Of a stretch of DNA of 64,000 nucleotides, positions 1-64,000 are shown one piece after another. This DNA is from Pacificitalea manganoxidans (GTDB lineage: Bacteria; Pseudomonadota; Alphaproteobacteria; Rhodobacterales; Rhodobacteraceae): assembly GCF_002504165.1 (NCBI RefSeq), contig NZ_CP021404.1, positions 1,302,001-1,366,000 of the forward strand. The letters are read 5' to 3'. Made by a program: the position numbers and the translations under genes. The notes under the pieces were generated by a model. It was not told the origin of the DNA. It saw only the letters and a program-made list of their open reading frames with translations, and searched no databases. Position 1 is the first letter of the stretch. Every line of letters starts with the position of its first letter.

Positions 1-1
1 G

Positions 2-421
2 TCGCATTACACCGACTGGACGATTGGCCATGTGCATTCCGGGGCGCTGGGCTGGAACGGGCTCATCACCTTTGGCGCGCTCTATTTCCTGACGCCGCGC
101 CTCTGGGGGCGGGAGCGGATGCATTCGGTTTCGGCGATCAACCTGCATTTCTGGCTCGCGACCGTGGGGATCGTTCTCTACGCCGCCTCGATGTGGGTGT
201 CGGGCATCATGGAGGGCCTGATGTGGCGCGAGGTGGATGCCAACGGCTTCCTCGTCAACAGCTTCGCCGACACCGTTGACGCCAAATTCGTGATGTATGT
301 GGTCCGTGGTCTGGGCGGGGTTCTCTACCTCAGCGGCGGCGCGGTCATGGTCTGGAACATGTGGATGACGATCCGCGCCCCGCAGGCGCATCCCGTCACC
401 GTCGCGACGCCAGCGGAGTAA
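2..421 (+). CDS. ccoN: cbb3-type cytochrome c oxidase subunit I, C-terminal part
   Basis: The gene is cut by the window start; only about the last 139 residues are present. CcoN is the haem-copper catalytic subunit of the high-affinity cbb3 oxidase in the inner membrane, reducing O2 to water and pumping protons. Visible here are the [15 protein letters not shown] region with conserved histidines near the active site, and the following hydrophobic helices ([16 protein letters not shown], a helix around [15 protein letters not shown], and a last one around [19 protein letters not shown]). The order ccoN-O-Q-P that follows makes the assignment secure. The stop is followed by a 5-nt gap to ccoO, so the genes are cotranscribed. 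Confidence 0.95.
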
Positions 422-426
422 GACAG

Positions 427-1263
427 ATGGCCAAGAACCCCCAAAACCCCGATTACGATCCGGCCGATGACCCCAAGGTCGTCACCGCCAGCGAAGGTCT
501 GAAAACAGGCGCTATTCCCAATGAATTGCCGCCCGAAACCCAGACCATCACCTTTCACCAGCGCTTCGAGCGGAACGCCACGCTGCTGCTTGTCGGCGCG
601 CTCGCGGTGGTCAGCATCGGCGGGGTGGTGGAAATCGCGCCCCTGTTCTGGCTGGAAAACACCATCGAGGAGGTCGAAGGCATGCGGCCCTATTCGCCGC
701 TCGAACTGGCCGGGCGCGACATCTATGTGCGCGAGGGGTGCTATGTGTGCCACAGCCAGATGATCCGCCCCATGCGCGACGAGACCGAGCGCTATGGCCA
801 TTACAGCCTTGCGGCGGAATCCATGTATGACCACCCGTTCCAATGGGGGTCGAAGCGGACCGGGCCGGATCTGGCGCGGGTCGGCGGGCGCTATTCGGAC
901 GAATGGCATGTCGATCATCTGAAAGACCCGCAATCGGTGGTCCCTGAAAGCGTGATGCCGAAATACGCCTTTCTGATGGACCAGCCGCTGAGCAGCGCGG
1001 ATATCACCGATCTGGTCGCGACCCATCGCTTGGTCGGCGTGCCCTATACCGATGACATGGTCGCCAGCGCGAGCGCGGATTTCCGTGTGCAGGTCGATCC
1101 CTTCGGCGCCTATGACGAGATGCTGGAACGCTACCCCGGCGCGCAGGTGCGCAATTTCGACGGCGCGCCCGGCATCAGCGAAATGGATGCGCTGATCGCC
1201 TATCTTCAGATGCTCGGGACGCTTGTCGATTTTTCGACCTTCGTTCCCGATGCCAGCCGCTGA
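427..1263 (+). CDS. ccoO: cbb3-type cytochrome c oxidase subunit II (mono-haem cytochrome c)
   Basis: CcoO carries electrons through one c-type haem to CcoN. The 278-residue product has the haem motif CYVCH inside the family-typical stretch ending in [10 protein letters not shown], one membrane helix ([23 protein letters not shown]), and conserved blocks such as [20 protein letters not shown]. The ATG at 427 was chosen because it lies 5 nt after the ccoN stop; an upstream in-frame ATG at 361 would overlap ccoN. About 35-40 polar residues precede the membrane helix, more than I recall for Rhodobacter CcoO, whose helix lies close to the N-terminus. Confidence 0.95.
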
Positions 1264-1271
1264 GGCCCGCC

Positions 1272-1475
1272 ATGGATACCTATTCCTATCTGCGTCATCT
1301 GGCCGACAGCTGGGCGCTGCTGGTTCTGACCCTGATCTTTCTGGGCGTCATCGGCTGGTGCTTCAGGCCCGGATCGCGCGCGTTGCACGACGACGCCGCA
1401 GACGTGCCCTTCCGCCACGACCGTCCTGATACTGGCCGCGCCGATATTGGCCGCACAGAGGGAGCTTCCCGATGA
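1272..1475 (+). CDS. ccoQ: cbb3-type cytochrome oxidase subunit IV (CcoQ)
   Basis: CcoQ is a small single-helix membrane protein that stabilises the cbb3 complex. The 67-residue product has one hydrophobic helix (SWALLVLTLIFLGVIGWCF, about residues 13-31) followed by a polar tail, which matches the family. It sits between ccoO and ccoP, and its stop overlaps the ccoP start by 4 nt, implying translational coupling. Sequence conservation in this family is low, so the call rests mainly on size, topology and position. Confidence 0.9.
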   Translation: MDTYSYLRHLADSWALLVLTLIFLGVIGWCFRPGSRALHDDAADVPFRHDRPDTGRADIGRTEGASR

Positions 1476-2434
1476 CCGACACCCGCAAAATCGACCCCGC
1501 GACCAACACCGAAACCACCGGCCATAGCTGGGACGGGATCGAGGAGCTGAACACACCGTTGCCGCGCTGGTGGCTGTGGACGTTCTACGCGACGATTGTC
1601 TGGGGCGTGATCTATACGATCCTGTATCCCGCATGGCCGTTGGTACCCGGCGCGACGGCGGGGCTGCTGGGCTATTCGACCCGTGCCGAGGTCGCCGCCG
1701 AGATCGAGCGCGTGGCGCTGTCGAACGCCGATCTCGAACGCCGCCTGACCTCCGTCGATCTGACCGCGCTGCAAGACGACGAGCCGCTGCACCGCTTCGC
1801 CGTTCAGGCCGGGCGTTCGGTCTTTGCCGCCAATTGCTCCCAATGCCATGGGGCGGGGGCCGGGGGCGTCGTCGCGTCGGGCTATCCCAACCTGCTGGAC
1901 GATGATTGGCTGTGGGGCGGGTCGATTGACGACATCGCCTATACCGTCCGCCACGGCATCCGCAACGAAGAAGACCCCGACACGCGGTTTTCGGAAATGC
2001 CGCCCTTTGACTGGATGGACCGCTCGGAACAGGACGCAATCGCCCATTTCGTGCGCAGCCTGTCGGATCTGGCGCATGACCCGGTCGCCGCTGATACCGG
2101 GGCGGGGCTGTTTGCTGACAACTGTAGCTCCTGCCACGGGGAGGCGGGGCAGGGCGACCGCACGCTGGGCGCGCCCAATCTGGCCGATGCGATCTGGCTG
2201 CGCGGCAGCAGCCACGAGGCGATCCTGCGCCAGCTTGGCACCCCGCGCATGGGCGTGATGCCCGCATGGCAGGCCCGGCTGGGGGAGGCCGATGTCCGCG
2301 CCGTGGCGGCCTATGTGCACGGGCTCGGCGGCGGCGAGGCGACAGCGGCGGACCCCTCCGCGCCTGCGCCCGCGCCTGCGTCCACGGCTGCGCCCGCGCC
2401 CGCCCCGGCAGCCGCAGACGACCCGGCCCGGTAA
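1472..2434 (+). CDS. ccoP: cbb3-type cytochrome c oxidase subunit III (di-haem cytochrome c)
   Basis: CcoP accepts electrons from soluble or membrane cytochrome c and passes them to CcoO. The 320-residue product has an N-terminal segment with the typical NTPLPRWWLWTFYATIVWGV helix, then two cytochrome c domains with haem motifs CSQCH and CSSCH and downstream Met ligands (SEMPPF, MGVMPAW). The last 30 or so residues form an Ala/Pro-rich low-complexity tail, which is unusual for CcoP and probably disordered. It overlaps ccoQ by 4 nt. Confidence 0.95.
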   Translation: MTDTRKIDPATNTETTGHSWDGIEELNTPLPRWWLWTFYATIVWGVIYTILYPAWPLVPGATAGLLGYSTRAEVAAEIERVALSNADLERRLTSVDLTALQDDEPLHRFAVQAGRSVFAANCSQCHGAGAGGVVASGYPNLLDDDWLWGGSIDDIAYTVRHGIRNEEDPDTRFSEMPPFDWMDRSEQDAIAHFVRSLSDLAHDPVAADTGAGLFADNCSSCHGEAGQGDRTLGAPNLADAIWLRGSSHEAILRQLGTPRMGVMPAWQARLGEADVRAVAAYVHGLGGGEATAADPSAPAPAPASTAAPAPAPAAADDPAR

Positions 2435-2467
2435 TCCGCGCCGGGCCGGGGCGCGCCCGCTGCGCAT

Positions 2468-2481
2468 TTGACGCAGATCAA
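2468..2481. promoter_or_regulatory. FnrL/FNR-type box upstream of ccoG
   Basis: TTGACGCAGATCAA matches the FNR consensus TTGAY-N4-RTCAA and is centred about 65 nt before the ccoG ATG. In Rhodobacter the rdx/ccoGHIS operon is known to be controlled by FnrL, so oxygen-responsive activation is expected. Confidence 0.8.
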
Positions 2482-2539
2482 TGCGGCCCGCGCGCCCAAG
2501 GCGTAGGCCGCAGCACATCAACCCGGAGCTTGCGCCGCC

Positions 2540-4153
2540 ATGTCCCAAAATCCCCCCGCCCTGTTCGCCGCGCGCGAACCGATCTTTCCGCGCCGGGTCA
2601 GCGGCACGTTTCGCAGGCTGAAATGGCTGATCTTGTTCGTGACGCTGGGCATCTACTACGTCACGCCGTGGCTACGCTGGGACCGGGGGCCGAACCTGCC
2701 CGATCAGGCGGTGTTGGTGGATCTGGCGAACCGGCGGTTCCACTTCTTCTGGATCGAGATCTGGCCCCATGAATTCTACTTCGTGGCGGGGCTGCTGATC
2801 ATGGCCGGGCTGGGGCTGTTTCTGTTCACCTCGGCGCTGGGCCGGGTGTGGTGCGGATATGCCTGCCCGCAGACGGTCTGGTCCGATCTGTTCATGACCG
2901 TGGAACGCTGGATCGAAGGCGACCGCAATGCCCGCATCCGGCTGCACAAGGCCCCCTGGGACGTCCGCAAATGGCGCCTGCGGCTCAGCAAATGGGCCCT
3001 GTGGCTGGCGATCGCGGTGGCGACGGGTGGCGCGTGGGTGTTCTATTTCGCCGATGCGCCCACGCTGGCGCGCGATCTGATCACGCTCGACGCGGCGCCG
3101 GTGGCCTATGTCACCATCGGCGTGCTGACCGCCACGACCTTTGTCTTTGGCGGGTTCATGCGCGAACAGGTCTGTATCTACATGTGTCCGTGGCCACGCA
3201 TTCAGGGCGCGATGATGGACCCCGGCACGCTGACCGTGGGCTACCGGGATTGGCGTGGCGAGCCGCGCGGCAAAGGCGGGGTGAAACGTCAGCAGGCGGC
3301 GGCGGAGGCCATTGGCCGGGGCGATGCGGTGGCCCGCTATGGCGTGGCGGTGGATAAGAACGCCGCCGGCACCCGGCAGGCCCGCACCGGCGAGGCGCTG
3401 GGCGATTGCATCGATTGCCACGCCTGTGTCGCCGTTTGTCCCATGGGCATCGACATCCGCGAAGGCCAGCAGATGGAATGCATCACCTGCGCGCTCTGCA
3501 TCGATGCCTGCGATGACGTGATGGCCCGGATCGGGCGTCCGCGCGGCCTGATCGATTATCTTGCCCTCGACGACCGGCCCCCCACCGTGCCGGGCGACCG
3601 CGCCGCCGTGGCGGGGCTGGCCGAGGCCCCCGCAGGCCATGTCGCAGGCGCCACGCAACCGGCATGGCAGCCCAAGCCGCTGTGGCAGCACGTCTTTCGC
3701 CCGCGCACCTTGGTCTATACCTGCGCATGGGCGGCGATTGGCGTGCTGCTCGTGGTGGCGCTGTTCGTCCGCCCCGAGATCGACATGACCATCGCGCCGG
3801 TCCGCAACCCGACCTTTGTCACCCTCTCCGATGGCTCGATCCGCAACGCCTATGACGTCCGGCTTCGGAACAAACATGGCGAGGCCCGGCAGTTTCAGCT
3901 GTCGCTGGTGGCGGATGGCGATCTGCGCCTGATGCTGGAGGGCGGACCGGGCCGCAGCGTGGAGGTGCCCGCCGATGCGACCCGGCTCCAGCGGGTCTAT
4001 GTCATCGCCCCGCCGCAAGACCCGGCAGCCACTGGGCAGCGCAGCGATCTGCGGTTCTGGGTCGAAGATACCGTCTCGGGCGAACGCGCCTATGGCGACA
4101 CGATTTTCAATGGAAAGGATAGCGCCGATGCGCGTCATGCAAACGCAGGCTGA
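2540..4153 (+). CDS. ccoG: CcoG/RdxA-type membrane ferredoxin, cytochrome cbb3 assembly
   Basis: CcoG (RdxA/FixG) is a membrane-bound protein with two [4Fe-4S] clusters; in Rhodobacter capsulatus it is linked to Cu(II) reduction during cbb3 assembly. The 537-residue product has several membrane helices, the motifs VWCGYACPQTVW and CIYMCPWPRIQGAM, and the ferredoxin clusters CIDCHACVAVCP and CITCALCIDAC. A C-terminal periplasmic region after the helix near VLLVVALFV looks like the Ig-like domain of the family. It heads ccoGHIS and overlaps the start of ccoH. Confidence 0.95.
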   Translation: MSQNPPALFAAREPIFPRRVSGTFRRLKWLILFVTLGIYYVTPWLRWDRGPNLPDQAVLVDLANRRFHFFWIEIWPHEFYFVAGLLIMAGLGLFLFTSALGRVWCGYACPQTVWSDLFMTVERWIEGDRNARIRLHKAPWDVRKWRLRLSKWALWLAIAVATGGAWVFYFADAPTLARDLITLDAAPVAYVTIGVLTATTFVFGGFMREQVCIYMCPWPRIQGAMMDPGTLTVGYRDWRGEPRGKGGVKRQQAAAEAIGRGDAVARYGVAVDKNAAGTRQARTGEALGDCIDCHACVAVCPMGIDIREGQQMECITCALCIDACDDVMARIGRPRGLIDYLALDDRPPTVPGDRAAVAGLAEAPAGHVAGATQPAWQPKPLWQHVFRPRTLVYTCAWAAIGVLLVVALFVRPEIDMTIAPVRNPTFVTLSDGSIRNAYDVRLRNKHGEARQFQLSLVADGDLRLMLEGGPGRSVEVPADATRLQRVYVIAPPQDPAATGQRSDLRFWVEDTVSGERAYGDTIFNGKDSADARHANAG

Positions 4154-4604
4154 ACGCGGCCTGACCGGCTGGCATGTGCTGGCCATGTTCGTCACCGGAT
4201 TTTCGATCATCATCGCGGTGAACATCACGCTTGCGATCAACGCGGTGCGCACCTTCCCCGGTAAGGAAACGGAGTCGAGCTATGTCGCCTCGCAGCATTT
4301 CGACAGCGACCGCGCGGCGCAGGAGGCGCTGGGCTGGACGGTGCAGGCCGATCTGAGCCCAAGCGCCCTGCGCCTGAGCGTGCGGGATGCGGCGCAGGCC
4401 GTGGTCAAACCGCAGATCGTGGCCGCCACGCTGGGCCGCGCCACCACGGTTGCCGATGATATGACCCCCGCCTTCGACTGGACCGATGGGGCATGGATCG
4501 CCCCGGTCACCGCCGGGCCCGGCAACTGGAACCTGCGGATCGAAATGCTGGCCGCCGATGGCACCCTATTTCGCCGCCGCATCGCGTTGCGGGTGGTGCA
4601 ATGA
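4128..4604 (+). CDS. ccoH: FixH/CcoH family cbb3 assembly protein
   Basis: CcoH is a small membrane protein that associates with CcoI and the assembling oxidase. The 158-residue product starts at an ATG inside the end of ccoG (26-nt overlap), has one helix (LAMFVTGFSIIIAVNITLAI) and the FixH hallmark GKETESSYVASQHF, followed by a periplasmic beta-rich domain. It overlaps ccoI by 4 nt, consistent with coupled translation. Confidence 0.92.
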   Translation: MRVMQTQAERGLTGWHVLAMFVTGFSIIIAVNITLAINAVRTFPGKETESSYVASQHFDSDRAAQEALGWTVQADLSPSALRLSVRDAAQAVVKPQIVAATLGRATTVADDMTPAFDWTDGAWIAPVTAGPGNWNLRIEMLAADGTLFRRRIALRVVQ

Positions 4605-6721
4605 CCCTGCTTGCCTGTCCGGGGTGTGTGGCCGCCGCCCATGTCGCGGATACCGCCGCTGACGCCGGATCGCAGGCCGCTGACGCCGTTTATATCGCCC
4701 TGCCGCAGATCCGCTGCGCCGCGTGCATCTCGGGGGTGGAGGCGGTGCTGGCGGCGTTGCCCTCCGTCGCCAGCGCGCGCGTCAACCTCAGCGCCAAGCG
4801 GGTGCGCGTCGTCCTCAGCCCCGGACATGACCTGAGCCGGGCGCTCGACGCGTTGAACGAGGCGGGCTATGAGGCGCATGAACTGGACGCCGCCGCCCTG
4901 CGCCCCGCAGGCGATGTCGAAGGCCGCAGCCTGCTGGCGCGGGCCGCTGTCGCGGGCTTTGCCATGATGAATGTGATGGCCATTTCCGTCGCCGTCTGGT
5001 CCGGCGCGGGCGATGCCACGCGGGCGATGTTTCACTGGGTCTCTGCCGCCATCGCGCTGCCGGCGCTGGCCTTTTCTGCGGTGCCGTTCTTTGCCTCCGC
5101 CGCTGTCGCGTTGAAGGCGCGGCGCATGAACATGGATGTGCCGATTGCGCTGGCGATCGTGCTGGCGGCGGCGACCTCGCTTTATGAAACCATCGCCGAT
5201 ACCGGCGCGCATACATGGTTCGACGCGGCGCTGTCGCTGACCTTCTTTCTGCTGGTGGGCCGGTATCTGGAGCATCGCGCCCGCGCCTCTGCCCGGTCGG
5301 CGGCGGCGGAACTGACCGCGCTCGAACTGCCCCGCGCGACGCGGCTGACGGCTGAAGGGCGCGAAACGGTCGATGTCGCCGCGCTTTGTCCCGGCGACCG
5401 GATCGCGCTGGCGGCAGGCGCGCGCGCGCCGGTGGACGGCACCGCCGAACGCGCCGCCATGATCGACCGCTCGGCCCTGACGGGGGAGGCCGCGCCGGTC
5501 GCCATCGCCCAAGGCGGCGCGATCGGTGCGGGGGAGGTGATCCTTGGCGCGCCGCTGACCCTGCGTGTGACCCGCCGCGCCGAGGACAGCGCCTTGCGCC
5601 GCTTGGCCGCGCTGGTCGAAATCGCCGAAACCGGACGCCATCGCTACAGCGGTCTGGCGGATCGCACCGCGCGGCTCTACGCGCCGGTCGTGCACGGGCT
5701 TGCGGCGGCGGCCTTTGTGCTGTGGTGGGCCGTCACGGGCGATCTGCACCACGCCATCGCCGTTGCCACCGCCACGCTCATCATCACCTGTCCCTGCGCG
5801 CTGGCGCTTGCCATTCCGGCGGTGACCGCCGCGATGACGGGGCGGCTCTTTCGCGCCGGGGTGCTGCTGAAATCGCCGACGGCGCTGGAACGTCTGGCAG
5901 AGGTCGATTGCGTCCTTTTCGATAAGACCGGCACCCTGACCGAAGGCGTGGCGCGGCTGCCGGATCTAGACCCTGCCGCCGCCTCGGTGGCGCTTGCTCT
6001 GGCGCAGGCCTCCGATCACCCGGCCTCCCGCGCGCTGGCCGCGTCGCTGGCGCAGCACGCGCCCGCGCTGCTGGAGGATCTGCACGAGACGCCGGGCGCG
6101 GGAATCAGCGGCCTGTGGGATGGGGCATTGGTGTGTCTGTGGCGCGGGGCCGACGGGCCGGAGCTGCATCTGCCCGACCGTCGCATCCCGCTGCCCATGC
6201 GCGAAACACCGCGTCCGGGCGCGGCCGAGGCCATCGCCCGCCTGCGCCGGGATGGCTTTGACGTCGCAATGCTGACCGGGGATGGGGCGGACCGCGCCGC
6301 CGATCTGGCCGCGCGTCTTGGTATCGAGCGGGTCCATGCGGATATCCGCCCCGCGGACAAAGCCGCGCTGGTTCACCAGATGGCCGCGCAGGGCAAGCGT
6401 GTGCTGATGGTCGGGGACGGGCTGAATGACACCGCCGCGCTGGCCGGGGCACATGCGTCGCTCGCGCCCGCAACCGCGCTCGACGCCGCGCGGGTGGCGT
6501 CGGACGGGGTGATGCTGGCCGGGGATCTGCGCGGGGTCTGTGACACGCTTGATCTGGCCCGCCGGGCGCGCAGGCGCATCCGCCAGAACCTGATCCTTGC
6601 GGCGGTCTACAATGCCGTTGCGATCCCGGTCGCGGTCACGGGGCTGGCGACACCGCTGATGGCGGCGGCGGTAATGTCGTCCTCCTCCATTCTGGTCGTT
6701 TTGAACGCGGTGCGGCGATGA
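4601..6721 (+). CDS. ccoI: CcoI/FixI copper-transporting P1B-type ATPase for cbb3 assembly
   Basis: CcoI exports copper to the periplasm for the CuB centre of CcoN. The 706-residue product has an N-terminal CPGC (residues 6-9), a heavy-metal-associated domain with CAAC near residues 39-42, the CPC motif in the transport helix (ITCPCALALAIPAV), the phosphorylation motif DKTGTLTEG and the hinge MVGDGLNDTAALA. The start at 4601 overlaps the ccoH stop (ATGA). The neighbouring CcoG/H/S genes identify it as CcoI rather than the CopA detoxification type. Confidence 0.95.
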   Translation: MTLLACPGCVAAAHVADTAADAGSQAADAVYIALPQIRCAACISGVEAVLAALPSVASARVNLSAKRVRVVLSPGHDLSRALDALNEAGYEAHELDAAALRPAGDVEGRSLLARAAVAGFAMMNVMAISVAVWSGAGDATRAMFHWVSAAIALPALAFSAVPFFASAAVALKARRMNMDVPIALAIVLAAATSLYETIADTGAHTWFDAALSLTFFLLVGRYLEHRARASARSAAAELTALELPRATRLTAEGRETVDVAALCPGDRIALAAGARAPVDGTAERAAMIDRSALTGEAAPVAIAQGGAIGAGEVILGAPLTLRVTRRAEDSALRRLAALVEIAETGRHRYSGLADRTARLYAPVVHGLAAAAFVLWWAVTGDLHHAIAVATATLIITCPCALALAIPAVTAAMTGRLFRAGVLLKSPTALERLAEVDCVLFDKTGTLTEGVARLPDLDPAAASVALALAQASDHPASRALAASLAQHAPALLEDLHETPGAGISGLWDGALVCLWRGADGPELHLPDRRIPLPMRETPRPGAAEAIARLRRDGFDVAMLTGDGADRAADLAARLGIERVHADIRPADKAALVHQMAAQGKRVLMVGDGLNDTAALAGAHASLAPATALDAARVASDGVMLAGDLRGVCDTLDLARRARRRIRQNLILAAVYNAVAIPVAVTGLATPLMAAAVMSSSSILVVLNAVRR

Positions 6722-6891
6722 ATATCCTTGTGGTTCTGATCCCGGTTTCGGTCTGTCTGGGCGCGGCTGGTCTGGCGGCATGTCTGTGGACATTGCGCCA
6801 CGGCCAATATGACGACCTCGACGGGGACGCGGCGCGGATCCTGCTGGACGACGCCGATGCTCCCCCGCCCCGACCGCTGACCAAACCGTAA
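6718..6891 (+). CDS. ccoS: cbb3-type cytochrome oxidase assembly protein CcoS
   Basis: CcoS is a tiny single-helix protein needed to insert cofactors into cbb3 oxidase. The 57-residue product begins with the family-typical MNILVVLIPVSVCLG helix, followed by an acidic DDLDGDAARILLDD segment; this GQYDDLDG-like motif is diagnostic. It overlaps ccoI by 4 nt and ends 21 nt before the convergent hemerythrin gene. Confidence 0.92.
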   Translation: MNILVVLIPVSVCLGAAGLAACLWTLRHGQYDDLDGDAARILLDDADAPPPRPLTKP

Positions 6892-6912
6892 GCGGCCCGA
6901 ACGCCGCGCGCC

Positions 6913-7374
6913 TCAGTCCAGCAACGCGCGGCGATACATCGGCAACAGGATGTCCCGGTCAAACGCGGTGTGGCGGCGCAGCGGCTGAAACAGCCCGCGC
7001 AGCGCATAGCCCAGACTGCCCGCATCCTCGCGATGGGGATACTGCGCATAGGCGCGGATCGCGGCGGTCAACTGGATCGCCTGATCCTCGTCCTCCATAT
7101 GTTCGGTCCGCAGCCGGTCGATCATCTGCACCGGCGCATGGGCGCGTTCAAGGATCATGGGAAAGACCACCCGCTCCTCCAGCCTCTGACACCGTTTCAG
7201 GGTCGGCACGATGCGGCCTGCCAGTTGCATGGCGGCATAGGTATCGATCCGCTCGGGCAGGCTGTCGGCCAGCGCCTCCAACGCATCACATAGCTGCTCC
7301 TGCCGCGTGATCGCGGCGTCGAAGTCCAGCCCGTCATCGGCAGCCGGGGGCACAGAAGGAAAAATCGGCGACAT
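6913..7374 (-). CDS. Hemerythrin HHE-domain protein
   Basis: This 153-residue product has the four-helix HHE pattern: a first helix with QEQLCDALEALADSLP, then RTEHMEDEDQ and a terminal RRHTAFDRDILLPMY, supplying His and acidic ligands for a di-iron centre. Such proteins bind O2 or NO or sense redox state. I chose the Met at 7374; the open frame continues upstream without a convincing start. A perfect FNR box lies 61 nt upstream, and ccoS converges on it. A role in low-oxygen or NO physiology is inferred. Confidence 0.75.
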   Translation of the reverse strand: MSPIFPSVPPAADDGLDFDAAITRQEQLCDALEALADSLPERIDTYAAMQLAGRIVPTLKRCQRLEERVVFPMILERAHAPVQMIDRLRTEHMEDEDQAIQLTAAIRAYAQYPHREDAGSLGYALRGLFQPLRRHTAFDRDILLPMYRRALLD

Positions 7375-7435
7375 CGGCACATCTCGGCGAGGGTCACGGG
7401 TGGCCGCCACGATAGGGGATCGCGCGGCGCTGACC

Positions 7436-7449
7436 TTGATCTGGATCAA
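7436..7449. promoter_or_regulatory. Perfect FNR-type box upstream of the hemerythrin-like gene
   Basis: TTGATCTGGATCAA is a perfect TTGAT-N4-ATCAA palindrome, the canonical FNR/FnrL binding site. It lies about 61 nt upstream of the hemerythrin start on the minus strand and just beyond the 3' end of the LysR gene. Confidence 0.85.
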
Positions 7450-7487
7450 CCTGCCCCCGCACTCGCCCGCGATGGGGGTGGCACCGC

Positions 7488-8393
7488 CTACTGGGTCGGA
7501 TGTTGTTCGCAATGGGCGCGCAGCATCTCCATCATCGTTTCCGTGGCCGGGCTTAGCCAAGCACTGGGTCTGCGGACGATGCCCGCATGCCGGACGGGCA
7601 TGTCCTGTGCCAGATTGAGCGCCACAACGCTTTCGCTGCGGACCGTTTTCAACGACGAGCTGACCACAAAGGACAGCGCGTCCGAGGTCTCCAGCAACCG
7701 CATGATGAACCCGAACGAGGTCGATTGGAACAGCGGCGCGGGCGCGGGCAGGTTCTGCGACTGGAATAACCCGATCAGCCGATCCTGCGCGCTCATCGCC
7801 AGATAGGGCATCGCCCATGAAAACCCCAACAGCCGCTCCAGCGGAATGTCGGTTTCCTGCGCCAACGGATGCGCGGACCGGCTGACGACGACATAGGGAC
7901 AGTGGATCAACGGCTCTTGCAGCAGGTCGTTTCGGTCCGGGTCGCTGGAGATTTCGGTCAGGATGAAATCCAACGCCCCTTGGCGCAGCATCAGCGTCAG
8001 TTGCTGGTCATATCCGCTGTGCACCTTGACCGACACGCCGGGATAGCTGCGCGACAGCTGACCGACGATATCCGGCAGGCACCCGCCGATCCATGAGGGC
8101 CCGGCACCGATGACGATCTCATCCTCGATGCGCTCGCTCAGATGCTTCAGTTCCGCCTGCGCGTCGCTCAACTGCACGAAGACGGATTGCGCGTGTTTCA
8201 GAAAACTTTCGCCATAGCGCGTCAGCCGCATCGCGCGGGGAAGCCGCTGGAACAATTCCACGCCCAGTTCTTCCTCAAGCTGCCGAATACCCCGGCTCAG
8301 CGCGGGCTGACTCAGATGCAGATCCTCGGCCGATTGCGTGACCGAGTTCGTCTCCGCAATAGAGATGAAATATTTCAACTGGTTAAAGTTCAT
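7488..8393 (-). CDS. LysR-family transcriptional regulator
   Basis: The 301-residue product has the LysR helix-turn-helix at residues 1-60 (MNFNQLKYFISIAETNSVTQ, then HLSQPALSRGIRQLEEELGV) and the periplasmic-binding-like effector domain thereafter. It is transcribed divergently from the sulfatase/ABC importer operon, with 174 nt between the two starts, so it is the probable activator or repressor of that operon. The effector is unknown; a sulfated organic compound or its product is a guess from context. Confidence 0.88.
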   Translation of the reverse strand: MNFNQLKYFISIAETNSVTQSAEDLHLSQPALSRGIRQLEEELGVELFQRLPRAMRLTRYGESFLKHAQSVFVQLSDAQAELKHLSERIEDEIVIGAGPSWIGGCLPDIVGQLSRSYPGVSVKVHSGYDQQLTLMLRQGALDFILTEISSDPDRNDLLQEPLIHCPYVVVSRSAHPLAQETDIPLERLLGFSWAMPYLAMSAQDRLIGLFQSQNLPAPAPLFQSTSFGFIMRLLETSDALSFVVSSSLKTVRSESVVALNLAQDMPVRHAGIVRRPSAWLSPATETMMEMLRAHCEQHPTQ

Positions 8394-8567
8394 GGCGGCC
8401 TCCCCTCCAAATCACGCAACGCCAGCGGGCGCGATACCGCAACCATAACCAATATGCATCGCAATGGTAGAAAATAGTATTTCCAGTTATTCGCGCATCT
8501 CTGTAGCGTGAAGATCGGGAAGATTGCCATGCGCCGGAGGGGGTGCAGGGCGGAGGGAGGATGTTTC

Positions 8568-10043
8568 GTGCCGACATTGCACAAGCCTAATATTTTGTTG
8601 CTCTGCACCAGCCAGCAACGGTTCGACAGTCTTGGCTGTTACGGCAACACGCAGGCCGTGACGCCCTGTCTGGACGGGTTGGCCGAAAGCGGCGCAAAAT
8701 TCGCGGCCTGCTATGTCCAGAGCACTGAAAGCAGCCCGTCGCGCGCGGCGCTGTTCACCGGGAAATACCCGCGCAATCATGGCCTGTGGGCCAATGGCGT
8801 GGCGCTTCCGGCCTATCAGGACATGTTCACCCGCGCGCTGGCCGATGCGGGCTATGACTGCGGATTGATCGGCAGGCAGCATCTATCGAGCTGCGATGAC
8901 GCCGCGACCGAAGCACGCCGGGACAATGACGGGTATCGCGTCTTTGACTGGTCCCACGGTCCCCGGCACAGATCGCGGCAGAATGCCTATCACGAATGGC
9001 TCCGCCAGAAGGCGCCGGAGGTCTACGCGCAAATTTTCCCGTGGAACGCGCGCGGGCGGAATGCCGATGCCGGGCCGTCAGAGACCCTGAACCACCCCAT
9101 CGATACCGTCGCGCCGGAACTGCATTATTCGCATTGGGTCGCCGAACGCGCGATCGCGTTCATCGGGACCGAGCGCGCGGAAAACGAGCCCTTCTTTCTA
9201 ATCGCGAATTTCTCTGACCCGCAGGGCCCGTTCGGCGCGCCGGACACATACCGCGCCCAGATCGACGCCGATGCACTTGCACCGCCCAAAGGCACCGGCA
9301 CGGCCGAAAAGCGCCCCGGCAACGCCCGCGCCAATGCCGGACAGGATGCCCATGCGCCGGACGCAGGCACCATCGCCGCCGATGATCCCCGTGAAATGCA
9401 GGCGCAATACCTTGCGATGGTGGCGCAGATCGATGCCGAGGTGGCGCGCATCCTCGCCGCGCTCGACGCCAGCGGTCAGGCCGAGGATACGCTGGTCATC
9501 TTCACCTCCGATCATGGGGAAATGCTGGGCGATCATAACGCCCGCCAGAACGGCCCGATGATGAACGAAGGCGCGACGCGGGTGCCCTTGATCCTGCGCT
9601 GGCCGGGGCGCGTGCCGCCGCGCACGGACCTGCCCGATCTGGTGCAGACCATCGACATCACCGCCACCGTTCTGGAGGCCGCCGGGATCACACGGTTCGC
9701 GGGCCAGCAGGGGCAATCGCTGCTGCCGCTGATCGACGGCACGGCGACGGGGCGCGGCTGGGCTTTCTGCGAATACCGGACCGCCGGACCACGCGCGGCG
9801 CCGCCGGTTTCGACCACGATGCTGCGCCGGGGCGACGTGAAACTGATCGTCTGGCATGGCCGCCCGGCAACGACATGGGACGCCGATGGCGAGCTTTACG
9901 ATCTGGCCAATGACCCCGATGAAACCCGCAACCTGTTTCACAGCGCAGAATGCGACGATCTGCGCGAAGCCATGATGGACAGCCTGATCGACGTTTTGTG
10001 CAGCATCGAGGATCAGACACGCCCGAGGGTCGCGAAATGGTAA
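8568..10043 (+). CDS. Sulfatase-family protein with degenerate active site
   Basis: The 491-residue product aligns along its whole length with the second sulfatase in this operon. The GTG at 8568 was chosen because an AGGGAGG Shine-Dalgarno sequence lies 7 nt upstream. It lacks a signal peptide, so it is cytoplasmic. Key residues differ from the intact paralogue: the metal Asp is Ser (CTSQQR), the formylglycine Cys is Ser (SSPSRAALFTG), the Lys before QHL is Arg, and the Lys of LKGPM is Asn. The second metal site DHGEMLGDH remains. It may be a pseudoenzyme, or a Ser-type sulfatase with altered chemistry. Confidence 0.8.
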   Translation: MPTLHKPNILLLCTSQQRFDSLGCYGNTQAVTPCLDGLAESGAKFAACYVQSTESSPSRAALFTGKYPRNHGLWANGVALPAYQDMFTRALADAGYDCGLIGRQHLSSCDDAATEARRDNDGYRVFDWSHGPRHRSRQNAYHEWLRQKAPEVYAQIFPWNARGRNADAGPSETLNHPIDTVAPELHYSHWVAERAIAFIGTERAENEPFFLIANFSDPQGPFGAPDTYRAQIDADALAPPKGTGTAEKRPGNARANAGQDAHAPDAGTIAADDPREMQAQYLAMVAQIDAEVARILAALDASGQAEDTLVIFTSDHGEMLGDHNARQNGPMMNEGATRVPLILRWPGRVPPRTDLPDLVQTIDITATVLEAAGITRFAGQQGQSLLPLIDGTATGRGWAFCEYRTAGPRAAPPVSTTMLRRGDVKLIVWHGRPATTWDADGELYDLANDPDETRNLFHSAECDDLREAMMDSLIDVLCSIEDQTRPRVAKW

Positions 10044-10077
10044 CGCTTTGGACCCATCCCAACCTGCTGGCTGACCC

Positions 10078-11037
10078 ATGCTGAGATATATCTTCCGCAG
10101 GGTTCTGCAGGCCGCGCTCGTCGTTTTCATCGTGTCGGTCGTCGTCTTTTTGATGCTGCACATGGTGCCGGGCAGCGTCGTAACCGTTCTCGCCGGGACC
10201 GACCCCTCGCCCGAAATGGTGGAGGCGCTGACCAAACGCTTCGGCCTCGATCAACCTTTGCCGATCCAATACGGGCGCTGGTTTCTGGGCGCGATTCAGG
10301 GCGATCTGGGCACCTCTCCGATCTCGGGGCGTCCGGTGACGGAATTGATCCTCAGCAGGCTGGGCTTCACCATCATGCTGGCTGGCGCGGCTATCGTGAT
10401 TGCGTCGGTCATAGGCATCGCCGTGGGCACCGTCGCCGCGATCCGCCAGAACACATGGGTCGATACGACCATCACGGCGGTCAATTCGCTGGTGCTGTCG
10501 GTGCCGAATTTCTGGTTCGGCATCCTGTTCATCCTGTTCTTTTCGGTATCTCTGGGCTGGCTGCCCTCCGGCGGGTTCCGTGGCTTTGACCGGGCCGGGT
10601 TCGGCGCGCTGGCCTATCTGGTGATGCCAGCCATCGCCCTGTCGATGGACTCGGCCGCCATGATCGCGCGGCTGGTGCGTGCCAGCCTGCTGGACGAATT
10701 GAGCCGCGACTATGTGACCGTCGCACGGGCCAAGGGCGTGCGGGCGCGTCGCCTGCTGCTGCGCCATGTGGCGCGCAACGCCGCGATGCCGGTGCTGACC
10801 GTGCTTGGCCTGCGCTTCGGGCAGATGCTGGGCGGGGCGGTGCTGATCGAAAGCGTCTTTAACTGGCCGGGCCTCGGGCGGCTGACGGTGGAGGCGATAG
10901 AAACCCGCGATGTCGTCGTGGTGCAGGGCGCGCTGCTGTATTTCGTGGTGATCTACATGGCGATCAATCTGCTGGTCGATATTTCCTACGGCTGGTTCAA
11001 CCCAAGGGTCCGCGCCGCGGTCGGGGGGCGCGTATGA
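10078..11037 (+). CDS. ABC transporter permease, DppB/OppB type
   Basis: This 319-residue inner-membrane permease begins MLRYIFRRVLQAALVVFIVS, typical of DppB-like proteins. It has about six helices and the cytoplasmic EAA-like loop (RDYVTVARAKGVRARRLLLRH). It forms the channel with the following DppC-like permease, whose start it overlaps by 4 nt. Substrates of this family include peptides, nickel and opines; the two flanking sulfatase genes suggest a sulfated compound here. Confidence 0.93.
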   Translation: MLRYIFRRVLQAALVVFIVSVVVFLMLHMVPGSVVTVLAGTDPSPEMVEALTKRFGLDQPLPIQYGRWFLGAIQGDLGTSPISGRPVTELILSRLGFTIMLAGAAIVIASVIGIAVGTVAAIRQNTWVDTTITAVNSLVLSVPNFWFGILFILFFSVSLGWLPSGGFRGFDRAGFGALAYLVMPAIALSMDSAAMIARLVRASLLDELSRDYVTVARAKGVRARRLLLRHVARNAAMPVLTVLGLRFGQMLGGAVLIESVFNWPGLGRLTVEAIETRDVVVVQGALLYFVVIYMAINLLVDISYGWFNPRVRAAVGGRV

Positions 11038-11876
11038 CCGAAACGTTCGCATATCTGTGGCATCACCGCGGGGGCCGCATCGGGCTGATCTGCCTGACCT
11101 TCATGGTGTCGGTCGCTGTGTTCGCGCCGGTCCTCGCGCCCTATGGCCCTAATGAGCAGCTTTCGGGCAGCGAACTGATGGGCATGTCGGCGGAGCATTG
11201 GTTCGGCACCGATCTGCTGGGCCGCGATATCCTCAGCCGCACGATCTATGCCAGCCGCGTGTCGCTGACCGCCGGGGCGCTGGCGGTTCTTCTGGGCGCT
11301 GTCATCGGGACGTTCATCGGCTTGGTGGCGGGGACGCTGGGCGGTTGGGCCGACAGCAGCCTGATGCGCCTCAGCGACAGCATTTCGGCCTTCCCGGCGA
11401 TCCTGCTCGGCGCGGCAATCGTCGCCATCCTCGGGCCGGGCTTTTTGCAGGTGGCCGTGGCTATCGCCATTGCGCAAAGCCCGCTGTTCGCGCGGCTGGC
11501 CCGCGCCATCGCCATGTCAGAGGCGCGGCTGGAATATATCGAAGCCGCCGAAAGCATGGGCGCCAGCAAGGCCCGGATCATTTTCCGCCATATCCTTCCC
11601 AATGCCGCAGGTCCGCTGGTGGTGCAGGCAAGCCTGTCCGTCGGCATCGCGATCTTGATGGAAAGCGGGCTGTCCTTTCTGGGGCTGGGGGTGCAGCCGC
11701 CGACGCCCAGCTGGGGCCAGATGCTGTCCGACAGCCTGCGGTTTCTGGACTTCGTGCCCGTCTACGCGGTGGTGCCCGGCGCAGCGCTGACCATCGTGCT
11801 GGTCGGCATCAACCTCGTCGCCGATGCCCTGCGCGACAAGCTCGACCCGCAAAGCAAGCAGAAGGCAGGTTCGTGA
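11034..11876 (+). CDS. ABC transporter permease, DppC/OppC type
   Basis: This 280-residue permease has the N-terminal helix HHRGGRIGLICLTFMVSVAV, the family signature HWFGTDLLGRDILSRTIYAS, and the EAA loop around YIEAAESMGASKARIIFRH. It overlaps the DppB-like gene by 4 nt and the ATPase start by 1 nt, so the importer genes are translationally coupled. Confidence 0.93.
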   Translation: MTETFAYLWHHRGGRIGLICLTFMVSVAVFAPVLAPYGPNEQLSGSELMGMSAEHWFGTDLLGRDILSRTIYASRVSLTAGALAVLLGAVIGTFIGLVAGTLGGWADSSLMRLSDSISAFPAILLGAAIVAILGPGFLQVAVAIAIAQSPLFARLARAIAMSEARLEYIEAAESMGASKARIIFRHILPNAAGPLVVQASLSVGIAILMESGLSFLGLGVQPPTPSWGQMLSDSLRFLDFVPVYAVVPGAALTIVLVGINLVADALRDKLDPQSKQKAGS

Positions 11877-13903
11877 TGACGGCATTCTTTCAGGTCGAAA
11901 ACCTCCGGGTCGGCTTTCGCAGTTTCCGCGGGCGCAAACAGGTCGTCGATGGGGTCAGCTTCACGGTCGCGGCGGGCGAAAAGCTGGGCGTGGTGGGGGA
12001 AAGCGGCTCCGGCAAATCGGTGACCATGCTGGCATCGATGGGGCTGCTGGGATCTTCGGCCATCATCAAGGCCGACAAGATCGAATTGCGCGGGCGCGAC
12101 ATGCGCGGGGCCAGCGGACGCCAATGGGCGCAGGTCTTGGGCAATGAAATCTCGATGGTGTTTCAGAACCCGATGACCTCGCTCAACCCTTCGATGCGCA
12201 TCGGCGAGCAAATTTCCGAACCGATCGAGGTGCACAGCCCCGCCACGCCGCGCGCCGATCTTCAGGCCACGGCGGAGCGGATGCTGAACGAAGTGTCGAT
12301 CCCCAATCCGGCCCTGCGGGTCAGCCAATACCCGCATGAATTCTCAGGCGGGATGCGCCAGCGCGCGGTGATCGGCATGGCCCTGTCCAACGCCCCCGCC
12401 ATCGTCGTCGCGGATGAGCCGACAACCGCGCTCGACGTGACCGTGCAGGCGCAGATCGTGTCGTTGATGGGGGATCTGAGCACCCAGCGGGACCTTGCGC
12501 TGATCCTCATCACGCATGATCTGGGCTTGGTCGCCGAAAGCGTGGATCGGGTGATGATCATGTATGCCGGGCGCGTGGTCGAAGAGACCCCGGTGGCCAA
12601 TCTGTTCGACAGCCCCGCCCACCCCTATACGCGCGCCTTGCTCGAAAGCCGTCCGGCGACCGGCGCGCGGCGCGGTCGGTTGAACGCGATTCCGGGCTTC
12701 CCGCCGACCTCCGCCGATGCGGTGTCGGGCTGCCCGTTCCATCCGCGCTGCGCGTTTTCCAAGGATCGCGAGATCTGCCGCACCACGCGCCCGGCCCTGA
12801 CCGAGGTGGCAGAGGGGCAACGCGCCGCCTGCCATTTCACCGACGAAGTGCTGGCAACGCCGGTCGGCGCGACCGTCCAGAGCGAAAAGACCGAGAAACG
12901 CGCCATCTCGCAGGACGTGGTGCTGAACCTCGAAGGGGTGCGGAAATCCTTCGGGGCGGTCAATGCGCTGAACGGCGTCGATCTTCAGATCCATCGCGGC
13001 GAAACGCTGGGCATCGCGGGCGAAAGCGGCTGCGGCAAATCCACCCTCGCGCGGGTCGCAATGGGGCTTGTCGCGCCCACCGAAGGCCGCGTCAGGATCA
13101 TGGATACCGATCTGGCGGGGCTGGAGGGGCGCGCGTTGCGGGCCGCCCGGCGTAATGTCCAGATGGTGTTTCAGGATCCGACTTCGTCGCTCGACCGGCG
13201 CATGACGATCCGCTCCATCATCGCCGAGCCGATGGTCATCGCCAAATGGAAGAAGGCCGACATCGCGCGGCGCACGGATGAGCTGATGGCGCAGGTCGGG
13301 CTCGGGGCGCAGTTCCTCGATGCGTATCCGTCCGAGATGTCGGGCGGGCAACGGCAGCGGGTCGGTATTGCCCGGGCGCTGGCGCTGGAACCGGATGTGG
13401 TGATCTTTGACGAGCCGACCTCGGCGCTGGATGTGTCGATTCAGGCGCAGATCGTCAATCTGCTGGACGACCTGCGGGCCAAGACCAATGCCGGATATGC
13501 CTTTATCGCCCATGATCTGGGTGTGTTGCGTCATGTCTCGGACCGCGTGGCGATCATGTATCTGGGGCGCATCGTCGAGATCGGCGATGTCGACGAGGTG
13601 TTCGAAGACCCACGCCACCCCTATACCCGTGCGCTGCTGGATTCCGCGCCCGTCGATCACCCCGACCTGCGGCGCGACGATGCCTTTAAGGTCGAAGGCG
13701 CGCCGCCCGATCCCGCGAATATTCCCAGCGGCTGCGCGTTTCGGACGCGCTGCCCCATCGCCACCGAAAAATGTGCGCAGACCGTGCCTGCGCTGGTCGC
13801 CCTGTCACAGGGCAACCATCGCGCCGCCTGCCATTACGCCGACGACACTGAACGCCTGGCGCAATTGACCGACGGGCCAAAGGCTCCGGCGGTGCCGGGC
13901 TGA
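11876..13903 (+). CDS. Fused two-domain ABC ATPase (DppD-DppF type)
   Basis: This 675-residue protein joins two nucleotide-binding domains. Domain 1 has Walker A GESGSGKS (residues 41-48), signature FSGGMRQR and Walker B IVVADEPTTALD. Domain 2 has GESGCGKS, MSGGQRQR and VVIFDEPTSALD. Each is followed by the Cys-rich C-terminal motif of oligopeptide-type ATPases (CPFHPRC and CAFRTRC). One polypeptide therefore supplies both ATPase sites, as in the glutathione importer GsiA. The start at 11876 overlaps the permease stop. Confidence 0.93.
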   Translation: MTAFFQVENLRVGFRSFRGRKQVVDGVSFTVAAGEKLGVVGESGSGKSVTMLASMGLLGSSAIIKADKIELRGRDMRGASGRQWAQVLGNEISMVFQNPMTSLNPSMRIGEQISEPIEVHSPATPRADLQATAERMLNEVSIPNPALRVSQYPHEFSGGMRQRAVIGMALSNAPAIVVADEPTTALDVTVQAQIVSLMGDLSTQRDLALILITHDLGLVAESVDRVMIMYAGRVVEETPVANLFDSPAHPYTRALLESRPATGARRGRLNAIPGFPPTSADAVSGCPFHPRCAFSKDREICRTTRPALTEVAEGQRAACHFTDEVLATPVGATVQSEKTEKRAISQDVVLNLEGVRKSFGAVNALNGVDLQIHRGETLGIAGESGCGKSTLARVAMGLVAPTEGRVRIMDTDLAGLEGRALRAARRNVQMVFQDPTSSLDRRMTIRSIIAEPMVIAKWKKADIARRTDELMAQVGLGAQFLDAYPSEMSGGQRQRVGIARALALEPDVVIFDEPTSALDVSIQAQIVNLLDDLRAKTNAGYAFIAHDLGVLRHVSDRVAIMYLGRIVEIGDVDEVFEDPRHPYTRALLDSAPVDHPDLRRDDAFKVEGAPPDPANIPSGCAFRTRCPIATEKCAQTVPALVALSQGNHRAACHYADDTERLAQLTDGPKAPAVPG

Positions 13904-13931
13904 GACGACAATCCAAGGGAGGAACCTAACA

Positions 13932-15413
13932 ATGAAAACCTATCTGCTGACCTGCGCGACCGTGGCCCTTGCCTGTGCCCAACCGCTCGCCGCTGAAACG
14001 CTCATCTTCGGCCAGACCGCGACCCTGCCGACGCTCGACCCCTATAACCTGTCGCCCGCCCATGAGCCGATCAACAACACGCTCTATGACGCGCTGACGC
14101 GGTATGACGACCAACTGGTGCCGCAGCCCCGGCTTGCCGAAAGCTGGGAGTTCTCCGAAGACGGCACCGCGCTGACGCTCAACCTGCGCGAGGGCGTGAC
14201 CTTTCACAACGGGCGGGCCTTCACCTCGCAGGATGTGGCCAATACGGTGGAGCATGTCCTCGATCCCGCCAACGGCGCGCTGATCCAAAGCTTTGCCAAG
14301 CGGATCACCTCGGTCGAGACCCCGGACGACATGACCGTCGTCCTCAATTTCGAAGCCCCGTTCCCCGGCGTGTTCGATCTGCTGGAACTGATGTATATCG
14401 CCGATGTGGAGGCCAGCGGCGATTTCAGCCAGACCGGCATCGGCACCGGGCCGTTCGCGCTGGCGTCGCACGCCTCGGGCACCGCCACCAACCTTCAGCG
14501 CAACGCCGATTACTGGGACGGCGCCCCGACGCTCGACGGGATCGAGATCATGACCGTGCCCAATCAGCAGGCCACGCTTCTGGCGCTGCGGTCGGGCGAC
14601 ATCGATATGGTCACCGAACTGGGCTACATCGATCTGGTGCCCTTCACCCGCGATGGCAGCTTTGTCACCGGCGACGCGCCGTCGGGTGTGGCGCATGACA
14701 TCACCATCAACAGCCGCAGCGCCCCGCTCGACAATGTCGCGGTGCGCGAGGCCATCGACCTCGCCATCGACCGCGACCGCATCGCGCGGCTGTTGTTCGG
14801 CGAATTCGGGCAGACCCTGTGCCTGCCGTTCACCGAGGAATCGCTGGCCTATGTCGCGGCGCAGGACGATTGCCGCTATGATCTGGACGAGGCGAAAACC
14901 GTGCTCGAAGGGGCCGGGGTCGAACTGCCGCTGTCCCTGCGCATGCTGACCTCGACCGAGGTGCGCACCGAATACACCACCATCGCGGAAATCATGCAGG
15001 CCGACCTCGCCAAGATCGGGATCAACCTCGAAATCGAGAATGTCGACGCGGTCACCTATCGCCGCCGCTATGTGCAGGAACAGGATTTCGATCTGGCCTC
15101 CCACGCCTATGGGCGGGCCGGGAAAGACCCCTCGTCGCTGCTGGAAACTACCGTCGTGTTCAAGCCCGAAGGCAATGTGTCGGGCTTCAGCGACGCGTCC
15201 TATGCCGAGGCGGTGACCCAAGGCGGCTCCACCCCGGATAACGACGCCCGCCGCGCGGCCTATGCGGGCGCGTCGGAATTCCTGCGCGACAGCCACCATG
15301 TTCTGTCGCTGGTGTCGCGTCCGCGGCTCTGGGTCACGTCGGAAGACATCGAAGGCGTGTCCTTCTCGGCGGATGGGTTCGCCATCTTCCAGAACGCCAC
15401 GAAAGCCGACTGA
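13932..15413 (+). CDS. ABC transporter substrate-binding protein, SBP family 5
   Basis: The 493-residue product has a signal peptide (about residues 1-21, ending PLAAE), then the family 5 pattern: PTLDPYNLSPAHEPINNTLY, LAESWEFSEDGTALTLNLRE and VTFHNGRAFTSQDV. It is the periplasmic receptor of the importer, and an AGGGAGG ribosome site lies just upstream. The ligand cannot be read from sequence. Its position between two sulfatase genes suggests a sulfate ester or sulfonate-bearing molecule (inference). Confidence 0.9.
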   Translation: MKTYLLTCATVALACAQPLAAETLIFGQTATLPTLDPYNLSPAHEPINNTLYDALTRYDDQLVPQPRLAESWEFSEDGTALTLNLREGVTFHNGRAFTSQDVANTVEHVLDPANGALIQSFAKRITSVETPDDMTVVLNFEAPFPGVFDLLELMYIADVEASGDFSQTGIGTGPFALASHASGTATNLQRNADYWDGAPTLDGIEIMTVPNQQATLLALRSGDIDMVTELGYIDLVPFTRDGSFVTGDAPSGVAHDITINSRSAPLDNVAVREAIDLAIDRDRIARLLFGEFGQTLCLPFTEESLAYVAAQDDCRYDLDEAKTVLEGAGVELPLSLRMLTSTEVRTEYTTIAEIMQADLAKIGINLEIENVDAVTYRRRYVQEQDFDLASHAYGRAGKDPSSLLETTVVFKPEGNVSGFSDASYAEAVTQGGSTPDNDARRAAYAGASEFLRDSHHVLSLVSRPRLWVTSEDIEGVSFSADGFAIFQNATKAD

Positions 15414-15458
15414 TCCCGATCCCCACCGCACCACGCTCTACGGAAAGACAGTGTTGTC

Positions 15459-16946
15459 ATGACCAATACCAATCGCCCCAATATCCTGATGATCTGCACC
15501 GATCAGCAAAGGTTCGATTCTCTGGGGTGCACCGGCGCGGTGGGGGCCCATACACCCAATATCGACAGGCTTGCCGAAACCGGCGCGCGGTTCTCGAACT
15601 GCTATGTGCAAAATCCGATCTGCTCGCCGTCGCGCGCCTCGCTGTTTACGGGGATGTATACGCGCAACCACGGCCTGTGGGCGAATGGCGTCTCATTGCC
15701 GCCCTACCGCAAGATGTTCACCCGCGCGCTCGCTGATGGCGGGTATGATTGCGGCATGATCGGCAAACAGCATCTGTCAGCCTGCGAAGGCTGGCAGACC
15801 GAAGCGCGGCTGGATGACGGCTATCGCGTCTTTGAATGGTCGCATGACGCCATTCACCGCTCGCCGCAAAACGCCTACCTCAATTGGCTGGCGGAACATC
15901 ACCCCGGCGTGCTTGCCGGGATTTTCCCCGACGAGGGGCATCCCTCGAACGCCGGGGCGGGCAATCAGGCCAAAGACCCCACCCCCATGAACACGGTGCC
16001 GGTGGAGGCGCATTTTTCCCATTGGGTCGCCGAACGCTCCATCGATTTCATCGAAACGCAGCGGAATCCGGCGGAGCCATTCTTTCTGCTCGCCAACTTC
16101 TTTGACCCGCATCATCCCTTCGGCGCGCCAGAGGAATTCCGCGCCAAGATCGATGCATCGAAAATTCCGCCGCCCAAACGGCGGGAGGGCGAGCTGGCCG
16201 AAAAACCCGCCCGGCAGACCGCCTATTCCGAAAAATCCTATGCCGGCGCGGCGCCGGGTTTCGTGGACTACACAGACGAAGAAATCATCGAATTGCGGGC
16301 CAATTACTACGCCATGATCGCGCTGGTCGATCACGAGGTGGGCCGCATTCTGGATGCGCTGGAGGCCGCCGGGCAGACCGAAAACACGCTGATCGTGTTC
16401 ACGTCCGATCATGGCGAGATGCTGGGCGATCACAGCCAGCTTCTAAAAGGGCCGATGCTGTATGATGCCTGCACCCGCGTGCCGCTGATCCTCAACTGGC
16501 CCGGCGTCATCGACGGCGGCACGGTGCATGACGCGCTTGTGCAATGGATCGATCTGTCGGCCACCTATCTCGATGCCGCGCAGTGCCCGCCGCTGCCTGC
16601 GGGGCAGGGCAGATCGCTGCTGCCCTTTGCCAAGGGCGAACCGGTCGCGGATTGGCGGGACTTTGCCTTGTGCGAATATCGCGACAGCGGCCATCCCGGC
16701 GTGGAGCCCGTGAACACCACGATGCTGCGCCGCGACGCGTGGAAGCTGATCGTCTGGCACGGCGATGGCAGCGGCGCGCGGCCCATGGATGGCGAGCTTT
16801 ATAACCTCGACGACGACCCCGACGAATTCGAGAACCTGTTCCACCGCCCCGAACACATCGCGACGCGACGGCGGATGAAGGCCGAATTGCTGGATGTCAT
16901 CGCCGCGACCGACGATCTGAGCGCCGAGCGATTGGGCTGCGACTGA
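15459..16946 (+). CDS. Sulfatase (Cys-type, formylglycine-dependent)
   Basis: The 495-residue product carries a complete sulfatase active site: metal ligand Asp in MICTDQQRFDSLGC, formylglycine motif CSPSRASLFTG, GKQHL, DHGEMLGDH and the substrate-side LKGPMLYDACTRVPL. It has no signal peptide, so hydrolysis of the imported sulfate ester is presumably cytoplasmic. A phosphonate monoester hydrolase is a related possibility, but the context favours sulfatase. It is last in the operon, 45 nt after the binding-protein gene. Confidence 0.88.
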   Translation: MTNTNRPNILMICTDQQRFDSLGCTGAVGAHTPNIDRLAETGARFSNCYVQNPICSPSRASLFTGMYTRNHGLWANGVSLPPYRKMFTRALADGGYDCGMIGKQHLSACEGWQTEARLDDGYRVFEWSHDAIHRSPQNAYLNWLAEHHPGVLAGIFPDEGHPSNAGAGNQAKDPTPMNTVPVEAHFSHWVAERSIDFIETQRNPAEPFFLLANFFDPHHPFGAPEEFRAKIDASKIPPPKRREGELAEKPARQTAYSEKSYAGAAPGFVDYTDEEIIELRANYYAMIALVDHEVGRILDALEAAGQTENTLIVFTSDHGEMLGDHSQLLKGPMLYDACTRVPLILNWPGVIDGGTVHDALVQWIDLSATYLDAAQCPPLPAGQGRSLLPFAKGEPVADWRDFALCEYRDSGHPGVEPVNTTMLRRDAWKLIVWHGDGSGARPMDGELYNLDDDPDEFENLFHRPEHIATRRRMKAELLDVIAATDDLSAERLGCD

Positions 16947-17013
16947 GCCGCGCCGGACGGATGCAGCGGGGGTGGGCCGGGCCGTGGCGGCGTATGGCCT
17001 ATCCCGGCCGCGC

Positions 17014-17931
17014 CTAACCTGACCCCGTGGCGGCTGCCCCCCACGGCGCGGGCGTCAACTGCGCCAACAGGAAATCCATGAACACCCGCACCTTGGGCGT
17101 CAGCACGTTGGATTGCGGGTAGATCAGCCAAAGCACCGATGCGTCGTCTAGCCGCCAGTCGGGCAGCAGATGCACCAGCCGCCCGGCCCGGATATCCGCC
17201 GCGACGCTCCAAAGCGAATTCACCGAAATACCGCCCCCCGCCAGCGTGGCGATGCGTTGCGCGGTGCCGTCATTCAGGATCGTCCGGCAGATCATCCGGC
17301 GTGGATCGAGCGTAAAACGCTCCGCCCCGGCGGCAAACTGGCGCGGCGCGGCGGTGCCCCACGACAACAGGTCATGACCGTCCAGATCGGCAGGCGTCCT
17401 AGGCGTGCCGCGTTGCTCCAGATAGGCGGGCGCCGCGCAGAACACACGACGATCATCGCCCAGTTTGCGGCCCTTCAGGCTGCTGTCGGTCAGGGGCGCG
17501 CTGCGCAGGGCCAGGTCGAAACTCCCCTCGATCAGATCGACCCGCGTATCCGACAGGCGCAAATCCAGCGTGATATCGGGATAGGCTGCGTGAAACGCGG
17601 GCAGGAGCGGCATGATATGCAGCTGCGCGAAACTGCTCGGCGCGGCGAAACGCAGGGTGCCGGAGGGCTTTTTCGCATTCAGGCCAAGCGCGGCGCGCCC
17701 AGCTTCTGACTGGGCGAGGATTTCGCGCGCATACGGCAGAAACGCCGCGCCCTCCTGCGACAGCGACACCTTGCGCGTGGTGCGGTGCAGCAATTCCGCG
17801 CCCAGTTCGTGTTCCAGCTTGGCCAAGCGGGCGCTGGCCATCGCGGGCGCAAGGCCAAGGCTCCGCCCCGCCGCGCTGATATTGAGCCGCTCCGCCGCCG
17901 CAACGAACAGGCGCAGGGTTTGAATATCCAT
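17014..17931 (-). CDS. LysR-family transcriptional regulator
   Basis: The 305-residue product begins [20 protein letters not shown], with the LysR winged-helix region ([20 protein letters not shown]) and an effector domain. The Met at 17931 is better spaced from an AGGA sequence than the Met two codons upstream. It is divergent from a four-gene redox operon, starting 105 nt away, and is the likely local regulator. It resembles the YafC/DsdC-like LysR regulators often found beside oxidoreductases, but no effector can be named. Confidence 0.87.
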
Positions 17932-18036
17932 CGCCATTATCCTGAAAATCGGAAAACTGAACTCCGATATGCGGCATTTATATGCGATTTGAAAGGTGTA
18001 TCTCTGCACTCAAGCGATCTGCAAAGGACATCCCCC

Positions 18037-19032
18037 ATGAAAGCTATCGGCTACACCCAGACCGGCCCCGCGACCCAGTTGCGCGAACAGGACGTGGCGC
18101 GGCCCTCTCTGCGCCCGCGTGATCTGCTGGTCGCGGTCAAGGGCATCTCGGTCAATCCCGTCGATGTGAAGCTGCGCGCCGCCCGCGCCCCCGAAACCTT
18201 TGGCATTCTGGGCTTCGATGCGGCTGGCGTGGTGGTGGAAACCGGCGCCGAGGTCACAGGCTACGCGGTCGGGGACGAGGTGTTCTATGCCGGGGATGTC
18301 ACGCGCGACGGCACCAATGCTGCGCTGCATGCCGTGGATGAACGCATCGTCGGGCGCAAACCCGCCTCGCTCGATTTTGCCGAGGCCGCCGGGATGCCGC
18401 TGACCGCGATCACCGCGTGGGAAATGCTGTTCGACAGCTTCCGCCTGACTGAAGGCGCGGGCGCGGGCCAAAGCCTGCTGGTGATCGGCGGGGCAGGCGG
18501 TGTCGGTTCGATCCTGATCCAGTTGGCCAAACGGCTGACTGGGCTGACCGTGATCGCCACCGCGTCCCGCCCCGAAACGCGCGACTGGGTGCGCCAGATG
18601 GGGGCCGATCACGTGATCGACCATCGCGGCGACATGGCGGGCCAATTGCGCGATCTGGCGCTGCCCCCCGATTACGTCGCCGCCCTGACCGCCACCGGCC
18701 AGCATTGGCCCGCCATTGTCGAACTGATCGCGCCGCGCGGCCACATCGCGCTGATCGACGATCCGCAGGGCCTCGACATTGCCCCCGCCAAACCCAAGGC
18801 GCTGACGCTGAGCTGGGAATTCATGTTCACCCGGTCGATGTTCGAAACGGATATGGAGGCGCAGCGCGACCTGCTGAACCGGGTGTCCGAGATGCTGGAT
18901 ACCGGGGTGCTGATCTCCACCGTGACGGAGCGGGCCGAAACGCTGACCGCGCAGACCCTCGCCGCCGCGCATGAGCGGCAGGAAAGCGGGCGTGTCATCG
19001 GCAAACAGGTCGCACCCGGCCTGTCGGCCTGA
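18037..19032 (+). CDS. Zinc-binding alcohol dehydrogenase family (quinone-reductase-like MDR)
   Basis: This 331-residue medium-chain dehydrogenase begins [20 protein letters not shown] and has the cofactor motif [17 protein letters not shown] and the substrate-domain block [17 protein letters not shown]. The catalytic zinc Cys/His set is not evident, so it is probably an NADPH-dependent quinone or enone reductase. It is first in a LysR-divergent operon with a flavin oxidoreductase, an SDR and a second MDR, suggesting reduction or detoxification of electrophiles (inference). Confidence 0.87.
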
Positions 19033-19104
19033 CCCGGCGGTTCGCTGCCCGCCCCGACACATCCCGCCAGACCGCCCGCCAGACGCATCAGAAACGAGGC
19101 CCCC

Positions 19105-20064
19105 ATGCGCGATCACGCCGACAGCTTTCCGCAGATCAATCGCGGCTTTGATGCGACGTTCACGCCCGGGCGGCTGAGCCTTGGGCTTGTGGTGCCGGTC
19201 GCCGCCTATCCCGACAGCCCGGTGCCGGACATGACCGGGCATCTCGCGCGGGTCCAGCAGGCCGAGGCTCTGGGCTTCCGCGCGGTGTGGCTGCGCGACG
19301 TGCCGTTCAACGTGCCAAGTTTCGGGGATGCCGGGCAGCTTTACGATCCGTTCACCTACCTTGGCTATCTCGCCGGGCAGACCACGGATATCGCGCTTGG
19401 CGCGGCCTCCATCGTGCTGCCCCTGCGCCATCCCGCGCATGTGGCCAAGGCCGCGGCCTCGGTCGATCATCTGTCTGGCGGGCGGCTGATCCTTGGCGTG
19501 GCCTCGGGCGACCGGCCCGAGGAATACCCCGCGATGAATGTCGATTTCGCGCAGCGCGGGAACGCGTTCCGCGAGGCGTTCGATTATATTCGCGCGATGG
19601 GCACGCCCGCCCCGCGCATCACCACCCGGTTCGGCCAGACCGACGGCACCATCGACATGCTGCCAAAGCCGCACGGCCCCCGCTTGCCGCTGCTCGTCAC
19701 CGGATCGAGCCGCCAGTCCCCCGACTGGATCGCGCAGAATGGCGATGGCTGGATGACCTATCCGCGTCCCGGTCAGGCGCAGGACCGCGTGCTGGCGGAG
19801 TGGCGCGTCCGGCTGGCGGCCCTGAACCAGCCGCCAAAGCCGGTGCTGCAACCGCTCTATATCGACCTGACCGACGATCCCGATGACGGGCCGGAGCCGA
19901 TCCATCTGGGCGTGCGGGCCGGGCACCGCTGGCTGAGCGGCTATCTCAGACAGCTTGAAACGATCGGCGTGCACCATGTCGCCCTGAACCTGCGGTTCAA
20001 CCGCGCGCCCATCGACCAAACGCTCGACCGGCTGGCGCGCGATGTGCTGCCGCAGTTTGCCTGA
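19105..20064 (+). CDS. LLM-class flavin-dependent oxidoreductase
   Basis: The 319-residue product has a luciferase-like TIM-barrel pattern: LGLVVPVAAYPDS, ALGAASIVLPLRHPAHVAKA, GGRLILGVASGDRPEEYPAM and LPLLVTGSSRQSPDWIAQNGDGW. These match the LLM family that uses reduced FMN or F420; in this lineage FMN is likelier. It is the second gene of the redox operon. The substrate is unknown. Confidence 0.85.
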   Translation: MRDHADSFPQINRGFDATFTPGRLSLGLVVPVAAYPDSPVPDMTGHLARVQQAEALGFRAVWLRDVPFNVPSFGDAGQLYDPFTYLGYLAGQTTDIALGAASIVLPLRHPAHVAKAAASVDHLSGGRLILGVASGDRPEEYPAMNVDFAQRGNAFREAFDYIRAMGTPAPRITTRFGQTDGTIDMLPKPHGPRLPLLVTGSSRQSPDWIAQNGDGWMTYPRPGQAQDRVLAEWRVRLAALNQPPKPVLQPLYIDLTDDPDDGPEPIHLGVRAGHRWLSGYLRQLETIGVHHVALNLRFNRAPIDQTLDRLARDVLPQFA

Positions 20065-20076
20065 AAGGACCACCAG

Positions 20077-20853
20077 ATGAAAACCATCCTGATTACCGGC
20101 GCGACGCAGGGGCTGGGCCGGGCCACCGCGCAGGCCTTGGCCGAACAGGGCCATGCGCTGATCGTGCACGGGCGCGATGCGGCGAAACTGGCCGATGTCG
20201 CCCGCGACCTGCGCCGGACCGGGGCGACGATCACGACCGAGGTTGCGAACCTGTCCGATCCCGCAGAGGTCGCCGCGATGGCCCGGCGCGTGGGGCAGAG
20301 CCGCGCCCGGATCGACGTGCTCATCAACAATGCCGGTGTGTTCAAAACCGCCCGGACCGAGGCAGGCGGGCGTGACGTGCGCTTTGCGGTGAATACGCTC
20401 GCCTCCGCCCTGCTGGCCGCGCGGCTGGCACCGGAAATGCCACGGGACGGGCGCATCCTCCATCTGTCATCCGCCGCGCAGGCGCCGGTCGATTTGCAGG
20501 CGCTGAACGGCGCGCGGAAGCTGACCGATATGGAGGCCTACGCCCAAAGCAAACTGGCCATCACCCTGTGGAACCAGCGCTTTGGCGACGCGCATCCCGA
20601 TGGCCCGGTGTCGCTGGCGGTCAATCCCGGCTCGCTGCTGGCGACGCGCATGGTGCGCGAGGGCTTCGGCACCTCCGGCAATGACCTCAATATCGGCGTC
20701 GACATCCTGACCCGCGCGGCCCTGTCGCCGGACTTCGCGCAGGCCACCGGGCGCTATTACGACAACGACGCCCGCAGGCTGGCGCCGCGCTACGACGATG
20801 CCACCGCCACGCAGGTTGCCGCGAAGATCGACGCGCTCCTGACCCAATTCTGA
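20077..20853 (+). CDS. Short-chain dehydrogenase/reductase
   Basis: The 258-residue SDR has the N-terminal cofactor motif TGATQGLGRATAQ, the NNAGV motif, and a catalytic region with Ser in LHLSSAAQAP and the distal Tyr/Lys in MEAYAQSKLAITLW. The spacing fits the retinol-dehydrogenase-like subgroup. It starts 12 nt after the LLM gene and is followed by the second MDR gene, so the four are very probably one transcript. Confidence 0.88.
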   Translation: MKTILITGATQGLGRATAQALAEQGHALIVHGRDAAKLADVARDLRRTGATITTEVANLSDPAEVAAMARRVGQSRARIDVLINNAGVFKTARTEAGGRDVRFAVNTLASALLAARLAPEMPRDGRILHLSSAAQAPVDLQALNGARKLTDMEAYAQSKLAITLWNQRFGDAHPDGPVSLAVNPGSLLATRMVREGFGTSGNDLNIGVDILTRAALSPDFAQATGRYYDNDARRLAPRYDDATATQVAAKIDALLTQF

Positions 20854-20876
20854 CCCTCCCGAATAAGGATATTCCC

Positions 20877-21863
20877 ATGAAAACCATGACCCTGACCGAC
20901 TACGGCCCCGAGGCAGTATTCACCCCGACCGACACCCCCCGACCCACCGTGACGGCCGGCCATGTCGTCGTCCGGGTGAAGGCCACCAGCGTCAACACCA
21001 TCGACACGATGATCAAGGACATGGGCGCCGACCTGCCGCTGTCGCCCGCGCTGCCCGCCGTGCTGGGCATGGATTTCGCCGGTGTGATCGAGGAGGTCGG
21101 CGCCGATGTCACCGGCTACGCCGTGGGCGATGAGGTCTATGGCTGTGCGGGCGGTCTGGCCGATCTGCAAGGGGCGCTGGCCGAATTCATGCTGGCCGAC
21201 GCGCGCCTGATCGCGCCCAAGCCGCGCACGCTGACCATGCGCGAGGCCGCCGCGCTGCCGCTGGTCGGCATCACCGCATGGGAAGGTCTGCACCGCGCGG
21301 GCGTCTCCGAAGGCCAAACCCTGCTGGTGCAGGGCGGTGCGGGCGGCGTGGGCCATCTTGCCATTCAGATCGCCCGCCATCTGGGCGCCAAGGTCACGGC
21401 AACCGGCACGGGCGACGCGCAACTGGCCGTGATCGAGGGCTACGGCGCGTCGGCTGTGGATTTCAAGGTCGAGAAGATCGACGATTACGTTGCCGCGCAC
21501 ACTGGGGGCACCGGCTTTGACGCCGTGTTTGACACCGTCGGCGGCGCAAACCTGACCAATTCCTTTGCGGCGGCGGCGCTCAACGCGCATGTCGTCACCA
21601 CCGTGTCGTTGCTGGAGCTTGACCTGACGCCGGTGCATTTCAAGGGCCTGTCGCTGCATGTGGTCTTCATGCTGCTGCCCATGCTGCATGATGTGGGCCG
21701 CGAGGTGCATGGCCAGATCTTGGCCGATCTCGCAGCGCTCGTGGATGCCGGAGCGGTGAAGCCGCTGCTTGATGCGGAAAGCTTCACGCTGGAGGAGGTC
21801 GGCGCCGCCTATGCCCGCCTGCAAAGCGGCAATGCCGTGGGGAAGGTCGTGGTCGAGGTCTAA
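20877..21863 (+). CDS. Zinc-binding dehydrogenase, quinone-reductase-like MDR
   Basis: The 328-residue MDR has the cofactor motif VQGGAGGVGHLAIQIAR and the block LPAVLGMDFAGVIEEVGADV. It is only distantly similar to the first MDR of the operon, so the two are not recent duplicates. It lacks an obvious catalytic zinc site. It ends the redox operon; a GC-rich hairpin follows its stop. Confidence 0.87.
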   Translation: MKTMTLTDYGPEAVFTPTDTPRPTVTAGHVVVRVKATSVNTIDTMIKDMGADLPLSPALPAVLGMDFAGVIEEVGADVTGYAVGDEVYGCAGGLADLQGALAEFMLADARLIAPKPRTLTMREAAALPLVGITAWEGLHRAGVSEGQTLLVQGGAGGVGHLAIQIARHLGAKVTATGTGDAQLAVIEGYGASAVDFKVEKIDDYVAAHTGGTGFDAVFDTVGGANLTNSFAAAALNAHVVTTVSLLELDLTPVHFKGLSLHVVFMLLPMLHDVGREVHGQILADLAALVDAGAVKPLLDAESFTLEEVGAAYARLQSGNAVGKVVVEV

Positions 21864-21884
21864 GCGCCCCTGATCGATCCCTCT

Positions 21885-21914
21885 GGCGTCCCCCTCCACC
21901 GGGAGGGGGACGCC
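21885..21914 (+). terminator. Hairpin after the redox operon, no U-tract
   Basis: Two perfect 13-bp arms starting GGCGTCCC (21885-21897) and ending GGGACGCC (21902-21914) enclose an ACCG loop, 21 nt after the MDR stop. No T-run follows, so termination may be factor-assisted or the hairpin may protect the 3' end. Confidence 0.55.
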
Positions 21915-22149
21915 ACCGACCACCCCCGCGCCCGGCCCGCACGCGTGCGCGGCCCGCATCGGGGCAAAAACTCCGACGGAAATCCCGGCCCGGTCCGTTA
22001 ACAGCAGACTGCTGAGGTCACCGCCGTGTCAGCGCGCGCGGCTGCGCGGCGACCGGGGGTCCCCCGATCGTCACCCGATGCACGCTGTATCGGGCAGGTC
22101 ACGGAACATTCGGCGCTGAATGTGGTTGGAACAAAAATTGGGATTTCTG
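21915..22149. other. Non-coding gap with no recognised feature
   Basis: No gene or clear promoter was recognised between the hairpin and the next start. The DNA is GC-rich and carries short palindromic patches such as GCACGCGTGC. Confidence 0.5.
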
Positions 22150-23118
22150 ATGACGCACACCTTGCCCGTGACCCTGCCTGATCTGCGCTGGATCTCTGCC
22201 TTTGTGGCCCTGTCTGCCGCTGCGGCCCACGCTCAGGACCCGTCGATTACCACTGGCCCGGCGGACACGACCATCCCGCAGCTTTACGACTGCGCAGGCG
22301 GGCGCCCCACCGCCGTCGGGCAGATCACGTCGCAGGATGGAACGGTCTGGACGGTTCCGGCGGACACGCAATTCGCCGATGCGCCCAAGGCCGCCGATTT
22401 ATACAATGAATGCAACGGTGTGACACCCTCAAGCACGGCTGAGGCCGACATTGACAGCGTGCCGGTCATCGACGCGGGCGGGAGCGAGGAATTCACCGCC
22501 TACCTCTTTGGCGACAACTACTTCGAGCTTTATGCCAACGGGCAGTTGCTGGCCGTCGATGCCGTGCCCTTCACGCCCTTCAATTCAAGCGTCGTGCGCT
22601 TTACCGTCGAACGGCCCGTGACGCTTGCCGTGATGATGGTCGATTGGGAGGAAAACCTCGGGCTGGGCTCCGAACAGGGCCGGGGTGTCAGCTATAGTCC
22701 GGGGGATGGCGGGCTGACGATGCTGGTCACCGACGCCGCCGGAGAGGTGGTCACGCTTACCGATGAGACATGGCGGGCCGAGACATTCTACACCGGGCCG
22801 CTGGCCGATGCCGCCTGCCTCGACACGGACGGCCCCCTACGCGACAGCAGCGCCTGCGAGATACCGCGCAGCAATGACGGCTCCGCCTATATGGCGGCGC
22901 ATTGGCCCGTGCCGACCGATTGGGTCGCGCCGGACTTCGACGATAGCGCATGGCCGCAGGCGACCACCTATGACAACGACACCGTCGGCGTCGCGAATAA
23001 GCCGTCCTTCACCAATTTCCCCGACCTGTTCGACCGGGCAGGCGCGGATGCGCAGTTCATCTGGTCGTCTAATCTGGTCCTCGACAACCTTGTGCTGCTG
23101 CGCCGCACGTTTGATTGA
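22150..23118 (+). CDS. Exported protein of unknown function
   Basis: The 322-residue product starts at an ATG at 22150 and has a signal-peptide-like N-terminus ending at AAAAHAQ. The mature part is acidic, rich in aromatic and beta-forming residues, with phrases such as EEFTAYLFGDNYFELYANGQ and FWSS-like aromatic patches near the C-terminus. The pattern resembles a carbohydrate-binding beta-sandwich, but I do not recognise the family. Paired Cys in DCAGG and ECNG may form a disulfide. It stands alone just left of the dusA remnant. An upstream in-frame ATG at 22120 is less likely because it would precede the signal peptide. Confidence 0.65.
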   Translation: MTHTLPVTLPDLRWISAFVALSAAAAHAQDPSITTGPADTTIPQLYDCAGGRPTAVGQITSQDGTVWTVPADTQFADAPKAADLYNECNGVTPSSTAEADIDSVPVIDAGGSEEFTAYLFGDNYFELYANGQLLAVDAVPFTPFNSSVVRFTVERPVTLAVMMVDWEENLGLGSEQGRGVSYSPGDGGLTMLVTDAAGEVVTLTDETWRAETFYTGPLADAACLDTDGPLRDSSACEIPRSNDGSAYMAAHWPVPTDWVAPDFDDSAWPQATTYDNDTVGVANKPSFTNFPDLFDRAGADAQFIWSSNLVLDNLVLLRRTFD

Positions 23119-23247
23119 AGTTTCGGTCGGAGACGCCCGCTGCGCTCCGCGCTTATCCTGCCAGTCCGCGGTGCAAAGATTTGACTTCGGCGCAACATTT
23201 TGATCCACCACCCCGAACATCCGGGGAATTTGGCAGAAGCGGAACAA

Positions 23248-23349
23248 ATGGCTGTGCGGGAAACACCAACACTCCAAGGGACACCGGACGTAACGCGCGC
23301 CGCGCGCCTGTCCGTTGCGCCCATGATGGATTGGACGGTTCTTTCTTAA
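23248..23349 (+). pseudogene. dusA: Stranded native 5' end of dusA
   Basis: An ATG at 23248 opens a frame that reads into RAARLSVAPMMDWT, the conserved N-terminal motif of DusA, then leaves homology after 23336 and stops at 23349. The complete DusA frame resumes 28 kb to the right. This is the chromosomal start region of dusA cut off by island insertion. Confidence 0.9.
23299..23336 (+). repeat. attL: left 38-bp direct repeat of the dusA island
   Basis: This stretch matches 51429-51466 with only two mismatches (G/A at 23319, T/C at 23331) and encodes the dusA motif ARLSVAPMMDW at both sites. Homology ends abruptly on both sides, as expected for att sites of a site-specific integration. Confidence 0.92.
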
Positions 23350-23646
23350 TTGTCACTATGAAATTAATTAACAAGGCAATCTGCATCTGTACCAAGTACC
23401 AAATTTTCATTTGTTGCGGGTCCCATACGCCTAGAGGATGATCGAGGGATCAGGGCGAGTCCCAAGGTCCTTCTGTTCGCGTACTGGGCCAAAATCTAGC
23501 CGGAAGATTGCCCTCAGACGCGTACATATCTCGCGACCTTTGCCCGTCCCTGAAGCTGGCGCCCTCGTGGGTCCACCGAAAGCCGACATTGCGGCTGAGC
23601 CGGAACTTGTCGCATCCAATGGTGCGGGGCGCGGCCGGCACGCACG
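23350..23646. other. Island left margin, no gene recognised
   Basis: This 297-nt stretch next to attL is relatively AT-rich near 23340-23420 and has only short unconvincing open frames. It may contain integrase arm sites, but no repeat of the right-end arm motif was clear. Confidence 0.4.
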
Positions 23647-26600
23647 CTATTCATCGAGGTTTTCCTGTCGGGAGATCGCGGACAGATCGAGGGTCAATGC
23701 TTGCAGCGACCGCGTCGTTTCCTCGTCGTGATGGGTCAGGAGATCAACAAGATCCTCCTGGTCCGGCTGCCCCAAAGCAAGGCGATAGAGCAGCCTCTGC
23801 GTCCTCAACTTTGCAAATCGATCAATATCGCGACTTTGGGGAAGCGCGAACAAATGTCGCTTCAGTTCCGCGCCTTCCATCGCCCACCAAGGGCTAAGGC
23901 CGGTCTTGTCATCCGAAAACGCCTGATCGGCGTCGCGTGCTATGACGTCCCACGGCGACGATGCTTGACCGCGCACCTGCGCCAATGCCTGTTCGCCCAG
24001 TTTTCGGGCGAGCGGTTGCCGGACGGTTAGCCCGCCGAAGCGCTGAACGCGGCCTTCTCGTTGCTCCAGGTCAACCGGGCTGGAACAAAGATCCCAGTGG
24101 CCGAGCCTGTCGCACCAGCTATGGAAATCGAGACCTTCCTGTCCGACAGAGGTCGTCGCCAAGACATGGGGCCAGAACGGTGTATTGAACGCGCTGCGGA
24201 TTTCCTCAGAGCGCGCCGGTGGCGGTTCATTGACATCATGATCCTGCCAATGAGTCTCTGTCTCGGTGCCTCCAAACGGCACCGCAGCGTGACAGCGAAT
24301 ACGGATCTTGTCCTTTTTCTTCGCGCCCTTGAACCCGAAGTTGCCGACATTCGCTGCGAGCGCCGCCGACAGATCCTCGATTAGTCCATCAGGATTGACC
24401 TTGGATTTGCGTAGCCAGAAATGTTCGTCGAGAACGGCTTCCAAACAGCCATCAACGCACGCATCCTGATATTTTTGTGTGGCGTCCTCGCCGGGCAGGA
24501 TCGACCAGAAAACAGGGCGATCCAGATAGGTGCGCAGCCGCGTCCAGCAGAAGCGGACAAGCCGCGCGAAATGCTGCTCCTGGTAATCGAAGAGCTCAGG
24601 AAGGTGGCGATAGAGTGCTCTGCCCGTCACCACGCCAGGGGCGCCGAGAGCCATATCCACCAGGGCGTCCAGCTCCCACCGGCTTAGCCAGGTGATGGCT
24701 TCTGCCTCTTGACGCTGTTTGAGCAAGGTTTGAAGCGTTGTATCCTTCGGGGCGACCCGACCCCAGCTCTTCTGGACAGCCGCGAACTCCCGAGCCAACG
24801 GCGCCTTTAGCGCGTGCTCAATGGCTGCGAGGATCGCCCACGCCGGTTTGCGTCGTCGGTTGCTTCGCGCATTCGGAGCCTCCGGCGCGATGGACGGTGG
24901 CAGCGCCCGAATAATCTGCTGCCGCGCCTTGGCCCTGATCTGCTTGATCGCCGCCTTGCCTTTCACATCGAGGGGATCGACAGCGCGGATCAGGAAAGGG
25001 CTCGGGTGAAACAGGGCGAGCGTGGGGCCTTGGTTCGGCTTCGGGTTCAGGTGGCGTTTCTTCCACGCGGCAGCGTAGGGAACATTGCTTTTCGCCACAC
25101 ATTTGCGCTCGACCTCAAGGCTGACAAGGGCTGCTAGGCTTTGCGGTGTGGCCCTGAACCGGCTGAAGATCAGCATCTTGGGCGATTGCGTCACCTTTGC
25201 CCATGGGCCGGAAGGCGCCCACCAAGTCAGCGAGGGCAACACCCACGGGAGGGCAAGGGCCTCCGTTGGCACAAGGCTGTTGAGAGCGCGGAGCTTGGCG
25301 CTTCCCCAACCCTCTTTGGGCGGTTTGAAGCAATTGGTGATTGCGAGCCGGGGGACGCTGCGCGTGGCGGGAAAATCTATTTTGCGAGAAATCTGGTATC
25401 GGTCCCCCAACGCTTGCGCAGGGAGTGGCACTGACAGCCAGTAGGCGATCGCGCTGCCTGCGAACTTGGGCGACACATGGTCGGTGAAATGGCGATAGAC
25501 GTCGAGATCGTGAGGCTCGATCCTTACCGACGGCGGCGCAGGCTTTCCGGCAAGGTCGGAAACGGGACGCTCGGTCCGGGACATGAGCGGTGTGAGGAGC
25601 GCCTCGAGATGGTGCTTGAGCGCTTGCGCCTCTTCGATCGCGGCCGTTCGGGTATCGGGCGGCAGATGGCCGATCAAATGCAACAGATCGCCAAACCGAC
25701 GAAACTGGGATTCGGCCTCGGCGCGTACAGCCGCCCCGCCCAGAAATTCGATAATCTCGAAAAATTCGACATGGGGGGCAACCCCAGCGCCGCTTTCCCA
25801 GCGCTCGGCATAGAAACGGTAGGGCGTGGCGGACAGGAGGAGGATCGGCGGCGGCGTCCCGCCATCTGTTCCCGCCAGAAGTTGACGCGCCAGGGGATTG
25901 TCGGCGCCTGCATTGAGCAGTTCGCGATAGCATTGGAACTCGTCGAAAATAACGAGATCGGGCGGGGCAGAATCCAGAGCTGCTTGAGCGAGCGCCTTCC
26001 GCATCCGACCCAAGCTCTGACCATGTTTGCTCGTATCGATCGCGTGCAGAATGTTTTCGCGGGCCGGCTTGCCAAATTCCGTGCGTAACGCTCGGCCATA
26101 GGCCGCCTTGAAGCGGGCGGAGACATTGTCGAATTTGCCCTGAGCTTCCTCGCACGCCCATGGCCAGCCAGACGTTGCGCCATATTCGATATAGCCTTCA
26201 GGAAAGGCTGCGGTCAGGCCGGGGTATAGTTCGTCCAACAGGAGCTTGATGAACGCGCGCTCGACAGCCTTGCCGCCGTAGAGGCGCTGCGAGCTGGAGA
26301 ATGATGTGGTGGGTGTAAAGGCGTAGAGCCGCAGCTTACCCTTGCGCTTTTCCTCGAACGGAATGAGACCGACGCGGTCGATGATGGAGAGTGCGTCCTT
26401 GGCATCGTCCTTATCGAGGAAGCGCAGCAGTTCGACCTTATTCTGGTCAGCGACTTTGAGCCCGCTCGTAATATAATAGACCGTGAACTTGCGCGCTTTG
26501 CTCGCCAGTGCCGCAAGCGTATCTCGGGCGACGACGGTCTTCCCAAGGCCGACTTCGTCCGCGACAAGAAACCGGCGCAGTGCGTTGCCTCCCGACAGAG

Positions 26601-26655
26601 CGGCAGTTGCAGCCTTTGCCGTTGCGGCCTGAAAGGGTTTCGATCTTGCGCTCAT
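23647..26655 (-). CDS. SNF2-like superfamily 2 helicase, defence operon
   Basis: The 1002-residue product has Walker A DEVGLGKT (residues 33-40), a Walker B-like IFDEFQCY, motif III LLLSATPYRFY, and the C-terminal helicase block TTSVGQEGLDFHSWCDRLGH followed by QREGRVQRFGG. It is an SF2 translocase of the RapA/SNF2-like group with a long middle insertion. Its start overlaps the PLD gene stop by 4 nt, and the PLD gene overlaps the DUF6361-like gene the same way, implying one complex. From memory, a helicase, a PLD protein and a DUF6361-like protein resemble the Azaca anti-phage system; this needs a search. Confidence 0.85.
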   Translation of the reverse strand: MSARSKPFQAATAKAATAALSGGNALRRFLVADEVGLGKTVVARDTLAALASKARKFTVYYITSGLKVADQNKVELLRFLDKDDAKDALSIIDRVGLIPFEEKRKGKLRLYAFTPTTSFSSSQRLYGGKAVERAFIKLLLDELYPGLTAAFPEGYIEYGATSGWPWACEEAQGKFDNVSARFKAAYGRALRTEFGKPARENILHAIDTSKHGQSLGRMRKALAQAALDSAPPDLVIFDEFQCYRELLNAGADNPLARQLLAGTDGGTPPPILLLSATPYRFYAERWESGAGVAPHVEFFEIIEFLGGAAVRAEAESQFRRFGDLLHLIGHLPPDTRTAAIEEAQALKHHLEALLTPLMSRTERPVSDLAGKPAPPSVRIEPHDLDVYRHFTDHVSPKFAGSAIAYWLSVPLPAQALGDRYQISRKIDFPATRSVPRLAITNCFKPPKEGWGSAKLRALNSLVPTEALALPWVLPSLTWWAPSGPWAKVTQSPKMLIFSRFRATPQSLAALVSLEVERKCVAKSNVPYAAAWKKRHLNPKPNQGPTLALFHPSPFLIRAVDPLDVKGKAAIKQIRAKARQQIIRALPPSIAPEAPNARSNRRRKPAWAILAAIEHALKAPLAREFAAVQKSWGRVAPKDTTLQTLLKQRQEAEAITWLSRWELDALVDMALGAPGVVTGRALYRHLPELFDYQEQHFARLVRFCWTRLRTYLDRPVFWSILPGEDATQKYQDACVDGCLEAVLDEHFWLRKSKVNPDGLIEDLSAALAANVGNFGFKGAKKKDKIRIRCHAAVPFGGTETETHWQDHDVNEPPPARSEEIRSAFNTPFWPHVLATTSVGQEGLDFHSWCDRLGHWDLCSSPVDLEQREGRVQRFGGLTVRQPLARKLGEQALAQVRGQASSPWDVIARDADQAFSDDKTGLSPWWAMEGAELKRHLFALPQSRDIDRFAKLRTQRLLYRLALGQPDQEDLVDLLTHHDEETTRSLQALTLDLSAISRQENLDE

Positions 26656-28457
26656 GAGGCAAGCCGGGAGCGCGCGATGGCCCAGATCTGAGCGAGTTCG
26701 TTCAAATCAGCTCTCTCCGCTTCGCTCAGATTATCGCCGTGGGCGAGAAGCGCATCCACATAGGGCGCAAAATGGCGATCGACCCGGCCGAAGGCTTTTC
26801 GGTCGCGTGCCCAAGCCGTGAGAATATCCTCCAATGTGAGGCGGTCATAACCCAGGCTTTGGGGGCGGTTGCCCCGCGATCCGACATCTTCATCCCATGC
26901 ACCGCCACCGACCGGAAGCGTGTCGCCGCCGAGCATCGCACGCATCCAGTCATGAAACGCGCGAAGTCCCATGTGGCTGGCCAGCGCGGCTAGATCCCGC
27001 TGCTCTTTGAGAGGCGGATCGACGGTGACGCGCTGCATCCATCGTAAAGCGCCGTCTGGGCCGCTTATCCGGACCTGAATGAAGGCAGACTGGAGTGACA
27101 TCGGGATCGATCCAAGACCGAGGCTGAAGGCATCGGTTGGCCAAGGCAGCAGGTCGCCATTTGCAGATCCCGCGTGCAACACATGGTCAGGGTCGGCGAG
27201 CGAAGGTACCGCCTGCGCGTCGATAGAGAAGCATTCCCCATCGCGGCGCAGAACCGGGTCCCAGGAGGCCATGAGCACCTTGCGCGACTCTTCCAGAGCA
27301 TCGGCCGCACTTGTGCTGCGCAGATCTGTGTCTGCGAGTTCCTCTATGGTGACAGGCGTCGCTTTACCAACCAGGAACGTCAGGCCGGAAGCGAACGCTT
27401 CGTCTGCCTCGAGTTCGACCATGATTTCCGAGTTGCGCCCCGACCACGCCCTTTCGGTCGCATTGGCGCTCCCGACCCTCAAGATGGTCTTCTCTCCCGA
27501 GTGGAAGCAAAAGATCTTCGCATGAAGCGCAAGGGGCGCCGGCTCCATATCATCTTCGGCCGCAGGCTCTGTGCCGGGCAGAGCGAGCGTGGACTCGTCA
27601 GCAATCACGTCCGGCGCCGCATAGGCCAGGATTTTCGAGAAACCCGTCAGCGAAGTTCTGGACCGGCTGGCTATTTCGGCAAGAGCCGGCATCGACGAAA
27701 TCAGCGTCCTGGAACCAGCCGCCCCCCAGTTGCCCGCCTTTTTCAGAAAGTTGGGCGACAGGAACGGGCTGATGATCGTTATGCCATCGACCGCGCCGGA
27801 TGGCGGCTCCGCTAGCAAGGGAACACCTTCATCCAGCCCATTGAGGAGGCCGCGTAGGCGAAAACCGTCTGGCGCATTCCACCAGATCGTCTCCAGTTGC
27901 TCCGAAATGTCATCGGCATCCTCGCGCGATGCGCAGCGAGCGAGCGTGCGCCCGAGAGCACCGACGCCAGGGAGCCTAACCCGCCCCTTCGCGCGCTTTT
28001 CGCTGCCGTCCAGCAAAACGCCGGCGTCGAGATCCTTAGATCGCGTGAGGTTCCGGCTGCCAATCCAGAGCTTCCAGCGGGTTTCCCCTTTGGGGCAGTT
28101 ATAGGCAACCAAAGCAATCTTGGGATGCCAGCTACGCTCGTGTTCATCGTAGGGTTGCTCAACGATGAACTGATCGAGGATGCCCGCGATCCGGGGGAGA
28201 GCGACCGGGCGCGCGATCCGCCCGCGCTGGATGATGATCTTGACGTGATCGCGCAGCCTGTCGATCGCTTCGGCAAAATCGACGGCTGTTCCACTGCCCT
28301 TGTCATTGTTACGACCAATCAGGGCGAGCAACGCCGCGGCGACCGCAGACAGGTCGACCGAGTAGGTCGCGAAAAACGCGAGCTTGACCGTCTCCAATCG
28401 CCCGGGCCGCAGTTCGTCGAGGTAGGGTTGGCCGTGCCAAGCTTGCCGATCGCTCAT
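26652..28457 (-). CDS. Phospholipase D-like protein, defence operon
   Basis: The 601-residue product carries two HxK half-sites of the PLD fold: WHPKIALVAY with GSRNLT (about residues 110-136) and LHAKIFCF with GSANATERAW (about residue 315 on). Both look complete, so it should form one active PLD site, in defence contexts usually a nuclease. The C-terminal 250 residues have no recognised motif. It overlaps both neighbours by 4 nt and is the middle gene of the trio. Confidence 0.85.
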   Translation of the reverse strand: MSDRQAWHGQPYLDELRPGRLETVKLAFFATYSVDLSAVAAALLALIGRNNDKGSGTAVDFAEAIDRLRDHVKIIIQRGRIARPVALPRIAGILDQFIVEQPYDEHERSWHPKIALVAYNCPKGETRWKLWIGSRNLTRSKDLDAGVLLDGSEKRAKGRVRLPGVGALGRTLARCASREDADDISEQLETIWWNAPDGFRLRGLLNGLDEGVPLLAEPPSGAVDGITIISPFLSPNFLKKAGNWGAAGSRTLISSMPALAEIASRSRTSLTGFSKILAYAAPDVIADESTLALPGTEPAAEDDMEPAPLALHAKIFCFHSGEKTILRVGSANATERAWSGRNSEIMVELEADEAFASGLTFLVGKATPVTIEELADTDLRSTSAADALEESRKVLMASWDPVLRRDGECFSIDAQAVPSLADPDHVLHAGSANGDLLPWPTDAFSLGLGSIPMSLQSAFIQVRISGPDGALRWMQRVTVDPPLKEQRDLAALASHMGLRAFHDWMRAMLGGDTLPVGGGAWDEDVGSRGNRPQSLGYDRLTLEDILTAWARDRKAFGRVDRHFAPYVDALLAHGDNLSEAERADLNELAQIWAIARSRLAS

Positions 28458-29686
28458 GCAACAGCTTCCAGATCACGCAGGAGCCGTTTCACATTCCCCC
28501 AGCGATAATGGAGCGGCTCGGCGCGACCATGGCGCTCGCCTTGCCATTCCATGCGCCGATCGACGCCGAACTGGTTGCTGGCGAGACGCGCGCGATCATC
28601 CTTCCTACTGACCTCCGCCCGCGCATAGACGTCGAGCAGCGGCATCGGATCCTTGCTATTTGCCCGAACCCAGGCCGACGTTCCTTGCAAGACGCCCTCA
28701 ACCGCAGGCGGGAGGTGCCCGATTTCGGTGAGAAACATGTCCATATCCAGCCGAGCGGCCATCCCGCCCCATTGCTCGACCGCGTCTTTCAGCGCGGCTC
28801 GGTGCAAATTTGGCTGTGGTCGCTTGTCGCGTGTTTCCTTGAGTGTCTCGACCTGAGCCGCATAAATTGCCCTGCCAATCGCGGACAGCGCCGCCGCCTG
28901 GCCGGCCCGCTTCAGCATGGCGGTCTCCTTGCCAGCAAGTGCGAGAATTTCGCTGTCCCAGCAGTGATCCGCCTCGCCGAGCGGCTTTCCGACCAGCTTC
29001 GACAAGAGCGATGGCTCGCCCGGATCAGTCGGCGAGCGAACGGCGCGCAGCTTGGTTGCGAGATAGATCTGCTCCGGCGGCAAAAGGTCGAGTGTAAGCT
29101 TTCCTCCGCCATTCCAGTCGCCGGGGGCATCGATCAACCCAGAGATTGGCCAGGCCACTGTCTCGAAGGGCTTGCCGTCATCGTCATGCAGGGCGCGTTT
29201 GCCGGAAGCAGCCAACAGCTTCGCCATATCCGGGCGGCTCCACGGCCGGCCATCAGGGCGGGTGCCGATCAGTCCCCATTTAGCGAGAGCCGTCCAATAA
29301 ACATAGGCTGGTGGCTGGCTGATCACGCGGGGGAAGACTTCACCTCCGATCACGCCATCTTTTTCACCGCCCACTCCATCGACATATTTGAGACGGCCGG
29401 TCAGCTCATGTTCGAGATCGGAGAAGGCTTGGCCAAAGTCCTTGGGAACCGGGCGCTTCGTTCGAAGGCTTTGGTAAAGCCAGGGGATGAGAAGCGCGTA
29501 GCGCAGCCGAGTGTGCAGAACCGACGTTCCGGGGAAGAAGTGATCAGCATAGCGCTGGTGGACGATGAGGAATCCGACCTCATCGCGCACGCCCGCTGCG
29601 CCGCCGAACATCATCTGTTCAGCCTGGCCCAACGCCTTGCGCGACAAAAAGGTGAACCCAAAAGATGACACGAAGTCTGCCCCCAC
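28454..29686 (-). CDS. DUF6361-like protein, defence operon
   Basis: The 410-residue product begins MGADFVSSFGFTFLSRKALG and contains VRDEVGFLIVHQRYADHFFPGTSVLHTR (quoted in part: FFPGTSVLHTRLRYALLIPW), which resembles DUF6361 proteins found in defence islands. No catalytic motif is apparent. It overlaps the PLD gene by 4 nt and follows the large helicase by 49 nt. A role as a sensor or structural subunit of the helicase-PLD complex is a guess. Confidence 0.7.
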   Translation of the reverse strand: MGADFVSSFGFTFLSRKALGQAEQMMFGGAAGVRDEVGFLIVHQRYADHFFPGTSVLHTRLRYALLIPWLYQSLRTKRPVPKDFGQAFSDLEHELTGRLKYVDGVGGEKDGVIGGEVFPRVISQPPAYVYWTALAKWGLIGTRPDGRPWSRPDMAKLLAASGKRALHDDDGKPFETVAWPISGLIDAPGDWNGGGKLTLDLLPPEQIYLATKLRAVRSPTDPGEPSLLSKLVGKPLGEADHCWDSEILALAGKETAMLKRAGQAAALSAIGRAIYAAQVETLKETRDKRPQPNLHRAALKDAVEQWGGMAARLDMDMFLTEIGHLPPAVEGVLQGTSAWVRANSKDPMPLLDVYARAEVSRKDDRARLASNQFGVDRRMEWQGERHGRAEPLHYRWGNVKRLLRDLEAVA

Positions 29687-29735
29687 GGCGTGGTAAAAAC
29701 TTACATCTCAAGAATATTGCCGATGCCCTACAGCA

Positions 29736-32700
29736 TCATGCACTACCATTAATTTTTAACCTGCTTGCGCGGGTTTCGAGCAAATAGGTCTCAACTCCCG
29801 CAAGCAGGTGCAAGCCTTCTTCACCGATTGCTTGCCGGGATAATCCAGGTTGCACGATGCGGACGTCGAACTCGAAGCGGTGATCTTGCCACCCGACCTT
29901 GAGTTTTTTGATCGCGGCGGCTGAACCCTGTTCAATCCGAGAACTGAGGCCACGGTCCCGGCGCATCTTTTCGCGCCTCAATATGTGTTGAAGCATGCGG
30001 CCTGGCCGGTCGCGCCACCGAGCAGACTTCTGAGCCTGGCCGCAAACCTCGTAGAGGTCGCTGAGCCGCGCACCCGGTGTATCCGCCCCTGAATACTTGC
30101 AGTGATACAGAGTCACGGAAACGACGCTGTCGGTTATTCGCAGCACCACGACATCAGCGATCTCGCCTTTGCCATCATCGTCGAAGATCACATCATAGGG
30201 ATCGGGGTCCGCCAACAGCGTGTCGATGATGAGACGTTGGACTGAGTCTGGGCGCTTGCTCGTGCCTTGCGACTCGACGCGGATATTGGCCTTCGACCAA
30301 TCCCAGGCTTCGATCTTGTTGGATGGGTATGGCTCGATCGTTTCGCCTTCGGGCAGGGTGTAGAGGTGGCTGTAGATGAGCAACGAGCCATCGCCGAAGT
30401 CGATCTGTGGCGAATCCTCACCGAAGGATTCCGAAAGCGTCTGCATCTTGCTGCCTATCTTAATCGTCGCCTTGGGGCCGGCGCGCTGTGGGTAGCGGGC
30501 ATGCCCATCGCTAAAGATGATCTCGAATTCGGCCGTGTGGTCATCGCTCCGCACGGCGAAGCGCAACGGTCCGGAACGAGCGTTATCGAGCAACTCGATA
30601 TCGCATTCCGCGAAGGTTACGGGCTCATCGCCGAACAAGATTTCGATCCGCTCCTCGAACTGCGTGATCAAAGATTCAGGCCAATGGATCGCCACGGGCG
30701 GAACAGCCGGGCGCTGGCTGATCTGGTGGGGCCGCATCGCGCTCTTGAAGACGCCGTCGGTCGTGATGCTGGGATCGTTCACCGTGCGGCCGACTTCCTG
30801 GCACCAGTCCACCCAGTCGGTCAGGTCATGGACCTTGGCGCTGGACCAGAACTTGCCCTTCGCCGAGCAGCCGCGTGAAGCCGGTACGCCGTCGAGAAAG
30901 CCGGTGGCGAAAATGTTGTTCTTGATCCGCGACTGGGATTTTGCGCTGTCGAGGCCGTCGGCGACGTCCACGCCCATATACATTGAATAGCGGACGCCGC
31001 GCCCCTGATGGTGGGTGAGGCCGAGATTACGCAGGATGAGCCGCTTGAAACCGTGGAGGCTGCGGAACACCTCCTCGCCTTCCACGCGGCGTGTCGTATC
31101 GCCGCAAACCGCCTTTGCCAGGCGGTCGAACGGTCCCTTGGCGGAACTGCTGATATAGAGCAGGCCACTGGCCTGATCCCAATGGAGCATGTGCAGATCC
31201 CAGGTGACGTTCACTGCCTGCTGCGCCGAGGTCCAGCGCACCTGTTCCTCCGCCCGAGTCACGAAGATCGCGACCCGTTGATGCGGGTTCAGTTTCATGC
31301 CGAGATAGACGCCGGAATTGTAGAGTTCCTCCGTGCGGAACGGATCCCAGGCGTCACAGGACGTTCGGTAGAGGACCGCGTTCATTTTCGGCTCGAGGGT
31401 CTGGAGCGGAATGTCGCTTAGATCCCCCGAAAAGCCTTTGAACATCTCGGCGCGGCGAACCTGGCGTTCGATCTTTGCCGAACTGAGCGCCTCCACCAGC
31501 GCGTTCCAGTCGGCGTCCTCGGCGTAGAGCTTGGCCAGCGCGCGATCGACATCGTCGATGCCGGTATTGGCGATCACCGTCGCATCACCCAGGGCCAGAT
31601 CCTGGCGGGTGAAGCGGCCGACGAACTGAATCGTTACCGCCACGCTCTTATGATGATCGTGCAATGCAGCGATCTTCAGCTCGGGCAGGTCGAAGCCCTC
31701 GCCGAGCATATCGACGCATACGATGATCCGGCTCTCAAAGCGGCGTAGCGCTGCCAGATTTTCGCGCCGCTCCTTCAGCGATTGCTGGCTGTGGACGATG
31801 ACAGGCCGGTAGTCCGGATAGAGGCTATGCGGGTGTTTGGCGCGTTCGATGGTGCTGCAACGGGCCATCGCCAGATGGTTGAGGTCGGCGTCTAGGTCTG
31901 AGGCGAGCACATCGCCGAGCTTGTCGATGATCGCCTGGTCGGCGTCGGCTTGATCCAGCCCGAATACGGCCTCGAAGCGGATCGGCTTGAAATAGCCTTC
32001 CTGCTGCGCCTTTTTCAGCGGGTAGGTGTAGATGAACTCCCCATCGACGCGGCCACCATCCTCACGAAACGGGGTGGCGGTGAACTGGATCACCGGAATG
32101 GGCGGCTCGTGCTCGGCGAAGAGCCCGCGAAAGGATTTCCAAGTCCGTGCGCCGATGTGATGCGCCTCGTCGATAAAAAGTGCGGAGGCACGGGCCGCCA
32201 TCCGCTCCTGCACCGGCGCCTCGGCGCGGCCCGCGATCTGCATCGTGGTGACGACGACATTGGCGCTGTCGAAGATTTCTTCGACTTCGGCTTCGCTCGC
32301 CGGAATGTGCGAGAGGCGCATGACCAACGGGAAGGCCGCGGTCTCATCGAGACATTTCTGCTGTTTCAGGACGCCGAAGGTCTCGAACTTGCCTGCGATC
32401 TGCTCGCGTAGAGCATCGGTGGGGACCACCACCAGCAGGCGCTCGAACCGCCGGTTGGCATTGAGCGCCAGCATAGTCTCGGTCTTGCCCGTACCCGTCG
32501 GCATCACGATGGTTGCCGGGTCCGTCGATCGCGTTGCATGGGCAAGCGCGGCGTGAAGCGCGCCGATCTGAGGCCGCCGCAGGCCAGGCTGCGCTGGTAC
32601 ACCATCGGCCGCAGCCCGTCCTTCGCGCAACTGAATGGCGTCGATCCAGGAGGCAGAAACCGCCTGGAGCCGCTCGACGCGCGCGGAACGATCGAGTGTG

Positions 32701-33065
32701 TCGATGCCGATCGGCAAAGCATTCATCCACCGGCCTGCACCCAGTTCGAGTGCTTCGACGATCTGTTCCGGCTCCGTTGATCCGGGCACGAGCAGAATGA
32801 GATCGGCCTCCAGCGGCGTGGCCGTCTTTGCGCTGATGACCTTGAGAATTTCGCCGGATTCCAGGGTTGTCTCGTAACCATTGACGCGGCGGATGGCGAA
32901 GGAACGAAGCCGGCAACGCACCCGGCGCGCAGGAACGGCCAACTGACGAACCGGGCTCCCCAGCACCTTGCCGTCGATGACAAGCCGAGCCGGCAAGAGC
33001 AGTTCGACCTCGGGATTGAAAAGGTCGTCCTGGTTGGGGCCTTTGGAGCGCGTGCGGGAGGCCAT
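29736..33065 (-). CDS. DEAD/DEAH-box helicase with nuclease-like C-terminal region
   Basis: The 1109-residue product starts at MASRTRSKG. Helicase motifs: Walker A MPTGTGKTETM (about residue 195), DEAH box FIDEAHHIGART, motif III QFTATPFRED, and motif VI-like IQFVGRFTRQD with DMLGEGFDLP before it, resembling type I/III restriction helicases. Near the C-terminus, DDDGKGEIADVVVLR followed by VTLYHCKYSG fits a PD-(D/E)xK nuclease spacing. It lies 14 nt downstream of the truncated abiEii frame, so it may share that promoter. The open frame extends 48 codons upstream; the chosen Met avoids overlap with the toxin remnant. Confidence 0.82.
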   Translation of the reverse strand: MASRTRSKGPNQDDLFNPEVELLLPARLVIDGKVLGSPVRQLAVPARRVRCRLRSFAIRRVNGYETTLESGEILKVISAKTATPLEADLILLVPGSTEPEQIVEALELGAGRWMNALPIGIDTLDRSARVERLQAVSASWIDAIQLREGRAAADGVPAQPGLRRPQIGALHAALAHATRSTDPATIVMPTGTGKTETMLALNANRRFERLLVVVPTDALREQIAGKFETFGVLKQQKCLDETAAFPLVMRLSHIPASEAEVEEIFDSANVVVTTMQIAGRAEAPVQERMAARASALFIDEAHHIGARTWKSFRGLFAEHEPPIPVIQFTATPFREDGGRVDGEFIYTYPLKKAQQEGYFKPIRFEAVFGLDQADADQAIIDKLGDVLASDLDADLNHLAMARCSTIERAKHPHSLYPDYRPVIVHSQQSLKERRENLAALRRFESRIIVCVDMLGEGFDLPELKIAALHDHHKSVAVTIQFVGRFTRQDLALGDATVIANTGIDDVDRALAKLYAEDADWNALVEALSSAKIERQVRRAEMFKGFSGDLSDIPLQTLEPKMNAVLYRTSCDAWDPFRTEELYNSGVYLGMKLNPHQRVAIFVTRAEEQVRWTSAQQAVNVTWDLHMLHWDQASGLLYISSSAKGPFDRLAKAVCGDTTRRVEGEEVFRSLHGFKRLILRNLGLTHHQGRGVRYSMYMGVDVADGLDSAKSQSRIKNNIFATGFLDGVPASRGCSAKGKFWSSAKVHDLTDWVDWCQEVGRTVNDPSITTDGVFKSAMRPHQISQRPAVPPVAIHWPESLITQFEERIEILFGDEPVTFAECDIELLDNARSGPLRFAVRSDDHTAEFEIIFSDGHARYPQRAGPKATIKIGSKMQTLSESFGEDSPQIDFGDGSLLIYSHLYTLPEGETIEPYPSNKIEAWDWSKANIRVESQGTSKRPDSVQRLIIDTLLADPDPYDVIFDDDGKGEIADVVVLRITDSVVSVTLYHCKYSGADTPGARLSDLYEVCGQAQKSARWRDRPGRMLQHILRREKMRRDRGLSSRIEQGSAAAIKKLKVGWQDHRFEFDVRIVQPGLSRQAIGEEGLHLLAGVETYLLETRASRLKINGSA

Positions 33066-33079
33066 CGAGTCGCCCTCCG

Positions 33080-33274
33080 TCAGACCGACACGGTCTGCGG
33101 CGAAAGCGAGACGGCAATCACCGTTCCCCTCGTCATCAGCGCGATCAGTCCGCGCTCGGCGCCCGTCATTTTCAGATAGGCGCTCAGGTGCAATGGCCGC
33201 CCGGAGCAATCTGCAGCTACGGCCAGGGCCTCCTTGCGTTCTGCAGACGACAACGACAGGAAGGGCTCAGACAT
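33080..33274 (-). pseudogene. Truncated AbiEii-type toxin start
   Basis: The first 30 or so residues (MSEPFLSLSSAERKEALAVA...) match the start of AbiEii nucleotidyltransferase toxins, which are normally about 280-330 residues. Here the frame leaves similarity after SGRPLHL and stops at 64 residues, with the nucleotidyltransferase core absent. It overlaps the antitoxin stop by 8 nt, the normal arrangement for abiE, so the toxin body was deleted downstream. Confidence 0.7.
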
Positions 33275-33860
33275 GCGCCGCCTTTCCGACACTGCGTGCA
33301 AGCCAGGTCGGGAACTGCGGTGCGGCGGTTACCAATTCGTTAAACGCCGCTGCGGGCAGTTTCTGCTTCAGCGATCTGAGCGCGGATTCCGCCTGCTCCG
33401 GCCCGAGCCAGACCAGGGCGCGAGCAGCACTGCCTGCCGGCCGCTTCTCCAAGGCAAGCTGCCACCGGGGGGCGTGGCGCAGTTCCACGAGTTGTTTGCC
33501 CAGTGAGAGCGTGCGGCTGCGACCCGAGGTCAGGTACACGAATCGAACAGGCACTTGCGTAGTCAGGCCGAGTGCATTCGCTTCGGCGGCGCCGGTTGGA
33601 ACGATGACTTCGCCACGTTGCGCCGCGAGGGCCTCGACAGCCTGTTCCACGGACGGCAAGCGCGTTCCAAACCGGCTTTTGATTGGTCGCAGGTAAACCC
33701 CGCGTCCGGCACGGATCAACTGGCCACGCTCGGCGAGGCGCGACAGGGCCTGGTCCACACCGGCACGGCTGCCGAGGTGAAGCAGGCCCTTTGCAGCCAG
33801 TGGCGCTCCTTCCGGAAGTCCCTCTGCGTGGGTCAATATCTGTTCGGCAAGGCGTTGCAT
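33267..33860 (-). CDS. AbiEi-like antitoxin/repressor (DUF6088 family)
   Basis: The 197-residue product has an N-terminal winged-helix region (VDQALSRLAERGQLIRAGRG, then VYLRP) and the DUF6088-type C-terminal part with EVIVPTGAAEANALGLTTQV and SGRSRTLSLGKQLVELRHAP. AbiEi proteins are antitoxins that also repress their own promoter by binding inverted repeats. A perfect 10-bp inverted repeat and a sigma70-like promoter lie immediately upstream. Its partner toxin is only a fragment, so here it may act purely as a regulator. Confidence 0.82.
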   Translation of the reverse strand: MQRLAEQILTHAEGLPEGAPLAAKGLLHLGSRAGVDQALSRLAERGQLIRAGRGVYLRPIKSRFGTRLPSVEQAVEALAAQRGEVIVPTGAAEANALGLTTQVPVRFVYLTSGRSRTLSLGKQLVELRHAPRWQLALEKRPAGSAARALVWLGPEQAESALRSLKQKLPAAAFNELVTAAPQFPTWLARSVGKAAHV

Positions 33861-33870
33861 GATCGTTCTC

Positions 33871-33900
33871 TTGTCAGAAACATACGCAGTTTTCTGACAA
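33871..33900. promoter_or_regulatory. AbiEi operator: perfect inverted repeat
   Basis: TTGTCAGAAA and TTTCTGACAA are perfect inverted 10-mers separated by 10 nt, positioned 11 nt upstream of the antitoxin start codon and overlapping the promoter. This matches the inverted-repeat autoregulation described for AbiEi. Confidence 0.8.
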
Positions 33901-33907
33901 AATTCAA
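33879..33907 (-). promoter_or_regulatory. Sigma70-like promoter of the abiEi/defence operon
   Basis: On the minus strand TTGAAT (-35) and TATGTT (-10) are separated by 17 nt, and both fall within or beside the operator arms, so bound AbiEi would block RNA polymerase. Confidence 0.6.
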
Positions 33908-33994
33908 TCCGCGCTGTCGGGCGAGGTGAGAAGGGTGGTCGCTTCTCCCAAGGGTATCAGTCTCGCCTACCGCGATTTTCAGAGGGGAAGATGC

Positions 33995-34258
33995 TTACCG
34001 AACGCCCTGCAGTTGCAGGCATTCCTTGACGGCTGCAGCCCGCCGCTTGTCCAGGTACTCGGCTAGATCGTCGATATGGACGCCTTTGGCGCATTTCTGG
34101 GATGATTCCATGCGGACGAGGGGGAGGGCGATGGAACCAGCCGAGACTTTGCGGATGAACTTGTCGGTACTCAGACCGAAAAAATCCCTGGCGACATCCT
34201 CAGCAGGAATGATCGGTCGCCCGGAATACATCACTATCAAGAGAAACGCCGTGTTCAT
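33995..34258 (-). CDS. PrtN-like (pyocin activator) family protein
   Basis: The 87-residue product begins MNTAFLLIVMYSGRPIIPAE and continues with DKFIRKVSAGSIALPLVRME and KGVHIDDLAEYLDKRRAAA, the PrtN family pattern. PrtN activates pyocin genes in Pseudomonas; in genomic islands similar small proteins appear as putative regulators. The Met at 34258 gives the standard family length; the longer upstream frame is proline-rich and not family-like. Confidence 0.75.
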   Translation of the reverse strand: MNTAFLLIVMYSGRPIIPAEDVARDFFGLSTDKFIRKVSAGSIALPLVRMESSQKCAKGVHIDDLAEYLDKRRAAAVKECLQLQGVR

Positions 34259-34588
34259 GACCCCGGAATGAAACATGATCGCATAGATGGGAGAAGGGCG
34301 CGCAGCCGGTTGTCGGGGAGATGGATAGGATAGAGCGCAAATCGGACGGGAGCGTTGGATCGGGGAGATTATCTGAAGCGTGTGAAGGGGGGTAGGGACC
34401 CCGTGCCTGACTAAGTCGCTCGGGAGCCTCGACGCCAAGCAACGATACTTGGAAGGACGCGACATCAGTGCACCATTTGCGGTGCAGACAACCCGACATA
34501 CCGCTGAGGCGCTGCCACACTGGTGGTGCCGGCAGGAGGAGGGTCATCCAGGCCCGCGGCACCGCCTTGAGGGCCGAACCCTCTGCGC
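34259..34588. other. Intergenic region, no gene recognised
   Basis: The stretch between the PrtN-like and pRiA4b-like genes holds only unconvincing frames. One partial palindrome, GTGCACC...GGTGCAG, near 34473-34492 could be a regulator site. Confidence 0.35.
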
Positions 34589-35206
34589 TTACCGATCAGA
34601 AGACTTTGGCTTGGGCTGATGCAGGCGTCGGCTGGTGTTCTTGCGGAAGGTGTTGCGGAGATCCTTGTTGATCAGGTCGATGTCGAACCAGTCCGGGTCG
34701 AAATGTCCGCCGGCCCAGCGGAGGTTGGAGCTGTGGTCCTCATGGTTTGGATCGCGGATGGTCTCGAGGAAATCGGCATAGGACCAGGGGCCTCCGACGT
34801 CCTCGGGCGGCCGGGCCCGGGCCCCTTCGGTGCATTCTGCGTGGCGGGGCAGGGGATCGAGGGATAGCCACTCCTCGATCCGGATCACATGGGTCCAGTC
34901 ATCGCCAAAGTCGTAGAGGTAAGTGAAGGTCAGATCCTGGCCGGAGAAATCCGCCAGCCTGACCCCGGTGTAGCATAAGGTCTGCGGGCCCCTGAAACCA
35001 TCCTCAAGCTGATCGGGGTCGCCATATCGCAGCCCGCCGAGCCGGAACTCATGCAGATGGCTGTCGGTCCAGCTGAACGCGGCCTGCAGCACCCGATGGA
35101 GCCTATCAAGCGTCCAGTCCGACGGCACGACAAGTCGCCGCCAGATCGGCGGGTCAATCTCTGCCAGCGAGACATGCAGGCGGACGGCATTCGCAGGCTG
35201 GTACAA
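34589..35206 (-). CDS. Plasmid pRiA4b ORF-3-like family protein
   Basis: The 205-residue product has the full family pattern: VRLHVSLAEIDPPIWRRLVV, LDRLHRVLQAAFSWTDSHLH, FTYLYDFGDDWTHVIRIEEW and a C-terminal FDPDWFDIDLIN. The family is common on plasmids, in islands and as a transposon passenger; its biochemical role is not established. It lies 15 nt downstream of the H-NS-like gene on the same strand. Confidence 0.85.
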   Translation of the reverse strand: MYQPANAVRLHVSLAEIDPPIWRRLVVPSDWTLDRLHRVLQAAFSWTDSHLHEFRLGGLRYGDPDQLEDGFRGPQTLCYTGVRLADFSGQDLTFTYLYDFGDDWTHVIRIEEWLSLDPLPRHAECTEGARARPPEDVGGPWSYADFLETIRDPNHEDHSSNLRWAGGHFDPDWFDIDLINKDLRNTFRKNTSRRLHQPKPKSSDR

Positions 35207-35221
35207 GATTGCTTCTCCCGA

Positions 35222-35539
35222 TCAGATCGCAAAATCCCCAAGCGATTTGCCCGCAGCCAGCGCGTCGGCGATCCATGCCGGTTTGCGCCCACGCCCGGAC
35301 CAGGTGATTTCGGCGTTTTCCGGATGGCGGTACTTGGGCGCAGACGCCGCGCGTTTCCGGGAGGGAGCGGCTTCCGCAAGCTCGTCGAAACTGAAACCGA
35401 GTTCGCGGGCCAAGTCGTCAACCTTGGCGCGGGCCTCGGCCTTGCGACGGGCCTCGAAACTGGCGATGGCCTTCGCAACATTCTTTTGCAACTGCTTCAG
35501 CTCGGGGAGCGACAAGGCGTTAAGATCGATATCCGTCAT
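35222..35539 (-). CDS. H-NS family nucleoid-associated protein
   Basis: The 105-residue product has an N-terminal coiled-coil oligomerisation region (LPELKQLQKNVAKAIASFEA) and the C-terminal DNA-binding hallmark YRHPENAEITWSGRGRKPAW. This is the HvrA-like form usual in alphaproteobacteria. Encoded on the island, it could silence the island's own AT-rich genes (inference). It is followed closely by the pRiA4b-like gene. Confidence 0.9.
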   Translation of the reverse strand: MTDIDLNALSLPELKQLQKNVAKAIASFEARRKAEARAKVDDLARELGFSFDELAEAAPSRKRAASAPKYRHPENAEITWSGRGRKPAWIADALAAGKSLGDFAI

Positions 35540-35814
35540 CTGGTCCTCATTTGTTGTCCGGTGGATTTGAGCCCGAGCGCTCTGGAAGGAAGGCGTCTGG
35601 CGCTGGAAAGCAGGTACCGCGGTTGCGTGTCAGATAAGCGCAGATATCCTGGGGATTACAACACGTCGGGGATTGGGGCGCGCGAATGTTGGCTTTTGCC
35701 TTTTTACGCCTGACTCGGCTGAATGTGAGGATTGTCTGGGGGAAAGCCTTCCCCCTCGTAGCCACTGGCGTTGCCGACACACCCCCATCAGCGGGGAGAC
35801 CCCGTAACGCCCCC
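35540..35814. other. Intergenic region between divergent H-NS and ardC
   Basis: No gene was recognised. A small perfect hairpin (GGGGGAA-AGCC-TTCCCCC, 35738-35755) lies midway and could end an opposing transcript. The ardC leader begins at 35815. Confidence 0.4.
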
Positions 35815-35899
35815 TGAGAGTGAAAGTGCGGGCGGGTTTTCCGTGACGGGTTGAGGGCTGGAGGAGAGGCCTCCGGCGCCCGTCGCGGAGATCATCCCG
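35815..35899 (+). promoter_or_regulatory. Shared structured leader, copy 1 (before ardC)
   Basis: This stretch contains CGTGACGGGTTGAGGG, then a GAGAGGC element, then CGGCGCCCGTC and ends at the ardC ATG. GACGGG and CCCGTC can pair as an outer stem around an inner GAGG/CCTC stem. The same architecture recurs before other genes in this block. Confidence 0.6.
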
Positions 35900-36862
35900 A
35901 TGGCCAGAGAGCATCGCGCGGCCCGCAAGAGGGGTCCGCGCACGAACCTTTATGACGACATCACCGACAAGATCATCGCCGAGCTGGAGGAAGGCCGGTT
36001 GCCCTGGGTCCAGCCCTGGGGGACGGCGGCGGTGCAGGTGCCGCTCGCCATGCCGCGCAACGCCAGCACGGGTCGGCAGTATTCCGGGATCAATGTCCTG
36101 ATCCTTTGGGGCGCCGTGATCCAGCAGGGCTATCCAACCCAGCACTGGCTGACCTTCCGCCAGGCGCTGTCGCTCGGCGGCAATGTCCGCAAGGGTGAGC
36201 GCGGCACGACCGTCGTCTATGCCGACCGTTTCACGCCTGAAGACGAGAAGCGCCGCGCCCGGGAGACCGGGGAGGATGCAAACAGCATCCCGTTCCTGAA
36301 GCGCTTCACCGTGTTCAACGCGGCGCAATGCGAGGGTTGGCCTGACGACATCGCCATCGAGGCACCGCCACCGCCGTCCGGGCTGATCAAGCCGCGGGTC
36401 GAGGCATTGATTGCGGCGACCGGCATCGACTTCCGGATCGGTGGCAACCGCGCCTTCTATGTTCCCGCGCTCGATTATGTGCAGGTGCCACCCCCGCAGG
36501 CCTATTTCGAGCCGATTAACTGGCACCGGACCGCCCTGCACGAGATGGGGCACGCGACAGGACATGCCTCCCGGTTGGGGCGGGACTTCTCGGGTAGTTT
36601 CGGCACGAGGAAATATGCCTTCGAGGAGCTGATCGCCGAGATTTCGAGCGCGTTCTGTCGCGCCTCGCTCGGGATCGTCCCGACTGTGGGCCACGCCGAT
36701 TACATCGGCTCCTGGCTGGAGGTGATGCGCGAGGATTCCCGCGCGATCGTCCGCGCCGCCTCGCAGGCCAGCAAGGCGGCCGACTGGCTGCTGGCCCATC
36801 TGCCCGACGACAGTACCGATGTTGAGCGGCAGACCCCGACGGAAGGGAGGGCCGCAGCATGA
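35900..36862 (+). CDS. ArdC-like antirestriction protein (ssDNA-binding + zincin-like domain)
   Basis: The 320-residue product has the ArdC N-terminal domain (TNLYDDITDKIIAELEEGRL, PWVQPW, NASTGRQYSGINVLILWG) that binds single-stranded DNA, and a C-terminal zincin-like domain with ALHEMGHATGHASRLGRDFSG carrying an HExxH-type metal motif and a downstream FEELIAEISSAF. ArdC proteins protect incoming conjugative DNA from restriction. It starts directly after shared leader copy 1. Confidence 0.88.
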   Translation: MAREHRAARKRGPRTNLYDDITDKIIAELEEGRLPWVQPWGTAAVQVPLAMPRNASTGRQYSGINVLILWGAVIQQGYPTQHWLTFRQALSLGGNVRKGERGTTVVYADRFTPEDEKRRARETGEDANSIPFLKRFTVFNAAQCEGWPDDIAIEAPPPPSGLIKPRVEALIAATGIDFRIGGNRAFYVPALDYVQVPPPQAYFEPINWHRTALHEMGHATGHASRLGRDFSGSFGTRKYAFEELIAEISSAFCRASLGIVPTVGHADYIGSWLEVMREDSRAIVRAASQASKAADWLLAHLPDDSTDVERQTPTEGRAAA

Positions 36863-36866
36863 TCCT

Positions 36867-37253
36867 CTGACCGACACACAGCGTGACCGTTTGCTGGCGA
36901 ATGGCCGCGATCGCGATCAGGATCACATTCCGGTCGTGAAGTTCTTCAATCCCTTTGGCGCCGGTGTCTGGCTTGCGACCGAGCTCGACGAGGACGGCGA
37001 CATCATGTTTGGCCTGGCCGACATTGGCTACCCCGAACTTGGCTCCTGGAGCCTCAACGAACTGCGCTCCATTCGGCTGCCCTTCGGCATGGGTATCGAG
37101 CGAGATCTGCTGTTCACGGGGGACTTCCCGATCTCTGTTTGGGCCAAGGCCGCCCGCGAAACCGGCAGGATCCGCGATGCCGAGCGCCTGCTTTATCGCT
37201 CGGGCCGCCTGTCAGGCGGGACACGCGTCGACACGGAGTCCCCGCGTTCCTGA
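36867..37253 (+). CDS. DUF2958 domain protein with disrupted start
   Basis: The product (about 128 residues from 36867) contains VVKFFNPFGAGVWLATELDE and a following DIMFGLADIGYPELGSWSLN, the DUF2958 signature. Family members usually begin MILLT...; here ATGATCCTC at 36859 is followed at once by TGA in its frame, and the body is one nucleotide out of phase. Translation could start at a non-standard CTG (36867), or from an ATG at 36819 inside ardC. A single-base deletion is the simplest explanation. Confidence 0.7.
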   Translation: MTDTQRDRLLANGRDRDQDHIPVVKFFNPFGAGVWLATELDEDGDIMFGLADIGYPELGSWSLNELRSIRLPFGMGIERDLLFTGDFPISVWAKAARETGRIRDAERLLYRSGRLSGGTRVDTESPRS

Positions 37254-37280
37254 GGGTCCTGCAGGTTCCGCGCCGCGCTC

Positions 37281-37362
37281 TTCGAAGGAAGAGGGCGGCG
37301 CTTCTCTCCGTGACGCGGTGAAAGTTCGGCGCCCGGCCGGCTGCCCGTCGGAGAACAGCACC
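37281..37362 (+). promoter_or_regulatory. Divergent relative of the shared leader (before radC-like gene)
   Basis: Contains CCGTGACGCGGTG and CCGGCTGCCCGTCGGAG in the same order as the shared leader, followed by the ATG at 37363. Similarity is weaker than for copies before ardC, parB and 40670. Confidence 0.4.
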
Positions 37363-37851
37363 ATGACACGAAACACGAGAACACCCGCCACTGAAGCGCA
37401 GCCGCTCCGGTTCTCCGCCCAGGAGCAGGCCGTGGTCTACGAGGCCCGGCAGATCCTCCTGCGCCACCTCAATCAGAACCCTGTCCTGACGTCGTGGCAG
37501 GCGGTGCTCGACTATTGCGCCCTCACCATCAGGGGCGATTTGGAGCGCTTCCATGTCCTCTATCTCGACCGCAGGAACCGGCTGATCTCTGACGAGTGCC
37601 TCGCCACCGGCACAGTCGATCATGTCCCGGTCTATCCCCGGGAGGTGCTGCGGCACTGTCTGGCGCTCAATGCCTCGGCGCTGATCATCGTCCACAACCA
37701 TCCGGCCGGTGATCCCGAGCCGTCAGCCGCCGACCTCGCGATGACAAAAGAAATCCGGAACGCCTGTGCGTCCCTGGGCGTGATACTACACGACCACATC
37801 ATCACCGGGGCTGGCCGGGAGACCAGCCTGCGTGCCCGCGGTGAACTCTGA
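37363..37851 (+). CDS. RadC-like JAB domain protein
   Basis: The 162-residue product has the JAB/MPN-type metalloprotease-fold motif LIIVHNHPAGDPEPSAADLA with downstream conserved Asp, and VLYLDRRNRLI before it, typical of RadC-family proteins on plasmids and islands. The function of RadC is unsettled despite its name. The ATG at 37363 is the only in-frame start that avoids overlap with the preceding gene. Confidence 0.88.
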   Translation: MTRNTRTPATEAQPLRFSAQEQAVVYEARQILLRHLNQNPVLTSWQAVLDYCALTIRGDLERFHVLYLDRRNRLISDECLATGTVDHVPVYPREVLRHCLALNASALIIVHNHPAGDPEPSAADLAMTKEIRNACASLGVILHDHIITGAGRETSLRARGEL

Positions 37852-37883
37852 TGGGTCTGCGCGTTCATCCGCGGCGCGGCCAT

Positions 37884-37969
37884 GAGAGGGAAAGGCGTGG
37901 GGGGGAGTTTCGTGACGGGCTGGTTGCCGGAGAGAGAGGCTCCCCGGCGTCCGTCATGGAGACCCTGAC
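37884..37969 (+). promoter_or_regulatory. Shared structured leader, copy 2 (before parB-like gene)
   Basis: Carries CGTGACGGGCTG, GAGAGAGAGGCTC and CGTCCGTCATGGAG in the same order and spacing as copies 1 and 3, ending at the ParB ATG. GACGG pairs with CCGTC, and GCCGG with CCGGC inside. Confidence 0.6.
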
Positions 37970-39883
37970 ATGGCCGCTGCCACGCAGAAGATCACCCTGT
38001 CGTCCTCGCGCGACATCCCCTTCAACAAGCTGGTGCTCAGCCAGTCCAACGTCCGGCGCGTGAAGGCCGGCATCTCGGTCGAAGAACTGGCCGAGTCCAT
38101 CGCCCGCCGCGGGCTGATCCAGTCCCTGCATGTTCGCCCCGAGCTCGACGCCGAAGGGCAGGATACCGGTCTCTTCGAGGTGCCGGCTGGCGGCCGCCGC
38201 TATCGTGCGCTGGAGCTTTTGGTCAAACAGAAGCGCCTCAACAAGACCACTCCGGTGCCCTGTATCGTCTCGGAGGCCAGTGACGACATCCTGATCGACG
38301 AGGTGTCGCTTGCCGAGAACATCGAGCGCGCCCCGCTGCATCCGCTCGACCAGTTCCGCGCCTTCCAGGTCCTTCGTGAGAAGGGCATGAGCGAAGAGGA
38401 AATCGCTGCCGCCTTTTTCGTCAACGCCAAGGTGGTGAAGCAGCGTCTGCGCCTCGTTTCGGTCTCGCCGGCGCTGCTCGATGTCTATGCCGAGGACAGC
38501 ATGACGCTGGAACAGCTCATGGCCTTCACCGTCTCCGACGACCAAGCCCGGCAGGAACAGGTCTGGGAGGCGATCAAGGATGGCTGGCAGAAAGAGCAAT
38601 ACACCATTCGTCGCATGCTGACCGAGACCACGGTGCGCGCTTCCGACAAGCGGGCGCTCTTCGTCGGCATCGAGTCCTATGAGGCGGCGGGCGGCTATGT
38701 GCTGCGCGATCTCTTCCAGCAAGACGATGGCGGCTGGCTCCAGGATCCGGTGCTGCTCGACCGGCTGGTCGGGGAGAAGCTGAAGGCCGAGGCGGAAACT
38801 ATCGCCGCCGAAGGCTGGAAGTGGATCGAGGTCGCGGCGGACTTCCCCTATGGCCATACCAGCGGCATGCGCCGTCTGGCCGGTACCACCATCGACCTGA
38901 CTGACGAGGAACGCGCCGACCGTGAGAAGCTGCGGGACGAGTTCGAGGCGCTGCAGGCGGAGTATGCCGAGGCCGACGAATTGCCCGACGAGGTGGACGC
39001 GCGGCTCGGGGAGATCGAGGAGGCGCTGGAAGCCTTCGAGACCCGGCCGATGCGCTACGACGCCGATCAGATGGCCCGCGCCGGTGTCTTCGTCAGCATC
39101 CGCCATGACGGCCAGCTCGCCGTCGAGCGTGGCTATGTCCACCCCGAAGACGAGGTGGTGGAAGGCCAAGGGAGCGATGGCGCCGATGGTGCATCTGCCG
39201 AAGGCGGTGACGACGGCAGCGTCCGGCGCGCCGTCATCACCGTCGGCAGTGCAGCGCCGGAGACCGACGAGGACGAAGAGGTCGACACCATCCGGCCGCT
39301 GCCCGATCGCCTCGTCAGCGAGTTGACCGCGCATCGCACCCTGGCACTCCGGGATGCCGTGGCGTCCAACCCGCATGTTGCCATGACGGCGCTACTGCAC
39401 CGCCTGAATTCCTTGCCGGCGATGGCGAGGATGAAGACGCCACGGAGGACGAGGAGCAGGCCATGGTCGCTGCCGAATGATGCTCAGGCGGGGTGGCCTT
39501 TGCTGCCCCGCCACATCCCTTCCGTTTCCGCAACTTGCCCGATCCTCGTGACCGGGCTTTTTCTTTGGAGAACCCTGATGCCTGCAACGATCGATATCGA
39601 CCGAATATTCCGTGAGAACCGCGCCAGTCTGCCATCCGAACGCACGCTGCCCTGGGAGGAAACCTGCGACGGCATCACCGTAGTGGTGGAGCCGAAGCCG
39701 CATTGGGCGGACGACATGCGCGCCTTCCGTCTCGAAAGGCGAGAATACTGCCGCTACACCGATTGGGCCGCGAATGGCGGTCATGCCCGGTTCTACGGTC
39801 ATATCGACACCAGCGGCGATGAGGTGATGATGAGAGCGCGCGCGATGATCGCCCGCGAGATTGCCGATGGACTCTGGGACTGA
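37970..39883 (+). CDS. ParB/RepB-like partition protein, C-terminally deleted and fused
   Basis: Residues 1-480 are ParB-like: the N-terminal domain with SQSNVRRVKAGISVEELAES and GGRRYRALELL, a helix-turn-helix region (EEEIAAAFFVNAKVVKQRLR), and the acidic middle part typical of large ICE/plasmid ParBs (normally about 680-710 residues). After VAMTALLHRLN, near 39403, the normal C-terminal region of about 200 residues is missing and the frame changes. The open frame then runs through non-coding sequence into the downstream small gene, giving a 637-residue fusion. The N-terminal part may still bind DNA. Confidence 0.75.
   Translation: MAAATQKITLSSSRDIPFNKLVLSQSNVRRVKAGISVEELAESIARRGLIQSLHVRPELDAEGQDTGLFEVPAGGRRYRALELLVKQKRLNKTTPVPCIVSEASDDILIDEVSLAENIERAPLHPLDQFRAFQVLREKGMSEEEIAAAFFVNAKVVKQRLRLVSVSPALLDVYAEDSMTLEQLMAFTVSDDQARQEQVWEAIKDGWQKEQYTIRRMLTETTVRASDKRALFVGIESYEAAGGYVLRDLFQQDDGGWLQDPVLLDRLVGEKLKAEAETIAAEGWKWIEVAADFPYGHTSGMRRLAGTTIDLTDEERADREKLRDEFEALQAEYAEADELPDEVDARLGEIEEALEAFETRPMRYDADQMARAGVFVSIRHDGQLAVERGYVHPEDEVVEGQGSDGADGASAEGGDDGSVRRAVITVGSAAPETDEDEEVDTIRPLPDRLVSELTAHRTLALRDAVASNPHVAMTALLHRLNSLPAMARMKTPRRTRSRPWSLPNDAQAGWPLLPRHIPSVSATCPILVTGLFLWRTLMPATIDIDRIFRENRASLPSERTLPWEETCDGITVVVEPKPHWADDMRAFRLERREYCRYTDWAANGGHARFYGHIDTSGDEVMMRARAMIAREIADGLWD
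39403..39480 (+). pseudogene. Remnant C-terminus of ParB in a shifted frame
   Basis: In the frame one position off, the DNA reads PEFLAGDGEDEDATEDEEQA to a stop at 39478-39480. This acidic tail is what a full ParB of this type ends with. It marks the right side of an internal deletion whose junction lies at about 39398-39406. Confidence 0.65.
39578..39883 (+). CDS. Small protein of unknown function (nested at the end of the ParB fusion frame)
   Basis: An ATG at 39578, with GGAG about 9 nt upstream, opens a 101-residue product beginning MPATIDIDRIFRENRASLPS and ending ARAMIAREIADGLWD. Its own ribosome site suggests this is an independent gene, read in the same frame as the ParB fusion only because of the upstream deletion. 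The family is not recognised; it seems to belong to the ICE block. Confidence 0.6.
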   Translation: MPATIDIDRIFRENRASLPSERTLPWEETCDGITVVVEPKPHWADDMRAFRLERREYCRYTDWAANGGHARFYGHIDTSGDEVMMRARAMIAREIADGLWD

Positions 39884-40180
39884 AGGCTTGTTCACGTCCG
39901 ACGATAGCCGCCACCGTCTTCCTGTCATGGGCCTCCATGGTTCCAGTTCCAGCATCACCACGGTGCCGGTCATTATGTTCGGCATCGGTTTCCGCCCCCG
40001 TCCTCGACCACATTCCTGATGCCAGCGTGGCGGCAAGGCTGGCAGGGCGAAGCATCTGCGAGGGGTGGATCCGGCGCCTGTCGGATGCAAGACACGACCC
40101 CCGCTTCCATTCGCTAACCTTGGTCTGGTCCGTCTCTTTGACATTCAACCCCGGAGGGGTCGGCTTACGCAAACGTGCCG
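39884..40180. other. Intergenic region, no gene recognised
   Basis: Open frames here are short or lie opposite other genes without family-like content. It precedes the hairpin cluster at 40181-40525. Confidence 0.4.
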
Positions 40181-40217
40181 CCCTCGGGGATTCGGAAAAA
40201 GTCCGAACGCCCGAGGG
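40181..40217 (+). promoter_or_regulatory. Strong two-part hairpin
   Basis: CCCTCGGG (40181) pairs with CCCGAGGG (40210), and inside it TTCGGA pairs with TCCGAA around an AAAAG loop: an 8-bp plus 6-bp stem with a small internal loop. It stands 28 nt before the larger palindrome. Confidence 0.7.
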
Positions 40218-40244
40218 TGAGTGCAGATCCGGTCAGACACGTCG

Positions 40245-40297
40245 GGCTCCTGTCACTGGAGGCGGGGGACCATCCCCCGCCTCCAGTGACAGGAGCC
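40245..40297 (+). promoter_or_regulatory. Perfect 25-bp-arm palindrome hiding a ribosome site
   Basis: Arms 40245-40269 and 40273-40297 are perfectly complementary around a 3-nt CCA loop. The right arm contains AGGAG (40291-40295), the ribosome site of the ORF starting at 40305, so folding would block its translation. It may instead be a DNA-level cruciform or a protein site. Confidence 0.8.
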
Positions 40298-40304
40298 AAT
40301 CCCG

Positions 40305-40469
40305 ATGTCCTATGCAGATGCCACCGCTTTCGCCGCCAGCCTCGCCACCACGCTGATGGTCGAAATCGTCGTGTTCCAGGCCGGGGGCAGAACCCACGGC
40401 GCCATGCCGGCCGACGAATTCGACGGGGATGAGGACATGGTGAAGCTGGAACTGGATCCATGGGAGTAA
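40305..40469 (+). CDS. Small acidic protein, 54 aa, unknown
   Basis: The product starts MSYADATAFAASLATTLMVE and ends DMVKLELDPWE. It has a short hydrophobic N-terminal half and an acidic C-terminal half. The ribosome site AGGAG lies 9 nt upstream, inside the perfect palindrome. Coding potential is supported by start, ribosome site and balanced composition, but no family was recognised. Confidence 0.5.
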   Translation: MSYADATAFAASLATTLMVEIVVFQAGGRTHGAMPADEFDGDEDMVKLELDPWE

Positions 40470-40525
40470 GGCGCGAAAGCGCCTCATCCCAAACGGCCCG
40501 AGCGCGGAGACACGCGCTTCGGGCC
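40469..40525 (+). terminator. Tandem hairpins after the 54-aa ORF
   Basis: AGGCGC-GAAA-GCGCCT (40469-40484) is a perfect tetraloop hairpin touching the stop codon. A second near-perfect stem pairs GGCCCG(A)GCGCG at 40495 with CGCGCTTCGGGCC ending at 40525. Neither has a long T-run, so they may be RNA-stabilising elements rather than intrinsic terminators. Confidence 0.5.
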
Positions 40526-40579
40526 TTCAATGCCTCTCGATGGTCCCCCATCGTCGGCAGCGGAACCGGGAACAAGCCC

Positions 40580-40669
40580 GGTCAGAGAGGAAGAGTGCGG
40601 GCCTTTCGGCCGTGACGGGTTGAGGGCCGAAGAGAGAGGCTCACCGGCGCCCGTCATGGAGTGATCCCG
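40580..40669 (+). promoter_or_regulatory. Shared structured leader, copy 3
   Basis: Closest match to copy 1: AGTGCGGGC, CGTGACGGGTTGAGGGC, GAGAGAGGCTC, CGGCGCCCGTC, GATCCCG and then the ATG at 40670. GACGGG/CCCGTC can form the outer stem. Confidence 0.65.
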
Positions 40670-41218
40670 ATGACCTTTGCCCGTTTCGAAACCTTCCGCT
40701 CTATCGGCCACACTCTGGCGGCCGATGTTCTGCCCGCGCTTTATCGGTCGCAAAAGCTGCCGCTGCGCATCTCTTGCCTCGGCGTCGCCAGCTATGACGC
40801 CAGCGACGTGGCGAATAACTTTGACCGCGTGATCCCACTTGGGGAATGCCTGTCGCCGGAGGAAGCCATCCAGGCCGCAGCCTTGCGCCTGTCGCGCGGT
40901 GATATTTGCACGGCGCCGAATAGCTTTCCGTATTTCCAGCCGCGCATCATGCTCATTCAGGACCGCGATCAGCGCCTGGTCCGCGCCGGCGAAATCCGCG
41001 CCGGCATTATCCTCTGGCAGCAGCCGGTCGCCTCCGATGCCGAGGGGCGCAGGATCGTGACCGAGGCCAGCCGACTGCGCGGTATGGCATTCCGAGCCTC
41101 GGAGCCCGGTGATGCGAGACGGCTGCGTTACCGCGCCGCGGCGATGGAGGCACGGTTGGTTGATCCCGTCTGGCGCGAGACCGCGGCCGATCTGCTCCGC
41201 CTGCCACAGGCCGCCTGA
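40670..41218 (+). CDS. Island protein of unknown function
   Basis: The 182-residue product begins MTFARFETFRSIGHTLAADV. The ATG at 40670 was chosen over a GTG at 40661 because it sits at the same place relative to the shared leader as the ardC and parB starts. No domain was recognised; the second half is Arg/Ala-rich and probably helical. Similar unnamed genes accompany ParB, ArdC and RadC in alphaproteobacterial elements, so a role in element maintenance is inferred. Confidence 0.65.
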   Translation: MTFARFETFRSIGHTLAADVLPALYRSQKLPLRISCLGVASYDASDVANNFDRVIPLGECLSPEEAIQAAALRLSRGDICTAPNSFPYFQPRIMLIQDRDQRLVRAGEIRAGIILWQQPVASDAEGRRIVTEASRLRGMAFRASEPGDARRLRYRAAAMEARLVDPVWRETAADLLRLPQAA

Positions 41219-41283
41219 GCTTCACCCTTTCCATCCCATCCGGCTCGGTTTCACGCGGGGCCATGTCATGCCCGGAGACCATC

Positions 41284-41700
41284 ATGGCCGACTATTTCAC
41301 GCACTTTTCCTGCCTGCTTGACGTGGGCACCCCCGAAAACGCTGCCCGCGCACTCGATCTCTACAACGCACTGGCGGATGATAATGCCGCCGAAGATCCG
41401 CCATCGGACGGCTTCCTGCTCTCCATCCAGCCAGAACATGGTGGCACTCAGCTCTGGATGCGTGATGACGTCACCGGCGAACCCGGGCATGTCATCCAGT
41501 TCGTCAAACGCTGCGCCACCGAGTTCGGTCTGACGGGTCTATGGGGCCTTCAATACGCAAACAGTTGTTCTCGGCCGAGAATCGACGGGTTCGGCGGCGG
41601 GGCGCACGTCCTCGATCTCGCCACCGGCGAGACGGTGGACTGGATCTACACGGACGGCTGGCTTTCCACTGTTCTGGAGGGGGGCAATCCCTATGAGTGA
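41284..41700 (+). CDS. Island protein of unknown function
   Basis: The 138-residue product begins MADYFTHFSCLLDVGTPENA. A GGAGA ribosome site precedes the ATG at 41284. It contains LWMRDDVTGEPGHVIQFVKR and ends with TVDWIYTDGWLSTVLEGGNP. The composition resembles a small globular acidic protein; no family name can be given. Its end overlaps the next gene by 8 nt, so the two are probably cotranslated. Confidence 0.65.
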   Translation: MADYFTHFSCLLDVGTPENAARALDLYNALADDNAAEDPPSDGFLLSIQPEHGGTQLWMRDDVTGEPGHVIQFVKRCATEFGLTGLWGLQYANSCSRPRIDGFGGGAHVLDLATGETVDWIYTDGWLSTVLEGGNPYE

Positions 41701-42376
41701 GGTCATCGAGATCACTGTCTATCGCCTCGACGAGCTTTCCGATGCAGCCAGGGACAAAGCCCGCGTCTGGTATCGTGAGGGTGGCTTCGACGATGACTGG
41801 TACGATGCCGTCTATGAGGATTTCCAGCGCGTCGCCGAAATCCTCGGGCTGAACCTCAAGACCCGAACCGTCCGGTTGACGGGCGGCGGCACACGGCAAG
41901 ACCCCTGCATCTGGTTCCGGGGCTTCTGGAGCCAGGGCGAAGGTGCCTGCTTCGAGACTTTCTATGCCTACCGCAAGGGTGCGCCGCGCCTGATCCGGGA
42001 ATATGCGCCTGAGGACATCGAACTGCACTGCATCGCCGATGCCCTGCAGGCGATCCAGCGGCGTAATTTTTACCAGCTTCGCGCCGAAGCCACCCATCGC
42101 GGCCATTATTACCATGAGTACTGCATGGCGATTTCGGTAGAGCGTGATAGTCCGAGCTGGCAGGACTCGACCGCCGACGCCGAGGAGGTGGTTATCGAGG
42201 CGTTGCGCGATCTCGCCCGCTGGCTCTACCGCCAGCTTGAGCGTGAATACGACTATCTGTCCTCGGATGAGGTCGTCGATGAGGCCATCATCGCCAACGG
42301 TTACACCTTCACCGAAGCCGGCCAACCGTTGGGTGAGGAGGCTCGGCCTCAGAACTCCTCCCGCAACTCCGCATAG
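41693..42376 (+). CDS. Phage/island protein of unknown function
   Basis: The 227-residue product contains YDAVYEDFQRVAEILGLNLK and IWFRGFWSQGEGACFETFYA; the FWSQGxGA block is one I associate with uncharacterised phage and plasmid proteins. It overlaps the preceding gene by 8 nt and converges with fic, whose 3' end overlaps it by 28 nt. Function unknown; some relatives are labelled antitoxin-like, which I cannot verify. Confidence 0.65.
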   Translation: MSEVIEITVYRLDELSDAARDKARVWYREGGFDDDWYDAVYEDFQRVAEILGLNLKTRTVRLTGGGTRQDPCIWFRGFWSQGEGACFETFYAYRKGAPRLIREYAPEDIELHCIADALQAIQRRNFYQLRAEATHRGHYYHEYCMAISVERDSPSWQDSTADAEEVVIEALRDLARWLYRQLEREYDYLSSDEVVDEAIIANGYTFTEAGQPLGEEARPQNSSRNSA

Positions 42377-43893
42377 ATGGCTTCGATCCGGTCGGCCTCC
42401 TCGTCGGTCAGATCGGCGAACTCCTTCGCTCTGGCGCGTCCGGAAAGTCTGCCACCGTTCTGGTGCAGGAAACGAAACAGCAGGTCGAGCACGCGGTCGG
42501 GCATGTCGATCAGGCCCGAGACGTGGGACTTGAACCCGTCATAGGCACGCAGGAACCGGGTCTCTGCAGGCAGGTCATGGTCGATGGTCTGGGCGACGCA
42601 GGCGAAGAGAAATTCGGCATGGGGCGTGGCATCGAAGAAGCGGTAGAAATCGCCGGTGTCGTTCAGCACCTCGACGTTCCCGCGATCGGTTGGCCGCCAG
42701 CTGACATGGGGCAGCAGCCGACGCGAATAGCTCTTGAGCACCTGCCGATAAGCCTCAATCCGCTCGAGGATCACCGCCGACACCGGGAAGACCAGCCCGG
42801 GCGGATTGAAGCCGCGTGCAGCAAGCACGTGGTGGATCAGGTAGCGATGGAGGCGCCCGTTGCCGTCCTCACACGGGTGGATATAGACGAAGCCGAAGGC
42901 GAGGCCGGCAGCCGCCAGAACAGGGTCGAGCCCCGGGGCGATATCGCGGTCGAACGCTTCGAGCCCAGCGATCAGCGCGGGCAGGTCTTCATGCCGGGCG
43001 CTGACGTGATCGGGCAGGGGGGCGCCGGTCGTGCGGTCGTGCTCTCCAATGAACCCGCCCTCCTGCCGCAGGCCCAGATGGACGAAGCGGGCATCGCCGA
43101 TGACGATGCGTTGCAGGCGTTCCAGCTCTGCCCGGTCGATCGGATGCCGCCCGGCTTCGCCGATGATCTGGCCCCAGCGCCGGATGCGATCTTGGGGCGG
43201 GTTCTCGCCTTCGATCTGGAAACTCGACCGTGAATCCTTGAGCAGCAGGAAGGCTGCCGTGCGCGCGAGCAGATCGGCGGGCACCTCGGCCAGCACCGCG
43301 CGGGCCTCGGCTGCCAGATCGCGGGCGATGAAGGCCTCGATTGCCGGAGTGCGGAAGATCATCGGGCAAAAATCCGGGGTGCCGGGCAGGTTGTTGCGGA
43401 CCCGGTGGCGTGGCGAGGGGGCGCCCTCTGCATCCCATTGGAGCTTGGCATCGACCACGGGCGCATAATTTCCGCGCGTAGCATCGGGCAGATCCAATTC
43501 CGCGCCGAGGAGCCACTCATAGAGGAACCAGATCCTGCGCGCGTAGCTGCCCGTCGGGGCAGCCTCGACAATGGCCTGGATCGGCTCTGGGCCGGTTGTC
43601 TTGAACAGCCGCTTGAGAACTGCCAGATCCAGCCCCTCGTAACGCAGCGCGAAGGTCAGATGACCGATGAGGCTCGCCTCGGGTTCATGGCGGGGCGTGT
43701 AGAGGCGCCAGCCGTCGGCCGCGTAGACCTTGTGACGTGGGCCGATAGCGGAAAGTGTCCGGGGCAGGGGCGTTGCGAGCGCATAGGCATCGATCAGCGC
43801 AGCATAGCCCGCAGGTGTTGCCTCCTCGGGGAGCCAGCGCTCGTGAAAAACGGTTACGGCACCTGAAAACGGATTCCTTTGCGCCCGCTTCAT
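42349..43893 (-). CDS. Fic-domain protein (putative AMPylator)
   Basis: The product (514 residues from the Met at 43893) has the Fic motif HPCEDGNGRLHRYLIH, a variant of HPFxxGNGRxxR with Cys for Phe, and an upstream inhibitory-helix-like SSFQIEGEN. Such Fic enzymes transfer AMP to protein hydroxyls and are held off by the Glu of the inhibitory motif. The frame could extend to a Met at 43962. It is on the opposite strand to the ICE block and converges with its neighbour. Confidence 0.83.
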   Translation of the reverse strand: MKRAQRNPFSGAVTVFHERWLPEEATPAGYAALIDAYALATPLPRTLSAIGPRHKVYAADGWRLYTPRHEPEASLIGHLTFALRYEGLDLAVLKRLFKTTGPEPIQAIVEAAPTGSYARRIWFLYEWLLGAELDLPDATRGNYAPVVDAKLQWDAEGAPSPRHRVRNNLPGTPDFCPMIFRTPAIEAFIARDLAAEARAVLAEVPADLLARTAAFLLLKDSRSSFQIEGENPPQDRIRRWGQIIGEAGRHPIDRAELERLQRIVIGDARFVHLGLRQEGGFIGEHDRTTGAPLPDHVSARHEDLPALIAGLEAFDRDIAPGLDPVLAAAGLAFGFVYIHPCEDGNGRLHRYLIHHVLAARGFNPPGLVFPVSAVILERIEAYRQVLKSYSRRLLPHVSWRPTDRGNVEVLNDTGDFYRFFDATPHAEFLFACVAQTIDHDLPAETRFLRAYDGFKSHVSGLIDMPDRVLDLLFRFLHQNGGRLSGRARAKEFADLTDEEADRIEAIYAELREEF

Positions 43894-44042
43894 GAAATTC
43901 AGTTCTTGGTCCCGATGATTGATCTCAAGTCGGTATATCTCATGAATACCGCTTACAATCAATGAGGCCTTGCGAAAGTTGATGGTGGAGCGCTGTCGCC
44001 CTCGGGTCTGCGAGGTGATGGGGCATGAGGTGCCGAAGGTGC

Positions 44043-44135
44043 CGAGTCAGAGAGGGGCCGGGACGGGTTGAGTCCGGGTGGTCGAGAGAGAGCGCCGTCC
44101 GGGCTTGTCCCTCCCGCTCTCTGAGGATCTCCGAC
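44043..44135 (+). promoter_or_regulatory. Divergent relative of the shared leader (before traG)
   Basis: Contains AGTCAGAGAGGGGCCGGGACG, GGGTTGAGTCCGGG and GAGAGAGAGCGCCGTCCGGG, in the order seen in the better copies, and ends at the ATG at 44136. Similarity is partial. Confidence 0.4.
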
Positions 44136-44300
44136 ATGAACATCTCGTCTCCCGTGACCGATCCGGTCACGCCGCTCGGCGCCGCACCCGCGATCCTGGC
44201 CGCCGCAAATCTCCTCCTTTCCCATCTCGAACGCGGCCAGTGCGGTCGCGATCGGGGTGGCTATCGCCATGTCGGTCTGGCGCGCCCGCGAGGCCCGTAA
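44136..44300 (+). pseudogene. Frameshifted N-terminus of TraG
   Basis: An ATG after the leader opens MNISSPVTDPVTPLGAAPAI and continues to HLERGQ, then goes out of frame. Adding or removing one base near T44241 joins it to AVAIGVAIAMSVW of the main TraG frame. This is the original N-terminal membrane region of TraG. Confidence 0.65.
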
Positions 44301-45978
44301 CGTCGCGACCTACGGCTCTGCCCGATGGGCCGAGAAGGGCGAGGTGAAGGCGGCCGGACTGCTTGACCCGGATGGTGTTGTCCTCGGTCGCTATGACCGG
44401 AAATATCTGCGCCACGATGGGCCGGAGCATGTGCTCTGCTTCGCGCCGACACGATCCGGCAAGGGGGTAGGGCTCGTCGTACCCTCGCTTCTTACCTGGC
44501 CCGGCTCGGCCATCGTTCATGATATCAAGGGCGAGAACTGGCAGTTGACCGCAGGGTTCCGGGCCCGGCACGGTCGGGTCCTGCTCTTCGATCCCACCAA
44601 TCCGAACTCTTCGGCCTACAACCCCCTGCTCGAAGTTCGCCGTGGGGAGTGGGAGGTTCGCGATGTCCAGAATATCGCCGACATCCTTGTCGATCCCGAG
44701 GGGAGCCTGGAGCGGCGGAACCACTGGGAGAAGACCAGCCACAGTCTGCTCGTCGGGGCGATCCTGCACGTCCTCTATGCCGAGAAGGACAAGACGCTGG
44801 CCGGCGTCGCCAACTTCCTGTCCGACCCGCGGCGCCCCGTGGAGTCCACACTCCGCGCCATGATGCGGACGACGCACCTGGGCGAGGCGGGGCCACATCC
44901 CGTGGTCGCCAGTGCCGCCCGCGAGTTGCTCAACAAGTCCGAGAATGAACGTTCCGGCGTGCTGTCGACGGCGATGTCTTTCCTTGGACTCTATCGCGAC
45001 CCCGTGGTCGCGCAGGTTACGCGCCGCTGCGACTGGCGGATCGGTGACATTGTCGGGGGAGTGCGCCTCGTCACGCTGTATCTCGTGGTGCCGCCATCTG
45101 ACATCAATCGCACCAAGCCGCTCATTCGTCTGATCCTCAACCAAATCGGCCGACGCCTGACCGAAGACCTGCAGGGCAAGGATGATCGGCATCGGCTGCT
45201 TTTGATGCTCGATGAGTTCCCGGCGCTCGGCCGGTTGGATTTCTTCGAGAGCGCGCTGGCCTTCATGGCGGGTTACGGGCTGAAGAGCTTCCTCATCGCC
45301 CAGTCGCTGAACCAGATCGAGAAGGCCTACGGCCCCAACAACTCGATTCTCGACAATTGCCACGTCCGGGTGAGCTTCGCGACCAATGATGAGCGCACGG
45401 CCAAGCGGGTGTCCGACGCTCTCGGCACGGCCACCGAGATGAAGGCGATGAAGAACTATGCCGGCCACCGTCTGGCGCCCTGGCTCAGCCATCTCATGGT
45501 GTCCCGGTCGGAAACTGCGCGGGCCTTGCTCACGCCCGGAGAAATCATGCAGCTGCCGCCAACCGATGAGATCGTCATGGTGGCCGGCACGCCGCCGATC
45601 CGGGCGACGAAAGCACGGTATTATGAAGATGTGCGGTTCATCAAGCGGGTCTTGCCGCCACCCGGTTTGGTGGATGTGGACGCTTCGGGGAAAGATGACT
45701 GGAGCAGCCTGGCAGTCCCAACCCAGGAGGACGAGCTCGAGCCAGTATCCGAGACGGGACCGGAGGATGAGGACCCGACAGCGTCGGAGCGCCGTCTGCA
45801 GCCGGAGCTGGCGCAGCCTCAGCCGGTCGACAGGCAGACGCCTCTCGAGAACGAGTTTGAATTCGAACCAACTGAGGATGAGGAGGATGGCGCCATCCGC
45901 AATCGGCGCATCATGCAGCAGATGCGAGGTGTCGCGCGTCAGGTCTCCCTCAATCCCGATGACGGCATGGAGCTTTGA
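44257..45978 (+). CDS. traG: TraG/VirD4-type conjugal coupling ATPase, 5' frameshifted
   Basis: The 573-residue frame has NVATYGSARWAEKGEVKAAG, Walker A APTRSGKGVGLVVPSLL, the block SAIVHDIKGENWQLTAGFRA, and Walker B LLMLDEFPALGRLDFFESAL. These identify a VirD4-like coupling protein that docks the relaxosome to a type IV secretion channel. The ATPase region is intact but the N-terminal membrane segment is out of frame, so membrane anchoring may be lost unless translation reinitiates at the GTG at 44257. No secretion genes follow. Confidence 0.82.
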   Translation: MAIAMSVWRAREARNVATYGSARWAEKGEVKAAGLLDPDGVVLGRYDRKYLRHDGPEHVLCFAPTRSGKGVGLVVPSLLTWPGSAIVHDIKGENWQLTAGFRARHGRVLLFDPTNPNSSAYNPLLEVRRGEWEVRDVQNIADILVDPEGSLERRNHWEKTSHSLLVGAILHVLYAEKDKTLAGVANFLSDPRRPVESTLRAMMRTTHLGEAGPHPVVASAARELLNKSENERSGVLSTAMSFLGLYRDPVVAQVTRRCDWRIGDIVGGVRLVTLYLVVPPSDINRTKPLIRLILNQIGRRLTEDLQGKDDRHRLLLMLDEFPALGRLDFFESALAFMAGYGLKSFLIAQSLNQIEKAYGPNNSILDNCHVRVSFATNDERTAKRVSDALGTATEMKAMKNYAGHRLAPWLSHLMVSRSETARALLTPGEIMQLPPTDEIVMVAGTPPIRATKARYYEDVRFIKRVLPPPGLVDVDASGKDDWSSLAVPTQEDELEPVSETGPEDEDPTASERRLQPELAQPQPVDRQTPLENEFEFEPTEDEEDGAIRNRRIMQQMRGVARQVSLNPDDGMEL

Positions 45979-45980
45979 TC

Positions 45981-46412
45981 ATGACCTTGAGCCGCAAGAA
46001 GACGAAGATCTCGGTCTAGCTCGATCCTGAGGTCGTGCAGATGCTAGCAGACTTCGCGGCCCGGCGCGACAAATCCCAGTCGATGGTGGCCGAGGCTGCG
46101 ATCGCATCCTTCCTCTCGCCGGATGACGCAGAGCGCCGCGAGGCGGTTCTGGCCCGGCGCCTTGATCCGATCGACAGGCGGATCACCCGGCTAGAGCGCG
46201 ATGTCGGGATCTCCGTCGAAAGCCTGGCTGTGTTTATCCGTTTCTGGCTTGCGACGACACCGGCTCTGCCCGAACCCGCAGCCAAGGCTGCAAGGGCAAA
46301 GGCTGGGGAGCGCTATGAGGCGTTCATCTCGGCTCTCGGTCGGCGCCTCGCGCAGGGGCCGAAACTGCGGCAGGAGGTGTCGGAGGATGTGGATGGCCGA
46401 CCAGGTAGCTGA
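45981..46412 (+). pseudogene. CopG-like relaxosome protein with premature stop
   Basis: The frame starts MTLSRKKTKISV at 45981, meets TAG at 46017-46019 (codon 13), and continues in the same frame as LDPEVVQMLADFAARRDKSQ to 46412. The sequence resembles ribbon-helix-helix proteins encoded after traG in ICEs; the codon was probably TAC or TAT. A short protein could restart at GTG 46035 but would lack the DNA-binding strand. Confidence 0.7.
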
Positions 46413-46813
46413 AAGAGGTGCCACCGGCCTCAGCCGCAAGGGTTGGGACTGTAGGAGCGATCTTCATGATCGACCTGATCAGTCCATTGCGGACGGTCGA
46501 GCTCAGCCAATGCTGCGTGGCCGTATTCCCGAAAGCTGCCGCTCGTCTCGCTCCGCAGAAAATACCTGGCCAGGATGGCAGCGATCCCATTAGCCGTCCT
46601 TTGGCCTTCTAGGTTGCTGCATTGTAACGCTCTCCGAAGCCGCCGTTCGGCGAGCTATGCGTCAAAACGCGAGGGAGGCATGTATCGACCCATTTGAATC
46701 TACTCGGGTTCGAACTCTAGAAATGAGCCCCGGAGCAGCACAAAATATAGCGATCATAGTGCGGTTGATCTCTGCCCAAAATTGTCCGTTAATATCCACT
46801 GGTGCTCAATTAA
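46413..46813. other. Gap where conjugation genes would be expected, no gene
   Basis: No convincing frame. From about 46613 the DNA becomes AT-richer than the block to the left. In related elements trb genes follow here, so this is a probable deletion scar. Confidence 0.4.
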
Positions 46814-48246
46814 CTATTCAGACTGTGACATCATGGAGCAAATTAATCGCAAGCTACGATCCAACTCTTCAGTCGATTGAAAATTAATCAAATTATTTCG
46901 CTCAACTTTTTCCTCACTCGTCAGACCGTTCTGCGAGTATTTGCGGTTTAACATCGACAAGCGAAGACCTCGATGAACGGGTGTACTTTTGTCACTGAGT
47001 CGATTCCAGAGCCCTTCAGCCGCTTCGACGTCACCAAATCGAATTTCGTATTTGCACCGCAGCCCGACCTGAACGTCGTGATTAGTACCGCCAAATCGAT
47101 TCCGAATGCGGCCTAACGTTGCCAAGGCACTTTCACTTCCACCTGCTTCAATCTCACAGTTCGCCAGATTGGCGAGAACTTCAAACGGCGGGTGCGTTAT
47201 CTTTTGGTCAGCAAGGCGAGCATTGCGTATTGCCTTATCTGCGTTTCCGCTAGCTTGTTCAAAGGTCGAACGGCGATGCTCGGCAAATCCGCTTGAGTCG
47301 ACACGCTCTAGCACCTCAAGGGCGCGTTCAGCATTGGGGAGATCGCCGAGCCGAAGTGCAATCGTGCATCTTAGATCTACCACATATCGATTGTGCGGCG
47401 ATTGCTGCTCGGCCTGCAGAATATGCTCTTCGGCAGCTGGCAGATTGCCTAGTTCAAAGAAGCAGCTTGCCAGTTCCCGGTGAATGGCCACACCTCGACG
47501 ACCGTTTGCAAGACTCTTGTTGTAAGCATCAACAGCTTCTAGATAATTGCGCTTTCGCCGTGCGGCGAAGCCCCGCACATAGTAAGCCTCCTTGAGCTCG
47601 CCGAGGCCAAGTAGCGCGCTAATATGCTCCTCTGCTTCATCGTATTTCTCCTTGCGAATGAGAGCCTGTGCAACATAGCGCCGCACGTCGACGTTGTCGG
47701 GGCGTGCGCTCAGAGCGGAAGAGCCATACGTGATAGCGAGGCCGTAGTCCTGATCGTGATAGCTCCTCGCTGCGACATCAATAAGGTCAGCAGCAAATCC
47801 AACTGCAAAACGAGATTTAGTCTGACTTCCCGCAAAGAGGCTGGCACGGAAAATCGTCTGTCCAAGATCTAGGCGCGAGTCATCGTCAGGTTCATTTTCT
47901 AGGTATGCTTCGAGAAGCTTACTCACTTTCTTGCTATCGACCTTCAGTCTGCCGAAAGCTCTGTACGCTGCATCACGAATGGGCTCCGAGATTCGATAAT
48001 GCATCCCGGCAGGCAAAATAAATGCGAGGTCAAGCAAGAAGTTCAGGTCATCACTGGCATCCAGTGGCGTTCTCGCGCAGTAGTCCACAATGACCTGAAG
48101 CGGCAGAGGGCTGAAGCTTGAAAGGAGCTGCAAGATTGTCTGCATGCTTGGTGTTAGAGAACTATTTTCTTTCAAATGACGAAGGAACTGCTCGGCACTG
48201 AAGTTGACCAACGCTCGCTGGTCAGCAACAACTTGCGGGATACCTC
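46814..48246 (-). pseudogene. TPR-rich C-terminal part of a STAND-like protein, cut by IS
   Basis: About 477 residues remain. The first part, around SLTPSMQTILQLLSSFSPLP and YRISEPIRDAAYRAFGRL, looks like the winged-helix segment that follows a STAND NTPase domain. It is followed by several TPR-like repeats (EAYYVRGFAARRKRNYLEAV and similar). The NTPase and effector domains that would lie upstream are absent because the gene stops at the IS end at 48247. The frame continues into the IS, which supplies a Met at 48334, so a fusion could be made. Confidence 0.6.
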
Positions 48247-48314
48247 GTGACCTGCCCCCCGCGAAATCCCTCACCTTAATGTAGAGTCTGCGCCAACTCT
48301 GAAGGAGCAGACAC

Positions 48315-48617
48315 ATGAGAAAGAGCCGTTTCACCGGTTAAGGGGACCGTGGCCCCAGTGGGGCCGCGTAAGCCCCGTACCAGATCATCGGGATGATCAA
48401 GGAACAGGAAGCAGGGATGCCGACAGCGGAGGTATGCCGCAGGCACGGGCTGAGCACAGCGACGTTCTACAAGCTCAAGTCCAAATATGGGGGGATGGAA
48501 GTGTCCGAGGCGGCAAGGCTGAAGGCCCTCGAAGACGAGAATGCCAAACTCAAACGCCAGTTGGCCGACACCATGCTCGACAACGTTGTCCTGAAAGACC
48601 TGCTGGGAAAGAACTGA
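48315..48617 (+). pseudogene. IS3 orfA, interrupted near its start
   Basis: The frame begins MRKSRFT, then meets stops inside a 45-nt GC-rich insert (48336-48380) before resuming as [20 protein letters not shown], the normal IS407-group orfA. The usual residues at the break would be EEQ. The helix-turn-helix and leucine-zipper part is intact and could be read from an internal start at 48393. Confidence 0.75.
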
Positions 48618-48622
48618 CGACA

Positions 48623-49513
48623 TTGATCAAGCGGCGAGATGCGGCGCTCCGGGTGATGCGGCATCATGACATCTCGCAGCGCAGAGCCTGCAAGCTGGTT
48701 GGTGTCGATCCAAAGACAGTGCGGCGTGAACGCCCGCCGGACTGTGCCGAGATCCGCAAGGAGATGCAGGAGATCGCCGCCAAAAGGCGCAGGTTCGGCT
48801 ACCGCCGGATCGGCGTGCTGCTGGAGCGCAAGGGCATGACCATGAACCACAAGAAGCTTTACCGGATCTACCGGGAAGAGGGTTTGTCCGTGAAGCGACG
48901 GCGAAGCCGGAAACGGGCGCGTGGCACCAGAGTGCCGATGCCAGTTGCGGCGTATCCTAATGCTCGTTGGTCGCTGGACTTCGTATCCGACAGCTTCGGC
49001 GCCTCGCGGAAGTTCCGGATCCTAGCGGTGATAGATGACTGCACTCGGGAATGCCTGTGTCTTGTCGCTGACACCAGCCTGTCCGGCGCAAGGGTCGCCC
49101 GGGAACTCAGTGCCCTGATCCGGCTTTACGGCAAGCCCGGCTGCATTGTCAGTGACAATGGGACGGAGTTCACCAGTCGGGCCATCCTGAAATGGGCCGA
49201 CGAGACCACCGTGCCGTGGCACTACATCGATCCGGGCAAACCGCAGCAGCATGCCTTCATCGAGAGCTTCAACGGCAGCCTCAGGGACGAGCTGCTGAAC
49301 GAGGAGATATTCGACAGCCTGAATGATGCGCGGCGCAAGCTGGCCCTGTGGCGCTACGACTATAACACGGTCAGGCCACACTCATCCTTGGGCAACCAGA
49401 CGCCACAGCAAGCGCGCCGCGCACTTGCGCAATTTGAGGGCTCCGCGCCCGGCGCGCTTGCGCCAGGCGGGGAACCAGAATACCCAAATCCAACCTGCAG
49501 ACTCTCATTATGA
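48623..49513 (+). CDS. IS3-family transposase OrfB (DDE integrase domain)
   Basis: About 296 residues, normally expressed as an OrfAB fusion by -1 frameshifting near the end of orfA (GGGAAAG region). The helix-turn-helix-like [20 protein letters not shown] block and the catalytic triad are visible: Asp in WSLDFVSD, Asp in SDNGTEF, and Glu in [12 protein letters not shown]. The tail [12 protein letters not shown] runs to the right end. It is intact, but the damaged orfA start makes activity doubtful. The TTG at 48623 is only nominal. Confidence 0.85.
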
Positions 49514-49540
49514 ACGAGGGACCAACAGGGGGCAGGTCAC

Positions 49541-50066
49541 ACACAGTTGGACGACAGAACAGGACCTGCCTTGCGGACGCTTTCGCTTGGTCGCCTATTC
49601 TCCGCACCCCGGAGTAGAGTGGCAGCTTACATGGCAGGAGACCAGTAAGCGCTCGTTCAATCGGGAGTTCGGCGAAGTGATCCGCAAGCTTGAAGGCTCG
49701 GTCCAAGAATTGAAGGCTCTCATGGACGCGGCCGATGACGAGGCTGCCCGGAAGAAAAGGGAACAGGAGCTTCAATGGGAGCGCTGGCGGAGGGAAGAGG
49801 ATAAGCGCAGTGAGGCGAAGGCCCGCTCCGAGAGCCTTCAACAGCTTTCGGATATCATGGCGGATTGGACCAAGGCGCTCTCCGTCGAGATGTTCTTCGT
49901 GGAGGCCGAAAAGCGTATGCAGATGGTGGACGGAGAGCGGCGCGTGCATCTGGAGTCCCGGCTGCGTTTGGCGCGTTCGATGCTGGGCGATCTCGATCCG
50001 CTATCATTCATCGAGCAGTGGGTTTCGCCCGAGGAGCGCTACCAGCGAAAGTTCAAGGATGAATAG
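49541..50066 (+). pseudogene. C-terminal fragment of an unknown coiled-coil protein, cut by IS
   Basis: The frame from the IS end reads RFRLVAYSPHPGVEWQLTWQ and a long charged coiled coil (EAARKKREQELQWERWRREE) to the stop at 50064. No start lies within it; the N-terminal part is missing at the IS boundary. I associate similar proteins with genomic islands, but cannot name a function. Confidence 0.6.
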
Positions 50067-50202
50067 GGTGCCAATAGGATGGACGGCATATCGTTAACTT
50101 GCCTCTATCTCGGCATTCATCGAAAATGAAAGTTGATGTCTGTACTTGGCAGAACTTAGGGTGATGCGCGGGTCCTTTCGATGATATTGACGTACTGGCG
50201 CA

Positions 50203-51272
50203 TCACGTGTTGTCTATTGCGAGCAGCATTCCGGGCCAGTTTGCATATTTGTCGCCTGTTTCCCGGATGTGCGTATAGCGTTTCAGGCTAACCCAAGACC
50301 TGTGTCCGCTGACGGCCGCGACATGGGGGATGTTCCAACCCATCTCGAACAGCCGAGAAATGCCTTCGTGGCGCAGATCGTGGAAGTGCAGATCCTCGAT
50401 CCCGAGCAGCTTGCAAGCGCGGGTGAAGTTGGCCGTGATTGTGTCCGGTGAGTAGGGGAAGATCTCGGTCTTGCTCTTGCGCATGCTGTCGATGATCCGA
50501 ATGGCTTCCTCGGGCAGATCGACCCAGGTATCGTTTCCGAGCTTCTCGCCGGGATGCTTCATGTCACGGACCAGAACGCATTTGTGTTCCTTCTGGAAAT
50601 CATCCCAGGTGAGTCGGGTGATCTCTGCCTGTCGGCGCGTCGAGAAGAGAGCGAACACGATCACCTTGTGCATGGGCATGGCCTGAGGCGTTCTCTGGCG
50701 CCGATCAATGAAGTGAGCCAGCAGCCGGTCGAGTTCATCGAGGGTGGGCCTGCGGTTCCGCTGCGCGGAACGCGAGATGATCCCCATACGGCGCGCGACG
50801 GTGATCGCGTCTCTCATCTCCCGATCATCCAGCCGAAAGTCCCACATCGGCCGTGCTATGGCGAATATGGAGGCGAGATGGCTGGCGTAGTTCCCGACGG
50901 TTTGCGGTTGTCCGGGCAGAGACTGAAGGAACTCGATGATATCCTTCGACTTGATGGTGGAACAGGGCACATCGGCGATCGGGTAGGTGGCGATGGTCCT
51001 GAGGACCTGGGCCTTTGTGCGACCGATGTCCTTCACCGTTTCTTCGGTGTAGCGCTCGATCGCTTTGGATAGCGGAGGGTCAGATACGTTCAGCTCCTCC
51101 AAGGCACCAGGCTTTGCAAGCTCTTTCTCGCGCTGCTTTATCCAGGTGGTCGCAGCTGGCGTCTGTCGAAAGTCTTTGTCTCGTGATAGACGGTTCCCTC
51201 GCGCATCACTCGTACACGTGCCCTGTAACTGTGACTTCCATCCTTGCGTTTGCGTGTGGTGATCGAGCCCAT
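50203..51272 (-). pseudogene. int: dusA-type tyrosine recombinase (integrase), frameshifted
   Basis: From the Met at 51272 the frame reads MGSITTRKRKDGSHSYRARV, an integrase arm-binding domain. At about 51151-51155 one base is missing, giving an early stop; the other frame continues KQREKELAKPGALEELNVSD to the end at 50203. The catalytic domain is complete: Arg in STRRQAEI, HDLRHEG, GHRSWVS and Tyr in LKRYTHI. A 299-residue product from TTG at 51102 would lack the arm-binding domain. It lies 120 nt from dusA, as expected for this integrase class. Confidence 0.82.
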
Positions 51273-51284
51273 GACGGTCTCCCC

Positions 51285-51323
51285 ATTTGGTCCACGGAAA
51301 TGTATTTGGTCCACGGGACCAAA
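51285..51323. repeat. Putative integrase arm-site repeats
   Basis: ATTTGGTCCACGG occurs at 51285 and 51304 with a 19-nt period; the second copy overlaps a palindrome TTTGGTCC-ACG-GGACCAAA (51305-51323). A weaker third copy, ATATGGTCCATAA, follows at about 51346. They lie between int and attR, where recombinase or excisionase sites are expected. Confidence 0.55.
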
Positions 51324-51392
51324 TCCAGTGTCAAAATCGACGAATATGGTCCATAATGAGCGGAAAACGAGACGAGCTGTAGGTGCCTGTAA

Positions 51393-52421
51393 GTGGCAGA
51401 AAAGAATAAAAAATTAGAGATTTCAACGGCCGCGCGCCTGTCCGTTGCACCCATGATGGACTGGACCGACCGGCATTGCCGTAGCTTCCACCGGCTGCTG
51501 TCGCGGGAGGCGTTGCTTTATACCGAAATGGTGACAGCACCGGCATTGGTGCGGGGCGGGGCGGTGCATTTGCTGGCGCATGACGCGGGCGAGCATCCTT
51601 TGGCGCTGCAGCTTGGCGGGTCGGACCCGGCGGAGTTGGCGCAGGCGGCGCGGATGGCTGTGGATCATGGCTATGCGGAGGTGAACCTGAATGTCGGCTG
51701 TCCGTCGGACCGGGTGCAGTCGGGCACGTTCGGGGCCTGTCTGATGCGCCAGCCGGATCTGGTGGCCGAGTGCTGTGCGGCGATGATCGCCGCCGTTTCG
51801 GTGCCGGTGACGGTCAAATGTCGCATCGGGGTCGATGAGCAGGTGGCGGAGGATGTGCTGCCCGACTTCCTGACCCGGATCGCCGCTGCCGGGGTGTCCT
51901 GGGTCACGATCCACGCGCGCAAGGCGTGGTTGCAGGGCCTGTCGCCCAAGGAAAACCGCGATATTCCGCCGCTCGATTATCCGCTGGTGCGGGCGATGAA
52001 GGCGGCGTTCCCGGCGCTGCATCTGTCGATCAACGGCGGGATCGCTGATCTGGACGCCGCGCTGGGCTTTCTCGGGCCGGAGGGCGATTTGCCCGCGATG
52101 GACGGGGTGATGATCGGGCGCGCGGCCTATCATGATCCGTGGACGGTGCTGGGCCGGGCCGACAGCCGCGTTTTCGGCACGACCGATCCGCTGACCACGC
52201 CGGAAGACGCCGTCCACGCGATGGAGCCGTATATTGCCCGGCATATCGAGCAGGGCGGTAAGCTGGCGCAGGTAACGCGGCATATGCTGGGCCTGTTTGC
52301 CGGGCGTCCGGGTGCGCGCGGCTGGCGGCGCGTTCTGTCGGAGCAGGGCCACCGCCCGCAGGCCGGGATCGATGTGCTGCGCACCGCGCTGGAACAGGTC
52401 ACCCGCGCGCAGGCGGCATAA
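51393..52421 (+). CDS. dusA: tRNA-dihydrouridine synthase A, start supplied by the island
   Basis: DusA reduces uridines in the tRNA D-loop using FMN. The 342-residue product has LSVAPMMDWTDRHCRSFHRL, LQLGGSDP, EVNLNVGCPSDRVQSGTFGA with the catalytic Cys, and HARKAWLQGLSPKENR, the DusA hallmarks. Translation starts at GTG 51393; the first 12 residues (MAEKNKKLEIST) are encoded by island DNA, not by the native start left at 23248. The gene therefore appears functional after integration, possibly from an island promoter. Confidence 0.93.
   Translation: MAEKNKKLEISTAARLSVAPMMDWTDRHCRSFHRLLSREALLYTEMVTAPALVRGGAVHLLAHDAGEHPLALQLGGSDPAELAQAARMAVDHGYAEVNLNVGCPSDRVQSGTFGACLMRQPDLVAECCAAMIAAVSVPVTVKCRIGVDEQVAEDVLPDFLTRIAAAGVSWVTIHARKAWLQGLSPKENRDIPPLDYPLVRAMKAAFPALHLSINGGIADLDAALGFLGPEGDLPAMDGVMIGRAAYHDPWTVLGRADSRVFGTTDPLTTPEDAVHAMEPYIARHIEQGGKLAQVTRHMLGLFAGRPGARGWRRVLSEQGHRPQAGIDVLRTALEQVTRAQAA
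51429..51466 (+). repeat. attR: right 38-bp direct repeat of the dusA island
   Basis: Matches 23299-23336 with two mismatches and lies within codons 13-25 of the current dusA frame. To its right the sequence is uninterrupted dusA. Confidence 0.92.
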
Positions 52422-52752
52422 TGGGCGCACGGCCTCGCCCCAATCCGATGCAACGTTCCGGTCACGGAAAACTCGCGCAGAGCGCGCGGCATGGCCTTGA
52501 AACTAAGCTCAGAATGGCACTGCGGCGCTGACTAATCACGGGCGCGTCAGCAGGCACCCTCACGCAAATCACGGATGCGTCAATTCCGTTCGTGCACCAG
52601 CGGAAATGCGCTGCCTTCTGCGCGGCATGATGCCGGATTCCGCCGCGTGCGATCTGCGCCGGGATCTGCATGGAACGGGGGCAGGCCGGGTCGCATTGTG
52701 CTGCCAGAGGCCCCGCACAGACGGGGTCGTCACAACACTGAGGAGAAACATC
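52422..52752. other. Intergenic region upstream of an exported protein gene
   Basis: No gene was recognised. The last part must carry the promoter and the AGGAGA ribosome site (52741) of the next gene; no clear -35/-10 pair was seen. Confidence 0.4.
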
Positions 52753-53370
52753 ATGATGACCAAGCGCATCCTGACGACCACCACCGCAATCGCACTCATG
52801 GCCGGCATGGCTTCGGCGCAGTCGGTGTCCACCGACACCGGCGTCAGCGCGGGTGGCAATGTCGCCAGCTCCGCCGGAAGCGTATCCGCCGGGGCCGATG
52901 CCAACGTCTCCGCCTCCGGGTCCGCGTCTGGCGTGGGTGACACCATCGACAGCACCGTGAACACGGCCTCCGACGCAGTGACCAGCACCGCCAACACCGT
53001 GGGTCAGACCGCGAATGCCGCGCTTGACGCCACCGGCGAAGCGGCTGTGAACGTCACCGCCGAAGGCCTGTCGGCTGCCAGCGACGTGGCCGCCGAAGTC
53101 GAAGCGGCGCTGACCGCCGAAAGCGTGGTCATGTCCAGCGCGGGCGAGACCATCGGCACGGTGTCCGAGTTCAACCGCGAGGCAGGCACGGTCCTGATCG
53201 ACCTCGACAGCGAAATGGAAGCCTCGATTTCCAGCGATGTCGAAGTGATCGCCATGCCCGCATCGGCCTTCTCCGCGACCGACGGTGGCCTGTCCATCGG
53301 CATGAGCGGCGACGAACTGGCCGCTGCTGTGAACCTGCAGCTGGAAAACCGCGCGCAGGTCGCGAACTGA
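52753..53370 (+). CDS. Exported Ala/Ser/Thr/Val-rich protein of unknown function
   Basis: The 205-residue product begins MMTKRILTTTTAIALMAGMA, a clear signal peptide ending SAQ, after a good AGGAGA ribosome site. Residues 25-110 are low complexity, rich in Ala, Ser, Thr, Val, Gly and Asn and free of Cys. The rest (about residues 115-205) looks like a small beta-rich domain (ETIGTVSEFNREAGTVLIDL, EVIAMPASAFS) resembling a PRC-barrel. A surface or periplasmic role is likely; the function is unknown. A strong intrinsic terminator follows. Confidence 0.7.
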   Translation: MMTKRILTTTTAIALMAGMASAQSVSTDTGVSAGGNVASSAGSVSAGADANVSASGSASGVGDTIDSTVNTASDAVTSTANTVGQTANAALDATGEAAVNVTAEGLSAASDVAAEVEAALTAESVVMSSAGETIGTVSEFNREAGTVLIDLDSEMEASISSDVEVIAMPASAFSATDGGLSIGMSGDELAAAVNLQLENRAQVAN

Positions 53371-53407
53371 TCGCGCGTGTGAGTTGAGCATGTCGCGAGG
53401 CATGCGG

Positions 53408-53436
53408 AAGGCCGCCCTTCGGGGCGGCCTTTTTTA
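53408..53436 (+). terminator. Intrinsic terminator
   Basis: AAGGCCGCCC-TTCG-GGGCGGCCTT forms a perfect 10-bp stem with a UUCG tetraloop, followed by a T-run. It ends the exported-protein gene and, being symmetrical, may also act on the opposing b561 transcript. Confidence 0.9.
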
Positions 53437-53453
53437 TGGGCGAGGCGGGGGCC

Positions 53454-54722
53454 TTAGCTGCCGTCGCCCGGCTCGGATGTGCCCGCATCTGCGCCCGCAT
53501 CTGCGCCACGCTGCGCGGTCAGGGTCACATCCACCACCACCTCGAACCCCAGTTGGTCCGGGTTGGTCTGGCTGTCTCCGATGCCGAAATTGCGCCGGTC
53601 GAGCGTGGTTTGCCCCACCATCTGCGCGCGGTCGCCCTCCAGCGTCAGGGCAAAGGGCAGGGTGACCGGCATGTCCACGCCTTTCAGCGTCAGCGTCCCG
53701 TCGGCCACATAGCCGCCCGCCTCATCGGGCCGGATCGGCGCGGTGAACCGGGCGGTGGGGAATGCGCCCGCGTCGAAATATTCCGCGCCCATCGCCTGAT
53801 CGCTGACGGAGCCAAGCGTGAGCGAACTGATTGCGATGGTCACATCTACTGCGCCGTTTTTGCCTGCGACCGGCTCTTCGGCGAATGTGATTGCGGCGGT
53901 CCAGTCGGCGAAACTGCCGGTAACGGCGCTGCCAAATTGCGCCACCGTGATCGACAAGGTGCCATCCATGACCTGCCAGTCCGACGCGACTTGGTCCAGC
54001 GGGGCGGTGCTGCCGGTGTCCGAGGTGGCCCGGCTGCCGCCTGTGGTGGCCAGCAACGGCCCGCCGCCAAGGGCCACGGCCCAGAGCAGCAGCGCGGCCA
54101 GCGCCGGGCGGCGGCTGTGGCGGGTGGGCGTCGTGGCGGCGGGCGTCGTGGGGGCGGCTTCGGTCCCGCGCAGCATCCGGGGAAGCGTGGCGTCCCGGTC
54201 GATCAGCGCATGTTTCAGCGCCCCCGCGATATGCAGCGCCAGCGTGCCGATCAGCACCCAGCCAAACAGCCAATGCAGGGTGGCAAAGCCATGCGCCAGC
54301 GCAGGCGACTTCGGCACGAAGGGCAGCGATTGCCCGAACGGCCACCAGATCGGCGCAAAACCGGTCGTCGCGGCATGGCTGATCCAGCCGCTGAGCGGCA
54401 TCAGAACGATGGCCCCGTAAAGCAGCCAGTGCACCAGATCCGCCAGCGCGGTTTCCGCCCGCCGCTCCGGGTGCAGCGGCGCGGGGCGCGGCTGGCTCAG
54501 CGCCCACAGGATGCGCGCCACGGCGACGGCGAACAGCGTCAGCCCAAGGGTTTTATGCAGCGAAAACAACGTGGCCTTGATCGCGAGCGCGTCGGAGGTT
54601 TCGGCGCTCCAACGCTCCGCGATCAGGCCCAGCGGGATCAAGGTCAGGATCAGCGCGGCGGTGAGCCAGTGAAACAGGCGCGCGCCTGCGCCGTAGCGGG
54701 TGGCGGAATTGGTCAGGGGCAT
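53454..54722 (-). CDS. Cytochrome b561-YceI fusion protein
   Basis: The 422-residue product joins two modules. Residues 1-180 are a four-helix cytochrome b561 with haem-ligand histidines (ARLFHWLTAALI, LHKTLGLTLF, HWLLYGAIVLMPLSGWISHA, ATLHWLFGWVL). After a linker and another helix (PALAALLLWAVALGGG) comes a YceI domain (SDWQVMDGTLSITVAQFGSA, SSLTLGSVSDQAMGAEYFDA, TLTLKGVDMPVTLPF). YceI domains are lipocalin-like and bind isoprenoid quinones, so it may shuttle electrons or quinone at the periplasmic face. Confidence 0.88.
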   Translation of the reverse strand: MPLTNSATRYGAGARLFHWLTAALILTLIPLGLIAERWSAETSDALAIKATLFSLHKTLGLTLFAVAVARILWALSQPRPAPLHPERRAETALADLVHWLLYGAIVLMPLSGWISHAATTGFAPIWWPFGQSLPFVPKSPALAHGFATLHWLFGWVLIGTLALHIAGALKHALIDRDATLPRMLRGTEAAPTTPAATTPTRHSRRPALAALLLWAVALGGGPLLATTGGSRATSDTGSTAPLDQVASDWQVMDGTLSITVAQFGSAVTGSFADWTAAITFAEEPVAGKNGAVDVTIAISSLTLGSVSDQAMGAEYFDAGAFPTARFTAPIRPDEAGGYVADGTLTLKGVDMPVTLPFALTLEGDRAQMVGQTTLDRRNFGIGDSQTNPDQLGFEVVVDVTLTAQRGADAGADAGTSEPGDGS

Positions 54723-54992
54723 GAGGTCCTCGGGCGTGTCGCGGATCGTGTGGGGGCGGCGCCGTCAGGGCGCCTTGGTCCCGGGGGGATCTAGCGGCGC
54801 GGGCAGGGCGGGGGAAGTCCGCGCTGCTGCACATGATCTGTGCGAGGGCGTCGGGCGTGGCGCCGGGGTGCGTTAATCGGCGCTGGCGCGGTGGGGTAGG
54901 CTTGGCGGCGGCGGTGACGATCGGAAAACGCGGCGTTCTTGTTTCGCGCGGGCAGGCGCGATAGACCCGCCCGCAACGAGACAGGAGGACGC

Positions 54993-55943
54993 ATGAGCCG
55001 CGCATTCATCTTTCCCGGCCAAGGGGCCCAATCCATTGGCATGGGCCGCGATCTGGCCGAAAGCTATCCCGCCGCGCGTGCGGTGTTCCAAGAGGTCGAC
55101 GAGGCGCTGGGCGCCGATCTGTCCGGCCTGATCTGGGAGGGCGAGGCCGAGGCGCTGACCCTCACCGAAAATGCGCAGCCCGCGCTGATGGCGACCTCGA
55201 TGGCCGCGATTGCCGCGCTGGAGGCCGAAGGCGTGGTCCTGCGCGACGCGGCGGGGTTCGTCGCCGGGCATTCGCTGGGCGAGTATTCCGCGCTCTGCGC
55301 CGCGGGCGCGCTGGGGCTGGCGGATACCGCGCGTCTGCTGCGCATCCGGGGCCGCGCCATGCAACAGGCCGTGCCGGTGGGCGAGGGCGCAATGGCGGCT
55401 CTGCTGGGGCTCGATTTCGCGACCGCCGCAGAGGTCGCGCATGAAGCCGCGCAGGGCGAGGTCTGTCAGGCCGCCAACGACAATGACCCAGGTCAGGTCG
55501 TGGTGTCGGGCCATAAGGCCGCCGTGGAACGCGCGGTGGAGATCGCCAAGGCGCGCGGGGCAAAGCGGGCGGTGCTGCTGCCGGTGTCCGCCCCGTTCCA
55601 TTGCGCGCTGATGCAGCCTGCGGCGGACGCGATGGAGCAGGCGCTGGCCGAGGTGCGCATCAGCGCCCCCGCCGTGCCGCTCATCGCCAATGTTACCGCC
55701 GGGGCCGAAACCGACCCCGCGCGCATTCGGGCGCTGCTGGTGGCGCAGGTCACCGGGTCGGTCCGGTGGCGCGAAAGCGTGATGACGCTCGCCGCAAGCG
55801 GCGTGACCGAGACATGGGAAATAGGTGCGGGCAAGGCCCTGTCGGGCATGATCCGCCGCATCGACAAGACACTGGCGAGCCGCACCATCGGCACCGCGGC
55901 CGAGGTGGTCGCCGCCAAGACATCGCTGGAAGGAACCGCCTGA
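54993..55943 (+). CDS. fabD: Malonyl-CoA:ACP transacylase
   Basis: FabD loads malonyl groups onto ACP for fatty-acid synthesis. The 316-residue product starts MSRAFIFPGQGAQSIGMGRD after an AGGAGG site. It has the nucleophile motif GHSLGEYSAL (Ser near residue 92), the Arg of RGRAMQQAVP, and the distal His in SAPFHCALM. It overlaps fabG by 3 nt. Confidence 0.95.
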   Translation: MSRAFIFPGQGAQSIGMGRDLAESYPAARAVFQEVDEALGADLSGLIWEGEAEALTLTENAQPALMATSMAAIAALEAEGVVLRDAAGFVAGHSLGEYSALCAAGALGLADTARLLRIRGRAMQQAVPVGEGAMAALLGLDFATAAEVAHEAAQGEVCQAANDNDPGQVVVSGHKAAVERAVEIAKARGAKRAVLLPVSAPFHCALMQPAADAMEQALAEVRISAPAVPLIANVTAGAETDPARIRALLVAQVTGSVRWRESVMTLAASGVTETWEIGAGKALSGMIRRIDKTLASRTIGTAAEVVAAKTSLEGTA

Positions 55944-56680
55944 TGTTCGACCTGACCGGAAAATCCGCCCTGATCACCGGCGCCTCGGGCGGGATCGGCG
56001 CCGAGATCGCGCGCCACCTGCATGGCGCGGGCGCGACCGTCGGCCTGTCCGGCACCCGCGAGGCCCCGCTGGAGGCGCTGGCCGCCGAGCTGGGCGAACG
56101 CGCGTATGTGCTGCCCTGCAATCTGGGCGATGCCGAGGCCGTCACCGCGCTGCCGAAACAGGCCGCCGAGGCGATGGGCGCGGTCGATATCCTCGTGAAC
56201 AATGCGGGCATCACCCGCGACAACCTGTTCATGCGTATGTCGGACGAGGAATGGGCGCAGGTGCTGGAGGTCAACCTGACCGCCACCATGCGGCTGTGCC
56301 GGGGCGTGCTGCGCGGCATGATGAAGGCGCGCTGGGGGCGGATCGTCAATATCTCGTCCGTGGTGGGCGCGACCGGCAATCCCGGTCAGGGCAACTATGC
56401 CGCAGCCAAAGCCGGGATGGTCGGCATGTCCAAATCGCTGGCCTATGAGGTCGCGTCGCGCGGCATCACCGTCAACTGCATCGCGCCCGGTTTCATCACC
56501 ACTGCGATGACCGAGAAACTGACCGACGATCAGAAGTCCAAGATCCTGACCCAAGTGCCTGCGGGCCGGATGGGCGAGGCGGGCGAGATCGCGGCAGCGG
56601 CGCTATACCTTGCCAGCCCGGAGGCGGGCTACACCACCGGGGCGACGCTGCATGTGAATGGCGGCATGGCGATGATCTGA
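55943..56680 (+). CDS. fabG: 3-oxoacyl-ACP reductase
   Basis: FabG reduces beta-ketoacyl-ACP with NADPH. The 245-residue SDR has TGASGGIGAEIA, NNAGITRDN, the catalytic Ser in VNISSVVGATGNPGQ, Tyr/Lys in NYAAAKAGM, and GFITTAMTEKL. The start overlaps the fabD stop (TGATG), and acpP follows after 287 nt with its own likely promoter. Confidence 0.95.
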   Translation: MFDLTGKSALITGASGGIGAEIARHLHGAGATVGLSGTREAPLEALAAELGERAYVLPCNLGDAEAVTALPKQAAEAMGAVDILVNNAGITRDNLFMRMSDEEWAQVLEVNLTATMRLCRGVLRGMMKARWGRIVNISSVVGATGNPGQGNYAAAKAGMVGMSKSLAYEVASRGITVNCIAPGFITTAMTEKLTDDQKSKILTQVPAGRMGEAGEIAAAALYLASPEAGYTTGATLHVNGGMAMI

Positions 56681-56803
56681 GCCGCCCACCGGCATGCCTG
56701 CCGGGGCGCCTGCGCGGGCCGCCGTCATAGCGCTGCATGAAAGGGGTCGTTCCGATCCGTCATGCGGCTCTTACGGCACCCGTGCACCCGGCTGCGAAAC
56801 CAT

Positions 56804-56831
56804 TTGCGTCCGGCATGAGACGTGCTATAGG
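56804..56831 (+). promoter_or_regulatory. Possible acpP promoter
   Basis: TTGCGT and TATAGG with a 16-nt spacer lie 137 nt before the acpP start. High acpP expression makes a separate promoter plausible; the -35 match is only moderate. Confidence 0.4.
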
Positions 56832-56967
56832 GCGGCCCAGTTTCGATCCGGGGCCAGTCACTGGCCCGGCTCAGGCTGCCCCCGTGAGAAACGGGGAAAG
56901 GCCCGGTGGGGCAGGGACGACACGAACCGAACCGGGCGCTGTTCCCGAACAGAAATGAGGAATTGAC

Positions 56968-57201
56968 ATGAGCGACATCGCAGATCGCGTGAAAAAGATT
57001 GTTGTCGAGCATCTGAGCGTCGAAGAAGAGAAGGTGACCGAGAACGCCTCCTTCATCGATGACCTGGGCGCTGACAGCCTCGACACCGTCGAGCTGGTGA
57101 TGGCCTTCGAAGAAGAGTTCGGCATCGAGATCCCGGACGACGCAGCCGAGACCATCCAGACCTTCGGCGACGCGGTGAAGTTCATCTCCGAAGCCGTCTG
57201 A
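56968..57201 (+). CDS. acpP: Acyl carrier protein
   Basis: The 77-residue acidic protein has the phosphopantetheine attachment site [11 protein letters not shown] with its Ser, and the usual C-terminal [20 protein letters not shown]. It carries growing acyl chains for FabD, FabG and FabF, encoded on either side. A GAGGA ribosome site precedes the ATG. Confidence 0.97.
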
Positions 57202-57710
57202 GCGACCACGCGCGGGGCTTTCGAGCCCGGTGCCATTGGCCGGACCTCTGTTTAGAGACTGCCCGGACCCAAGCGGCGTGATAGTATTTTCGTGAAGGGG
57301 CGTCCGTTTGGGCGCCCTTTTGCTGTGCGTGGCGGGCATGGGGCTGGGTTGTGCGCGCCAGATCGCGCGGTGGGTTATGGCGCGGGGTGTGGCCAGGATG
57401 CGCCGGAGCGGTCCGGGCGGGCGCGTCGGCATGCGGGGCAGCCAAGGGCACGGCGCGCTGGTCAGGCTGCCGGGCGGCGGTGCTCCCGGTTCCAAGCCCG
57501 CCGCAACGCGCGGTGCCACCCCCTGCGCAACACCCTGCGCCACCCCGGCACCAGCGCAGGCGGCACGCGACCCTTTCGGCGGGGCTGCGTGCCTGACCCA
57601 CGGCCCGGCGGGGTGTTGCCGCGCGGTGGGTCGCGGGGTGTCTCGGATTATTGCGCGGCGGGGCCGAAACCGCTATCAGAGCGCAAAGAATACACATGGG
57701 GTTAGAGCAT
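57202..57710. other. Long GC-rich gap between acpP and fabF
   Basis: Apart from the hairpin at 57295-57321, no gene was recognised in this 509-nt stretch. Its long open frames overlap in several phases and lack family-like content, as expected from high GC. The fabF promoter should lie near its right end. Confidence 0.45.
57295..57322 (+). terminator. Probable intrinsic terminator after acpP
   Basis: AAGGGGCG pairs with CGCCCTTT (one G-U pair) around a TCCGTTTGGG loop, followed by a short T-run, about 95 nt after the acpP stop. Confidence 0.6.
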
Positions 57711-58973
57711 ATGCGGCGCGTGGTAATCACAGGTCTTGGGATGGTGTCTCCGCTGGCATGCGGTGTCGAACAGTCTTGGGAACGGCTTCTGAACGGACAA
57801 TCCGGCGCGGGGCCGATCACCCGTTTCGACGCCAGCCATCTGGCGACCACCTATGCCTGTGAAATTCCCTTTGGCGACGGCAGCGACGGCACGTTCAATC
57901 CCGATGATTGGATGTCGCCGAAGGAGCGGCGGAAGGTCGATGATTTCATCCTTTACGGCATGGCCGCCGCCGATCAGGCGGTGAAGGATGCGGGCTGGAT
58001 GCCGGAGGACGAGGACGCGCGCGCGCGCACTGGCGTCATGATCGGCTCGGGCATCGGGGGTCTGAATTCCATCGCTGACACCGCCGTTTTGCTGAAGGAG
58101 CGCGGCCCCCGCCGGGTGTCGCCGTTCTTTATCCCCGGCGCGCTGATCAACCTGATCTCCGGTCAGGTCGGCATCCGCTATGGCTTCAAGGGGCCGAACC
58201 ATGCGGTCGTGACGGCCTGTTCCACCGGCGCGCATGCCATCGGCGACGCCGCCCGTCTGATCCAGTGGGGCGACGCGGATGTGATGATCGCGGGCGGTGC
58301 CGAAAGCCCGATCAGCGAGATCGGCATCGCGGGCTTCAACGCCTGTAAGGCACTGTCGACCAAGCGTCCCGACGATCCAGAACGCGCCAGCCGCCCCTAT
58401 GACGCGGACCGCGACGGGTTCGTCATGGGCGAAGGCGCGGGCGTCGTCGTGCTGGAGGATTACGAGCACGCCAAGGCGCGCGGGGCCAAGATCTATGCCG
58501 AGGTGCTGGGCTACGGCATGTCGGGCGATGCCTACCACATCACCGCCCCGGCGGAGGATGGCGACGGGGCCGAACGGTCTATGCGCGCGGCGCTGAAACG
58601 TGCGGGGCTGGAGCCTGCGGATGTGGATTACATCAACGCGCATGGCACCTCGACCATGGCCGATGTGATCGAGTTGGGCGCGGTGGAGCGGATGCTGGGC
58701 GCGGCGGCGGGTGAGGCCACGATGTCGTCGACCAAGTCGTCCATCGGGCATCTGCTGGGCGCGGCGGGCGCGGTTGAGGCGATTTTCTGCGTGCTGGCGA
58801 TCCGCGATCAGGTCGCGCCGCCGACGATCAATCTGGACACGCCCGCGATCGAGACCGCGCTGGATCTGGCCCCGAATGCCAAGGTCGAGCGGAAAATCGA
58901 TGTGGCGCTGTCCAACAGCTTTGGCTTCGGGGGCACCAACGCCTCGCTCGTGCTCGGAAAGGTGGCCAGCTGA
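57711..58973 (+). CDS. fabF: 3-oxoacyl-ACP synthase II
   Basis: FabF condenses malonyl-ACP with acyl-ACP. The 420-residue product starts MRRVVITGLGMVSPLACGVE, with the catalytic Cys in VVTACSTGAHAIGD and the two His in NAHGTSTMADV and SSIGHLLGAAGAVE, plus the C-terminal SNSFGFGGTNASLVL. The ATG at 57711 gives the standard N-terminus; ATG 57696 in frame is less likely. It overlaps mltG (TGATG). Confidence 0.95.
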   Translation: MRRVVITGLGMVSPLACGVEQSWERLLNGQSGAGPITRFDASHLATTYACEIPFGDGSDGTFNPDDWMSPKERRKVDDFILYGMAAADQAVKDAGWMPEDEDARARTGVMIGSGIGGLNSIADTAVLLKERGPRRVSPFFIPGALINLISGQVGIRYGFKGPNHAVVTACSTGAHAIGDAARLIQWGDADVMIAGGAESPISEIGIAGFNACKALSTKRPDDPERASRPYDADRDGFVMGEGAGVVVLEDYEHAKARGAKIYAEVLGYGMSGDAYHITAPAEDGDGAERSMRAALKRAGLEPADVDYINAHGTSTMADVIELGAVERMLGAAAGEATMSSTKSSIGHLLGAAGAVEAIFCVLAIRDQVAPPTINLDTPAIETALDLAPNAKVERKIDVALSNSFGFGGTNASLVLGKVAS

Positions 58974-60127
58974 TGTGGCGTTCCCTTGCCTCTAACGCGA
59001 TGACGATCCTGATCGTCCTCGGCCTTGCCGGAGCGTTCGCGGTCCATTGGGGCAAATCGCAATTCCTGGCCCAAGGGCCGTTGCAGGAAGCGATCTGTTT
59101 TCAGGTGCCGCAGGGTGCCAATATCCGTGGCGTGGCCGATCAACTGGAAGAGCGCGGCGCGATCAGTTCCGCGCGGATTTTCCGTCTGGGCGCGGAATAT
59201 AACGACCGGTCGCATCTGCTGAAGGCAGGTTCGTTCCTGATCCCCGAAGGCACGCCCATGGTCGGTGTCGTCGCCATCGTGACCGAGGCCGGGCGGTCGA
59301 CCTGCGGCACCGAGATCAACTACCGCATCGGCATCACCATCGCCGAGGCGATCGTGCGCGAACTGGACCCCACCACGAACCGTTACGAGGAAATCGTGAA
59401 GTTCGAGGCGGGCGCCGAGGAAATCCCGCAGGAATATCTGGACGCGCGCGATGAGGCCGATGTCCGGTTCCGCGTCACGCTGGCCGAAGGTGTCACCAGC
59501 TGGCATGTCGTCGACGGGTTGCGGAAGGCCGATTTCCTGTCGGGCGAGATCGCGGAAGTTCCGCCCGAGGGCACGCTGGCGCCGGACAGCTATGAGGTCA
59601 CCCGCGACAGCAAGCGCAGTGAATTGCTGGCCGAGATGACCCGCCGTCAGGGCGTGATCCTGTCGGATCTGTGGGCCGAACGCGCAGCCGATCTGCCGAT
59701 CGACACGCCGGAGGAGGCGCTGATTCTCGCCTCCATCGTCGAGAAGGAAACCGGCATCGCGGCGGAACGCCCCGAGGTGGCTTCGGTGTTCATCAACCGT
59801 CTGAACCAAGGCATGCGCCTGCAGACCGACCCGACGGTGATCTACGGCATCACCAATGGCGAAGGCACGCTGGGCCGGGGTCTGCGCCGGTCCGAGCTGG
59901 ACCGTCCGACGGAGTTCAACACCTACCAGATCGACGGGCTGCCGCCGACGCCGATTGCCAATCCGGGCCGCGACGCGATTGCCGCCGCGCTGAACCCGGC
60001 AGAGGGCGATTACCTTTATTTCGTGGCCGATGGCACGGGCGGGCACGCGTTTTCCCGCACGCTGGACGAGCATAACGCCAATGTCGCGAAATGGCGCCAG
60101 ATCGAAGCCGAGCGCGCCAATCAGTAA
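58973..60127 (+). CDS. mltG: Endolytic murein transglycosylase MltG
   Basis: MltG (YceG) cleaves nascent peptidoglycan and anchors in the inner membrane. The 384-residue product has an N-terminal helix (AMTILIVLGLAGAFAVHWG), a LysM-like region (ICFQVPQGANIRGVADQLEE), and the catalytic domain with LASIVEKETGIAAERPEVAS carrying the essential Glu, and LQTDPTVIYGI. The fabF-mltG order is common in alphaproteobacteria. A strong terminator follows. Confidence 0.94.
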   Translation: MWRSLASNAMTILIVLGLAGAFAVHWGKSQFLAQGPLQEAICFQVPQGANIRGVADQLEERGAISSARIFRLGAEYNDRSHLLKAGSFLIPEGTPMVGVVAIVTEAGRSTCGTEINYRIGITIAEAIVRELDPTTNRYEEIVKFEAGAEEIPQEYLDARDEADVRFRVTLAEGVTSWHVVDGLRKADFLSGEIAEVPPEGTLAPDSYEVTRDSKRSELLAEMTRRQGVILSDLWAERAADLPIDTPEEALILASIVEKETGIAAERPEVASVFINRLNQGMRLQTDPTVIYGITNGEGTLGRGLRRSELDRPTEFNTYQIDGLPPTPIANPGRDAIAAALNPAEGDYLYFVADGTGGHAFSRTLDEHNANVAKWRQIEAERANQ

Positions 60128-60164
60128 GGCCCAATTGGGCGGAAACACGCGGTGAGACATTGCA

Positions 60165-60194
60165 AAACGGCGGCCTGATACCGGGCCGCCGTTT
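60165..60194 (+). terminator. Terminator after mltG
   Basis: AAACGGCGGCC pairs perfectly with GGCCGCCGTTT across an 8-nt loop, 37 nt after the mltG stop, with T-rich sequence following (GTTTCGCGTTTT). This separates mltG from the GTA genes. Confidence 0.8.
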
Positions 60195-60257
60195 CGCGTT
60201 TTGCGGGCCAATCCGGGGCCACCGTGCGGTGGGGGTGCGCAACCTGAGAGATAGTCC

Positions 60258-60286
60258 TTGACAAACGGGACGCCCTAATGTAGAAC
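60258..60286 (+). promoter_or_regulatory. Sigma70-like promoter before the GTA cluster
   Basis: A perfect -35 TTGACA (60258) and a -10 TAGAAC (60281) are separated by 17 nt. It lies between the mltG terminator and g1, the expected place for the GTA structural promoter. Confidence 0.65.
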
Positions 60287-60312
60287 TTAGGCAAGCTGGA
60301 AGAAATGGGCAG

Positions 60313-60343
60313 GCGGCACGGTGTGAACCGGGGCCGCTTTTTT
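60313..60343 (+). terminator. Attenuator-like hairpin in the GTA leader
   Basis: GCGGC pairs with GCCGC, enclosing a second stem CGGT/ACCG around GTGA, and six T residues follow directly. It is about 20 nt beyond a presumed transcription start near 60293, so most transcripts could end before g1. Confidence 0.7.
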
Positions 60344-60474
60344 CGTTTCTGCTCGTGCGGGGCGCATGAGAGGCGAATTTGCATGAAACCAACGCATGAA
60401 GACCCGCGGGCTGACCCGGCGGGCGTGACGCGGCGTGGCCGGCTCGGGGGGGCGGACGCGCAGAGGCGGGGGCG

Positions 60475-60861
60475 GTGCCGGAGGGCGACGCGCCCGGCGA
60501 GCCGTGGCCGGGGGCGATGGCGCTTTGGTCTGCGGGGGATGGCCCCGAAACCGGGCCGCTGGCGGCAGCCGACATCCTGCTGAACAGCATGTGCCGTCAA
60601 CTGACCGAACTGGTTGCAGAAATCGACGCGGGCGAGAGCGATCGCGCTCGTAGGCTGGCGCCGTCGCTGGCCGAGATCCGCCGTGCCGCCTTGGTGGCCC
60701 ATCAGGAGAGATCCGTTGTCCAAGACAGCCGTGAAAAACACCGTGCCGCCATCGGCACCCCGGCGCTCGACCTTGCCGATGCGCGCGCCGAAATTGGGCG
60801 CCGATTGGCTCGTCTCCGCCGAAGCGGAGGTGCAGGACGGGTTTCTGGAAGCGCTCACTGA
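60475..60861 (+). CDS. GTA gene g1 (small terminase-like)
   Basis: The 128-residue product opens at a GTG (an internal ATG is at 60517) and contains ADILLNSMCRQLTELVAEID and a C-terminal LDLADARAEIGRRLARLRRS helix that resembles g1 of Rhodobacter-type gene transfer agents. G1 is thought to be the small terminase partner of the large terminase encoded next. The two genes overlap by 83 nt. Assignment relies on position and this helical pattern. Confidence 0.65.
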   Translation: MPEGDAPGEPWPGAMALWSAGDGPETGPLAAADILLNSMCRQLTELVAEIDAGESDRARRLAPSLAEIRRAALVAHQERSVVQDSREKHRAAIGTPALDLADARAEIGRRLARLRRSGGAGRVSGSAH

Positions 60862-62131
60862 CGAGGCGCTTCTGGCCTTGCCGTGGATCTTCGAGTTCTG
60901 GGCCCTGCCGCATCAGTTGCCGCCTGACGGCGACTGGATGAGTTGGGTCATCATGGGGGGGCGCGGGGCGGGGAAAACCCGCGCCGGATCGGAATGGGTG
61001 CGGTCGATGGTCGAGGGGCCGACGCCGCAATGCCCCGGACGGGCACGCCGCATGTGCCTGCTGGGCGAAACGTTTGATCAGGTGCGGGAGGTGATGATTT
61101 TCGGCGAGAGCGGCATCCTAGCCTGTTCGCCCCCGGACCGGCGGCCTGAATGGCAGGCCGGGCGGCGGCGGCTGGAATGGCCCAATGGCGCGGTGGCGGA
61201 GGCGCATTCCGCCCATGATCCCGAAAGCCTGCGGGGCCCGCAATTCGACGCCGCATGGGCCGATGAACTGGCCAAGTGGAAGCGGGCGGAGGCGGCATGG
61301 GACATGCTGCAATTCGGGCTGCGGCTGGGCGATGATCCACGGCAATGCGTGACGACCACGCCGCGCAATGTGGGGGTGCTGAAGCAGATCCTCGCCGCGC
61401 CCTCGACGGTGGTGACGAGCGCGCCGACGGAGGCCAACCGCGCGCATCTGGCCGACAGTTTCCTGCGGGAGGTGCGGCGGCGGCATCGCGGCACCGCGCT
61501 GGAGCGGCAGGAACTGGACGGGGTGTTGCTGGAGGATGCGGAGGGCGCGCTGTGGAGCCGGGCCGGGATCGCGGCGCAGCGGCTGGAGGAGTTGCCGCCG
61601 CTCGACCGGGTGGTGGTGGCCGTCGACCCTGCGGTGACGGCGCGGGCGGGCTCGGACGCGTGCGGGATCGTCGTCGTCGGCGCGCAGATGCAGGGGCCGG
61701 TGCATGAGTGGCGCGCGGTGGTGCTGGAGGATGCCAGCGTGCAGGGCCGGATGCCGATCGACTGGGCGCGGGCGGTCATCGCCGCGACGGAGCGGCACGG
61801 CGCCAGCCAGTTGGTGGTGGAGGTCAACCAAGGTGGCGATCTGATCGAGACGCTGCTGCGGACCGTCGATCCGGGCGTGCCCTACCGCGCGGTGCGGGCG
61901 CAGCGGGGCAAGGCGGCGCGGGCCGAGCCGGTCGCCGCGCTTTATGAGCAGGGGCGGGTGCGGCATCTGGGTGTGTTCGATACGCTGGAGGACGAGATGT
62001 GCCGCATGACCCTGCGCGGCTATGAGGGCAGCGGCAGCCCGGACCGGGTCGATGCGCTGGTCTGGGCGGTGCATGAATTGCTGATCCGCCCGCGCGAGGT
62101 GCAGGCGCAGCCGCATTACCGCGCGTTGTGA
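60779..62131 (+). CDS. GTA/phage terminase large subunit
   Basis: Packages DNA into GTA particles by ATP hydrolysis and cutting. The product from the ATG at 60779 (450 residues) has Walker A MGGRGAGKTRAGSEWVRSM, Walker B-like FDAAWADELAKWK, and a nuclease domain with VVVAVDPAVTARAGSDACGI, QLVVEVNQGGD and PDRVDALVWAVHEL. The upstream TTG at 60716 has a better AGGAGAG ribosome site but would add residues lying over the g1 coding region that do not look family-like. It is gene 2 of the GTA order. Confidence 0.88.
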   Translation: MRAPKLGADWLVSAEAEVQDGFLEALTDEALLALPWIFEFWALPHQLPPDGDWMSWVIMGGRGAGKTRAGSEWVRSMVEGPTPQCPGRARRMCLLGETFDQVREVMIFGESGILACSPPDRRPEWQAGRRRLEWPNGAVAEAHSAHDPESLRGPQFDAAWADELAKWKRAEAAWDMLQFGLRLGDDPRQCVTTTPRNVGVLKQILAAPSTVVTSAPTEANRAHLADSFLREVRRRHRGTALERQELDGVLLEDAEGALWSRAGIAAQRLEELPPLDRVVVAVDPAVTARAGSDACGIVVVGAQMQGPVHEWRAVVLEDASVQGRMPIDWARAVIAATERHGASQLVVEVNQGGDLIETLLRTVDPGVPYRAVRAQRGKAARAEPVAALYEQGRVRHLGVFDTLEDEMCRMTLRGYEGSGSPDRVDALVWAVHELLIRPREVQAQPHYRAL

Positions 62132-62187
62132 CACGCAGGGTTAGGGGGGCGGGTGCGTGCCCCCCCGACAGGCAAGACGATGGATAG

Positions 62188-62218
62188 ACCGCCGTGCGTG
62201 CAGCACCGGCGGTTTTTT
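62188..62218 (+). terminator. Intrinsic-terminator-like hairpin between terminase and portal
   Basis: ACCGCCG pairs with CGGCGGT across a 12-nt loop and is followed by six T residues, between the terminase stop (62131) and the portal ATG (62239). Confidence 0.7.
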
Positions 62219-62238
62219 ATTGGCGGGAAGGGGTAGCG

Positions 62239-63489
62239 ATGGGGTTCGGATTTCTGAAGCGAGGCGGGAGCGGCGCGGACGCCGGGATACCGCCGGAGCG
62301 CAAGGCCTCGGCCACCGGGCGGGTCGTGGCGTGGCAGGGCGGCGGGCGAGCGGTCTGGTCATCCCGCGACGTTGTCAGCCTGACGCGGGCGGGGTTCAGC
62401 GGCAATCCGGTCGGGTTCCGGGCGGTGAAGCTGATCGCGGAGGCGGCGGCGGCGCTGCCCCTCGTCTGTCAGGACAGCGCGTGCCGGTATGAGCAGCACC
62501 CGGTGATCGATCTGCTGGCGCGGCCCAATCCGGCGCAGGGGCGGGCGGAGTTGCTGGAGGCGCTTTACGGGCAGCTTTTGCTGACGGGCAATGCCTATGT
62601 GGAGGCGGCGGGTCTGGGCGGCGATGGCCTGCCGGTGGAGTTGCATGTGCTGCGCTCCGACCGGATGAGCCTGATCCCCGGCACCGATGGCTGGCCTGTC
62701 GCCTATGATTACGCGGTGGGCGGGCGCAAGCACCGGTTCGACATGCGGACGGGTGCGACCGCGCCGCTGTGCCATATTCGCAGTTTCCACCCGCAGGACG
62801 ACCATTACGGGCTGAGCCCGATGCAGGCGGCGGCGGTGGCGATGGATGTCCACAATGCCGCGTCGCGCTGGTCGAAGGCGCTGCTGGACAATGCCGCGCG
62901 GCCCTCGGGCGCGATCATCTACAAGGGGCCGGAGGGTCAGGGCTCGATGAGCAGCGACCAATATGACCGGCTGATCAGCGAGATGGAGCGCTCGCATAGC
63001 GGCGCGCATAATGCGGGGCGTCCGATGTTGCTGGAAGGCGGGCTGGATTGGCGCCCGATGGGGTTTTCGCCCTCGGACATGGAATTTCAGAAAACCAAGG
63101 AAGCCGCCGCGCGCGAGATCGCCACGGCCTTTGGCGTGCCGCCGATGCTGCTGGGCGTGCCGGGGGAGGCGACCTACGCCAATTATCAGGAAGCGCATCG
63201 GGCGTTCTACCGGCTGACCGTGTTGCCGCTGGCGCAGAAGGTCACCGCGCAGTTGGCGCATTGGCTGGCGGGGTTCGACGTGACGGGGGCCGATGCGGTG
63301 CGGATCGCGCCCGATCCCGATCAGGTGCCCGCATTGGCGGCGGAGCGGGAGGCGCAGTGGCGGCGGGTCTCGGAGGCCGAGTTCCTGAGCGATTCCGAAA
63401 AGCGCCAGTTGCTGGGCCTGCCGCCGCGCCCGGAGCCGCGTCACGGCGCAGATGCAGACAGCGATGAGGCGGAGGAGAACAGCGCATGA
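62239..63489 (+). CDS. GTA/phage portal protein (HK97 type)
   Basis: The portal forms the DNA entry ring of the capsid. The 416-residue product starts MGFGFLKRG at 62239 and shows SGNPVGFRAVKLIAEAAAAL, LLTGNAYVEAAGL, DDHYGLSPMQAAAVAMDVHN, FGVPPMLLGVPGEATYANYQ and EAHRAFYRLTVLPLA, all typical HK97-family portal blocks. Its stop overlaps the protease start by 4 nt. It is GTA gene 3. Confidence 0.9.
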   Translation: MGFGFLKRGGSGADAGIPPERKASATGRVVAWQGGGRAVWSSRDVVSLTRAGFSGNPVGFRAVKLIAEAAAALPLVCQDSACRYEQHPVIDLLARPNPAQGRAELLEALYGQLLLTGNAYVEAAGLGGDGLPVELHVLRSDRMSLIPGTDGWPVAYDYAVGGRKHRFDMRTGATAPLCHIRSFHPQDDHYGLSPMQAAAVAMDVHNAASRWSKALLDNAARPSGAIIYKGPEGQGSMSSDQYDRLISEMERSHSGAHNAGRPMLLEGGLDWRPMGFSPSDMEFQKTKEAAAREIATAFGVPPMLLGVPGEATYANYQEAHRAFYRLTVLPLAQKVTAQLAHWLAGFDVTGADAVRIAPDPDQVPALAAEREAQWRRVSEAEFLSDSEKRQLLGLPPRPEPRHGADADSDEAEENSA

Positions 63490-64000
63490 GCGGAGACATG
63501 ACGGCGGGCGCGGGCGCGCCGGATGACTGGGGGCTGGAGCGCAAGTTCCACCGCCCCGAGGCTGGGCTGCGGGTCGAGGATGACACTTGGATCGCGGGCT
63601 ATGCCTCGGTCTTTGGGGCGGCGGATCAGGGCGGGGACGTGGTGCGGCGCGGCGCGTTTGCCGGCGCGCTGGCCCGGCCCGAACGGCGGGTCAAGATGCT
63701 GTGGCAGCACGATCCTACGCGCCCCGTGGGTGTGTGGGAGGAGCTGCGCGAGGATGCGCGCGGGCTGTGGGTGCGGGGGCGGCTGTTGCCGGAGGTGGCG
63801 CAGGCGCGAGAGGCGCTGGCGCTGATCGCGGCGGGGGCGCTGGACGGGCTGTCGATCGGCTACCGCACCAGCCGCGCGAGCCGGGACGCGCAGGGGCGGC
63901 GGGTGCTGGAGGTCGTGGACCTGTGGGAAGTGTCGCTGGTGACGTTCCCGATGTTGCCGCAGGCGCGGGTCGGGGCGGGCACCGCCGCTGCGGGCGGCGC
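63486..64000 (+). CDS. GTA/phage prohead protease, partial
   Basis: The first 171 residues are present; the gene runs off the window. It has GYASVFGAADQGGDVVRRGA, the catalytic His region VKMLWQHDPTRPVGVW and the Ser region ALDGLSIGYRT, then LWEVSLVTFPMLP, the U35/HK97 prohead protease pattern. It matures the capsid protein expected to be encoded next (GTA gene 5). Confidence 0.9.
   Translation, partial: MSGDMTAGAGAPDDWGLERKFHRPEAGLRVEDDTWIAGYASVFGAADQGGDVVRRGAFAGALARPERRVKMLWQHDPTRPVGVWEELREDARGLWVRGRLLPEVAQAREALALIAAGALDGLSIGYRTSRASRDAQGRRVLEVVDLWEVSLVTFPMLPQARVGAGTAAAGG

Follow-up and report, generated by a model that had tools for sequence, protein, structure and literature searches.

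What becomes of a toxin-antitoxin repressor once its toxin has gone, and can it come to govern a defence operon that is not its own? The question is raised by a window of 64,000 nucleotides (the whole stretch of DNA that was analysed), in which an abiEi antitoxin gene stands at the head of a helicase gene and three defence genes. The initial annotation proposed that the former toxin-antitoxin repressor may now control the genes behind it. The head of the operon, read from upstream, comprises the following features.

33995..39883, no strand assigned: mobile-element backbone adjoining abiEi (PrtN-like and pRiA4 ORF3-like by Pfam)
33879..33907, minus strand: abiE promoter-like site, TTGAAT-17 nt-TATGTT (8 of 12 positions to consensus)
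33871..33900, no strand assigned: operator, a perfect inverted repeat TTGTCAGAAA-N10-TTTCTGACAA overlapping the -10 (arms 33871-33880 and 33891-33900)
33267..33860, minus strand: abiEi (DUF6088), antitoxin/autorepressor gene, intact, 197 amino acids (open reading frame and profile matches)
33080..33274, minus strand: chimeric 64-codon open reading frame, abiEii codons 1-30 (33274-33185) in frame with the last ~34 addA-like codons (33186-33080)
33185..33186, no strand assigned: deletion junction, 2 nt (TG) common to both parents (alignments)

The backbone block is 84%–96% identical in L070, the locus with the closest AbiEi relative, and we take its genes to include H-NS-like, ArdC, DUF2958, RadC, and ParB members as well, judging by sequence and by a relative's annotated neighbours. 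The abiEi gene is intact, as had been claimed, its full 197-residue frame matching the PADLOC AbiEi profile (E = 1.7e-64) and, in Pfam, DUF6088 (3.2e-24) and AbiEi_4 (26.5 bits; cut-off, 25); against the NCBIfam equivalog TAA_AbiEi it scores 22.7, the cut-off being 150. By the PADLOC and Pfam matches, the product is an AbiEi antitoxin of the AbiE system. It matches 78 of the 81 columns that are invariant in 28 other close rows, the exceptions being residues 146 and 150 and the last residue, at which other rows end. Its departures from conserved columns (93, 146, and 150) all lie past residue 90, before which the N-terminal DNA-binding part is taken to end, a boundary assumed by analogy. No relative with a solved structure was found by sequence at E ≤ 1.

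The perfect 10-bp inverted repeat described earlier is present, with arms of 10 nt and a spacer of 10 nt, and AbiEi is therefore accompanied by the operator at the abiE promoter that belongs to an AbiE system. Its core pattern has one copy in the window, none in 100 shuffles at ≤3 mismatches, and a single copy in the 3.96-Mb genome; a further operator, which would be the sign of a regulon, was not found genome-wide at ≤3 mismatches. Among the 41 AbiEi loci of the survey described below, the operator position shows ≥8 of the 10 arm pairs in 37, and the repeat is perfect in 9. The promoter fares less evenly: the site with its 17-nt spacing is real and is the sole 8/12 site on the minus strand across 32991-33960, but its match is weak, and it is absent from a stricter 9-of-12 scan, the consensus used being one that need not fit this host. 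The pattern TTG...-17-TA...T occurs within 90 nt upstream of abiEi in 27 of the 41 loci, and this conservation within the family is better evidence for a promoter than the consensus score.

The best-described counterpart is AbiE of Streptococcus agalactiae, where AbiEi binds inverted repeats and represses its own promoter, the toxin adding nothing to the effect (PMC3985639). The two loci share an AbiEi family protein, a start-proximal promoter, and inverted repeats at that promoter; however, in S. agalactiae the perfect arms measure 11 bp (23 bp in their extended form) and 27 nt separate the perfect stretches, whereas the window has 10-bp arms 10 nt apart that overlap the -10. In the window, moreover, the toxin is gone past codon 30 and defence genes come next.

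The short open reading frame behind abiEi had been read as the toxin reduced to 64 codons. Toxin sequence is indeed lost beyond codon 30, but the remaining ~34 codons are those of an addA-like gene, and a plain shortened toxin is ruled out because half of the frame is addA. Positions 33290-33185 align to abiEii of L070 (94 of 106), while 33186-33050 align to the 3′ end of addA in L086 (130 of 137), L120 (129 of 137), and L085 (128 of 137); relatives L095 and L098 were also taken into the junction alignments. The frame reads through 30 toxin codons and then the final codons of addA with its own stop, the join being in frame, and for this reason both gene joints are kept, namely the abiEi-toxin overlap and the 14-nt joint between addA and the helicase. 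The helicase does start 14 nt later, as noted before, with its ATG at 33065 lying 14 nt past the TGA, and the same spacing in relatives marks this gap as native to addA. As a remnant of the AbiEii nucleotidyltransferase toxin, the 30 codons give no family match; an intact abiEii of this family was not found in the genome, which yielded only stub matches to residues 1-31. The 12-mer GCACCTGAGCGC lies both at the window junction (33178-33195) and just past the toxin breakpoint of L083/L084, probably by chance.

Behind the chimera lie the genes that the initial annotation had placed in a defence operon.

29736..33065, minus strand: ResIII/DEAD helicase (Hel; Pfam ResIII, 8.8e-21), the third gene of an AddB-AddA-Hel set in relatives
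28454..29686, minus strand: ZacA (DUF6361; PADLOC ZacA, 2.2e-88)
26652..28457, minus strand: ZacB (PLD-like; PADLOC ZacB, 6.6e-115)
23647..26655, minus strand: ZacC (helicase; PADLOC ZacC, 5.9e-267)

The contiguous ZacABC genes (29686-23647) make up the Azaca system, the gene names being those of the PADLOC models. All three Azaca genes are present in order with strong PADLOC matches; the window differs from Azaca in that a helicase precedes ZacABC and AbiEi stands at the head. The native setting of these genes can be read from relatives. A helicase search of genome contigs returned at least 74 loci, and among the matches listed, 12 have ZacA behind the helicase in the same orientation (L085, L086, L087, L088, L089, L090, L091, L099, L107, L115, L120, and L121), with ZacA 87%–98% and the helicase 92%–97% identical. 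ZacB and ZacC come next as far as the contigs reach, ZacB of L089 being in two pieces. In 7 of these 12 relatives (L085, L088, L089, L090, L091, L107, and L121), a WYL-type regulator is divergent from an AddB-AddA-helicase-ZacABC operon with short joints, and L087 is concordant up to its contig end. The names AddA and AddB were assigned by resemblance: AddB has a PD-(D/E)XK domain, and AddA has UvrD and PD-(D/E)XK domains. Pfam and PADLOC both identify the divergent regulator of L085 as a WYL protein, and the regulators of the other full-operon loci resemble it in their first residues; the stretches retrieved for the 7 loci hold no AbiEi match. In the window, the AddB-like and AddA-like genes are missing save for the ~34 addA codons, and AbiEi sits at the operon head in the place of a WYL regulator, although a WYL gene was, we infer from the relatives, once present in this lineage.

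The head of the operon is damaged in 4 of the 12 relatives too. In L086, AddA is kept from residue 846 and adjoins the regulator; in L099, AddA is joined to Hel residue 157; in L115, Hel lacks everything before residue 401, and transposase-like genes precede it; and in L120 (Asaia bogorensis GD-01, 6459-9986), the ArdC N-terminal domain is in frame with AddA residue 97, giving a protein of 1175 residues, upstream of helicase-ZacABC and adjoining a divergent abiEi-abiEii pair.

The reading that we prefer, with a probability of about 0.6, is that of a deletion fusion through which the helicase and ZacABC are transcribed from the abiE promoter under AbiEi, standing in for the WYL regulator. An abiEi-abiEii operon and a WYL-type/AddB-AddA-Hel-ZacABC operon would once have shared one mobile element in the same orientation, until a deletion of ~7 kb or more (larger if the WYL regulator and its neighbours lay in between) removed the rest of abiEii, AddB, and nearly all of AddA, joining abiEii codon 30 to the final ~34 addA codons. 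The helicase and ZacABC would thereby have been cut off from the regulated promoter that had been theirs and would now be transcribed from that of abiE, translationally coupled and repressed by AbiEi, which would have replaced the WYL regulator by an accident of deletion. AbiEi would keep the helicase-ZacABC transcript low, with the transcript rising as AbiEi falls. ZacABC would be the part that is still useful, while a helicase deprived of AddB and AddA would be losing constraint.

A separate promoter directly before the helicase had been named as the finding that would speak against such control. Apart from that of abiE, no promoter-like site at ≥8/12 lies on the minus strand before the helicase, nor is there one before ZacA; the one other minus-strand site in the operon lies within zacC, at 26075. 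No terminator-like site was found on the minus strand between abiEi and the helicase. The gap between the helicase and ZacA holds weak terminator-like hairpins, in a region no richer in them than shuffled sequence, and an unrecognised promoter of its own may serve ZacABC. The lack of a rival promoter-like site, the lack of a terminator-like site ahead of the helicase, and a constraint on ZacABC that is not relaxed together support the fusion operon, as does the finding that AbiE of the same clade heads same-strand defence cargo elsewhere. Control of the defence operon by AbiEi is plausible, as judged from gene anatomy.

Constraint was assessed by setting the changes found in the window lineage alone beside those of five kin, whose totals were summed by hand. 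For the helicase, columns present in all five kin were used (~708 codons, as L115 is partial), giving 15 nonsynonymous and 21 synonymous changes in the window against 17 and 89 in the kin (p = 0.0025); for ZacABC, the figures are 39 and 94 against 78 and 231 (p = 0.41). The helicase thus looks to be under relaxed constraint and ZacABC not, in tests that pool changes from before the deletion with later ones, and relaxation of the helicase is what would be expected with AddA and AddB gone. Between the window and L070, AbiEi has 12 nonsynonymous and 31 synonymous changes over 197 codons (11 and 31 over 196) and the toxin remnant has 8 and 3 (p = 0.012), a contrast that rests on 11 substitutions in the remnant. 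Omega is 0.05–0.13 for pairs of orphan AbiEi and 0.05–0.12 for toxin-paired ones (leaving aside one near-identical pair, at 0.36). In the L173/L176/L178 group, which has one common junction, the toxin remnants likewise look constrained; most of the divergence may therefore predate toxin loss, and purifying selection on orphan AbiEi is weakened as a proof of function. Only the window-L070 contrast between AbiEi and toxin remnant stands.

How common orphan abiEi genes are bears on the main competing account. The survey took in 41 AbiEi loci, made up of the window, 24 places in genomes of the order (~49% identity or more), 10 of 11 further loci (one being left out at a contig end), 5 plasmids hand-chosen from 457 records, and L120. 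Gene calling relied on a rough in-house script, and L172 was counted as toxin-intact since tblastn gave residues 1-334 in one segment where the reading-frame rule had said lost. After two rows at contig edges were removed, 39 loci were readable, with the toxin intact in 22, frameshifted or interrupted in 3, and lost in 14, the window included. On the best AbiEi protein tree the orphan label changes 9 times, and well-supported branches force at least 4 of these changes. The next gene of at least 100 codons lies on the opposite strand in 11 of the 14 orphans; the same-strand cases are the window, L163, and L168. In L070, the nearest relative, homology to the toxin stops at residue 71 and is followed by antisense methyltransferase and helicase genes; in six of the antisense cases, an AbiE-like pair of another type (named by resemblance) begins there. 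The frequency of orphans and their antisense next genes argue for frequent cargo turnover behind abiEi.

It is accordingly possible, though rather doubtful, that abiEi is the leftover of toxin loss at a spot of cargo exchange, with ZacABC silent or internally driven and AbiEi without a role over it. Toxin loss beside an open abiEi in 14 of 39 loci (plus the 3 frameshifted or interrupted), the opposite-strand next gene in 11 of 14 orphans including L070, the repeated changes on the tree, the relaxed helicase, and the damaged operon heads of 4 of the 12 relatives all favour such an account. It sits less well with the intact AbiEi frame, operator, and promoter beside a drifting toxin remnant, with the unrelaxed constraint on ZacABC, and with the lack of any further minus-strand promoter-like site upstream of either the helicase or ZacA. 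Improbable is a second account, by which solitary AbiEi is kept to neutralise AbiEii of incoming related elements and any effect on the defence operon is incidental. Relatives of AbiEi are widespread on plasmids (457 of 72,556 records at E ≤ 1e-5), many of those listed with an annotated AbiEii alongside, and the AbiEi C-terminal domain alone was sufficient for antitoxicity in S. agalactiae (PMC3985639). Residues 93, 146, and 150, however, at which AbiEi departs from conserved columns, lie outside the N-terminal DNA-binding part, the opposite of what this account predicts, albeit in tiny numbers, and the genome is without an intact toxin of this family.

The initial annotation also suggested looking for the same fusion in relatives, and it was found in no other genome examined. 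Among 390 genomes of the order, AbiEi has a match in 51 (E ≤ 1e-3) and the helicase in 6 (E ≤ 1e-40); both occur in 4 (G000, G099, G100, and G195), on separate contigs except in the window. The genus is represented by the window's own genome alone. None of the at least 74 helicase loci, as far as contigs reach, has this AbiEi directly before the helicase; L120 has its divergent abiE beside the ArdC-AddA fusion, and L141 has a distant AbiE pair. None of 128 plasmid records matching a junction query covers 80% of it, and the viral contigs searched lack the exact junction. A conserved AbiEi-helicase fusion is thus ruled out, the fusion being seen once among the genomes, plasmids, and viral contigs examined.

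This bears on the parallel that had been drawn with dedicated regulators of other defence systems. BrxR, a WYL repressor, has been experimentally demonstrated to control a defence island via inverted repeats (PMC9122601). As in such islands, a repressor gene heads a defence operon on a mobile element in the window, and relatives of the window operon carry a WYL-type regulator; in the window, by contrast, the head lacks the WYL gene and is taken by an unrelated repressor of antitoxin type, whose putative control is suggested by gene anatomy, where that of BrxR was shown by experiment. The parallel is not supported: the 7 intact relatives are headed by a divergent WYL-type gene, and the single occurrence of the fusion, the relaxed helicase, and the commonness of orphan AbiEi (14 of 39) disfavour a dedicated regulator. 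On present evidence, the locus is a one-off regulator exchange by deletion, within a wider pattern in which AbiE heads defence cargo.

That pattern is seen where the toxin is intact. A same-strand gene follows abiEii at -4 to +83 nt in 7 of the 22 toxin-intact loci (L019, L020, L022, L120, L164, L165, and L166), of which L019, L020, L022, and L120 were hand-picked outside the two genome samples; the next gene is unreadable in 3 of the 22 (L172, L179, and L181). The first cargo gene was scanned in 6 of the 7 (L022 being left out) and matches PADLOC defence families in 5, as SIR2 in L020, L165, and L166, PDC-S32 in L164, and PDC-M16A in L120; L165 also carries HerA. The first cargo gene of L019 has no PADLOC match, and a SIR2 gene is annotated further along. 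In Roseovarius sp. THAF9, a DUF6088-AbiEii pair is followed on one strand by a HEPN gene and by a homologue (43%) of the window helicase, and the arrangement in L141 is similar. The SIR2-HerA, PDC-S32, and PDC-M16A cassettes of related plasmids and genomes share the AbiEi clade and operator with the window, but their toxin is intact, whereas that of the window is lost.

Tentatively, the alphaproteobacterial abiEi promoter-operator could be a portable head, with cargo plugging in after abiEii (SIR2-HerA, PDC-S32, PDC-M16A, and helicases being examples), after which the toxin would be discardable and AbiEi the sole regulator. If so, the window would be an end state, with WYL swapped for AbiEi by deletion. 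How defence operons gain and change regulators is little known, and in this exchange, from a WYL-headed to an AbiEi-headed operon, both parents can be named to the base. Should AbiEi repress ZacABC, the locus would show the repressor of a toxin-antitoxin pair surviving the loss of its toxin to serve as the switch for a different defence system, an idea that the AbiE-headed SIR2-HerA and PDC cassettes make testable in ordinary strains.

Among the matches listed, the open-access literature held no orphan AbiEi or DUF6088 protein regulating defence genes, and nothing relevant under the names ZacA, ZacB, or ZacC. In related work, an abiEi mutant of Mesorhizobium huakuii showed broad expression changes (PMC8436566), and orphan type IV antitoxins of Klebsiella were mostly rare per group (PMC7192599).

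Several further arrangements came to light around these genes. In L080, L082, L084, L173, L176, and L178, orphan abiEi retains an intact or near-intact operator, and the AbiE-like pair of another type lies antisense at the toxin site; in L163 and L168, another AbiEi-like gene, distinct from the first, lies behind orphan abiEi in the same orientation, together with a match to AbiEii (37% and 32%). The ArdC-AddA fusion of L120 is another capture of a helicase-ZacABC operon by a backbone gene, and in the same locus (13337-13680), the helicase-ZacA gap has grown to 327 nt, with three repeat copies of period 138 nt. The AddB-AddA-ResIII helicase triad itself recurs near varied defence genes, for example in L085, L088, L091, L105, L111, and L113, and may be an accessory module that has yet to be named; for the AddB-like protein of L085, PADLOC gives no match at 1e-5. 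Its neighbours include HmaA/HmaB/HEC-07 (L086, a triad remnant), BrxB (L113), Shango-like SngB/SngC (L105), and Azaca, and the triad usually adjoins a WYL-type gene, L105 being the exception.
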